DNA of 54,498 nt from Hydnum rufescens UP504 (Eukaryota; Basidiomycota; Agaricomycetes; Cantharellales; Hydnaceae), in assembly GCA_014904985.1 (NCBI GenBank), contig MU129113.1, positions 3,263 to 57,760 of the forward strand, in the 5' to 3' direction. This document shows positions 1 through 54,498 of the stretch, piece by piece (positions within the stretch are counted from its first letter, which is position 1; each line of letters opens with the position of its first letter). Both the position numbers and the translations under genes were made by a program. Below the pieces are notes generated by a model, which worked only from the letters and a program-made list of their open reading frames with translations, was not told where the DNA came from and did not search any database.

Positions 1-1969
1 AGGAGATTTTTGCTCAGCCATTATGGGATTAAAGGGTACACTCTTCTCCCCATCTATGCTACAATGGGATGCCCTGCCAATTTGCTTGTACTCTACCCTC
101 ACGTTCCTAATGTTTTAGATGGTTTAAATTTCCATGGATAGCAGTGCGTTCATTTGGACCACTCCATAATCCATTCATACCTTGGAATTTGTAGAGCCCC
201 CCCCATTGCAGAATAGTGGGTCCTTCCTCACATTCTCCTCCTTGTTGGAGCTCCCCCACCAGTCTTGGCCATATCTTCCTCAATTCTTGCCAATTTTACT
301 TGATTTTAATGTTCAAGGACATTGTTCATCGTATCGCACATATATTCATATAGGTGAAGCTTTGGCGCAGCCATTCGGAGCAATGTTGAAACTCCCTCCA
401 CCACCTCTCCCTCCTTGGGCCTTCAAATCCCATCCCTTTCATTCTCTTACCAAAAACAGAAATTTTAATGGGTTTCTCATTCCAAGTGAAATGATTAGTC
501 TTCCTGTCTTATTTTTTCCTACCATGGCATCCCCCAGTTTTGGACTGTCAAGCTAGTGTTTCAGTCCATGATTTCAAAATCCCTCTTACTCTTTTCCCTG
601 TACACTATCCAAAACACCCAAATGTGCCCGCCAAATGGATGTCCCCCTAAACCGCCTACTCGTCCATTCATGCCCTTTCCAATCAGTGTTGATTTGCACC
701 CACCGCAAACGCCGCCGAAGAACATGTCCCCTGGTCCACTTTTATGGCGTTACCATATACTCTGGAAAAGAGTTTCTTTTTTCTGGTCTTGGAAGGAATA
801 TCAAACACACAACAGGCCTGCCTTGCTAGAGGGCCAATCCTTTTTCTCTTCCACCAACAGACTTGCGCCACCACACGTGCCAGTCGTTGGGTGTGCTTTA
901 CCCACACAGCTATCCGAATGCGCATCAAGCCTGGGGCAGGTAGCCCAAATATTGAAGCGACCTAGAGGCTTGAAAGATCTTGTGATAAGGGCACAACTCT
1001 CTCCTCTTCTGGTGTTTCCCTCCTGTCCCGTGCCAGCTTTGCTTTTGGTGTTTTCTGTGTTCCCAGGATTCAAAGGTGCCAAATTCTCTGTTGTTAAAGC
1101 TCCAAGCCTTGGGAACTGGGTTTAAACCCTCAGCTGAATCGCTGCCTTCTTGCTTTTCTCTAAGGAATTTCCAACATTCCTTTCTGCCTTTATCCCAGCC
1201 TTCTGTATGCCCAGGTGGTTCAGTTGAGACTTTTGGAGTCCGAGAACCTGGGGGGCACTGCGGTTCAATATGTAACTTGATGTGAATTTAGTTCAATCAA
1301 AAGTCATTGGTATATATGGCAGAGTCCAGAGAATCTGAACAAGTACTTCTTGTTTTGCCCAGATCTTCCACCTAGTCTGAGAGAACTGGTGAAAACTTGT
1401 TGTGGTCCTACTGAGTGCTATCTGGGTTGGCCTGGTCTAGAGATTAATACTAGGGGGGACGTGTTCCGGCACAACATACACACGAACGTGTAAGGCCGTC
1501 CTGAGTCTGTGGGTAGGCCTTGACCAACGTGCCAGCATTAAATTCACGCCTGAGAGCCGAGATAGCAATACTTCACATTTGCTTCAACTGGGAGGAGGAA
1601 GACTACTTCGGACTTCTGGAGGCACTATTCACTTAATATAGAATATGGTGCAGCGGATGAGGAGTATCTGAGAGAGCACGAAGTCTAGGTAAATAGACAG
1701 AAAAAACAGAATCAAGTCTAAAGCTCAAAAGCTGACGTTGAATATTCCGATTTCTGTGAAGTGGTGGATAGGGGGGATTGGCATGAAATCAGCTTTCGGG
1801 GTACTGGCCATGCCGAGCATTCCCTTAAGGTAATGGGTGGAATAAATCTCCTAAGCTTGGTGTCCACGACTTGGACTTTTCTGGGTAATATCGGATATTT
1901 CAAACTTTTGGGAGAGAGCAAATTCCCCTGAACATGGGCAAATCTAATGTCTAAACACTGAGTTCTTCA

Positions 1970-2640
1970 TTGTTGGACGACTGATATTTTTTGATAGGTA
2001 TTTATTTTTAATACAGTTTCTGGGAGTTTTTAGTTTGCAAGTCGATCTGTATCAAAACTGATGGAGAAATTCGCAAAATACCCCTTAAGAGTTATGAATT
2101 AGGTGGTAAAATTCATTCCAGGAGGCTCAATTCGTATCCGGTTCTGTGTATTTGCGTTATTTCGATTAGATGTGAATCACAGATTTCAGGGAGTGTTATT
2201 TTTGAGTGTATGGATCAAAATGACTGGAACGACGAGAAAACTTCTTAAGATCAGTGTAATTTGAAGTAATCTCATGGACACTTCTTTTTGATCGGAATAA
2301 ACACATTACATCAGTATAGATTCAATAGCGTTATTAATATGCCTTTCTGGACGATTGATTCACGGAGTCGATCCGATCAACAACGATGGAGAATTCAGCG
2401 AATACCATTAAGAGTACTGCATTTGCCCCTGATTATGCTAACAATCTGCGGAGTTTGGCTACGCCTGGATTTTACTAAATACAAGTCGCTGGTCCCCCCT
2501 TAACAGCAAGACAGGACACTTTGAGAAGGAACCAAGTCCAAATAAGGATGGGCAAGTTGAATTGCCATGTCCACCTAAAACAAGCTTGAGGTAGACATAA
2601 AATTCAATTACAATCCTGTGGGGGCCTGGTTGAAGACCCG
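1970..2640. repeat. Degenerate direct repeat, copy 1
   Basis: The 3' half shares ordered words with 3560-4060. These include a gagaattc/gagaatac word, then GCATTTGCCCCT, then a CCTGGATTT/CCGGATTTGG word, then CAAGTCCA..A with GGGCAAGTTGAATT, then GAGCTTG..GT..GACATAAA. Order and spacing are kept, but identity is low. The two copies are about 1.44 kb apart. They could be old LTRs or a tandem duplication. I found no clean TG..CA ends. Confidence 0.35.
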
Positions 2641-3559
2641 GCAATTTGCCTCATGTACAGGGTGAAGGAACATTGCTATTCACGTGTTTTCAAAGCATGG
2701 AAATTCAAGTTCCCTTTCGAAAATGAAGAAAAGCACCAACAAAATTGGAGCGAATATTTGTTTACATTCAGCAGTTCATTCATTGGATAATCTTGGCTCC
2801 TACTTATTACATCTTCTTTTGTTTTTCTTTTTTCCAAAATCAGTAACTATATAGTTATTATTTTATGTCTCTTGGTTCATGTTGCTTTACCCATTGTAGG
2901 CCTTGAATATATATTATGGCCAAGTAGTGAGGGCTGGATCCATAGGTTGGATGATTCCCCCCATTCAGTACGGTTGAGCAAGAGTGGATTGAAGTTTGGG
3001 CTGACTCAGGATGGGTAAAGCGTCCTTTGGATAAAATTGTGGATTCTCTGTAAGGCAAGTGTTGCCCAAGCAATCAAAGGAAGATTAAAGTTGAAATACA
3101 AAACCACACTGGGAGGCTCTTCACTTGAGGCCTGAATCTATGAGGTTTTATTAGTGGTTTTCATGCAGAAATCACCCTAAACCATGAGCAATACTTCAGT
3201 GCTTCAGACTTAGGGGAGGGAAGCAATGGATGTTGATGTTCTAACTTAATATACAGTTTGGTATGAGATGGAATATCCAGTAGAAGAAGGCACATAGGGC
3301 AAGTACACAGGAAATAAATCAAGTCAATCTTTGAAACTGACGAGATTTCAATTTACAAGTCAAACAAGGAAAGAAGCATAAATGGCTATTCCTCCTCCCT
3401 TTTGCACAGATTCCCTTGAAGAATTGGTGGAATAAGTCCTCCTGAATGTCCTCTCCATTTGATTAATGTATCTGGACAATAACCTTGAATTTGAAAATCA
3501 GAAGGGGATTGATTTGTTTTCCTGGAGACATGGGGGATTCACATGTAGAAAGCCAAATT

Positions 3560-4060
3560 CTTCATCATTTGGGATGCTCTAGATATCTTTGGATAGACAA
3601 TTTAAATGTCTTTCTGGCATGGTCATCATGAGTGAATTGGATGCAAATGGTGGAGAAAATTGAAAAATACTCCTGAGAGTATGTGTCAAATAATAAAATT
3701 GTTCTGGAGGCCTCAGTTTTCATCCGATACACATGTAATCACTATCATTCAATAGGTATTGATAATAGCTTTCAGGGCACTCTATTCTCGAGTGAATCAG
3801 ATTAACACTGACAGAGAAAACTGGAGAATACTCCTTGAGAGTGCCGCATTTGCCCCTATATCATGTGACTAGTCCATATTGGAACAGGAGGGCTTGCCAA
3901 TGCCGGATTTGGATTACATAACATAAACTCGCCAAGGCAGCAGGAAGTGTGGTGAAGGAATTGAAGGGGAATTCAAGTCCATATACAAATGGGAAGTTGA
4001 ATTTCCATATTCACAATAAATTGAGCTTGTGGTAAGACATAAAGTCTCCATGACAATTCA
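3560..4060. repeat. Degenerate direct repeat, copy 2
   Basis: Partner of 1970-2640, in the same orientation with the same order of shared words (GCATTTGCCCCT, then CCGGATTTGG, then GGGAAGTTGAATT, then GAGCTTGTGG..GACATAAA). It has no coding potential that I can support. Confidence 0.35.
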
Positions 4061-4620
4061 TGCCGACCACAAAATTGCCATGGCAAAGCCATGAATAACA
4101 TTCAAAGCCTTCAAAAACATTCCAGAACCTGCAGGCACTTTCTATTGATCTACTGGCTGCAGGAAATAAGTGGGAAAAGTTTAGGAAGGCTAGATAAGTG
4201 CAACTAAGTGATTGAAAAGAGTGACTAAGCAGACACTAAGTTGGGATTTACCGGATTTACTGGATTTACTGCTGATTTACTACTAGTAAAATGAGAGATA
4301 CAGCCTGGTCAGCCGATTATCAGCTAGATACTTCAAGGGTTGCATTTATATCTCTAACTAGATATCAGCCCCAGCCTAGTCAGCCAATTTCAGCAGGGGA
4401 ACTGGCAAATATAGTCATGGGGGGAATCAACTGGAGCAGGATCAAACAACATTGTGAGCGGAAGTACATGGATATATTAGTTGGGAGGTATCAGGATAGG
4501 TCCCGGCAAGCCTAGGAATGCCCCTGAATGGGTGAGCGGGCCATACAGGCTTTTCAGTAATCGGGATTACTTCTTTATTACTGTCTGTTCGTTCTCATTA
4601 TTACACATAATTATTCATTT

Positions 4621-4643
4621 ATTATATTATTATTATTATTATT
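4621..4643. repeat. (TTA)n microsatellite
   Basis: A short run of TTA/TAT triplets lies immediately outside the array. A similar TTA-rich tract at about 36158-36190 sits at the same relative place in the foldback element, which suggests it is part of the element family. Confidence 0.6.
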
Positions 4644-4806
4644 CTACTATCATACATGATGTATCCCCCCTGTCTCCCCCCATGTTTTTATTCAGTGGGG
4701 TCGCGGGTTTTCAGTCAGCGGGTTTATGAATGGCGGTTGCAGGTTTTGGGACCAGGGGGAGGGGGACCCGTTGGAGTAGGTGTAGGCTGTGGGGTCAGAA
4801 GAATAC

Positions 4807-6185
4807 CTGGAATAAACACTACATTAGTGAAAAAAAAGAAAAGCCACGCAAAAGGAGCAGCCTGTGCTGCTCCTTTTGCGCGATCATACTTGTAGCTTGA
4901 AATACATACCTTAAAAATCACCACACCCGCTTCAGCGGGTGTGGCTCGTACGGGTTCTCGGCATTGCGTCGCTTTGTGTCGTCATTGTGTGGGTGGTTTT
5001 TGTCATCCACATGGTCTCGTTCGGTGTGGGGCTTTGGCAGGTCATCGTTCGCGGGTTTCATTTGGCAGGCTGTTGCTTCAGGGGGGGGGTTCATTTGGCT
5101 GTTCGTTCTTAGTTGGCAGCCGTTCATTTCGTTGGTGGAAGTTCAGGCGATGATCTAGAAAAATCAATAGAATTAGTTAGCGATTGAAACCAGCGCAAAA
5201 AGAGCAGCACTGGCTGCTCTTTTTGCGCCGTTGGGGGTTACAAATGGTACTTACCTTAGATAGAACCACACACCCGCTACGGCGGGTGTGTGGTTCGTTC
5301 GGTCACTCGGTGGGCGCGTTGTCATTTGTCACGCTCGTCTGCTGGATTGCCGCTGGGGCCCTGGCTGGTTGTGCTCTTGTGGTTTCGCGGGTTTCGCCTG
5401 GTGCCTCAGACCAGTTATGGCCTAGAATAATACAACCATATATGAGTAAAATACTCAAAGCAGCGCAAAAAGAGCAGCTTTCGCTGCTCTTTTTGCGCTG
5501 CTGTACATATAGAAATTAAAAATGAACTTACCATAAATTACCACACACCCGCCGCAGCGGGTGTGTGGTTCATTTGGGGCATTCCCGGTTCATGGTTTAC
5601 GCCTTGTTTCGGGTCCTTGTTTGGTGGGTTGCTGTTCGGGGGTTGTGTTTGGCCTGTGTCCATGCGGTGGTTTGTCGCATTGGGGAAGGGGGCTTGTTTG
5701 GCGGGTCTTTACTTCGTGGGTTCCGGTTCAAGCGATCACCTGGGATAGTACATAAGATATTAGTTAAAGATTAAAACAAAAACCGGCGCAAAAAGTGCAG
5801 CATTCGTTGCACTTTTTGCACCGTTGGGTGTACTAAATTACTTACCTTACATAGAACCATGCACCCGCCGTGGCGGGTGTATGGTTCATACAGCCACTCG
5901 TTGGCTGCGTTCTTGCCTATGGTCTTGTTGGTCGCGGTTTCATTCGTTGTTTTTGCCTCGCATGTGTCTGCTTGGGGTTTGGCCATTCGCATGCCCGTTA
6001 TTAGGTGGGGTCCCACTTCATGCCCCGGATCAGGCCGCGATCTAAGAGAATAAAGATTAGTTAGTAAAGAGATTTAAAGCAGCGCAAAAAGAGCAGCTTT
6101 TGCTGCTCTTTTTGCGCTGTTGTATCTATTACAACAGAAAAACTTACCTTGTATGACCACACACCCGCTGCCGCGGGTGTGTGGT
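4807..6185 (-). repeat. Hairpin/intron tandem array 1 (five units, minus orientation)
   Basis: Five units alternate two palindromes. Stem S, based on GCGCAAAAAGAGCAGC, is centred near 4863, 5210, 5480, 5804 and 6099. Stem H, based on ACCACACACCCGC, is at 4921-4944, 5264-5295, 5541-5570, 5855-5886 and 6156-6185. On the minus strand each S stem lies inside an intron-like segment with a GTAAGT/GTATGT donor, CTAAC/CTAAT branch-like motif and TAG/CAG acceptor: 6147-6042, 5845-5740, 5531-5422, 5254-5155 and 4909-4807 (100-110 nt). Each H stem lies 8-12 nt upstream of the donor. Segments between introns (167-245 nt) often begin with an ATCGC-TGA-like word, are rich in TGA and AAC, and have no sustained reading frame. 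Transcription is not shown; the splicing is inferred from motifs and spacing. Confidence 0.75.
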
Positions 6186-6668
6186 TGTTGGCTTGCCTGT
6201 TCGGTGTGTGGCTGCGTAGTTTCGGAGACACGAACGCAACGCCGGCAATAGCCGGTACCCAAAAAGTGTCAAGTGCCAGCCCTTCCACTGTTAACTGTTC
6301 ATAAAAAAAATGCTTCCTAAGTCCAGATCGGGCCTCACAAAACTGAGGGTCCTCGCTGATCTAATATTTTGCAGGAAGCAAACTGATTTACCGCCTGGCA
6401 ACCGTGATCTCAGTTCCAACTGGGGCCGGGCCGGCCAACCGGGATTACTCCGGATTTACGGGGGTCCACGGCCATGTCCGGTAAATCGGTCAAAGTGTAG
6501 GTACTTAGAATAAGGCAATTACTCTATATGGGCATGGGCCCCAGTGTAGTTTGGTAGTGTTGAATCGCGGAGGGGCATGACTGAAATGAAATTTCATTTC
6601 AGTCGGTAATTATGGCCGAATCCTAATCCCAATGTTCCTAATCCGGCTCCCAGCCGATCGCGCTTTCT

Positions 6669-6859
6669 GGGTCTGTGCCGCCCTCGGCGCGTTCCGCGCC
6701 TACGCGGTATACAAATCAGATTCTCTTTCTTGTGTTTGTGCCTACTTGTATATCACTGTATTTAACGATTTTTTAGGTGTGCTAGTATGTGCTGAGGCAT
6801 CGGACAACTTACCTCATATCATCTTCAAGCTCCCTTTCTCTTCAAGTCCACGCCGTCTC
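6669..6859 (+). promoter_or_regulatory. 5' flank and probable 5'-UTR intron end of gene A
   Basis: This block lies upstream of the first conserved ATG of gene A and is duplicated at 32361-32660. It contains a pyrimidine-rich run ending TTTTTTAG before GTGTGCTAGTATGTGCTGAGG. Gene D has the same layout before its start (ACTTTTAG then GTGCACTAGTATGTG), which suggests the 3' end of a 5'-UTR intron. No TATA element is convincing. Confidence 0.4.
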
Positions 6860-9800
6860 ATGCTATCCAGACGATTCTGGAAAACTCCAAGACCTGGAGA
6901 CCCATCGCAATCACCCCCACCTAGTGATTCCATCCCTTCCGGATCCACCTCTACCTCCACCGCGCCACGCGCCAGCCCTGATCATCCAGCCGGATCTCAG
7001 CCAACGTATCCACCAAGCAAATCCCAGCCAACGTATCCAGATTACCTCCATGATCACCCTAGCTCCGGGTGGGATTCTGCACTCGTTCTGGCTTCGATTC
7101 GAGTTCGAATTCCTACTCTACCGGGGGCACTAGTGGGCCCCGTGACTCAAGTCCTCGATGTCGCATCGGAAATAAGTGAGGTCGCTAAAACCATGCGCGA
7201 CGGAAAAGAGGGATGCGTTCGACTTCTATTCCGTGTTACGATCTTTCTCGACTCTTTTGTGGATGAGCTGAAAGAGAGCAACGTTCCAATCCCTGATGGT
7301 TCGCCGACCGCCGTGAGGCTGTTTGCGTTAGAGAGGTGTGTTTCCCACCACAATCCTCCATTCTTTCTTTTAGGAACTCAAACGTATCTTTTTTTTCTGT
7401 TAGCAAATTGAAGGCAATCAAAACCGATGCAAAGCGTTGGTCTGAATTGGGCCCGCTGGATAGGTATCTCAAGCGTGAGGAAATCAAGACGGGACTATTG
7501 ATGCATGGAGAGAGTCTGATGGATTGCTTGAACATCCACCATGTGAGTGGCTGTTCGGCGTGCTCATTCTCGTGAAGCAAGAGCTTCCCTGATATTATCG
7601 TCAAGCTTGTGGCGTCTATGAGAGCATCTAATCTCGCAGACAGAATAGAAGCAATCATGTTCCCTGGTCCATCTGTATCTGTGTTAATAACTCGGAAAGA
7701 GGATCGTCAGGACCCATTGCCACTCCAGCCGGTGGCTTCGTCGTCAGCACCGCCGTCCGCGACGCCACCGTCAGCGGCGCCATCGTCAGCACCGCCATCG
7801 GTGACGTTGCAGTGCATTCAAGACTTTTTCCAGAGTCCAGCGGGTCAGGTGCTGTTCCAGAAGATTGAGGTGGCTGTGCAGACTCGTCTGGAAGAAGTGG
7901 GTTTACGGGCAACCCTGGCACCCCCTGGCTCAAGGTACCTGCCATTCTTGAGCCAAATACCTGATTGGGCTCATGAAAAATCAAACAGATCTCCAGCAAT
8001 GACTGTGCTGCAACCTGAGCATAACCATGATGTTTCAGGTCTCGACACCCAGATCTCCGAGCTTACGGCGAAAGTGGACAGCATCCTAGGGGATCTTGCT
8101 GTCCCCACCGAAACCCAAGAACGGTCTATGGGATGGAGAACTTACTGGTCACAGAGCGGGGATCCTGTCGATCAATTCCGCGAAACGGTGTCCACCACAC
8201 TGGGGCTTTTGAACGAGTTGCATAATACTGCCCAGGCCGAACTCGACGTGCCTACCCTGGTAGACAAAATGAGCCAATTACCATTGAATTTGTCCGACTT
8301 AGGTCTTTGGGATGAGGCCTTTGAGCTGCAGACTATCGTAGTTATTCTGCACCGGACGGGACAAGACGTGCCAGCCCTCGCTGCTTCTCTCACCGAGCTT
8401 TCCAGAGCGCTTTTACGTCTTGGCCGCCACGATGAAGCCCTCCCTAGGGCCGAGGAAGCCATACGCCTCTACCTCTCGCTAGTAGCAGATCGACCAGAGA
8501 TATTCCGCCCAGATCTTGCCTCTTCTTTCATCGCCCTGTCTGGTTGCCGTTCGGAATGTGGTCTCTATGAGGAAGCGCTCACCGCAATTGAACAGGCCGT
8601 AGACATTTACCGTTCACTAGCGAAAGAACAAGCTGATGTATTCCGTCCACACCTCGCTCGCAGCCTTGAGGATCTTGCTATAGATCTTTTGGAATTTGGA
8701 CACCGCAAGAAAGGACTCGAGGTGATTGAGGAGGCTGTCAGCATTTACCGCCTGCTGGCGGCGTATCGACCCGACATGTTCCGCCCATATCTCGCCCGCT
8801 CCCTTAACAATCTCTCCGCTCGCCTCTCTGAATCTGGCCGCCATCTGGAAGCACTTGGGGCAAGTGAGGAAGCCTTGAACATTCACCGTCGACTAGCTGC
8901 GGATCTACTTCATGTATTCCGTCCCCATCTGGCTCACTCCCTTGACACCCTCTCCACCAATCTTTCTCAATTTGGGCGCCATAAGGAAGCACTGGAGGCG
9001 AGTGAGGAGGCCGTGAGCCTTTATCGCCCACTGGCGGCAGATCGACCGAATGTATTTCGCGCCGATTTCGCTCACTCTCTTCACAATCTCTCTGCCCGTC
9101 TCTCCGAATTTGGTCGCCGAAAGGAAGCCCTCCAGTATAGCGAGGAGGCCGTGAGTATTTATCGCCCCCTAGCGGTCGATCGCCCCGATGTATTTCGATC
9201 ATCCCTTGCTCGCTCACTTGGGGACCTCTCCGTTCGTCTTTCAGGCTTTGGCCGCCGCGAGGAGGCATTGAAGGTATCTGAGGAGGTTGTGGGTATTTAT
9301 CGCTTGCTAGCAGCTGATCGGCCAGAAGCATTCCGCTCCGATCTTGCTCATTCATTAGGCAACTTTTCTATCTATCTCTCGGATCTTGGCCGACATCACA
9401 AGGCACTCAGGGCAAGTGAGGAGGCTGTGGAGATTTACCGGCCGTTGGCAAAGGGCCTACCTGATGTATTCCTCCCAGACCTAGCTCACTGCCTTGGTAA
9501 CCTCGCAGCTAATCTTACGCAATTTGGCCGACGTGAGGAAGCTCTCAAGGCAAATGAAGAGGCTGCGAACATTTACCGCCCGCTAGCAGCGGATCGACCG
9601 GTATTCCGGTCAGATTTCGCTGACTCTCTTCACAGCCTCTCCATTTGCCTTTCAGGAATTGGGCGCCGCGAGGAGACCCTCAAGACAACTGAGGAAGCCT
9701 TGGGTATTTATCGCGCACTAGCCACAGATCGACCGGATGTATTCCTTCCAGAACTTGCTCACTCTCTGGGCAACTTCTCTCTCTATCTTTCTGAATTTGG

Positions 9801-10820
9801 TCGCCATCGAGAGGCACTCGATGCATGTGAGGAGGCCGTGAAGATTTACCGTCCGTTGGCCGTGGATCTACCCAATGCATTCCAACCAGATCTTGCTCGC
9901 CAAATCAGCAATCTCTCCGGTCGCCTTACCGAATTTGGCCGCTATGTGGATGCACTCGAAGCGAGCGAGGAGGCGATAAGAATTTACCGTTCATTGGCAC
10001 AGGATCGGCCAGATGTGTTCCGTCCAGATCTCGCTCGTTGTCTAGGTAACCTCTCTGTCTCTCTTTCGAAATTTGGCCGTTTCCGGGAAGGAGCCAAGGC
10101 GAGCAAAGAGTCTGTGGTCTTTATCGGCTACTGTCGGTAGATCGCCCGGATGTGTTTCGTCCAGATCTTGCCAATGCTCTTAGCAATCTCTCTGTCTTCC
10201 TTTTGGAATTTGGCCGCCGTGAGGCAGCCCTCAAAGTGAGTGAGGAGACCGAGAGTATTTATCGCCCACTGGCGGCAGATCGACCAGATGTATTTCGTCC
10301 ACACCTTGCCCGCTCTGTCGGCAACCTCTCCGTCCATCTCTCGAGATTTGGACGTCACAAGGAGGCACTTGAGAAGAATGAGGAAGCCGTGAACATGTAC
10401 CGCTCACTGGCAGCGGATCGACCCAATGCATTCCGCTCAAACCTTGCCAACTCTCTTAGCAATATCTCCCGTCGTCTTTCGGAACTTGACCGCCATGAGG
10501 AAGCACTTGCAGCCATCGAAGAAGCCTTGAGCATTTACCGCCCGCTTGTGGCGGATCGACCCAGTGTCTTCAATTCCGACCTAGCGCGCTCACTCTCCAA
10601 CCTCTTCCACATTCTTTCTAATCTTGGTCGTATGCCTGAGGCTCTTCCGGTAATTCAAGAAACGGCGGACTTGCTACGACCTCTCGCGGCAGAGCACCCT
10701 GCCGTCTTTGCTAAAACTTTCGCCTCAGCACTGTCCAGGCTTTCACGTTGCCATTCTGGCATGGGGCAGCACGAGGAAGCGCTACGAGCTCAAACAGAGG
10801 CGGATGGTCTTGGCTTATAG
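6860..10820 (+). CDS. Gene A: helical-bundle/TPR protein, frameshifted
   Basis: Four introns-removed segments join in frame: introns 7336-7403, 7543-7581 (39 nt) and 7935-7988. I chose the ATG at 6860 because MLSR(R)FWK is kept in B and C; an in-frame ATG at 6632 is possible. Order: Pro/Ser/Thr-rich leader, a predicted all-helical domain (from about residue 80, beginning near PGALVGPVTQ) that resembles MLKL/HeLo-like N-terminal bundles of basidiomycete proteins, an Ala/Pro-rich linker, then 17 TPR-type repeats of 46 residues (pattern YRPLAADRPDVFRPDLA, then a GRREEAL motif). There is no NB-ARC or NACHT P-loop. Near 10116-10118 one G is missing relative to gene D, so the frame stops at 10140; repeats 13-17 continue in another frame to 10820. 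This is either a true mutation or a base-call error. A role in self/non-self recognition or cell death is inferred from the architecture only. Confidence 0.75.
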
Positions 10821-11534
10821 CCCTGTGCTGCATGGCCCTCATAAGAGTGTTACGTTCTGTGGGATGATCCATGACATATATGTCGGCACTATCTTGTGGA
10901 ACCCCCGATATTTGAGACTGGGCCGGGTACGGTGGAGTGTTACTGGGGAAGACAGGCAGATTCATCGTTTGTGACGTGGTGGCCCCTGCCTTTGTTGGGC
11001 CTATTTCCGTGTTTGATCGGTGTCGTCACGTCTGGGCTTTGGTTTCGAGTCGCTGTGGCCTTGAATTCAGGTTTCTTTGGCCGTGCTCCGCTGTAGTTCC
11101 CGTAATAAATCTGGTTACACATTTTGGTTCTGAGGGGTCTTTGTGATGGTGGCCGGTGTCTAACGATCCGACAATCGCGTATGTAGCTACAGGCGATCGC
11201 GACAGCGCTGCAGGCTCAAGGATTGGGAGTCACGAAAAAGATCCTGTACACATCCTTCCTCCTCTCCCATGTTAATTTCCTTTCGACGCCCATCCCACGC
11301 GGCAATTACTGTAGAGGTTGCGTAGGCTAATTGTGATTAGTCGATCTTTCGCTTCCTCTGCTGGGCACGGGAGGGCCAGGCGAATGAGAATTGCTTATAT
11401 GTAGCCCGGGATTTCCCGATTTCCTATTAAGTTTCCCTCTAACAGCATGCAGGTTGTACAGTAAATTATTTAATTGTCCTCAGGTATTGGATAACTTGCC
11501 TCGCATTGCCTTCGAGCTCATTTTCTCAGCTTCC
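10821..11534. other. Intergenic spacer between genes A and B
   Basis: No gene seen. It holds a block (about 11025-11230) with TTTTGGTTCTGAGGGGTCTT and ACAATCGCGTATGTA that recurs downstream of B (14885-15050) and C (18660-18800). This shows that the duplication unit includes the 3' flank. A TCCTCAG at 11478-11484 precedes the gene B start and may end a 5'-UTR intron. Confidence 0.6.
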
Positions 11535-14500
11535 ATGTTGTCCAGAAGATTCTGGAAAACTTTAAGACACAGGGACCCAACGCCGCTAGCGATTCCATTC
11601 CTTTTGGATCCACATCCACCGCACAACCCACCAGCCCAGATCTTCCAACCAGATCCCAGCCAACCTATCCAGACTTCCCCAACGATCACACCGGGTCCGA
11701 ATGGAATTCTACGCTCGCTGTGGCTGCGGTCCGAGTCCATATTCCTGCCCTACCAGGGGCACTAGTAGGACCGGTAACTCAAGTCGTCGATATCTTGGCG
11801 GAGATAAGTGAGGCCATTAAAACCATGCGCGACGGAAAAAAGGGATGCGTGCACCTTATATCCCGAGTTATGAACTTTCTCCACCTCTTTGTGGAGGACT
11901 TGAAAGGGAGCAATGTTCCAGTCCCTGATGGTTCGCCGACCGCTGCGAGACTGTTTGCTTTAAAGAGGTCGGTTTCCCCCAATCTTTGTTCATTCTCTCT
12001 TTCCAGGCCGTCAGATTCATCTCTTTCTCTATCAGCAACTTGAAGGCAATCAAAGCCGATGTAATGCGTTGGTCTGACCTGGGCCTGCTGGAGAGGTATA
12101 TCAAGCGTGATGAAATCAACACTGGACTATCGAGGCACGGAGAGAATTTGACGGATTGCTTGAGCATGCTCCATGTGAGTGTCTATTCAACGTTCTCATT
12201 CTTGTGAACCCAGAGTTTCCCTGATATTATCATCAAGCTGGTGGCGTCTGTGAGAATATCCAATCTCGCGGACAAAATAGAAACAGTAGTATTTCCTGGT
12301 GCATCTGTGTTAATAAGTCGGAAAGAGGAGGGAGAGGGCGCATTGCCATCCTCATCGGGGGCTGCCAGGGCTGCACCGTCAGCACGGCCGCCACCGGCCC
12401 TGCCGTCAGCACCACCGTCTGTGGCACCATCATCAGCACCGCCATCGCTGGCTTTGCAGAGCCTTCACAGCCTCTTCCAGCGTCCAGCGGGTCAGGCAAT
12501 GTTCGAGCAGATTGGAGTGGCTGTGCAGGCTCGCCTGGAAGCAGTGGGATTACCGGCGACCCCAACGCCCCCTGGCCCAAGGTACTTACTGTTCTAGAGC
12601 CCAGTACCTGATTACGCTCATGAAGAACCAAACAGATCTCTAGTGATGACTGTACTACAAACCGGGCATAACCGCCATGTTTCATATCTCGCTAACCAGA
12701 TCTCACAGCTTAGGATGACAGTGGACAGTGTCGTATCAGATCTTGCCGTCCCCACCGAAATCCGAGATCGATCTATAGGATGGAGAAGTGACTGGCCGCG
12801 GAGCGAGGATCTAGGCCCCCAACTCCACGAAACGGTGTCCACCACATTGGAGCTTTTGAACGAGTTGAATAATATTGCGCAGGCCGAACTCGACGTGGCT
12901 ACCCTGGCAGACAAAATGAGTCGATTATCATTGGGTTTGTCTGACTTGGGTCTTTCGGATGAAGCCTTCGAGGTGCAGACTACCGCAGTTGGTCTGCACC
13001 GGGAGGGAGAAGACGTATCAGGCCTCGCTGCTTCTCTCACTGAGCTTTCCAAGGCTCTTTTACTTCTTGGCCGCCGCGATGAGGCCCTCCCCAGGGCCGA
13101 GGAAGCCATACGCCTTTACCTCTCGCTAGTAGCAGATCGACGGGACATATTCCGCCCAGATCGTGCCTCTTCGTTCATTACCCTGTCTGCTTGCCGTTCG
13201 GAATGTGGTCTCCACAGGGGAGCCCTGGCAGCAACTGAACGGGCCGTGGACATTTACCGCTCACTGGCAACCGAACAGCCAGATGCATTCCACCCACACC
13301 TCGCTCGCAGCCTTGAGAATCTTTCCATTGATCTTTCTCGATTTGAGCGCAATGAGGAAGCGCTCAAGGCGATTGAGGAGGCTGTGGGCATCCACCAGCG
13401 GTTGGTGGCGCGTCGACCCAATATATTCCGCCCATATCTCGCTTCCTCTCTTAACGAGCTCTGCATTCACCTCTCTGAATCTGGCCGGCACATGGAAGCA
13501 CTTCGGGCAGCTGAGGAAGCATTGGACATTCACCGTCTACTAGCAGCGGATTGGCCGAATGTATTCCATCCATATCTTGCTCGTTCTCTTGACTATTTCT
13601 CCAATCTTTCTCATTCTTACCGCCATGAGGAAGCACTCAAGGCGAGTGAGGAGGCCGCAATGATTCACCGGCGGCTGGCAGCATATCAACCCAATACGTT
13701 CCGTCCATATCTCGCATCCTCTCTTAGCCGGCTCTCCGTTCGCCTCTCGAAATCTGACCGCTATGTGGAAGCGCTTGTGGCAATGGAAGAAGCATTGAAT
13801 ATTTACCGCGCACTAGTAGGGGATCGACCGAATACGTTCAATCCACTTCTTGCTCGCTCTCTTGACAACTTCTCCACTTATCTTTCTCAATTTGACCGCC
13901 ATAAGGAAGCACTCAAGGCGATTGAGGAGGCTGTGAGGATTTACCGGCGGCTGGCGGCTTATCGACCCGATGAATTCCGCCCATTTCTTGCCCACTCTCT
14001 TAACAATCTCTCCGTTGACCTCTCGAAATCTGGCCGCCATGTGGAAGCACTTGCGGCAAAGGAGGAAACATTGAACATTTACCACGCACTAGTAGTGGAT
14101 CGACCGAATGAATTCGATTCACTTCTTGCTCGCTCTCTTAGCAACTTCTCCAGTGGTCTTTCTCAATTTGACCGCCACGAGGAAGCACTCAAGGTGATTG
14201 AGGAGGCCGTGAGGATTTACCGCCCTCTGGTAACAGATCGACCAAATGAAATTTTTCCAGCCTTTGCCCACTCTCTCATCCAGCTCTCTACCTGTCTCTC
14301 AAAATTTGGCCGTCACAAGGAGGCACTTGAGAAGAATGAGGAGGCCACGAACATATACCGCTCACTGGCAGCCAGTCGATCCAATGCATTCCAGCCAAAA
14401 CTTGCCGACTCTCTCAGGGATATCTCCCTTCGTCTTTCAGCACTTGGTCGCTATGAAGAGGCGCTTGGAGCCATTAAAGAAGCTGTGAGCATTTACCGCC

Positions 14501-14778
14501 TGCTTATGGCGGATCGACCCAGATTTTTCAGTTCCGGCCTAGCGAGCTCACTCTCCAACCTCTTTGACATACTGTCTAATCTTGATCGTATGCCCGAGGC
14601 TCTTCCGGTAATTCAAGAGACAGTGAACTTGTTCCGTCCCCTCGCGGCAAGGCGCCCTGACCTCTTTACTAAGCCTTTTGTATCCGCACTGTCCAGACTT
14701 TCAGGTTGCTATTCAGACATGGGACAGCACAGAGAAGCATTGCAAGCCCAGATGGAAGTGGACGGCCTTGGCGTATAG
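11535..14778 (+). pseudogene. Gene B: helical-bundle/TPR paralog with broken 5' exon
   Basis: Start chosen at MLSRRFWK, as in A. Introns by comparison with A, C and D: 11968-12035, 12175-12213 (39 nt) and 12582-12635. Removing the last one eliminates an apparent TAG stop at 12594-12596. The first exon has lost 10 bases relative to C just after GACCCAACGCC (about 11590), so the leader and the helical domain are in different frames. Unless an unseen alternative start or splice exists, the product would be truncated. The rest is open: helical domain, Ala/Pro linker and 12 repeats of 46 residues, closest to gene C in sequence and repeat number. Confidence 0.7.
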
Positions 14779-15328
14779 AGCTGTACTGAGTAGTGTGGCC
14801 CCTCGTAAGAGTGGTTGACTGGCGGGATGTAGGAGGGGTCCATATCATGCATCGATCTATTCGGTGTTTAAATGTGTTGTTTGGGCTTTGGTTCCGAGTC
14901 CCTGTGGCCTTGAATTCAGGTTTTTCTGGCCGTGCTCGCTGTAGTTCCCTTTATAAATCTGGTTACATGTTTTGGTTCTGAGGGGTCTTCGTGGTGGTGG
15001 ACAGTCTCTAACCGATCCGACAATCACGCATGTAAGCTACAGGACGATCCGACAGCACTGCATGGCTCAAGGCCTGCCGATAAAATGGTCCTCTCCTATC
15101 GTTTGATTTCCTTTCGTCGCCCACCCCATGAGGCAGTTAGAGGTGCGTAGACCTCAGTCGATCCTTCGCTTCCTCCAATGAGAATGGATTATATATAGCT
15201 CGGATTTCCCGACTTCCTATTAAGTTTTCCTCTAACAGCGTGCAGGTTATACAGTAAATTATTTGATTGTGCTCATGGTATTGGATAACTTGCCTCGCAT
15301 CGCTTTCAAGCTCATTTTCTCAGATTCG
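14779..15328. other. Intergenic spacer between genes B and C
   Basis: No gene seen. It repeats the A-B spacer: a TTTTGGTTCTGAGGGGTCTT block, an ACAATCACGCATGTAAGCTA block, and a short 5' flank leading into TTGGATAACTTGCCTCGCAT, which is also present before gene B. Consistent with unequal duplication of a unit of about 3.7 kb. Confidence 0.6.
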
Positions 15329-18300
15329 ATGTTGTCCAGATTCTGGAAAACTTCAAGACACAGGGACCCAACGCCATCACCCCAACCTAGCGATTCCATT
15401 CCTTCTAGATCCACGCCCACCGCCCAACCCATCAGCCCAGATCTCCCAGCCAGATCCCAGCCAACCTATCCAGACTCCCCCAACGATCACACCGGGTCCG
15501 AATGGAATTCTGCGCTCGCTGTGGCTTCGATCCGAGTCCATATTCCTGCCCTACCAGGGGCACTAGTTGGACCAGTAACTCAAATAGTCGATGTCTTGAC
15601 GGAGATAAGTGAGGCCATTAAAACCATGCGCGATGGAAGAGAGGGATGCGCGCACCTTATATCGCGGGTCATGAACTTTCTCCAGCTCTTTGTGGAGGAC
15701 TTGAGGGGGAGCAATGTTCCAGTCCCTGATGGATCGCCGACCGCTGTGAGACTGTTTGCTTTAAAGAGGTGTGTTTCTTCCAATCTTTGTTCGTTCTATC
15801 TTTTTAGGCCGTCAGATTCATCTGTTTGTCTGTCAGCAACTTGAAGGCAATCAAAGCCGATGTAATGCGTTGGTCTGACCTGGGCCTGCTGGATAGGTAT
15901 GTCAGGCGTGATGAGGTCAACACTGGACTGTTGAGGCACGGAGAGAATTTGACGGATTGCTTGAACATGCTGCATGTGAGTGTCTATTCAACGTTCACAT
16001 TCTTGTGAAGGCAGAGTTTCCCTGATAGTGTCATGAAGCTGGTGGCGTCTGTGAGAATATCCAATCTCGCGGACAAAATAGAAACAATAGTGTTTCCTGG
16101 TGCATCTGTCTTACTAAGTCGGAAAGAGGATGGAGAGGGTCTATCGCCATCCTCACCTGGGGCTGCGCCGTCAGCACCGCCGCCACCGGCACCGCCGTCA
16201 CCACCATCATCAGCACCACCATCGTTGACTTCGCAGAGCCTTCACAGTCTCTTCCAGCGTCCAGCTGGTCAGGCAATGTTCGAGCAGATTGGTGTCGCTG
16301 TGCAAGCTCGCCTGGAAGCAGTGGGATTACAGGCGACTCCGACGCTCCCTGGCACAAGGTACTTACCGTTCTTGAGCCCACTACCTGGTTACGCTCATGG
16401 AGAACCGACAGATCTTCAGCGGTGACTGTCCTGCAAACTGGGCATAACCGCCGTGTTTCATACCTCGCCATGCAGATCTCTCAGCTTACGGTGAAAGTGG
16501 ACACTGTCGTATCAGATCTTGCCGTCCCCACCGAAATCCAACAGCGATCTATAGGATGGAGAGGGGACTGGCCACAGAACGAGGATCCGGCCCCCAACTC
16601 CACGAAACGGTGTCCACCACATTGGAGCTTTTGAACGAGTTGAATAATATTGCGCAAGCCGAACTCGACGTGGCTACCCTGGCAGACAAAATGAGTCGAT
16701 TGTCATTGAATTTGTCTGACTTGGGTCTTTCGGATGAGGCCTTTGAGGTGCAGAGTACCGCAGTTGGTCTGCACCGGGAGGGACAAGACGTATCAGGCCT
16801 GGCTGCTTCTCTCACCGAGCTTTCCAAGGCCCTTTTACTTCTTGGCCGCCACGATGAGGCCCTCCCCAGGGCCGAGGAAGCCATACGCCTTTACCTCTCG
16901 CTAGTAGCAGATCGACAGGATATTTTCCGCTCAGATCGTGCCTGTTCGTTCATCACCCTGTCTGCTTGCCGTTCGGAATGTGATCTCGATAGGGAAGCCC
17001 TGACAGCAACTGAACGGGCTGTGGATATTTACCGCTCACTAGCAACCGAACAGCCAGATGCATTCCACCCACACCTTGCTCGCAGCCTTGAGAATCATTT
17101 TATTGATCTTTCTCAATTTGACCGCGATGAGGAAGCGCTCAAGGCGATTGAGGAGGCCGTGAGTATTTACAGACAGTTGGTGGCGCGTCGACCCAATATA
17201 TTCCGCCCATATCTCGCGTCCTCTCTTAACGAACTCTCCATTCACCTCTCGAAATCTGGCCGCCACTCGGAAGCACTTGGGGCAACTGAGGAAGCATTGA
17301 ACATTCACCGTCCCCTAGCGGCGGGTCGACCGAATGTATTCCATCCATATCTCGCTCGCTCTCTTGAGCACTTCTCCACTGATCTTTCTCAATTTGACCG
17401 CGATGAGGAAGCACTCAAGGCGATTGAAGAGGCCGTGGGCATTTACCGGCGGCTGGCGGCATATCGACCCAGCGTGTTCCGCCCATATCTCGCTTCCTCT
17501 CTTAACAAGCTCTCCGTCCGCCTCTCGGAATCTGACCGCCATGTGGAAGCACTTGCGGCAACGGAGGAAGCATTGAACATTTATCGCCCACTAGTGGTGG
17601 ATCGACCGAACACATTCGATTCATATCTTGCTCGCTCTCTTGACCACTTCTCCAGTGATCTTTCTCATTTTGACCGCGATGAGGAAGCACTCAAGGCGAT
17701 AGAGGAGGCCGTGAGCATTTACCGGCGGCTGGTGGCGTATCGACCCAACAAGTATCGCCCATATCTCGCTTCCTGTCTTAACAAGCTCTCCGTTCGCCTC
17801 TCGGACTGTGGTCACCATGTGAAAGCACTCGGGGCAACTGAGGAAGCATTGAACATTTACCGTCCACTGGCAGCAGGTCAACCGAATGCATTCCATCCAA
17901 AGCTTGCTCTTTCTCTTACACACTTCTCCATTGATCTTTCTCAATTTGGCCGCCATGAGGAAGCGCTCAAGGCAATCGAGGAGGCTGTGGGCATTTATCG
18001 CCCACTGGTGACGGATGAACCAGATCAATTTCTTCCACCCTTTGCCCATTCTCTCGGCCGGCTCTCTGTATGTCTCTCAATATTTGGCCGTCACACGGAG
18101 GCACTTGAGACGAATGAGGAGGCCATGAACATATACCGCTCACTGGCAGCTAGTCGACCCAATGCATTCTGGCCAAGACTTGCCCACTGTCTCAGCGATA
18201 CCTCCCTTCGTCTTTCGGCCCTTGGCCGCTATGAAGAAGCACTTGGCATCCATTGAGGAAGCTGCGAACATTTACCGCCTGCTTATGGTGGATCAACCCA

Positions 18301-18557
18301 GAGCTTTCAATGCCAGCCTAGCACGCTCACTCTCCAACCTCTTTGACATTCTGTCTAATCTTGATCGTATCCCTGAGGCTCTTCCGGTAATTGAAGAAAC
18401 AGTGAACTTGTTGCGACCCCTCGCGGCAAGGCGCCCTGACATCTTTGCTAAGACTTTTGCATCTGCACTGTCCAGGCTTTCACGGTGCTATTCAGACATG
18501 GGACAGCACAGAGAAGCATTGCAAGCCCAGATGGAAGTGGACGGCCTTGGCTTATAG
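15329..18557 (+). pseudogene. Gene C: helical-bundle/TPR paralog with two frameshifts
   Basis: Start at the conserved MLSRFWK. Introns 15769-15836, 15976-16014 and 16359-16411 (53 nt). In this copy the third intron is one base shorter, and splicing it restores the frame, which supports the intron. The coding part then has a one-base loss near 16587-16590 relative to B, and a one-base gain near 18245-18252 that ends the frame at 18256 while the last repeats continue to 18557. The domain order is as in B: Pro/Ser leader, helical bundle, Ala/Pro linker and 12 TPR repeats ending in the conserved MGQHREALQAQ region. Probably a pseudogene, unless the two indels are sequencing errors. Confidence 0.72.
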
Positions 18558-19338
18558 AGCTGTACTGAGTAGTGTGGCCCCTCATAGAGTGGTTGACTGA
18601 CGGAGCTGTAGGATGGATCCATATCGATATCATACCGATCGCTCTATTCGGTGTTTGAATGAGTGTTGTCTGGGATTCAGATTTCTTTGGCTGTGCGTGT
18701 AGCTTCCGTTATAGGTCTGGGTACATGTTGTTCTGTGTCTTTGTGGTGGTGCACGGTATCTAACCGATCCGACAATCGCGTATGTAAGCTACAGACGATC
18801 GATAGCGCCGCATGGCTCAACGATTAGGAGTCACGAAAGGGATCCTCCCGATAAAAAATGGTGCCTGTACACATTCCTTTCATCCTCTTCTATCGTTTAA
18901 TTTCCTCTAGGCGCCTACCACCCTGGTTCCTGAGGGCAGTCGTCGTTTGAAAAAAAAAAAAAACAAAGAAGAAAGGTTCACCCGTTTACCCCGCTCTTCA
19001 TCCGATCCAAACGGACTTGTTCCTTTTCGGTGCGCATCATCAATTGTAAAGGGTTCTCGTCGTAGGACCGAACAGGCGAGATATCCCGCACCTCTCCCGA
19101 TGAATCGACGAGTTACGCGCCTCTCTCGTCTCTCATTCAGTAGGACCCTAAATACATACATGATCACGACGCTGGCGCAGGCTCGTTCCTTGTTCCTTGG
19201 CGACGTGACCGGAAGCGCATTCATTGTCCATCTGTTAAGGGTCGGTCGTAGTACGGGAGGTGATCACGTGATCAGGCCGAGTACGAAGGAAGCCTTAATA
19301 TAACGGTACCGGCGGCAAGCGCCAATCCCCGACTCTAA
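18558..19338. other. Intergenic region downstream of gene C
   Basis: No gene seen. The first 250 bases repeat the 3'-flank block of A and B. There is a poly-A run at 18948-18962. A perfect 14-bp palindrome with a CACGTG core (TGATCACGTGATCA, 19261-19274) could be an E-box-like site, but nothing functional lies clearly downstream. Confidence 0.5.
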
Positions 19339-19422
19339 AGCCATTGGGACGGTCCGATGTCAAAATTATTTCGGGCATTGCTAACTCGATAACGTCGATC
19401 TTCGCTTTAAGCTCAGATACCC
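19339..19422 (+). repeat. Direct repeat flanking kinase relic, left copy
   Basis: About 84 bp beginning AGCCATTGGGACGG and ending TTTAAGCTCAGATAC. It matches 20094-20177 in the same orientation, diverged but colinear (both contain AACTCGATAACGT). It brackets the kinase fragment and suggests a local tandem duplication. Confidence 0.55.
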
Positions 19423-20143
19423 AAGAAATCCTCTCCCCTTAATCTCGACAAGGAAGAAGGTGCCTATGGAGTACTGCTCTGTGGTCCTTATCTCGTCATT
19501 CGCAAGCTTGGTTGGGGCCACTTTAACATCGTGTGGGTTGTAAATGATTGACGGTAACAAGACCATTAACCACCGCTTCCCTCAACTGCCACACTAACGA
19601 CGCGTCGCTTTGAACAGTGCCAACGTGCATGTGGCTCTCAAGTGGTCAAGTCCTTCGCCCAAGTACGCACAGACCGCGCATGATGAGATCGCTCTCCTTA
19701 ACCAGATCAGCAATATCCTGAACCCGAATCATCCCGGCCGTGCGCATTTGGTACAATTTCTTAACTCGTTCGAGCTTAAGCCAGACGACGGCATTCCTGG
19801 GTCATCCACCATACATGTGACCGACTACCGACATGTTTGCATGATATTTGAGCCCCTTGGGGGGGATGTGCTTACCTTCGGTGCTTACCACTGGTGCGAC
19901 GAGACCAATCTCAAAAGGGTATCCATATTGTGCTCGTCCAGTAAATCACACGTTAAATGTGACAAGGACTCGAGTTCTTGCATCAAGACTGCCAGCTCAT
20001 ACACATGGACCTCAAGCCGGAGAACGTCATGGTTGTCGTGGACGACGTCAAGGAACTTGTCGGTGAAGATCACGCAGTCCGAGAGTTGGTTTTAGCCATT
20101 GGAACGGCTGATATGTTGGGTCTACCGCTCGGGCGTTGGTAAC
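19408..20143 (+). pseudogene. SRPK-like serine/threonine kinase pseudogene fragment
   Basis: Conceptual translation in several frames shows SRPK kinase landmarks in order: a glycine-loop region IRKLGWGHFNIVW (about 19510-19545), a TGA in frame, a probable 64-nt intron ending CTTTGAACAG before HVALK (the VAIK-type lysine, about 19630), AHDEIALLNQI, VCMIFEPLGGDV, then, after a frame change, QGLEFLHQDCQLIHMDLKPEN (catalytic loop HxDxKPEN, about 19965-20030) and VVDDV. Three stops (19942-19980 region) separate the N-lobe from the catalytic loop, and the C-lobe is missing. Related kinases act on SR splicing factors. This copy cannot be functional as it stands. Confidence 0.75.
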
Positions 20144-20177
20144 TCGATAACGTTAATCTCCGCTGTAAGCTCAGATA
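20094..20177 (+). repeat. Direct repeat flanking kinase relic, right copy
   Basis: Right partner of 19339-19422. It starts AGCCATTGGAACGG and ends GTAAGCTCAGATAT. The sequence between the copies is the kinase pseudogene. Confidence 0.55.
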
Positions 20178-20448
20178 TTTGGCAGCAAGACAGATGCGAA
20201 TTACAGTGGCAGATCTGAGCCAATTTGCGTTGCACATCGGTCTCTGCGTCGACCAGATCTCGTATACCCTCTGCCTCTGTCACGTCGATCCGGCCGCTCT
20301 CGAATGCCCAGCGAGTAAATTCACCGGGCTCGGCAGGACGGGGGGTGGGTGTGTGTGGCGGGGCGGAGAGGACGACAGAGGTAACAGCACGGCCCGAGTG
20401 GACGTGTCATTCGAGGACGTTACGCAAAGTATACGTATTAGGGGCTAG

Positions 20449-21220
20449 TTATGCATTGTATACCGCCGGTAAATGTACATGCAGTGGTCGTTTGTATGAG
20501 AGATGAGAGGAAGACGAACCATGAAAGAATACGGCCATTCCGTTGTCCAGGACTTCCCGAGTTTCAGGATGAATGACCATGCACCTGAACAGTATCGGGA
20601 CGTGTTTGTGCAGAGCTGTCGAAAAGGCGAAACAAGCATTGAAGTCCACACGTCGCACACGTACGAACCCGAGATGCATATCACACCGATTCCACCTCGA
20701 CCTGGAGGAGTCGCCAGAACATATATCGTATCCCGCCCAGAGGGACTGGGTGGAAGATGTGCTCTTGATGCGGGGGTGAGAAGAGGAAGAGGAAGTGGGG
20801 GACATTGGACGGTAAGATGTAGATGGGAAGGGTTCGGGCTCGCGGTCCTCGTCGAGAGTGTTGCTGAAATGACGATCGGGGCTGGATCTCCAGAGGATGA
20901 TTGGGTACGTTCGAAGCAGAGGCGTAGAGGTCAGCGGCAGAGGCTGGCATCGTACGGTGTATTGGCGCTGAAGTTCCGAGATAGCCTGCGGAAACACGAA
21001 GATATGGCGATTTGAGGGTATCAGCACCGTAGGATCGATGGTGCGAGCCCCTCGTGTAAGAATTTTGGGTGGAAGTGCAGGAAAGGGCCGTCATCGAGTT
21101 GGCGGTAGAGAAGGCATGCAGCTTAGTGGCAGTAGCATTACTACTGGAAGAAAGCGCGCGGTCCTCTGCATTCCAGCTGTCGGGATCACTGTTCGCCATT
21201 GGAAGAAAACAGCCTAGCAC
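20449..21220 (-). CDS. Possible Ser-rich hypothetical gene
   Basis: Two overlapping minus-strand frames are open. One runs 21220-20681 (Ser/Thr-rich, beginning MLGCFLPMANSD). The other runs 21027-20449 and its second half looks protein-like (SSPDRHFSNTLDEDREPEP, then a basic stretch, then VIHPETREVLDNG). A spliced gene moving from the first frame to the second is conceivable, but I could not fix a splice pair. A plus-strand frame over 20503-21015 is also open, so composition alone may explain all of them. No family recognised. Confidence 0.25.
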
Positions 21221-22632
21221 CGCAAATGCCCGAATGGGCGCTTAAGCTGAAAGGACGAACAAGGTTCCTAGCAAATATCGGGCTGCCCGTTCCTCTGAGG
21301 TACTATTTTCTTTGTGGATGACAGGACAACACCCCATAGCAGTCGGAAACAGCACTGTACGGAGACAGACCAGGAACTGAACCACGTATGATACACCCAA
21401 TCCCTTCACGGCAAGGACTATTGGCCTTGATTAGAACAAGCACATCAGTACATGGGAGTGGGTGCATAATAGCCAAGCTCATGTCTTCCGAAGTGGTCCC
21501 GCGAAATCCCCAGACCGCACTAGGTCAGTCAGATCCCCAGATTCCGTAGACCATCTCGCGGCGGCCATGGAGACCTGCTGCTGACTTGGTTCAGATGTTT
21601 TGAGCGCAATAACGAGGGACGGATTGTGCGTAGAGACAATCACTAATCATTCGAAATTGTGGCTGGCAGGTTGCGATCGTTACGCGATGTGGTAAGGTCG
21701 ATTTATTCGCTTAGGTGGAGTCCTGAGGCAATCGCATCGTCACTAGTGAGGAAATGGGTACTTTTTTGAGCCAAATGAAGCCTGGATCAACCAGATAGGG
21801 CGTACATCCATTTTTTGTTTGAGAGGCATCCGGCCCAAATAGGAATTCGATAGTGTTGTACCGGCGAGATTGGACGAGCACTTGTACTGTACCGTCGCAA
21901 GAATATGCTATTGAAGACGCCAAGGGACTGGTCCGCGGGAATCAAATATGAGAGACCAAATTCGACAACCAAAGCAATATGCACCGGGACGGGGGAAGGG
22001 AGGGCGTCAACTTGGACGGAGAGCGCACCCGTAATCAGGCACACATTCCATATGTCTATTTCAAAGGCAACACACACAAACCGAAGAATTGGGTAGACAA
22101 ATGCCCTTATAATGGTCATAACTTTCTGTATCCAATGACGAAGCCGGAACGAAAGCGATAAACCTAGTCCAGGATGTAGTAGAATAACAGTCGGAGCTGG
22201 AGAATGGAGGCATGCCCGGAAGGCCGCGTACAGGCCGTTTTCAATAACCAGAGAGGCGACCACTAGGCGCAACATCATCCGTCATCGGTTGAAATGTTCT
22301 GGTTACTCAGAAGTACGGGTGGAGCCGAAGTTGCACTGCCATGGAAGCACAGCCATGGACGCACAGCCATGGACGCACAGCCATGGACACACAGCCATGG
22401 AAAAAATTCCCAAATAAGGAGATTTTCGTATCACATGACGACAAAATTCCCGCTAGAACCCTCTCTTACTTACGTAAGAGTCGGGGATCAGCTGTAACGT
22501 GACGTGACTCCACTCGCTTATCTAACTGTGAATCTGAGCTGCGCCCGCAGCCACCGACATTCAAATATTACACCATTATGGAATCTAATCTTTGGTTGTG
22601 TGTTACTTGACGACTTTTAGGTGCACTAGTAT
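21221..22632. other. Intergenic region upstream of gene D
   Basis: No gene seen; the short open frames on both strands lack any coherent domain. It contains the 14-bp tandem repeat at 22339-22400. The ACTTTTAG at about 22613-22620 is probably the end of a 5'-UTR intron of gene D. Confidence 0.5.
22339..22400. repeat. 14-bp tandem repeat, about 4.4 copies
   Basis: The unit CCATGGACGCACAG (first copy with AAG, fourth with ACA) is repeated head to tail. It lies about 230 bp upstream of gene D, with no other structure around it. Confidence 0.85.
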
Positions 22633-25600
22633 GTGCTGAGGCGTCATCTTCGAAGCCTCCTGTCTCTCGAGTCCACGACGTTCCATGCCGCCCACACAAG
22701 TAGACGATTCTGGAAACGTCCAGGACCCAGAGACCCATCGCCACCACCCCAACCTAGCGATTCCATCCTTTCGGTATCCACCTCCACCTTCACCGCTCAA
22801 CGCACCAGTCCTGGCCATGCAAGCAGATTTCAGCCAACCTATTCTCCGACTCCAACATATCCAGGTTACCTCCACGATCACGCTGGCTCCAGTGCTCTGG
22901 TTTCAATTCGACTCCGCATTCCTGCCCTACCGGGGGCATTAGTAGGCCCTGTGACTCAAGTCCTTGATGTCTTAGCGGAGATAAGTGAGGTCGTTAAAAC
23001 CATGCGCGACGGAAAAAGGGACTGCGACCACCTTCTATTCCGCGTCACGATGTTTCTTGACTCCTTTGTGAATGAGCTGAAAGCGAGCAATGTTCCAATC
23101 CCTGATGGTTCGCTGACCGCTGTGAGACTGTTTGCTTTAAAAAGGTGTGTTTCTCACTACAATCTTTACGCCCTTTTTTTTCTAGGAGCTTACACCAAGG
23201 ATTTTTTTTTTTTCTCTTCTGCCAGCAACTTGAAAGCAATCAAAACCGATGTAAAGCGTTGGTCTGAATTTGGCCTGCTGGATAGGTATCTAAAGCGTGA
23301 TGAAATCAAGACTGGACTATTGATGCATGGAGAGAATTTGACGGATTGCTTGAACATCCACCATGTGAGTGTCTATTCAACGTTATTCTTCTGAAGCCAG
23401 AGGTTCCCTGATACTATCATCAAGCTCATGGCGTCTGTGAGAACATCAAACCTCGCGGACAGCATAGAACAAATAGTGTTTCCTGGTCCATCTGTGTTAG
23501 TAACTCAGAGAGAGGAGGGAGAGCCAGCACCGTCAGCACCGCAAACGGCGACTTTGCAGAACCTTCAAGACTTCCTCCAGCGTCCGGCGGGTCGGGTGGT
23601 CTTCGAGCAGATTGCGGAGGCTTTGCGGGACCGCCTGGAAGAGGCGGAATTAGGGACAATCCTGACGCGGACTGGCCCAAGGTATCTACCACTCTTGATC
23701 CAAGTACCTCATTGCGCTCATCCACTACCAAACAGATCTCCCGCGATGACTTTAGTGCAAACCGGACATAACCACCCTATTTCATATCTCACCACCCGGA
23801 TCTCTGAGCTTAGGGTGGAAGTGGACAGTATCCTACCGGATCTTGCTGTTCCCACCGAAACCCAAGAACGGTCTATAGGATGGAGAAGTGACTGGCCGCA
23901 GAGCGAAGATCCGGCACACCAACTCGGCGAAACGGTGTCCATCACATTGGAGCTTTTGAACGAGTTGCATAATACTGCGGAGGCCAAACTCAACGTGGCT
24001 ACCCTGGCAGACAAAATGAGCCAATTATCATTGAATTTGTCCGACTTGGGGCTTTGGGATGAGGCCTTTGAGGTGCAGACCACCGCAGTTATCCTGCACC
24101 GGGCGGGACAAGACGTATCAGGCCTCGCCGCTTCTCTCACCGAGCTTTCTAGAGTTCTGTTGCGCCTTGGCCGCCACGATGAGGCCCTCCGCGAAGCCGA
24201 GGAAGCCACACGCCTCTACCTCTCACTAGTAGCAGGTCGACCGGAGATATTCCGCCCAGATCTTGCCTCTTCCTTCATCGCCCTGTCTGCTTGTCGTTCG
24301 GAATGCGGTCTCCATGAGGACGCGCTCACGGCAATTGAACAAGCTGTGGGCACTTATCGCTCACTGGTAACAAAAGAACCAGATGTATTCCGTCCACACC
24401 TCGCTCGTAGCCTTGAGAATCTTTCCATTTGTCTTTTGGAACTTGGGCACCGCAAGAAAGGGCTCGAGGTGATTTTGGAGGCTGTGAGAATTTACCGGCG
24501 GCTGGCGGCATACCGACCCAATATGTTCCGCCCATACCTCGCTCGCTCTCTTAACAACCTCTCTGCTCGCCTCTCGGAATCTGGCCGCCATGTAGAAGCA
24601 CTTGGGACAAGTGAGGAAGCCTTGACCATCCACCGTCCACTAGCAGCATATCGACCAAATGTCTTCCGTCCCCATCTTGCTGGCTCTCTCGACATCCTTT
24701 CTACCAATCTTTCTCAATTAGGCCGTCATAAGGAAGCCCTCGAGGCGAGTGAGGAGGCTGTGAGCATTTATCGCCCGCTGGCAGCAGATCGACCGAATGT
24801 ATTTCGGGCCAATTTTGCTCGCTCTGTTCATAATTTCGCTGCCCGTCTCTCCGAATTTGGTCGCCGAAAGGAAGCCCTGCAGAATATCGAGGAGGCCGTG
24901 AGTATCTATCGCCCACTAGCGGTCGATCGCCCGGATGTATTTCGGTCACTTCTTGCTCTCTCTCTTGGCGACCTCTCCATTCGTCTTTCAGGCTTTGGCC
25001 GCCGCGAGGAGGCACTGAAGGCATCTGAGGAGGTTGTGGGCATTTATCGCTTGCTAGCAGCTGATCGGCCAGAAGCATTCCGTTCCGATCTCGCTCGTTC
25101 ACTCGGAAACTTTTCCATGTGCCTCTCGAAACTTGGCTGGCATCATAAAGCACTCAGGGCGAGTGAGGAGGCTCTGGAGATCTACCGCCCGTTGGCAATG
25201 GATCTGCCCGATGTATTCCTCCCAGATCTTGCTCACTGCCTTCGTAACCTCTCAGGTAATCTTACCCAATTTGGCCGACGTGAGGAAGCACTCAGGGCAA
25301 ATGAAGAGGCTGTGAACATTTACCGCCCGCTCGTAGCAGATCGACCGGTATTCCGGTCAGATTTCGCCGACTCTCTTCGCAGCCTCTCCGCTCGCCTTTC
25401 AGAGATTGGGCGCTGCGAGGAGGCCCTTATTGCAACTAAGGAAGCCCTGGGTATTTATCGCCCACTAGCAACAGATCGACCAGATGTATTCCGTCCCGAT
25501 CTCGCTCGTTCTCTGGGCAACTTCTCTGTCTATCTTTCTGAATTTGGTCGCCATCGAGAAGCACTAGAGGCATGTGAGGAGGCCGTGAATATTTACCGTC

Positions 25601-26550
25601 CGTTGGCTGTGGAACTACCCGATGCGTTTCGCCCAGATCTGGCTCACTCTATTGGTAATCTGTCTGGAGGCCTTTCAGAATTTGGCCGCTATGCAGATGC
25701 ACTGGACGCAAGTGAGGAGGCGATAGGAATTTACCGTTCATTGGCAAAGGATTGGCCGGATGTATTCCGTCCAGATCTTGCCCGTTGTCTAGGCAACCTC
25801 TCTGTCTCTCTTTCAAAATTTGACCGCCATGAGGAAGCGGTCAAGGCGAGCGAGGAGTCCGTGGGGCATTATCGACTACTGGCGGTGGATCGACCGGATG
25901 TGTTTCGGCCAGATCTCGCCAACTCTCTGGGCAACCTCTCTGTGTTCCTTTCAAAAATTGGCGACAGTCAAGCAGCCCTCAAAGCGAGTGAGGAGACAGT
26001 GAGCGTTTACCGCCCACTAGCAGAGGATCGACCAGATGTCTTTCGTCCACACCTCGCCCGCTCTCTCGGTAACCTCTCTGTTCATCTCTCTCGATTTGGG
26101 CGTGACAAGGATGCACTCGAGAAGAATGAGGAGGCGGTGGACATATACCGCCCGCTTGTGGCAAATCGACCCGATGTATTCCACCCAAGTCTCGCCAACT
26201 CCCTCAGGAATATCTCCCTTCATCTTATGAAACTTGAGCGCTATGAGGAAGCATTGGGTCGCATCGAAGAAGCCGTGGACATCTACTGCCTGCTTGCGGC
26301 GGATCGACCTAGTGTCTTCATTTCTGACCTACAACGCTCGCGCTCCACCTCCTCCGAAATAAGTGCACATCGGGCTCGTCGGGTGATTCAAAACCGTCCC
26401 GACTTTGCTACGTCGTTCGAATTTGGCGTTGCACATGCATATGAGGCTCCTACCCCGATGAGTGAGACAGAGGAGGGTGTTTATAGACGTGTAGTACAGC
26501 ATTACCGTAGTTCGAGTCGCAGAGTACTCACTAACTCCAACAGATTATGA
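22633..26550 (+). CDS. Gene D: helical-bundle/TPR protein, longest open paralog
   Basis: Start at the in-frame ATG 22633. The MLSRRFWK start of A-C is changed to HTSRRFWK here. Introns 23145-23225, 23365-23400 (36 nt) and 23682-23735. The coding sequence is then open to 26550. Order: short leader, Pro/Ser-rich stretch, helical bundle from PALPGALVGP, a shorter linker than in A-C, and 16 TPR repeats of 46 residues. Repeat 9 lacks one residue (DRPVFRSDF) exactly as in gene A, which marks A and D as sisters. From about 26335 the last repeat and the QHEEALRAQ tail of A are replaced by an unrelated Ser/Arg-rich end, so the C-terminus may be damaged although open. No nucleotide-binding domain. A protein-protein scaffold or immune-type function is inferred. 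Confidence 0.8.
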
Positions 26551-27600
26551 TTTCTTTGTACTGCAGCCTTAAGAGAATTATTAATTTAAAAAATAATAGG
26601 AGTCACTGATTGCAAGCAGAATAGCGATATACAGTAATGAGGATCAGGTCATTTGGGACATTCTTTTTTCATCGACTCCGAGCCGTGGCATGAGCCTCAT
26701 AAGAGTGCTAGTGGTTTGCTGGCGGGATGCACGTTGGTCCATCTGTGTTGTTCCTACATTATGGAACCACTCGATGTTCGAGACTGGGTGTGGTGCATTG
26801 ATACTGGGGTAAGCATCGCACATTCATCCGTTGGGTGGCCCTTGCTTTTCCCAGATCTTTTGTGATCGATTGACCTGTGTTGTGGAGACTCAGGGAGGAA
26901 GGGAGAAACCGACTGGTCACGATTAGTCTAGCAACCCGCTAATCGCGTCGTCAGATGGGCGCCTAAAGGAAATTGAACGATAGAAGAGGAAGGATACGTA
27001 CGGGCACCATTTCATCGGAAGGGCGTGCCGTTGGTCATTAGTTGAGGCCTGGCGCCGTCGGAACGTCCTGTAGCATACATACATGAGTGCGGGATCGGTT
27101 AGGCCCTGTCCACCACCACAAAGACACATCAGAACCAAACATACAAGCACGGATGGGAGTCACAATGGAGCACAGCCCAATGGATCCAAGGCCACAGAAA
27201 AGTTATCTAGTGTGTCCGGTCCTGTGGGAAAGCGCCGCTAGGGCCACGAACAAAGGACCATGACCCCTGCGACCTTGGAGCGCGAGCAAGGGACTGAGTG
27301 ACTATGTCACCCAACTGGCGTATGAAGAAGTGAGAGGACACACTAACAACTGAAATGGGGAGGGAGGGCTTATAGCGGAATATAGGTGAGACGAATGCCT
27401 AATGCCGGGATTGTGGTCGGGAATAAAGAGATCGACCAGATCCAAGTTGTAGCCCGAGGCATGAGGGCTACTAGGCCTGCTCAATTCTTCTTAATTCTAC
27501 TTGCGAACGACCAAAATATCTTTTTCTGATCTAAGTTTGGGTCTTGCCAAGACCAACAAAGTTTGAAAGTTGCTCGGCCGGATCTAAACTTTCACCGTGC
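26551..27600. other. Intergenic region between gene D and the hAT element
   Basis: No gene seen. From about 26890 to 27150 the reverse complement resembles the spacers that follow A-C: words such as TTTGGTTCTGATGTGTCTTT and CCACCACA are present in inverted orientation. This indicates an inverted partial copy of the duplicated 3' flank at the edge of the cluster. Confidence 0.45.
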
Positions 27601-27608
27601 CTGTATGC
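27601..27608. repeat. Target-site duplication of hAT element, left
   Basis: CTGTATGC, repeated on the right at 31053-31060 as CTGTACGC. The single difference is a CpG-to-TpG change. Eight bases is the length expected for hAT insertions. Confidence 0.8.
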
Positions 27609-30600
27609 TAGTGTTGCCGCGACTTGACTTGGCGTGACTTGGACTTGACTTCGGGGGACTCTGTGAGATTTCCGAATGGCTTGACTTATCTCCCAAGTCC
27701 AAGTCAGATTTGGGATTCGGCTTGCGCTCAAGACTGACTCCAGTCACATATATTATGTAATTATAGTCGAGCACGTCCTTAGTCTTCAACCAATGCTTCT
27801 AGCATCTTGTCCAATTCCGTACCCTTGGCACCTAATATATCTTGAAGTGTGTTCACGTCATCATCCTGATCAACCTGCATATCGGTAATCGGGGTCTTCC
27901 AGCCATCCATGAAGTCCAGCTGCTTTTTCTTCAGCATAAACTTCAGCATCTGTAAGGCTTCCATAAGCTCGGGCTTAATGCGATTCTGCCTTTTGGTCAT
28001 GGTCTTGGAGCTTGATGAAAAGACATCCTCGCATGGGACCGATGAAGCTTGAATCGGTAAATAGTCCATTGCCATCCGGAACCACGTTGGGTATATGTGT
28101 TTGTTCTCCTATAGGGGCACGGTATTAGTATATGCCTGAAATTGGAGTTGAACACAATCCACACCTGCCAGAATGCAAGTATAGGTTTTGAATGCGGAGT
28201 CCGCTTTGCAGACATATATGCTAGGTATTCATGATCAATGCTGGTTTCATCATTTTCACCATCTTTGTTGTCATCTGCATCAACAAGGCCAAGCATGATT
28301 CGTGCATTCTCATGGATTTCAGTTGCCAATGTCCTGTTCAGAGTTGTATTCGAGTCTCCTGCCCTATACTGCGCAAGCTAAATAAACATTATGAGTTAGT
28401 GCGCCAAAGTGACTTGAAAGCTATGCCAAACCTCGTCTTTTATCCACTCCACTGCCATCTCTGCTTCTATTGGGTCCCAATTCCTGATGATGAAGGATAA
28501 CTTGATTGCCGGATTAAGAGCTGTATGGTAAATCTTGTCAGTATATCGTATGGGGCAAGTGTAATATATGAATAGCATACCCATTGCGATCACATATGCA
28601 TGAGTTTTGCCTGCCTTCTCATGGTATTGGTTAAGTCACTCCATACCCTCTAGCACAAATGGTGTAACGTCAGGATTCTTTGCCATATGTTCCTCCCACC
28701 AATTTTGAAGGGACTGGAAGGCCGGCAAAGTGCCACTAAGGATCAGGGTGGCCTTGCCCGACATCAACTGCTGAATGGAATGTGGATACTGGTGCATTAC
28801 ATGTGAGCCCACAGAGAGTTGAAGAAATGTGATCAAAGACATACCACTAAGACACAACATATCTTCTCTGCCATTTTCCACTCATTGTCGCTTAAGGTCT
28901 TGTTTTGGAGATCATGATACTTGCGCTGAGCAAACATTGCCATGATTGCCTGAGAATACAATCAGCCTAGGTATGTAAATCCATCCTTTTTGGCAGCTTA
29001 CCGGTCATGCTGGTATCACCCTGTCCAACATCCCATGTACTGAATCCCATCTCGTGTCTACATCTCAAAGGAGTTTGAGCTCAGGGACTCATGGGACAAA
29101 TTCCCCATCCTCATTGCCCTTTTTGATTATTTCAAGGAACCCTATGTGGCGATCATTGGATGCACGGATAGTGTTGATGAGATTGCATAGCCGACCCATA
29201 ATGTCACCTTCGGGCACTTTCTTCAGGAGTGTCAGGATATGTTGAACTGTGATATTAATTACATGCACAAAACACCTAAGGGTATGTGGCTTAGTAGGTG
29301 AGCAAAGTAAATGAACTCTACATACCGGATCCTGTTGTCGCCAGCAGAGAATCGTATACCCTTGGCTTTCGAAATCCTTTCAAACTCCACCATGAAGGTG
29401 TTGTTGTTACTAGCATTGTCAAGAGTCCACCACCCAGTCTAGTGCGGATTAGCTAGTTGAGTCTAATAATAATCACTAGGTGGCAGCAGCACACCTTCTG
29501 GAGGACATTCATATGTTCAAGCATGGACTTAGCAGCACTGCAAAGGGAGTTCCCATCATGACTCCCTGGGATATGGTGGAATGCAATCAGATTGGCATGA
29601 AGCACTAGTGTCCCATCTTTGGAATGCTGTATCCAGTGTGCGGTGATAGCCATATAGGGGCGGAGTCAGCTGTCTGACCATATATCTGCCATAAACAATA
29701 TTTTCCCAAGGGAACCCTGATAGAGGAATGGTTCAGTAGTGAGAATACTTTAGAGAAAATATGGCTATGCCTTACCGTGATCTCCTTTTTAAGCTTATTA
29801 AACTCTTCAAGCCACCTTGTGAAAATGGCACCTCGGACTGCAGTATGTCTCGGTATGTCTTTGTCGGTCAGAGTCTCATTCATGTAAAGTAAAAGAGCAC
29901 AAAATTCTGGGCACTTGATAACATTTAGAGACTTTGGGAACATACCATATCAAACTCCTAGACCATTTGCGTAAATACTTAGCACATACCTGATCATCTG
30001 CCATAATCCAGTTAGTGAGATGCCTGATAAATCCCTCTCTAGTGAATGCCTCTTTTATGATTCGTTTTTCAGCTTGGGAGATCTTTTCTTGTTCATGATC
30101 CTTCTGAATAGATTCAATCATGATTTCCCAGCTGTGTGTTTTGCATGCTTTGTGATATTCATTTGGATGATGGGCTTCTATATGTTTCCAGAGCATTGAT
30201 GTACTTGAATTGGCATAGACCCAAGTGTGACCATCATTGGGTTTCTTAGCATTTGAATCCTTATAGAGAGACCTGCCCATTGAGGATTAATATCTGCATT
30301 TCCCAAGACCTGATGTAGAATTGACAAAACTTGCAAAATTTACATACTGCTCATCCTCGGCCTTCCTCTGGAGATTGTGACTTATACCGCTGAAAGAAAT
30401 GGTCAATATCCAGGGTCTTTGCAGTTCCCTTTTTTGGTATCTTCAATGGGCTGTGAACGGATGGTGAATTTTGTATATTGTATTGGGCACCCGGTGGTGT
30501 GCAGGCAGGGGTGTTTTGAGTTGTGCTGAAAGGTTGGTCAGTCAGCTCTTTATGGTAATAATAGGGCTATCAGTATGGGGGAACAGACATATGTGGGGTA

Positions 30601-31052
30601 TTATGCATGGACACACCCTGGCCCACTCCATCAACACTATGCACTGGTGTTCCCCCAACTAGCTCAAGCTGAGGATCAATGTTGAGTCTTGCATGCTTCT
30701 GAGTGTCAGATTGGGGTGCATTGCTTGACCGTTTCAAGTTCAACATGATAGGGAGGCAGAAAAATACAGAATTAGGATTGTATTCAAATTTTACATGATT
30801 GCCGCCTTGTTGGGGGATCCCCCCAGCATACAGTTCAGGACCCCAGGTTGTACATAGCTCTTCTTACAATCTAATTTCTAATGTAAGTGTACTACTTTCA
30901 AGTCTCGACTTAAGTCAACTGCAAGTCAAGTCAAGTCTGTCCAAGCCAAGTCCAAGCCAAATATTTGTAATCAAAAGACTTGACTTGGGTTGACTTGAAA
31001 CAGACTGGGTTTGGACCCGAGTCAGCTGAAGTCTGAGTCCACAGCAACACTA
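27609..31052 (-). mobile_element. Complete, inactive hAT DNA transposon (3,444 bp)
   Basis: The ends form imperfect inverted repeats: TAGTGTTGCCGCG on the left and TAGTGTTGCTGTGG read inward from the right. Eight-base target duplications flank them. Just inside both ends are many copies of a GACTTG/CAAGTC word, as expected for subterminal transposase-binding repeats. The single gene inside, on the minus strand, encodes an hAT transposase with premature stops. Confidence 0.88.
27779..30470 (-). pseudogene. hAT transposase, decayed
   Basis: Read on the minus strand with short introns (for example donor GTATGT near 29990, GTAAGG near 29780). The landmarks appear in family order. First comes part of a BED-type zinc finger (MLWKHIEAHHP, near 30185). 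Next are an AFTREGFIRHLTNWIMADDQ segment and SLNVIKCPEF. Then come the catalytic region FMADIWSDS..LRPYMAITAHW, a CFVHVINITVQ-like stretch near 29260, a DVDTRWDS stretch near 29060, and the C-terminal hAT dimerisation region DYLPIQASS..EDVFSS..TMTKRQNR near 28060-27960. Two in-frame TGA codons (29666-29668 and 29065-29067) stand where Arg is usual, so both fit CGA to TGA deamination. The enzyme would be inactive. Confidence 0.85.
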
Positions 31053-31060
31053 CTGTACGC
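31053..31060. repeat. Target-site duplication of hAT element, right
   Basis: CTGTACGC, partner of 27601-27608. Confidence 0.8.
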
Positions 31061-32360
31061 AATCAAAACCGTTGTGAACATCAACTCTCACTCTTGTCGA
31101 TAACTTTTTTGGATCCAGTGACCCCGGAAACACTGGAGTTTATTGTGGAATTTCTTTACCATCCCTTTCAGCAAGCTTTCACAGGGATTGAGCAGCTTTA
31201 TTCATGTTTTTGTTGGAGCTTCACAAATATTGTGCTCATTCCTGTTCCACCCCACTTCACCTGGTAATTCCCTTTTAGAGCGCCAAGTGAGAAAAAGTTG
31301 AAAAAAAGTTTGCCATTCGCAAATTCCTTTCACCAGAATTGAGCAGGCCTACTGTACGCATGTAGGCTAGTGAATGAAGAAGCGGAAGTGGCCCAGACTT
31401 TGCTTCTGCTTCATTTCATTGTGTCTCATTGGCCTCGCTGTTGCGGCCAGCAGAGCCCTTGGGGGAAACCCTGGTCTCTTTTCCCCTCCCACCCTGTTGA
31501 TGATGGTGTGGTTTTTGTTGGTGCTTAGTCATGAGTCTCACCCCCCCATCCCACACAGTTGGGCCAGGTGCCAGGTTCTCACGTGCAAAATTGCCTGCGG
31601 CAATTTTCACACTCCCGCACCAGCAGAAACCTGCCATGGATTAGCAGGCTGACTGTTTCGGAGGTCACATGTAAGTGAGGGTTTTCCAGGGGTGGGGCCA
31701 TGCCATGAAAGTATGAAGGGACTTGTACTTCCAAGGCATGGGGCTGGAATGGAGTTCTTCTGCAGCATATGTCCAACTGCACGGCGTATATCAACCACCA
31801 AGAGTTACATAATCCGCATAGGGACTTGAGGACCGGGGCCTGGAATTGCAGGCACGAGCAGATTTCTGTAGAGCCGAACCCACTAAGAACTTGCCTTATG
31901 GCTAGGGGATCTTACAGGTAAATGTGACAGAGCAGTGATGACAAGATACAGTTGGATGGCACAGACAGTGACTTCACAAGTTGTGAGTATGATGGTGGTT
32001 CTTCATTGTTCTCCTCGGCTCCTGCCAAGTGGTTACATCCCATCAGCTTACCTAATTAGCTACTAATGAAGGGAAGAAGAAAGAAGCTATCTAAACCTGG
32101 GGCAGCACCAAACTCCCAGTGGGAGAAGCTTTCCACCAGGGGATTTCAGAAGTGGATAAGGGAATAAAGTATAATGGCCACCTTACATCACACAGATGAA
32201 CTTACTCTCCACACACTGTATAGCCTTCGGTCTTATCAGAGGCATGAGGATAAGACCAAGACATCTAGGTGTGATGTTCTTGATGAATGAGAATTGATTA
32301 TGTAAAGGATGTCATATGTAATTATGTAATCCAATCACAGTCCGAATCTAAAGCCCACAT
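31061..32360. other. Region without a supportable gene
   Basis: The short open frames on both strands have low-complexity or hydrophobic composition, no domains and no consistent splice partners. CpG is scarce. Probably old transposon or intergenic sequence. Confidence 0.45.
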
Positions 32361-32660
32361 TTTGTCCTGTGTCTGTGCCGCCCTCAGTGCGTTCCACACC
32401 TACATGGTATACAAATCAGATTCTCTTTCTTGTGTTTGTGCCTACTTGTATATCACTGTATTTGATGATTTTTAGGTGTGCTAGTATGTGCTGAGGGATC
32501 AGACAACTTACCTCATATCATCTTCAAGCTCCCTTTCTCTCTCAAGTCCATGCTGTCTCATGCTATCCAGATGATTCTGGAAAACTCCAAGACCTGGAGA
32601 CCCATCGCAATCACCCCCACCTAGTGATTCCATCCCTTCCGGATCCACCTCTACCTCACC
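32361..32660 (+). pseudogene. Duplicated 5' fragment of gene A with CpG loss
   Basis: Near-identical to 6669-6960: it covers the 5' flank, the TTTTTAG intron end and the start of exon 1, and stops abruptly after the SGSTST-coding stretch. Most differences are CpG to TpG or CpA. For example CCGCGCCTACGCGG in gene A is CCACACCTACATGG here, and CACGCCGTC is CATGCTGTC. The ATG region has become CTCATGCTATCCAGATGATT. The fragment sits in CpG-poor transposon-rich DNA and lacks the rest of the gene. Confidence 0.88.
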
Positions 32661-32715
32661 TCGGTCAGGCACAAAATCAGCCCTAGTTAGGCCCAAAAAC
32701 ATGGCACTATTTGGG

Positions 32716-32905
32716 CCTAAGCAGGCTTTGGATATTGGGGCCCCAAGGGGTGTTTTGAGTGACCTTTGTATTTCAGCACCTTGATGGATATAAAGCCATA
32801 TATAGGCTTAACACCGCTCTTTCAAACCGTTCTTTGGTCCATTGCCCTTTGAATCTAAGTAGGCCTACTTCTCAAGGGGCCCCAATGGAGACTTTGGCCT
32901 AAGCA
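32716..32905. repeat. Possible small inverted-repeat element
   Basis: About 28 bases at each end are imperfect inverted copies: a CTAAGCAGGCTTTGG word ending GGGGCCCC on the left, and its counterpart read from the right as CTTAGGCCAAAG ending GGGGCCCC. The interior is AT-rich and non-coding. Could be a MITE of about 190 bp; no target duplication identified. Confidence 0.3.
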
Positions 32906-33115
32906 TATATATAGGGATTGCCATCATTATATACAAACCAGATTATAAGAGGATCTATTTATTAAGTTTATCATGCAGTCAATCAAGACCAGGTCATCCC
33001 AAGGTAGCAGTTGTAGTGGCTAACTGACTGAACCCTGGTATGAAGATTGAGTGTGTATAGTCTGAATGACATCATCCCAGTCAAATAGTTGAGTTTCACC
33101 TGGAGCAAGCATTGA

Positions 33116-33420
33116 GGGTGGAGGAAAAGTTGATGATGGTGGACAAGTTGATGACAGAAAAGTTGATGATGATGGAAAAGTTGATAACGACAGAAAAGTG
33201 GACAATGGCAGAAAAGTAGATGATGGGGGAAAAGTGGACAATGGCAGAAAAGTGGACAATGGCAGAAAAGTAGATGGCGGAAAAGTAGACGATGGCGGAA
33301 AAGTAGATGATGGGAGGAGTGTAGATGACAGAGGCAGAGTGGACAAGGGTGGAGGAGTGGTCGAAGGTGGAAGACTGGTTGAAGGTGGAAGAGTGGATGA
33401 AGGTGGAAGAAGAGATGATG
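33116..33420. repeat. Imperfect minisatellite in the Ser/Pro tail of the split gene
   Basis: Units of roughly 15-21 bp built on GAAAAGTGGACAATGGCA and variants are repeated head to tail. On the minus strand they encode the STFPPSSTFLPLSTF-type tail. The plus-strand open frame over the same DNA is a by-product of the repeat length being a multiple of three. Confidence 0.75.
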
Positions 33421-34274
33421 GAAAATATGATGGTGTTGAGCCAGGTTTTGAGCTGAAAGGATTAACTCCTGTGTCTGTCAGAGGAGTTGGCAAGGCTGTA
33501 GGAATTGGCATTGTCTCAGACAAAGATGAGTTTGATAGAGATGGTTCAGGTTCATGGACTGAAATTGCAGGTGTCACCGGCACATCAGAGGCATCATCAA
33601 TATAAGGGAGGGACTTTGGGGTCAGTCTCCCTTTCCCTTTCCTCTTTTCTGGCTTCGGCCCGCTGGAAACAGAAGGCGGAACCACTCACAGAACCTTTGA
33701 CCCAGACCCTTTGTTGGCACACTCATCGGTAACCTCAGCCTCCACTATCTTATGCTTCTTCCCCTTTTGGAGGCCTTCTGCCTGCTGCACAGTGAGCAAT
33801 GGCACATTGTTCATCCCAGTGACTAGGATATCATCATCACCCAGGTCTACCAAAAAACCATTCAGTAATCAAATCCAAGAATACTATAATGGTAGGACAT
33901 ACCATAGTCACCAATTTGTTCAAAACGGAGAGTTGTGAACACATCTGTAGAGTGTATCGCATCATAAAGCAGTCACCAATGATGTGTCTTGAGGTCATCC
34001 GAACCAAATGTGCCAAGCAAAGGCATACCCTCAACGTCTGGCCAACAGATGCAGCAGATTCGTGACGACCTCATTTTCTGAACAATCGATGACCAGGGCA
34101 TAGTCTTGTAGTCCAATTGCAGTGATCCTGAGACACAAGGTAGGTTCATGAGAAATCTCAACAGTGGATCTTTCAAAGGATACATATGAAGCATCCTTAG
34201 TAAATCCGCTGAGATGGCCTTCCATAAGGTGTACTGATCCTTCATCTCCTTAGCATGAGTAGCCTCATCCTGAT

Positions 34275-34947
34275 TATGGATGCTGCAGTTCAGGTTTAAA
34301 CCTGTGGAACCTGAGTTTAAACCTGAACCTGACCCAGGTCAGGTTCCATTGGGGTCAGGTTTCATTCATTTTCTTCAGGTCAGGTTCAGGTTTTGCCCTT
34401 GCCCTGAATCCAAAAACCGGTCTGAAACCAGGTTTAAACCTGAACCTGAAAGGTAGGGTGTAGGTTCCATTCCATGTAAATTGACCACTATTCTGGCACC
34501 AAATCTGGCAATTTACACATGTGACTATAGTTCTGGAGTCAGAAGTCACATGACTTGGCCATTAAATGAGGTAATTGGTGCAGGTCACAAGTCACATGAC
34601 AGAATGTAGTGACTAAATACCATCTCCAGAAGATGTGTGAGCAATAAATTGAAGTGAAAGGGGGCTAGGAAGGAGATGTGGATCTAAAGCAGGATGTAAA
34701 GGGAGTGGCAGAGGCAGAGACTTGAGGAGAGGGTGTAGATATTCTGTAGTACCCCTGAAAATGTTAGCTTCCCTCATACCTCAGGTTTCAGGTTTAAACC
34801 AGGTTTAAACCAGAACCTGACCTGAATGAGACCGAACCTCAGGTCAGGTTCAGGTTTTGCCCTCATGGGTGATTTTGGAACCTGGTCAGGTTTAGGTTTT
34901 GCCCAAATTGGGCAAAACCTGACCAAAACCTGACCGTGGCAACCATA
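34275..34947. mobile_element. hAT-type MITE, copy 1 (673 bp), inside coding exon
   Basis: The ends are TATGGATGCTGCAG and, read inward from the right, TATGGTTGCCACGG. Perfect 8-bp target duplications ATCCTGAT lie at 34267-34274 and 34948-34955. The interior is non-coding and dominated by repeats of CAGGTTTAAACCTG, a palindrome, and CCTGAACCTGACC. It interrupts the split gene after CKDQD. The copy at 39011-39680 is in opposite orientation. Confidence 0.9.
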
Positions 34948-35995
34948 ATCCTGATCCTTGCAGAATTTAACAAGGTCTTCAGCTGCCCCCTTTTGCTCTA
35001 GAATATATGTATACAGTGAGGCAAGGGGTTTCTTCATTTCAGGAGTGTCACGAGAATTCCATTCATGGTCCACCCATGCCCTTAGTTCCTTGCTGTTGAA
35101 GTTAATCGAGTTCTGGCCATGTGCTGCTGTTGAGGAGGTGAGGTCTGACACCATCAGGTACATGAGATGAACCCCAATCTGACAAAGTGCCTGTCCCTAG
35201 ACATCAGCATGTTAGCCCATGTAGTGCAGAATGAATAAATATGTAGAATAGTACATACCTCACTATCGATTTTTGATTGGGATAAGGCCATCTGATGGGC
35301 CACATCACCTCCAGACATAGCAATATGAGCTGTATTGGATGCTTTCTCTGTACTGAGATCATCTATAAGGATATTGCGATGCTCATGCCAGGCCTCAGAA
35401 CTGGGCCCCCCAAGCTCATCACGCAGCTTGACATATGTCGGCTGAAGGTGTTGACATATGATTGCACCTCCTTTTCCTATATAAGGCATCAGAAAATGAG
35501 TAGAGCGATGAATATTAAACCTACACACCGAGACCAGAGGGGGTCTTCTTCAACTTCTTTTGTTGGTGTTGAAACGAATTCCAAGCATTTGGTCGTCAAT
35601 GCTTCTTCAGAGCTCCTGCCACTTTAGCCACTTGATATAGTGTTGAAATATGACAGCCCACAACTTGGCCAAGCTAGCCATCACACCCCGGAACAGTTCA
35701 GCATGCTTTTCAACCTCGTCCAACTGAGCTTGCGAGAATCTACCTCTGTGTCCACAAGGCCCAGGAGAGGCCTTCTTGGCAACTGAGCACACAGGGCTGG
35801 GCTCTTTGCCCATAGATTGCACATGAACATCTTTGGCACTATTGGCATCACTGAAGTGTTCTCTGTCACTTAGGTCCTTGCCACCAGTAGATATCACAGG
35901 GTCCCAATCAGCATCAGCATCAGATCCTGAGCTCTCAATGCCTAACATTGCATTTGCCATGGTATAATCGTCACCCCAGAACGTCTGTGAGTCCT

Positions 35996-36002
35996 CGACA
36001 TC
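35996..36002. repeat. Target-site duplication of foldback element, left
   Basis: CGACATC, identical to 43069-43075. Joining the flanks with one copy keeps the host frame (CGVDV then EDSQTF). Confidence 0.85.
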
Positions 36003-36157
36003 CAGGCTGGTCAGTCACAGGGGGGACCTAATTTAGGTACCACTTTCGGGGCAGAAAATGGTACCTAATAGGTCCCCCAGACCTTATGGCCGAAATCGGG
36101 CAATTTCAATTCAGTTTTTGGGCCATCTGTCGGCCAATCCATGGCTGTGCTAGATTA

Positions 36158-36190
36158 TTTATTATTATTATTATTATTACTACTATTATT
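36158..36190. repeat. (TTA)n tract near left tip of foldback element
   Basis: A TTATTATTATTATTACTAC run at the same relative position as the 4621-4643 tract of array 1, directly outside the first hairpin unit. Confidence 0.6.
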
Positions 36191-36477
36191 ATATACATAT
36201 TATCCCCCCTGGGGTCTGCCACCACAGGGGGGGGGGGGCATGGTTCCTGTGGGTCATGCACCTGCATATACCCACCACACCTGCCGCAGCGGGTGGGGTT
36301 CATATGCCCCGGTGGGGGCTGGTTCCATTTGTGTGCTCCCTCAAGGGAGCGGGTTTTCATTTGTTGTCCTTCATTTGTTCATGTGTAACCGGGCATGGGG
36401 TTTCATTGGGGTCCTGGCATCCGCAGGTTTGTGCTCGTGGCTGCGTATCTTCATGCATTGGGGTGGGGCATCTTGAC

Positions 36478-38790
36478 CTAGAATAGTAAATATGTTAATT
36501 AAAAATTAAAACTCACGCAAGAAGAGCAGTGACTGCTGCTCTTCTTGCGCGGTTGTAGCTATTAAAAACAATATACCTTATATGGCCACACACCCACTGC
36601 AGTGGGTGTGTGGCTCATCCACCCATGTTGGGGGCCTGGGCTCCGGTCCCTTGAGGGGGCATTGTCGAAGGCCCTGTTTGTGGGGTTGTTTGTGGCTTTT
36701 GTTCATGGCGTGTTCATGGATTCGTGGTGGGCTGGGCTTGGGTTCTAGTCTAGGATCTAAAGAAACCAATATTAAGTTAGTTAGACATCAATGCAGTGCA
36801 AAAAGAGCAGCTCACGCTGCTCTTTTTGCACCACAAGAATAAAAATAAAACAAAAAAACAAAACTAACCTTGTAGTACCCTGCACCTGCCACAGCGGGTG
36901 CGGGGTACTGGGGCCGTGTACTCCGGGCTCGTTTGTAGGGCGGTTTGCATGGATCCCCATCATTCGGGTGTGGACAGGCGGGCTGCTGGGGTTTTTGCGT
37001 CCACATTCGTTCGCGTGGGAAGGGATAACCTACAATACAATGTTATATGTTAGTTAAAAGTTAAACACCACGCAAAAGAGCAGCTTTCGCTGCTCTTTTT
37101 GCGCAGGTGTAGCTACTGGGGGGCGGGACTCACCTTGAATAGTACCACACCCACCGTGGCAGGTGTGTGGTACCTGGGGTCCGGCGCGTGTTGTGTTGGC
37201 GTGTTGTTGGCGCGTGTTGTGTTGGCGCGTGTTGTGTTGGCGCGTGTTGTGTTGGCGCGTGTTGTGTTGGCGCGTGTTGTGTTGGCGCGTGTTGTGTTGG
37301 CGCGTGTTGGTTGCGCGTGTTGTGTTGGCGCGTGTTGTGTTGGCGCGTGTTGTTTGGCGGCGTGTTGTGTGGCGCGTGTTGTGTTGGCGCGTGTTGTGTT
37401 GGCGCGTGTTGTGTTGCGGTGTTGTTGGCGCGGTTGTGTGTGGCGGTGTTGTGTTCGGCGCGTGTTGGTCGTTGGCGCGTGTGGTGTTTGGCGAGTGTTG
37501 TGTGTGCGCGTTGTGTCGTTTGGCGATGTTGTTTGTTGGCGCGTGTTGTGTTGGCGCAGTGTGTGTTCTGTTTGCGCGTGTTGGGTTCGGCGCGGTTGTG
37601 GTTGCGCGTGTTGTTGTGTTGGCGCGTGTTGTGTTGGCGCTTTGTTTGGGCGTTTTTGTTGGCGCGTGTGTGTTGGCGCGTGTTGTGTTGGCGCGTTTGT
37701 GTTGGCTCGTTGTTGGTTGCGCGCGTTGTTGTGTTGGCGCGTGTTGTGTTGGCGGTGTTGTGTTGCGGTTGTGTTGGCCGTGTTGTGTTGGGCTGTGTTT
37801 GGCGCGTGTTGTGTTGGCGCGTGTTGTGTTGGCGGTTGTTGCCGTGTTGTGTTGGCGCGTGTGGTTGGCGGTTTGTGTTGGCGCGTGTTGTGTTGGCGCG
37901 TGTTGTGTTGGCGCGTGTTGTGTTGGCGGCTGTTGTTGTGTGGGCGTGTTGTGTTGGCGTGTTGTGGTTGCCGTGTTGTGTTGGCGCGTTGTTGTGTTGG
38001 CCGGCTGTGTGTGTGTTGGCGCGTGTTGTGTTGGCGCGTGTTGTTGCGCGTGTTTGTGTTGGCGCGTGTTGTGTTGGCGCGTGTTGTGTTGGCGCGTGTT
38101 GTGTTGGCGCGTGTTGTGTTTGGCGTGGTGTGTGTTGGCGCGTGTTGGGTTGGCGGTTTTTTGTGCGCGTCTGTGTTGGCGCGTGTTGTGTTGGCGCGTG
38201 TTGTGTTGGCGCGTGTTGTGTTGCGCTTGTTGTGTTGGGCGGTGTGTGTTGTTGCGCGTGTTGTGTTGGCGCGTGTTGTGTTGGCGTGCTTGTTTGTTGG
38301 CGCGTGTTGTGTTGGCCGCGTGTTGTGTTGGCGCGTTTTGTTGGCGCGTGTTGTGTTGGCGCGTGTTGTGTTGGCGCGTGTGTGGTTGGCGGTGTTGTGT
38401 TGGCGCGTGGTTGTGTTGGCGCGTGTTGTGTTGGCGCGTGTTGTGTTGGCGCGTGTCTGGTGTTGGCGCGTTTGTTTGGGGTGTTGTTTGGCGCGTGTTG
38501 TGTTGCGCGTGTTGTGTTGGCGGTGTGTGTTGGCGCGTTTGTGTTGCGCGTGTGGGGCGGTTGTGGTTGGGCGTGTCACGTTGCTGTGCGTCGCATTGCC
38601 ATCTGATCCCTTGTTGTTTTGTGGGCTTCTGTCGTACCCTGGACAAGTCAACCTAGAATAATAAATGAATCATTAGCATAAAATTCAAAGCAATGCAAAA
38701 AGAGCAGCTTTCGCTGCTCTTTTTGCACCATTGTATCTACTAAAAAAACACTCACCTTGTGACCACACACCCACAACAGCAGGTGTGTGG
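36478..38790 (-). repeat. Hairpin/intron array, left arm (four units, minus orientation)
   Basis: On the minus strand the intron-like segments are 38755-38653, 37133-37030, 36868-36757 and 36576-36478 (99-112 nt). Their donors are GTGAGT, GTGAGT, GTTAGT and GTATAT. CTAAC lies upstream of the TAG acceptor in several. Each holds an S stem (GCAAAAAGAGCAGC type). H stems (CACACACCC..GGGTGTGTGG) lie at about 38762-38791, 37143-37171, 36881-36910 and 36585-36613, just upstream of each donor; a further H-like stem at about 36275-36300 has no intron after it. The spacer 37134-38652 is enlarged by the 15-bp minisatellite. Confidence 0.75.
37183..38575. repeat. 15-bp GC-rich minisatellite, about 90 copies
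   Basis: The unit TTGGCGCGTGTTGTG is repeated head to tail over 1.39 kb with frequent one- and two-base losses and point changes. It starts right after an H stem and fills what is otherwise a 150-250 nt spacer between two intron-like segments. The right arm has no counterpart. Because 15 is divisible by three and the unit lacks stops on both strands, very long open frames appear in most reading frames; they are not genes. The array is full of CpG while the surrounding DNA is CpG-poor. Confidence 0.92.
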
Positions 38791-38849
38791 TCATGTGGTT
38801 GCCTTTCCAGGTGGTTGCCTGTTGTGGTTGTGGAGATGTGGAAGGAGAT

Positions 38850-40165
38850 GCCAACTCAATGCCAGCAACTGCCGGGAGTTAAAAAGCGCCCAAGTGCCGT
38901 GCTACAGCAAAATCCATATTAATAGCAAGTACCTAGATGTGAAATAAATACTATATAATATATATTTGTCCAAAAATGTGAAGATGACAATAATAAGTCA
39001 GAGCTCAAACTATGGTTGCCATGGTCAGGTTTTGGTCAGGTTTGCCAATTTGGGCAAAACCTAAACCTGACCAGGTTCCAAAATCACCCATGAGGCAAAA
39101 CCTGAACCTGACCTGAGGTTCAGTCTCATTCAGGTCAGGTTCAGGTTAAACCTGGTTTAAACCTGAAACCTGAGGTATGAGGGAAGCCAACATTTTCAGG
39201 GGGTACTACAGAAGATCTACACCCTCTGCTCAAGTCTCTGCCTCTGCCACTCCCTTTACATCCTGCTTTAGATCCACATCTCCTTCCAACCCCCTTTCAC
39301 TTCAATTTACTGTTCACACATCTTCTGGAGATGGTATTTAGTCACTACATTCTGTCATGTGACTTGTGACCTGCACCAATTACCTCACTTGATGGCCAAG
39401 TCATGTGACTTCTGACTCCAGAACTATAGTCACATGTGTAAATTGCCAGATTTGGTGCCAGAATAGTGGTCAATTTACATGGAATGGAACCTACACCCTA
39501 CCTTTCAGGTTCAGGTTTAAACCTGGCTTCAGACCAGTTTTTGGATTCAGGGCAAGGGCAAAACCTGAACCTGACCTGAAGAAAATGAAATGAAACCTGA
39601 CCCCAATGGAACCTGACCTGGGTCAGGTTCAGGTTTAAACTCAGGTTCCACAGGTTTAAACCTGAACTGCAGCATCCATAGCTCAAACAAGGCATGATAT
39701 GCCTAATTGAGAATGGACTGGGCCACTTCTATGAGTCATAATTGGCCCAAATTAAAATATAATAATATTAAATGGGTACCCCCACATGGGCGACTAGTTA
39801 TATTGGACGATTCTGGCACTTTTTAATTTTTCACGCCTTCAATTCCCTAAATAGGGAATTGAAGGCATGAAAAATTAAAAAGTGCCAGAATCGTCCAATA
39901 TAACTAGTCGCCCATGTGGGGGTACCCATTTAATATTATTATATTTTAATTTGGGCCAATTATGACTCATAGAAGTGCCCAGTCCATTCTCAATTAGGCA
40001 TATCATGCCTTGTTTGAGCTCTGACTTATTATCGTCATCTTCTTTGCATTTTTGGACAAATATATATTATATAGTATTTATTTCATGTCTAGGTACTTGC
40101 TATTAATATGGATTTTGCCTGTAGCATGGCACTTGGGCACTTTTAACTCCCGGCAATTGCCGGCA
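38850..40165. repeat. Central palindrome of the foldback element
   Basis: The symmetry point lies between 39850 and 39851 inside AATTCCCTAAATAGGGAATT. About 170 bases on each side (to GAGCTCAAAC / GTTTGAGCTC) are almost identical with one visible one-base indel. Beyond that the match resumes on the other side of the MITE (38850-39010 against 40017-40165, ending near CTCCCGGCA). The high identity of the core suggests a young fold or ongoing arm-to-arm conversion. Confidence 0.9.
39011..39680. mobile_element. hAT-type MITE, copy 2 (670 bp), in left palindrome arm
   Basis: The ends are TATGGTTGCCATGG and, read inward from the right, TATGGATGCTGCAG. Perfect 8-bp target duplications GCTCAAAC lie at 39003-39010 and 39681-39688. 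The right palindrome arm preserves the empty site (one GTTTGAGC), which proves the insertion came after the palindrome formed. Close relative of 34275-34947. Confidence 0.92.
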
Positions 40166-40220
40166 TTGAATTGTGCAACTACGCAGCCACACCCAGCAAC
40201 AGCCCAGAAAGGTGACCACA

Positions 40221-42255
40221 TGACCACACACCTGCAACAGCGGGTGTGTGGTCATAAGGTGAGTTTCTTTTTTAGTATATAATATGGCACAAAAAGAGTA
40301 GCAAAGGCTACTCTTTTTGCATTGCTTTGAGGTCTTGTACTAACATGGTTTTGAGTATTTTAGATTATGGTCTGAGGCCCGGGATGAAAACCCACCACAC
40401 AACGAGGGGCTGCACAGCAAGAACAAAACCAAAACAAACAACAGACCACCCAATGGGTGGCCCCAGGAACCACACACCCGCCACAGTGGGTGTGTGGTAC
40501 GATTTAAGGTGAGTTCCCCCCCCTCCAATCGATACTGTAGCACAAAAAGAGCAGCAAAAGCTGCTCTTTTTGCACTGCATTAAACTTCATCACTAACACC
40601 CTTTATTATTATTTTAGGTCCTAGCCCTGGGTCCAGGTGACAAACGATGAGACCCCACCAGAGCCCCCATGGCAACACGCCAAACGAAGCCCCCCAAAAC
40701 AGAATGACACCAAACAAAGGCCTGAGAGGTGGCAACACGAACCACACACCTGCTGTGGCAGGTGTGTGGTTCTATATAAGGTAAGTAAGGCTGTACACCC
40801 TCAATGGCACAAAAAGAGCAGCGAATGCTGCTCTTTTTGTGCTGGTTTTAATTCTCTAACTAATACATCTATTATTCTAGGCTATCGCTATAAATGAAGA
40901 CCCGTGAAACAACCCCCCCCCTGAAATGATGACCCGTCGAAACCCATGACGATGATGCGTGGAACGAAGACATGAAGCAACGCCAGAACCCGCATGAACC
41001 ACACATCCGCTATGGCAGGTGTGTGGTTCTATACAAGGTAAGTAACGTCATGTACCCACAATGGCATAAAAAGAGCAGCAGATGCTGCTCTTTTTACGCT
41101 GGTTTTAATTTTTTACTAACACATTATTTATTATACTAGGTTATCGCCTTACTACCAACAGCAAAATGAAGACCCACCAAAGGAACCGCCCCCGGTGGAA
41201 ATGACAACGCCCTGGCCAAACAAAAACCAACAACACGACCCACCAAAGCAATGAGTGCCGAACGAAACCCACCAACAATGACCGGCCAATGATCACCCAC
41301 CAAATGAAACCCCCAAACAAGAACATATGGTGCAAGACCATGGGACCCAACGAACCACACACCTGTGGAAGTGGGTGTGTGGTAATTTTAAGGTAAGTAA
41401 TATCTAGGTATAAATGTGATTGCCCCAAAGGAGCAGCATAAGCTGCTCCTTTGGCGCAGCTTCTTTTTTCTTTTTTACTAACATGTTATTTATTTATTAT
41501 CCTGATTTCTAGGTTCTCATCTGAACCCATGACCCCCACCAACCCCCCTAACCATGACAACTCACCACACCCAACCAGTGAACTGAGGAGTGAAACCAGG
41601 CCAGACCACACACCCACTGTGGTGGGTGTGTGGTCATCTAAGGTGAGTCCTGTTCCCCATAGATATAGTGGCACAAAAAGAGCAGCGACAGCTGCTCTTT
41701 TTGTGTCACTTTTAACTTTTTACTAATCTAAATTTTTTCTTCTAGATCTCGCTCCCCCTCAATGAGTACATGCCTGAAAACCCCCCAACCTGCCCTGTAT
41801 GAAAATCTGACAGTGGGAGGTACATGGCTGCAGGCCAAAATGAGTACCATACACCCGCCAAAGCAGGTGTGTGGTACCATAGGTATTTTTTTTTAATTTT
41901 TTACACATACAGCGACGCAAAAGGAGCAGCACAAGCTGCTCCTTTTGCGTCACTTCAAATTTTTTTTTTATACTAATGTATGCTATCATTCTAGGATTGA
42001 ATCCGAAGCTCCCAAAACAATGACCCGCACAACCAAGCCATGCCCCCCCAAATGGCCACCAATGAGCCAGGCGAACGCCTGTCCGAGTCCCCAAGGCAGC
42101 AATGCCTGGTACCACACACCCCCCTCAGCGGGGGTGTGTGGTACAGAAGGTCTTTTTTTTGTTTCCGTTTAGCAGGTGGCATAGAAAGAGCAGCAGGAGT
42201 TGCTCTTTCTGTGCTACTTTTTGTTCAGAGCTAACATATCTTTTATTTATCCTAG
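40221..42255 (+). repeat. Hairpin/intron array, right arm (eight units, plus orientation)
   Basis: Intron-like segments: 40259-40363, 40509-40617, 40781-40880, 41038-41139, 41393-41512, 41643-41745, 41883-41994 and 42150-42255 (100-120 nt). The donors are GTGAGT or GTAAGT in the first six and weaken to GTATTT and GTCTTT in the last two. CTAAC or CTAAT precedes the TAG acceptors. H stems lie 8-12 nt before each donor, for example 40741-40770 and 41605-41634; S stems lie inside each intron. Spacers start with words like GTTATCGCC, GCTATCGC and GTTCTCATCTGAAC and contain no long reading frame. Confidence 0.78.
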
Positions 42256-42341
42256 GTTATCATGTAACAGATGCCGCCCACAACATCCCCCCCCTTTGAC
42301 CCTTTGAAAACCAGCCGAACCTGATGAAGTGATGGAAGGCA

Positions 42342-42711
42342 CCACACACCCACCCTAGTGGGTGTGTGGTGCTACTAAGTGCTTTTTTTTAAAAAAATTT
42401 CTACAGATGGCACCACACACCCACCCTAGTGGGTGTGGTGCTACTAAGTACTTTTTTTTTTTGATTTCTATGGATGGCACCACACCGCTATGGCAGGTGT
42501 GGTCCTAAGTACTTTTTTTTTTGGATTTCTATGGATGGTACCACACACCTGCCCTGGCGGGTGTGTGGTGCTACTAACTACTAAGTACTTTTTATTTTTT
42601 GATTTATATAGACAGTACCACACACCTGCCCTAGCGGGTGTGTGGTGCTACTAAGTTGTTTTTTTTTTTGAGATCTACGGATGGTACCACACCCACTAGG
42701 CTGTGTGGTAT
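42342..42711 (+). repeat. Six bare H hairpins in tandem, period about 68 bp
   Basis: Copies of ACCACACACCC..GGGTGTGTGGT start near 42342, 42411, 42478, 42540, 42617 and 42686. Each is followed by GCTACTAAGT, a T-rich run and GATTTCTATGGATG. The S stem and the donor-to-acceptor segment are missing. This looks like a collapsed edge of the array; the last copy is shortened. Confidence 0.8.
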
Positions 42712-43068
42712 GTTTTTTTTAAATTGAATTTTTGAATAAATAAATAAACAAGAATAAGAATGAAACATCAGACTGCCCTGCTGACCTGGGGCAGTATATG
42801 TATAATATAGCAATAATAAACAAATAATTATAAATGGAATATATTATCCCCGGTAGGGCCATTATGGCCTGCTGCAAGTCTGAGACTCTAAGTCCCAGTT
42901 TCAGCCAATTTTCAGCCAATTTTTGGCCATTTCGGCCAATTCTGGGCCAGCAAGTGAAATCATAAAAATGGCCATTTTGGCTGGAATAGTGATGGGACCT
43001 ACTTAGGTACCATTATCTGCCCCAGAAGTGGTACCTAACTAGGTAGGCTTAGATGACTGACCAAGGTG
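42712..43068. other. Right terminal part of foldback element
   Basis: AT-rich with AATAAATAAATAAAC, then repeated CAGCCAATTTT and TTTGGCCA words, then the inverted GGTACC block that pairs with 36020-36080. No gene. Confidence 0.6.
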
Positions 43069-43075
43069 CGACATC
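43069..43075. repeat. Target-site duplication of foldback element, right
   Basis: CGACATC, partner of 35996-36002. Confidence 0.85.
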
Positions 43076-43844
43076 AACCCCACAATCCTTGGTATGTTCC
43101 AGGGAAGGCAGGGCAGATTTTGAGGTTGACCATGATATTGAAGTTGATTGATTGCTAGAATTTTGAGCTGAGATTGACGTCGCGGCATTTTTAGATTCAG
43201 TGAGAGGAGGTTGGAGGGGGTTAGAAGCCGAGTCCATGATGGGTTTAGATGGGTGGAGACTCAGAATGGGAAGGGAGGAATGAATGTCATGGCTGGTCAA
43301 GGAAAGACTTGGAGACTCATTTTGAGAATATCCAACCTTATCCCTCCCAGAAGTCACTCCATGCACTGCAAACTTTGAGGCTGTTGGATCTTTCTCCCCA
43401 GCCTTGGACCTCACTTTGGTACGAGCCATTGCGGACTTGTAGTTTGGATGTCAGGCATTTCGAAACCTGAGAGTCCACCCTTGGAAGGTTCGACTGCAGT
43501 GACTGATCGGATGGGGTATTACGAGAAGACCGAGTTGGCATAGGCATAGACACAGGAGGGAGTGTGGGAGGACAGGGGTGTAGGAGGACGGGGTGTGGGA
43601 CGGGGTGTGGGACGACGGCCGAGGCGAATGACCACCTCAGGCACAAGACGATGTGAACCAGAAAGGCATGGCGCCATAGGTTGCTCTGATCCTTGTTGCA
43701 CACGAGCCATATGATGCACAAGATATTGACGGGAGGATCTAGCAGAGCATATCCTGTCAGCTTTACTCCACAGACAATGAAAATAGATGCACGAACGGAG
43801 AATAATGCTATTGTTACGAGCGAGAACTCCTGCGACAGAAAGCC

Positions 43845-44340
43845 ACGACACGAAGTGTAGCTCGAAGTTGATTGAGACGGACTGGAGAGACCGCAAAAAC
43901 GCGTGAAAACCAATGGAAAACTGCACGACTTCACGAGCGATGGAGCGAGATCGAATAAAAACTCCTGCTAACGGAAAGCCACGACACAGAGTGTAGCCCG
44001 ACGTATAGCTCGAAGTTGACTGAGATGGATTGGGGAGATCACGAAAACGCGTAAAAAAAATGATGGAGAATTTGTGGACCTGACGAGCGATAGGGCGAGA
44101 TCAAATAGCAACTCCTGCTGACGGAAAGCCACGACACGAAGTGTAGCCCGACGTCTAGCCTGAAGTTGATTAAGATGGATTGGAGAGACCACGCGTGAAA
44201 AGCGATGGAAAAACCGTGACCTGGTGAGCGATAGGACGAGACCGAATAACAACTCCTGCCGACGGAAAGCCGCAACACGAAGTGCAGCCCGACGTCTAGC
44301 TCGAAGTTGATTAAGATGGACTGGAGAGACCCCAAAAACG
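43845..44340 (-). repeat. Inverted subterminal repeat cluster, left (four copies)
   Basis: Four copies at about 130-150 bp spacing of a unit containing AACTCCTGC, AAAGCCACGACACGAAGTG, TAGCCCGACGT, GAAGTTGATT, GATGGA(C/T)TGG and AGAGACC. The same unit is present in the opposite orientation at 53385-54060. The copies begin close to the 3' end of the Ulp1-type gene and lie upstream of the split MARTK gene. Confidence 0.8.
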
Positions 44341-44426
44341 ACAAAGCTGTCTAGTTCAAACACCTCGGATTCTGCCGATGCGACCAAACAAACAATGCAA
44401 TTATAACGGGATAAAAATACATAATG

Positions 44427-47147
44427 TTAGGGGATTTCGAGCACCAGATGCCATTTCATGTTGGATCTAATCCCGAAAGTCTCCCACACTCCGAACTCTT
44501 CAGTGTATCCAAACCAGCCAAGAACTCGTACCAGCTCATTGCGAAGAGTCACATGTGAGGGAGAGAGTCTGCTCACAAATGTCCCAGGCTTTCTTTCCCA
44601 GAAGGCGTGAAGCAACATCGTAAACCGTCGAAGCGTGAGACTGACAGAGTGGCTACCTTCACTCTGTTCTTGGAGGGCAACGCGAAGCTCAAAATCCTGC
44701 GTGGTGAATGAACATGCTGCCATTTTGTGTGGACTATGAGACACCAGTTGGGGAGGGATGGGGTAGAGGTCGTGTTCAAGGAATTGGGGACCCATCTGTG
44801 CTGAATTGATGTGAATACGGGGCGCAACTGCAAGTAAGGCATCTCGTTCTTCCGATGATCGCGCTCGATCATACACCACAGAGGCATAATACAAGTCCAT
44901 GGCCTGACACCCAATTTGAGTATAATCAACGCTGGGGAGCGTTATCAACTCAACACCCAAATAATTCTGGGCCTTGGCTCTTGCCCGAGTGCTCTCCAAG
45001 ACTTCTTGTGCCAGCATGTAGTCCTTAAAATAGATGGACATCCTGTACACAATTCGTCCTTGTTTCTTCGACCGCTTTTTGTTAACACGAGAGCGACTCG
45101 TTGCCAATGCGCCCATTGAACGAAATTCTTCCAAGGTCTCTTGCTCGTAGGGGAGAGCATTCTGGCCCTCAGATCCATCAACCTGAAATTTGTTGATGGT
45201 AACAGCATACCAAGTCCCTAAGACAGGGATAGCAGCTGCGGCAGGAGGGCCAGCGACAGGAGAAGGGGTAATGGTAGAAGGAGAGGCAAGGGCGAGGGGG
45301 GAACAATGGGGGGAGGAGGGACAACGGCAGCAGCAGCGGCAGGGGTGACGGCGGGAGGGCTGATGACGGGAGGGTCAACAGCAGGAAGGGCGACGGCAGG
45401 AGAGGCAACGGCAGGAGGGACAATGGCAGAAGGGGAGACAACAGCGAGAGAAGGGGTAGCAGCAGGGGTGACTGCAGGAGGGGCGATGGTGGGAGGGACC
45501 ACAGCAGGAAGGGCGACGGCAGGCGAGGCGACAGCAGGAGAGGCGACGACAGGCGACACAATGGCAGAAGGGGAGGCAACAGCGAGAGGTGGGGCAACGG
45601 CGATGGGGGGGTCGACAATGATGGGAGAGGGGACGACAGCAGCAGCGGGGGCGACGACGGGAGGAGCGACAGCAACACGAGGGATGACGGCGGCAGCAGG
45701 GGCAATGGGAGGGACAACGGCGGGAGGAACAACAGGGGAGGCAATGACAGGAGGGGCAATCATGGGAGGTGCAGAAGCAGTTGCCATGGCCACATCATCA
45801 ACAGAGATGGCAGCGAAGTTCATCTCCATTGTGGATTGCTCTTCGGCATCCACCGGAAGCCTCCCATGATGTGAGGACGACTCGGCATGAACAGACTCAC
45901 TCCGATCACTGGGAAGTAATCCAGCATCTCGCAAGGACCCTATAGGGGGGGAGCAAGAACGATCCCGAACGTTGCGATGAGAACCACCCTCACCACGATG
46001 CAACGAACGATCGTCCCCAGGTTGAGAACGGGAAATCGTCCGCATACGGGAATGCTCTTGCCAATCAAAATCCCGATCATAGACACCTCGTGCTTTACCC
46101 CTCCAATGTGCCCTGAGATACCGAGCTAAAGGTGTTGCATCTTTGTTCTTCACCCTTACATGGTGATCAAGGACAACCATGATCCTCTGGTATGATGCAA
46201 CATCACCCGCGGCAGCATTCCGAATTAAATCGCGCCCTTCGTTCTCTGTGATATCACCCCATGAACGCTGTTGGGGGGACGGTTGTTCATTACGTCCGGA
46301 AGGGATAACAGTGGCGACAGCAGGCATGGGAGCGGGCACGATCTTGGGGACGGGACGGGGGAGAGCGGGACGGGGGACATGGACGTAATCGGGCTCATCG
46401 GGGAGGATGAAAGCTGGAGGGCTGTGCGACGGGAAAATTGACTGTAATGCATGGTCATATCCCCGGGGATAATCGATAACTCCCCAAACCACATCGACCA
46501 TAAACTGAAGCCTCGCCGAAGGCACCTCAGTTGGGCGAAGAACCTTCCAAGGCTGAATCCCAGCGCAGTTGCGGATGTTTGCAATTAAAAAAACACCACA
46601 ATCCACAGTTCCTGTCTGCTGTGGAGACTAGGGAATCATAGTCAGAAAAGAACCAACAACGGAAGACCTGACGAACAGTATCCTTAGACCCAATGAAAGT
46701 CCATGCCTCAAGGTCGAATGAACACGTCTCGAGCGCAGCGAGGTCTGCTAAGTATTTCCGCATGATCTCCGTAACAAATTCAAAGGTGGAAGGCAGAAAT
46801 ATCGAGTCCATGTACGTGACAATACGTCTCTTAAAGTCAATAGAAACGGTTGCCCAGTGACTCTGGGATTTGAGATGGATTGGTACGATAATTCGCTCCA
46901 TGTGCGTAAACACAGGATGACGAAGATCCTTGTGCCATGTTGCCACTTTGTCGAAACCATCAAGTAAGCGCGAAAAGAAAAAGGTGTTGAAGACATGGAC
47001 GGTAGGGCGCGCAAACATCTTCAGGACATCGATATACGAGTTGATCGCATCATCATTGACCAGAGTGCCATCTCGAAACGTGATGAAACCTCCTTCGGAA
47101 GGGAGGTGTGGAGGCCGTGGCCTCTGCCCATACTTCCTACGAGCCAT
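44427..47147 (-). CDS. Ulp1/SENP-like C48 cysteine peptidase domain protein, one frameshift
   Basis: Starts MARRKYGQRP at 47147. A Ulp1 core follows: LVNDDAINSYIDVL, VHVFNTFFFSRLLD, SHWATVSID (catalytic His), TYMDS (Asp), and, after a probable 49-nt intron 46667-46619, RQQTGTVDCGVFL (Gln and catalytic Cys). The intron donor GTCTTC is weak, but the exons join in frame. After the peptidase comes a charged region, then a long Ala/Pro/Val low-complexity stretch (about 45780-45240), then a conserved C-terminal part from LGTWYAVTINKF to the stop at 44427. A run of six G at 45296-45301 (C on the coding strand) should be seven: with one more base the frame continues to give about 890 residues. Such peptidases remove SUMO-type modifiers. 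In fungi, Ulp1 genes are often associated with mobile elements. Confidence 0.78.
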
Positions 47148-47181
47148 GCTCTGGACCTAAGCCAGGAGAAAGGTATTAGAT

Positions 47182-48984
47182 TCAAATGTACAGAAAAGCT
47201 TGAAAGTCACTCGCATTATCCAAAACCATCTGGGGTGGAGCCGAATAAAGATGATAAGCCGTAAGCTCACCAAGAGCCGAGGTGGTGAGTAATGGGTCCA
47301 AAGGAGGGTTAATCCGAGCTGATTCCAGCGCACCAGGCGCATCGGGATTCGTAAGCGGGAAGACAGAGATGGGAGGATTTCGAGCACAGAAAAAGGGCCC
47401 CGGGCCCAAGAACTTTGCCACCACTTCGTACGACTTCGTCAATAGCGGTATGGACTCTTGTTGGGGGTCTACCGCTACCAATGCTTCGAGAAAAGCCTGC
47501 TCTTCGTAATATTTCTCGTCCCTGTATTGGTAGTAGAACCCTGGATAGCCGTATGCAGGGGCCGAGAACCAAGGAAATGGATGATCAAAGGGGACTGCAT
47601 ACTCCACTGATACAAGAAGGAAGTCGTGCTCTGGTCCTGGTGAGACATTGGTCGTATTTCGCCAAGGTGTCTTCAAACATGGTATCCTGTCCCAAACCGT
47701 CTCGGACCACGGTTCCAAAACGGTCGCCGCAAACACGGGTACCCCATCTCGTTCCAATCCTCTGACGACTCCAGAGACACGGGAGTCCTCCAAATCCTCC
47801 ATGCGGAAAACAGCACCGATGAGTTTGTCATCGACGCCAAAATGGGGACAAGGCATCCCGAGTTCTCGCGAGAGGCAGGCAACAAACTTGCGCATCAACC
47901 ATTGCGCATACCCTCGACACAAGTAACCATGCTGAAGGAATATCTCCACATCCGCCATGATTCGCGCTTTGGTATCATGGTGCTCGAAATGGCGTCGGAA
48001 GTTGGCACCGGGATATTCACACGATGGGAGAGGAACAGGGACATGGAATCCATTTCTCCGTATATGGGAATACCACCTCTGGGCAGTGGTGCTCGCGGAT
48101 CCAACGAAGGCGGCCAAAGCGTCCACATAGTGTTTCTTCAGGTAAAAGCGATTAGTGATAGGATCTAGGTCACGGGGTTGAGGGGTGTTTGGATCACTCG
48201 GGTGGCGATAAACGTAAGGTAGGTAAGGGAGATGTTTATTCCATCTTTGAGGAAATCGTGTAAAGTCGGATGGGCGACTAAGTTGAGAGGGGCCGCGGAG
48301 AGCGTATCGTTGGGAAAGGGCATCAGCGGACCAGGGTCCATTGACGTTCATACTGCCTTCATAGAAGGCAAAAGAAGGATAAGTCTCCAACCAAGCATTT
48401 GGCAGCTGATCGATATACTGGAACGACCGGCGACTGTTGGTGTACATCAAGCTCCAAGGTTGGTGACAAAAATACGGCCGTGATAAATTAGAGACTAAGT
48501 ATAGATTAGCGATGGTGCAATAACTAGTGAGACAGAAACGTACCGACGTCGGCTGATATCTCCCCTGAGGCGACAGTGAGGGTGCAAAGGTCAGGATATT
48601 CCTCCAATGGACGGTAGACGGTATTTGACAGCTGTCCTGAGCTTGACCACGTGAAGGGTTCTGTGAGATCTACGGTCGAGGCACATAAGACAAGCTAACC
48701 GCGATGCAAACTGACGACATACGCTCAACAGAAGCTTCAGATAACTCCCAGGTAAGGAGGAGAGTCGGAAGGGTCGAACCAACAAGTTCTGGATCCTCGC
48801 GAGGACGACGCGACGCTCCAGAGTGCATCACGGCATCCTCAGCAGGGGGATCTTGAACCATTGAAGGGGTTCCACCGCCAGAACCTAGTTCTTGACCCTC
48901 GCGGGGATGATGCAACGCTCCAGAGGGCACCACAGCATCCTCAGCAGGGGGGTCGTAAACATGGCTTGCGGAAGAAAGCGACAT
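47182..48984 (-). CDS. Hypothetical protein, 566 aa, three exons
   Basis: Exons 48984-48723, 48669-48544 and 48494-47182 are joined by introns of 53 nt (GTATGT..GTAG) and 49 nt (GTACGT..GCTAATC..TTAG). The sum is 567 codons, exactly in frame. It begins MSLSSASHVYD. A 30-35 residue segment is repeated (DPPAEDAVVPSGALHHPRE, then DPPAEDAVMHSGASRRPRE). After that come SRRSFQYIDQLPN and a Tyr/Trp/Pro-rich globular region (YLPYVYRHPSD, QRWYSHIRRNGF, WFSAPAYGYPGFYYQY). I do not recognise the family. It ends 35 bp upstream of the Ulp1-type gene, same strand, so the two may be one mobile unit. Confidence 0.75.
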
Positions 48985-49180
48985 CAGCGCGGTTTGAAAT
49001 TTGGATCCGTCACCTGCTCAAATCGTTCACCCACCTCGTGTTAGGCAAACACCTCGAGCTAGACGTCGGGCTACACTTCGTGTCGTTGCTTTCCGTTTAG
49101 CGGGCGTGGTCGCTGGACATTATTTTCTTTCATATCCTTTTCACCCTTTCCGTCTTCTGCTGCCGATCGAAACGGGGACA
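48985..49180. promoter_or_regulatory. Divergent promoter region carrying one copy of the subterminal repeat
   Basis: Intergenic space of 196 bp between two divergently transcribed genes. At 49053-49100 it contains GAGCTAGACGTCGGGCTACA followed by CTTCGTGTCGTTGCTTTCCG, the core of the repeat found in multiple copies at 43845-44340 and 53385-54060. The repeat may therefore carry a regulatory or binding site. No TATA box is obvious. Confidence 0.5.
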
Positions 49181-50221
49181 ATGACAACAGAACTATTCGT
49201 CCTATCGCGGGTGCCAGCTGCACACCCCGTCCACTTACTCCTCTACCCGAAACAGAAATCATTGATGGAGAGACACCTCCAAGGTCTCTATACATTCCTT
49301 TCCCGTCTTACTGTTCATGCCAGCGAGGTGTGGGCTCTGCCGCACGATGAAACTGAAGCAGTAAGTCGCCTTAATATCTGTTTGCTAATGTGGGGCTCAG
49401 TCCCCATCAATCTCCCATTCTAGTCACTTCCCATTATCTTCTCCCTCACTTCCGGGACCCTCGAAAATAAGTTCGGAAAGTACGAAACCTCGTGGGGAGA
49501 TATCTGGCTGTTTAAGAGTTGTCTTAATCGGACAGACTTAAAGAAATATAGTAAGACAGATAACACTCAGGCTCCAAGCTCCCCCTGATGTACATCTTCT
49601 GGCAATATAGATTTTCGAGCCGCCACATACTCGAAAGGTATCTGTACCCAGTTGCGCAAACACTACGGGGGGGGCAAGTCAATCGAGAACCAGGGATTGC
49701 AGTTCTTCCACATTCAACGAGTCGTCCTACACACGCCTGGCGATCAAGTACCAACGTTCCTCCGAGATTGGATACATCTCCCGACACCCGTTCCCAGTAT
49801 CCCCTCGACTTCAAATAAACGCCAGCGCTCCCCAACCCCTCTAGAGGCTCCTTCGAAGCGATTGAAAGATGATTCTCTTTCAGTAGATGCAATGGATATC
49901 GACGACTCGTCGAACACCAAGGATGGATCTGCCATGGACGTCGATGATCCCCAGAGTGATCCCCTCCCGATCCCTACTACCTCTGGTACCTCCAAGATCG
50001 TCAATATCAGCGATGAGGAATCAAACCCCAGCTCCTACCACTCTGACGTCGACGATGCACCAAATAATGCCCCGGAACCCGCGGGCCCTATGTGTGATCA
50101 CAGCCACACACCGGATTGGGATTTAGAAAACCGTTTCCTCGGTCTAGATTCCCACCGCAACGTTGTTCATGTAGATTCTCGGGGCAGGCCCTACACCGTA
50201 AAATTGGTGGTACTGGGTTAG
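49181..50221 (+). CDS. Hypothetical protein, 305 aa, three exons
   Basis: ATG at 49181. Introns 49361-49423 (GTAAGT..TTCTAG, 63 nt) and 49551-49610 (GTAAGA..ATATAG, 60 nt). The exons of 180, 127 and 611 nt sum to 306 codons, in frame. The N-terminal part has MTTELFVLSRVP and KSLMERHLQGLYTFLSRL. The middle has ENKFGKYETSWGDIWLFK, then ATYSKGICTQLRKHYGGG. The C-terminal third is disordered and acidic, with a basic KRQRSPTPLEAPSKRLK stretch that could be a nuclear localisation signal, MDIDDSS and AMDVDDPQSD repeats, and a conserved-looking end WDLENRFLGLDS. Family not recognised. Divergent from the 566-aa gene. Confidence 0.72.
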
Positions 50222-50587
50222 ATATCAGCCTTGCCCAATTCTACTTCATCCTTGTCGATTCACGAAGTTGACAATTTCCGCACAATAAATGATCTTTTGT
50301 TTGAAGAGTGCGCTTAAATAATAGAAAGCTAAAGGTGGTGATTAGACTGTTGGCGCTTGCTTTTTTATTCACTCCGAGTCGCGGCATCGCTACCCTCAAG
50401 AACTGGGGTCGCGGTCATCCACAATTGGAACATGTGGTGGGACATACATTCAGAAAAAATAATGGGAAAAATCAAGAATATCACACCATAATGAGCTGCA
50501 TATGCACATGAAAAACACTTCAGAATGGATTGCAGCTGAGCCAATCATATCATACCTTGTTCAGGGAGTGAACAGTTAATAGCGTCA
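50222..50587. other. Spacer between convergent genes
   Basis: About 370 bp, AT-rich, between the 3' ends of the 305-aa and HNH genes. An AATAAA-like word (CACAATAAATG, near 50282) may be a polyadenylation signal of the upstream gene. Nothing else seen. Confidence 0.5.
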
Positions 50588-51747
50588 TTATGGGAGTTCC
50601 CCATCGGTGGCCAGAACACGAGTTTCTCGAAGATCCTGCAAATACTTTGCAATATATTCTGCGGCGCCACTCATATGAATTATCCCAGCAACTGCGGCGT
50701 GAAGCCTTAAGAACCGTGGATCCGGCAGATGTGTCGTATCTCCTGGATCCCGATGATCCAGAAATGTGACTATGGTTCCATCCACGGGGGTTCCGTGCAT
50801 CTTCTCATGTACTCTGACCATGTAGCAATGTGGAATGGGAGGAATGTGATAGGGCTAACGTGAACTTGTTAGATCGGCTCCACCATGATATGATAAACCT
50901 CACATCTGGAATGAGACACCAATCAAATCTGTCGAATGAGTGGTGCTCATCGAGCGTCATTACTAAGCGATTGAAAGGTTCGTTAATTCGACCTGTGATG
51001 TCGCTAGGAGGAATGCCTCCAAATTGTTGGATAATACCCCACGTCGCGTGGAGTTCATCGGCCTAGGCTACAATTAACATGCCAGATCAAATGAAGCGGA
51101 ATGGTCGACTAACGTCTTTCTTTCGGGAAATGGTAGACCAAGGGATGATGTGAGCTAGTTCTACATAAGCCCGGCTTTCTTCGGGACCGACATCCAGACA
51201 TCCAATCAATGGCAGACGGGTAACTGAAGTACGATAACCATCACGTTCCCTGGTCTAAAATATTCTCAATTACCGCCAGTTCGGTAGAGTTGAATTTGGA
51301 ATTTTACCAGCTCATCAAACTTTACAGTCCTTGGTGTAAATTCAACCTGGATTGGTGGATCAGGCTTGGGGGTGATCCCACTTGGAGTCTTCTCGCCCGA
51401 CGCCCTCACTATTGGTTGCTAAAAATGACTTGATCAGACTTGATGGGGTAAGGTCACATACTGGGTATGATGATATTGTTAAACCAAATGTTAGCTTGCA
51501 AGAGAAGTTTCTCGGGGTCTCCTTGCGTCGCGAGGATGGAATTGATGACATAGTCGCGGGCGCCTGGGGGGGCACAGTCCAACATTGCCTTGAGAAAACG
51601 CTGCACGGACACCGGTGTTTTGGTTGATTTAGGGTTCTCCGTGGTGATACAGAGACCCTTGGCCTCCTTGATCAGGCTTTTATACTGGTCCAGAAGTTCA
51701 GGAAGGGAAGAGCGCGGGGCAATCAAGCCATCAACGTGGAGAGACAT
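50588..51747 (-). CDS. HNH-nuclease-like domain protein, 317 aa, five exons
   Basis: Exons 51747-51462, 51408-51308, 51254-51114, 51062-50904 and 50854-50588. All four introns are 49-53 nt with GT..AG ends, and the total is 318 codons including the stop, exactly in frame. Order: MSLHVDGLIAP N-terminus, a helical region, a KTPSGITPKPDPPI linker, then RERDGYRTSVTRLPLIG and YVELAHIIPWS. The AHIIP box is typical of fungal HNH_2-type domains, which usually read RDGxRCxVTG..AHIIP. After it come FNRLVMTLDEHHSFDRFDW and the usual C-terminal end LPDPRFLRLHAAVAGIIHMSGAAE. The Cys expected after GYR is Thr here, and the usual N-x-H metal ligand pair is not clear, so nuclease activity is doubtful. No defence or mobility role is shown. 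Confidence 0.85.
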
Positions 51748-53380
51748 TGTGGTAGTAAGATACTATAATTGGTTAGTCAGCAGGTGCTTTCACCCAGCAA
51801 TCCAAAGGAGCCAGACAGCCCCATGCCTGGTTAGTCCTTGGGATCCCACTCAACCTTCTGTGCTCATCCACCAAATATTGCATTACAGTATCTATGTTCA
51901 AGTACTATGGGCAGTCGGATTCTCTAACGAGCGTGAGTGGAGCCAAAACGGACTTTGGGCAACATCCGGAAGCAAATTAAATCAGCAGAGCTGGTTGGCT
52001 CATCAATGTACCAAGTCATTTCTTGAGGTAGCAGCGGTGAACTTCTCAACAAATTGATTATAAAGGAAAGCTAACCGGCCAGCAGGAAGAGGCGTGATTT
52101 CAGTTTTGGCAAGACTGGGGAAGATAGAATATGCGGATTTGCATCCGGGTGTTGCCCAAGGGCAAGAACGGCATTAGCTACCCTTCTGCATCAACAGTTT
52201 CTCTTAATTCTCAGTTCTAATTTTGATTGGGCAAAAAATTTAGCCAACTACAAAATTTAAGTGCCCTGGGTCAAGAGGGGTCCAAAATGCGGCTAAAATC
52301 CAGGAGATATCATGTTTACTTTTCAGGGGGTGACTTCTGGACGGTGCTGTTTTACAGCGGACAATCTTCCGTTAACTACTCACCTAATTACTTGTTCATG
52401 GTTGGTTTTCTTTTGGGTTTCTTATCCCGGGGGCTCTGGTGGCCCCTCTGGAGCACTTCCAAATTTTTAATTTTTAATTTGGCAGAAAGGAACCACGGGA
52501 CTCATTCAAGCTAAACCCTCTGGCCAACGTACTACGAGACGCCCCTTTGGACACAATTCCGTCCCAATCGCGGATGAATTCTCTATAGATAATGAACCGA
52601 GGTGTTGGCAGTCACCACAGAGTGGTTCGAACTGGTAGAGGGGTGTCACAAATTTCAAGCGAACCTATGGTCGAAATAGGCGAGCCCTATCGTGGGGATA
52701 CCCTAGTGAAAGTAGCGGCCTGGAAACGATTCCTCCCCCTGATTACTAAGCGGGTGAGGGTGGACTTGAAAGATCGAGAGCTCAAGTGGAAAGGCGGGAA
52801 GGATGTAATAGGAACGTCCTTATCCTTGTTGGCAACCCTGCTCTTTTATAGTATTTACAAGAAGGTAGAGAAACTACAGGAAAATAGGAGAATCTTTAGA
52901 TACCAGTGCTGTAGTACTGGTGAGAAAAGAGATGAGTATTCTCGGTGAGTAGCGCTCAGCGGCACGGCATTACTAACGGGCGTTCGAGCGGAATCTCTCC
53001 CTGATTACTAAGCGGGTGAGGACGAATTCGGATCGGTGAGACTTAGAGTAGCTCAGGTGAACAAGCGACGGCAGAAAGAACCCGAGAAGAAGTCCTTAGT
53101 ATTTTTGTGAGCTTAAGCTCGGATCCAGGAGGTAGATTGGCGAGGTTGTCGGCATAGCCTCACAGGGGTCACTTGTCTCCGTCTCCAAATAGGGTTCTCG
53201 GTCGATTTCGTAATGGACACTCGCCGCAGACCCCGGTCGCTGTGGGGCCCAGTACATTGATTATTTATCCTTATTGCGGACAGCAAAGGCAAGAGCATAA
53301 TTCACGGATGGGCTCGGCAGTTGCCGAGTTTGGCGTCCCATCAGCGGGAATTGGAACCTATCGCTCGCTAGGTCCCCAAA
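51748..53380. other. Region without a supportable gene
   Basis: Short open frames only. The best (52592-52948, plus, ending in a possible membrane segment SLLATLLFYSIYKKV) has no known domain and an atypical composition, and I do not call it. A direct repeat CCCTGATTACTAAGCGGGTG occurs at about 52737 and 52991. Confidence 0.45.
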
Positions 53381-53384
53381 TTCT

Positions 53385-54060
53385 CCACATTTTCGCGGTC
53401 TCTCCAATTCATCTCAATCAACTTCAAGCTAGACGTCGGGCTACACTTCGTGTCGTGGCTTTCCGTCGGCAGGAGTTGGTATTTGATCTTGCCCTATCGT
53501 TCTCCATTTTGTTTCACGCGTTTTTGCGGTCTCTCCAATCCATCTCCATCAACTTCGGGCTGGACGTCGGGCTACACTTCGTGTTGTGGCTTTCCGTCGG
53601 CAGGAGTTGCTATTTGATCTCACCCTATCCCTCACTGGGTCTCACACTTTTCACACGGTTTCGCGCTCTCTCCAATCCGTCTCAATCAACTTTGAGCTAG
53701 ACGTCGGGCTGCACTTCGTGTCGTGGCTTTCCGTCGGCAGGAGTTGCTATTTGATCTCGCCCTATCGCTTGCCAGGTCCACAAATTCTCCATCATTTTTT
53801 TTTCACGCGTTTTAGTGTTCTCTCCAATCCGTCTCAATCAACTTCGAGCTAGACGTCGGGCTACACTTCGTGTTGTTGGTTTTCCGTCGGCAGGAGTTTT
53901 ATTCGATCTCGCCCCATCGCTCACCAACTCGCACAGTTTTTCCATTGCTTTTCGCACGCTTTGCAGTCTCTCCAATCCATCTCAATCAACTTTGAGTTAG
54001 ACGTCGGGCTACACTTGCTGTCGTGGCTTCTCGTCTTCGGGAGTTGTTTGACCTCACCGT
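53385..54060 (+). repeat. Inverted subterminal repeat cluster, right (five copies)
   Basis: Copies start near 53400, 53531, 53668, 53820 and 53967. Each contains CTCTCCAAT(C/T)C(A/G)TCTC, AACTT(C/T)GAGCTAGACGTCG, GGCTACACTTCGTGT and TTTCCGTCGGCAGGAGTT. It is the reverse complement of the 43845-44340 unit, and array length and spacing are similar. Open frames here, ending again and again in SNPSQSTLS, are products of the repeat. Confidence 0.82.
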
Positions 54061-54498
54061 ATCACTCAACGAGTCTCCCTGTTTCCCATCGTTTTTCACG
54101 CGTTCTATCAATCGCAAACTACACGGCAGTCGAGTCGTCACCCTATATCACCCCCTGCAGAGCGTCCTATCTTATCCGACGTTAGTCGTCGTTTTTCACT
54201 GTTTATATTCTGCTAAGCCGGTCCTCTATGTTAGGTTTCCACGGACACAGTACTCTACCAAGAATGGCCTCAGGCATCAACAGACTCGGCCTAGACTGAA
54301 TACCCAGACAAATCATACCAAGTGCTGCAAGAAGAGCACTCATCAGCAACCAGCAACGAGAAGATCGAGGCGAAAATCCACTAAGCAAGAAACCATTGGC
54401 CGTGGACCTTCCGGCCCTGTGTACTCGTCTGCACAGCTCTCTGCACGATGCACTCCAGCTCGCGCTGAGTACGATGTTGGTGGATCGATCATTGACAT
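54061..54498. other. Window end without a supportable gene
   Basis: No coherent reading frame. A degenerate last repeat unit may extend to about 54110 (TTTTTCACGCGTT). The sequence runs off the window. Confidence 0.4.

Follow-up and report, generated by a model that had tools for sequence, protein, structure and literature searches.

Non-autonomous DNA transposons are usually viewed as passive ends with filler between them. Long non-coding RNA genes may have several introns. The fungal transposons of the Kyakuja/KDZ (Kyakuja-Dileera-Zisupton) type have CA...TG ends and 7-bp target duplications, with 8 bp for Zisupton, and the two Kyakuja families described have no terminal inverted repeats, as given in PMC12730594.

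The locus studied here lies in a 54,498-nt stretch of Hydnum rufescens UP504 DNA (the window). The 12 units at 36-42 kb, each with a hairpin (H), a donor and an intron bearing a second hairpin (S), form the interior of one 7,066-bp element, 36003-43068. The element is bounded by CA...TG ends and flanked by a perfect 7-bp duplication of the target, CGACATC; inside it a palindromic centre with a TATA-like block lies between two rows of units that point outward. The features of the window are listed below.

35996-36002, unstranded: left target site duplication CGACATC (end and duplication comparison).
36003-36017, plus strand: left element end CAGGCTGGTCAGTCA (end comparison).
36154-36192, minus strand: (ATT)n tract, read as the TAA-rich outer tail of the left arm.
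36475-38792, minus strand: left arm, four leftward hairpin-donor-S-intron units (unit profile) at 36475-36615, 36754-36908, 37027-37173 and 38650-38792.
37183-38553, minus strand: 15-bp tandem repeat of about 94 copies, nearly T-free on the sense strand, expanding one left-arm exon.
38793-40221, unstranded: palindromic centre, a predicted bidirectional promoter with a TATA-like block; inverted pairs at 38907-38996/40029-40118 and 39721-39849/39852-39980.
39094-39680, unstranded: insertion of a different, AACCTGACC-rich repeat into the centre, with a copy in inverted orientation at 34275-34861.
40222-42258, plus strand: right arm, eight rightward units (unit profile); units 1-4 at 40222-40366, 40467-40620, 40739-40883 and 40996-41142, units 5-8 at 41352-41502, 41604-41747, 41844-41996 and 42109-42258.
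42332-42692, plus strand: outer hairpins of the H type, lacking S introns and repeating about every 69 nt.
43054-43068, minus strand: right element end, reverse complement CACCTTGGTCAGTCA, 12 of 15 letters equal to the left end.
43069-43075, unstranded: right target site duplication CGACATC.
4301-6290 (right edge approximate), minus strand: second, truncated copy (unit profile, end motifs), with end-like motifs at 4301 and 4372, five leftward units at 4805-6186 and then a partial centre.

No known protein domain was found in the window element: Pfam gave none in eight of its 12 frames of at least 100 codons. The 15-bp repeat, translated in all six frames, accounts for six of the 12 and for three of the eight. 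Scans of the window for Rfam families (at gathering score), tRNA and tmRNA returned nothing.

The unit profile was built from 17 hand-cut window units, with a cut-off of 45 bits. It returns five units at 4805-6186 (minus), four at 36475-38792 (minus) and eight at 40222-42258 (plus), in agreement with the 12 and 5 units of an earlier, sequence-only reading; this count is partly circular because the seeds were picked by their S hairpins, while the genome-wide counts are not. A donor in every unit, as that reading had proposed, is seen in the seed alignment (GT in 17/17, GTRAGT in 12/17). The geometry extends to the parsed set, comprising 172 of the 192 units that score at least 45 bits: H lies 4-11 nt from the donor in 149 of the 172, and a branch site and acceptor are present in 145, whose introns measure 99-115 nt in 108 cases; the branch-to-acceptor distance has a mode of 24 nt. 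That the arrangement is beyond chance is borne out by 2,349 exact S hairpins in the 63.2-Mb genome, against none for the reversed pattern, and the claim that splice signals point with the unit by 1,111 AAGGTRAGT donors located 10-39 nt before an S arm, against none reversed there. By rough extrapolation the family may contain perhaps 600 elements and 6,000 introns.

The sequence-only reading overlooked that the arrays at 36-42 kb both point outward from a single palindromic centre, inside one bounded element.

Retention and ordinal tests were made on 171 units from the window and other genomic regions, with regions L039 and L040 included only in later counts. Among 84 directed pairs of same-ordinal units, which are not independent because units are shared among pairs and whose units were chosen by a profile that includes splice motifs, the donor GT is retained in 77 of 78 cases, compared with 198/370 exon GT and 119/206 intron GT (54-58%); the acceptor AG in 71 of 72, compared with 575/820 exon and 120/168 intron AG (70-71%); and the branch CTAAY in 60 of 67, compared with 342/689 for any intron 5-mer. 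The splice sites are thus kept between copies that differ by 14-17%. Earlier divergence figures for donor, branch and acceptor were discarded in favour of this test, since they were biased by counting sites only if labelled alike in both copies. The farther a unit lies from the centre, the lower its donor score (Spearman -0.365, p 9e-7, n 171). Unit 1 has its best match in unit 1 of a different region in 35 of 40 cases; the order of units within the transposon is mostly inherited.

The hairpins carry loops typical of RNA, with an excess of GNRA in S loops and of UNCG in H loops, both on the sense strand. Beside an oriented donor, S loops are GNRA in 376 instances and its reverse complement in 22; in the fetched units, GNRA occurs 52 times in sense and once in antisense among 158 S loops (expected 13), and UNCG 30 times in sense and six times in antisense among 171 H loops (expected 3.0). 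If CpG decay forms are included, UNCG-type H loops number 72 in sense, but 37 in antisense too. Twenty-two S loops invert the most frequent loop exactly, all with TTTC for GAAA, so hairpin events at the DNA level do exist. Stem changes on both sides occur in many of the 96 clusters (S pair 8 in 20, H pair 10 in 18). Outside CpG pairs, G-U exceeds A-C mismatches in H stems by 35:10 (23:10 when clustered, p 0.035), while in S stems the ratio is 17:11 (14:11 clustered) and G-U is not significantly favoured; a first count, with CpG pairs mixed in, gave 81:80 for H and 66:42 for S. S hairpins are stabler on the sense strand (97 more, 73 less, p 3e-4), and H hairpins are not (86 more, 64 less, p 0.34).

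The centre, present in 15 of 24 stretches with units, is self-complementary in all 17 measured, with an arm identity of 88-99% compared with a median of 81.5% between elements, and its TATA-like block is conserved. The elements thus have long inverted arms of tandem subrepeats around a centre, the arrangement of a foldback element. A 90-bp centre assigned automatically in L015 was dropped as spurious. T-poor exons lie beside T-rich introns. Coding exons are not favoured: of 109 exon lengths, 28 are divisible by three, and no common reading frame was seen by eye in 20 arms joined in silico; in five of the 20 an ORF exceeds the 95% level from a crude shuffle, the peptides being compared by eye only. 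The exons show an excess of ATG (27 per kb), which probably comes from ACG-to-ATG decay. Beyond the last unit, AATAAA is found in sense in 27 of 34 arms and in antisense in 15 of 34. As in a spliced non-coding RNA gene, splice sites are conserved and no conserved reading frame was seen.

The left end motif CAGGCTGGTCAGNCA occurs at 691 exact places genome-wide, and its reversed control at none. Among five elements compared with both ends, four have target duplications, CGACATC in the window and GATGTTC in L016 (7 bp each), GGTTACCA in L008 and CAAATTCC in L040 (8 bp each); L039 has none. KDZ transposase genes are abundant in this genome (at least 154 matches) and have no match in 14 control genomes; Tet_JBP gave one match in this genome, below the cut-off. 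An end in L036, 1.9 kb from a KDZ domain, has about 100 bp in common, at 76-79%, with L007, L008, L010, L015 and other array-element ends, and the ends near KDZ in L035 and L037 have the terminal 15 bp in common with array elements. Such an end and the KDZ gene beside it presumably belong to one element; we recovered no KDZ element that has two ends together with a target duplication. The array elements thus combine 7-8 bp target duplications with ends like those next to KDZ genes, and they are likely mobilised by the KDZ transposases of the genome. The S hairpin also occurs in four IMG/VR contigs, once in each, in a near-identical terminator-like context and with no H motif; these were taken as unrelated.

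Taken together, the element is probably a non-autonomous foldback-like transposon of the KDZ type. It carries two divergent non-coding units, whose predicted transcripts would be spliced into RNAs with hairpins; its transcription, splicing, function and KDZ mobilisation we infer from sequence features. Splice signals and stems are kept while the rest drifts, and therefore the element would make its own spliced non-coding RNAs. Transcription of each arm would start at the TATA-like block of the centre, U2 splicing would join the exons, and the RNA would end at AATAAA signals near the element ends. With about 37 nt of a 104-nt intron looped out by the S hairpin, the donor and branch site would act as if about 46 nt apart. 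The most likely use of the units is also the least certain step: strong promoters, together with an A/C-rich RNA that is spliced well, is not translated and has one stable hairpin per exon, might keep the copy expressed and its ends accessible to transposase given in trans, and might protect its RNA from turnover or RNA-triggered silencing. More tentatively, this could be a new kind of mobile element, a protein-less DNA transposon with its own RNA genes back to back, whose products after splicing would be capped hairpins strung on A/C-rich linkers without structure; these would be required for spread, as an RNA partner that keeps copies open or brings in a KDZ transposase.

Of the three possibilities raised by the sequence-only reading, a spliced non-coding RNA is the best supported, through the conserved splice sites, the sense-strand RNA tetraloops, the promoter-like centre and the AATAAA ends. 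A template that exposes hairpins for self-mobilisation fares less well, since mobility is better explained by KDZ-type ends with 7-8 bp duplications, although the 22 loop inversions uphold the hairpin events at the DNA level. Another explanation, which we regard as unlikely, is that a foldback element is selected at the DNA level, with H and S as tandem transposase binding sites or cruciforms, a role proposed for Galileo's subterminal tandem repeats, and the splice motifs hitchhiking. The palindrome flanked by tandem units in inverted rows, the conserved stems that change on both sides and the exact inversions would all fit, and secondary transposase sites in tandem repeats are discussed in PMC3573991; such selection, however, leaves unexplained the near-invariant GT, CTAAY and AG outside the stems, the one-way donor direction (1,111 against 0), the sense excess of RNA tetraloops and the T-poor exons beside T-rich introns.

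Introns raise mRNA levels in basidiomycetes, and the arrays might be functionless, multiplied remnants of the 5' regulatory part of a former protein gene in a larger autonomous element. The lower donor quality of outer units agrees with this, but splice-site retention at 14-17% divergence does not, nor do the 20 joined arms, in which no common ORF was seen; two of 13 KDZ loci (L030 and L037) have units, in both beyond an element end; we hold this origin to be improbable. The introner-like repeat of the sequence-only reading, here taken as a family whose S intron copies into genes with the arrays as nurseries, is very improbable: the extrapolated 6,000 or so similar introns, and the target duplications and inverted ends of some introner families (PMC9860276), would suit it, but the bounded unit is the whole element, whose ends lie kilobases outside most introns, the units keep element order, and the one isolated exact S hairpin looked at (L019) adjoins an element end. 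Ordinary tandem duplication with chance splice-like motifs, with neither transcription nor selection, is hardly credible, being strongly disfavoured by splice-site retention, donor direction and tetraloop counts.

The filler of this transposon resembles two RNA genes, whose splice sites and stems were kept while copies drifted by 14-17%. Should the preferred reading of divergent, spliced non-coding units be borne out, a spliced, structured RNA has been built and maintained by selection acting on a genomic parasite; the family would then offer similar introns in a very large natural series, suited to studying exon and intron hairpins in fungal splicing, and would let one ask what a transposon gains from non-coding RNA.

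In comparison with known systems, the array elements resemble KDZ transposons (PMC12730594) in their CA...TG ends, in duplications of 7 bp in two elements and of 8 bp, as in Zisupton, in two others, and in end sequence in common with the end next to a KDZ gene of this genome. They differ in that no KDZ domain was found inside the array element, which has a palindromic centre and intron arrays, in that Tet_JBP has no match above the cut-off in this genome, and from the Kyakuja families in their short, imperfect 15-bp inverted ends (12/15 in the window). Like Galileo, a foldback-like element of Drosophila (PMC3573991), they have long repetitive inverted arms with variable unit number; Galileo belongs to another transposase superfamily, and the units here have conserved introns and RNA-type hairpins. 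The main text of PMC3573991 never uses the word "splicing". Introners share repeated introns tied to non-autonomous DNA transposons (PMC9860276), but the introns here are lined up within the element, whose ends are not theirs. Multi-intron long non-coding RNA genes are matched in the promoter-like block, several U2-type introns, AATAAA signals and no common ORF seen; unlike them, the units here number hundreds of copies, arranged as back-to-back pairs within a transposon, with H hairpins at exon ends and S hairpins in introns.

All 17 units that the sequence-only reading had described, in groups of 12 and 5, were recovered in a profile search, and fall into three arrays:

Arrays of units in the window (profile search, units of at least 45 bits)
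4805–6186, minus strand, array of 5 units
36475–38792, minus strand, array of 4 units
40222–42258, plus strand, array of 8 units

The order proposed there (H hairpin, donor, S hairpin, branch site, acceptor) was borne out in the profile alignment and in the parsed units. Since the profile was made from these same 17 window units, the independent evidence is the remainder of the genome (assembly of 63.2 Mb in 539 contigs). The exact S hairpin, AAAAAGAGCAGC-loop-GCTGCTCTTTTT, occurs at 2,349 genomic places; scaling by the 219 units per 86 exact S hairpins in the loci examined gives about 6,000 units genome-wide, a rough estimate because most of these loci were picked for arrays.

The splicing signals are retained between units of the same ordinal, the rank counted outward from the centre of the element. 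In 84 directed pairs of such units, which are not independent of each other, the donor GT is retained in 77 of 78 cases (GT elsewhere: exon 198/370, intron 119/206), the donor GTRAGT in 48 of 56 (any intron 6-mer, 311/687), the acceptor AG in 71 of 72 (AG elsewhere: exon 575/820, intron 120/168) and the branch CTAAY in 60 of 67 (any intron 5-mer, 342/689); the control for CTAAY outside the branch (exons 11/14, introns 0/3) is too small for use. Genome-wide, 1,111 consensus donors stand ahead of an S arm, and the reversed donor stands at the same place in none. The donor score declines outward from the centre (Spearman −0.365, n = 171), which a central start of transcription would predict. The median intron is 104 nt long, or 67 nt without S, and the distance from donor to branch A is 83 nt, or 46 nt without S (167 introns).

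Both stems carry two-sided changes among 96 clusters: in S, pair 8 goes from A-T to G-C in 20 clusters and pair 12 from A-T to C-G in 16, while in H, pair 10 goes from A-T to C-G in 18. Strand asymmetry was used to tell selection at the RNA level from selection at the DNA level. With the CpG pairs set aside, H mismatches are G-U in 35 cases versus A-C in 10 (23:10 after clustering, p 0.035), and those of S are 17 versus 11 (14:11 clustered, not significant); when the CpG pairs are counted, the figures are 81:80 for H and 66:42 for S. The S hairpin folds more stably on the sense strand in 97 cases and less stably in 73 (p 3e-4; 50:35 by cluster, p 0.008); for H hairpins there was no gain in sense-strand stability (86 more, 64 less, p 0.34). 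Element CpG sites, at H pairs 2–3, S pairs 14–15 and exon ACG/ATG, decay to TpG/CpA, decay at the stem sites being largely independent; the pattern suggests that the copies may be cytosine-methylated.

The loops are more telling, with a skew between strands. Both GNRA and UNCG form tetraloops that are stable in RNA. Among 158 four-nucleotide S loops, 52 are GNRA in sense and 1 in antisense, with 13 expected from loop composition; the ANAA loops fit a decay of the CpG that the closing C makes with the loop G, and adding them brings the count to 93 versus 2. UNCG accounts for 30 of the 171 H loops in sense and 6 in antisense (3.0 expected), or 72 and 37 with its decay forms (9.5 expected). Counted by cluster, GNRA stands at 23 versus 1 of 84 and UNCG at 24 versus 5 of 88. 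Genome-wide, S loops beside an oriented donor are GNRA in 376 cases and its reverse complement in 22. Each of the 22 is TTTC, exactly what inverting GAAA, the commonest loop, would give, and sits in a unit that is ordinary in other respects; loops are thus sometimes inverted in the DNA, at a perfect inverted repeat, but the orientation that is stable as RNA predominates. Such a skew could also come from common descent with rare inversion; the second position of both GNRA and UNCG is free, which speaks for the loop class as such. In same-ordinal pairs, loop divergence is 0.31 for H and 0.24 for S versus 0.14 for aligned exon; the loops look hypermutable, or their divergence mirrors inversions.

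Across 171 units, best matches in another region have the same ordinal in 35/40 cases for unit 1, 18/35 for unit 2, 16/28 for unit 3 and 11/24 for unit 4, with little order further out. Overall, the best match lies in another region for 133 of the 171 and is the next one in its own row for 20. The inner units are therefore mainly inherited in place and orthologous between elements, with some tandem duplication.

At least one centre, a span of 0.4–1.4 kb with minus units before it and plus units after it, is present in 15 of the 24 stretches with units, the window included, for a total of 17; the other nine, among them the neighbouring loci L005 (minus) and L006 (plus), lack one because each holds a single orientation only. 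Plus-to-minus changes number six, five between adjacent arrays and one from a spurious short hit at locus L015. All 17 centres are self-complementary, with 88–99% identity over the pairing part (346–846 columns). Between elements the identity of centres has a median of 81.5% (range 73–97%, pairs with more than 300 aligned columns among 136), so that the two halves of most copies are more alike than the copies are mutually.

The window element (36003–43068) has the ends CAGGCTGGTCAGTCA and, as reverse complement, CACCTTGGTCAGTCA, and is flanked by a 7-bp target duplication, CGACATC. Four of the five elements with both ends have a duplication (7 bp in the window and at locus L016, 8 bp at loci L008 and L040); at the fifth, L039, it was not found. 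Exact matches to the end motif CAGGCTGGTCAGNCA lie at 691 genomic places, and its reversed control has 0. The array at 4.8–6.2 kb is a truncated copy of the element; to its right, at 7576–26550, three large frames scanned (854, 726 and 1051 aa) are tandem TPR repeats (TPR_10, TPR_12). The window element contains 12 frames of at least 100 codons, six of which are one 15-bp repeat read in six frames; eight of the 12 were scanned, with no Pfam match. This repeat (37183–38553, about 94 copies) enlarges one left-arm exon, is almost T-free in sense and leaves all six frames open. A second, AACCTGACC-rich repeat lies inverted at 34275–34861 and 39094–39680 (88–100% identical by piece), the latter copy within the element's centre. 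An inverted pair of 137–152-bp tandem repeats occupies 43851–44340 and 53386–54029, with 9–10 kb between.

Other signs of a transcript are compositional and positional. T makes up 13% of the exons (109 counted), beside 32% each for A and C and 23% for G, and 37% of the introns (145 counted). The 34 centre halves share a conserved ATATTTATTATATAGTATTTATT block; 31 contain TATAWA, an uncontrolled count of a string common in A/T-rich DNA, and 20 contain GGCAATTG. AATAAA follows the last unit within 800 nt on the sense strand of 27 arms and on the antisense strand of 15, out of 34 (mean 2.6 versus 0.7). Of 20 joined arms, five have a longest ORF above the 95% shuffle level, and the peptide starts shown, compared by eye, bear no mutual resemblance.

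The KDZ (Kyakuja-Dileera-Zisupton) transposase domain, PF18758, has at least 154 matches in this genome and 0 in 14 control genomes; one relative in Hydnum rufescens UP504 is BS47DRAFT_1357485. Each of the three KDZ loci taken for comparison (L035, L036 and L037) has, about 1.9–2.3 kb past the KDZ domain, an element end whose last 15 bp are those of the array elements, and the one at L036 has about 100 bp in common with array-element ends (76–79% identity); gene and nearby end are presumed to form one element. Some array and KDZ elements lie nested: at L037 (6369), an element end near the KDZ gene falls inside an array unit, exactly at the donor (AAGGTGAGTC then CAGGCTGG). The array element is filed as KDZ-type, at no finer subgroup.

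The simplest account is a foldback-like element of KDZ type whose two divergent non-coding units are selected for splicing and RNA folding. The RNA might keep copies expressed and accessible, evading turnover or silencing, which is the weakest step of the account. In a basidiomycete yeast, poorly spliced introns trigger transposon silencing. Titles and abstract openings in the literature on introners, foldback and KDZ transposons and Hydnum, with subscription literature mostly outside, yielded no such element, and the words Hydnum and Cantharellales are absent from the main text of Kojima 2025 (PMC12730594). That text gives two Kyakuja families 7-bp duplications, CA...TG ends and no inverted repeats, and Zisupton duplications of 8 bp.
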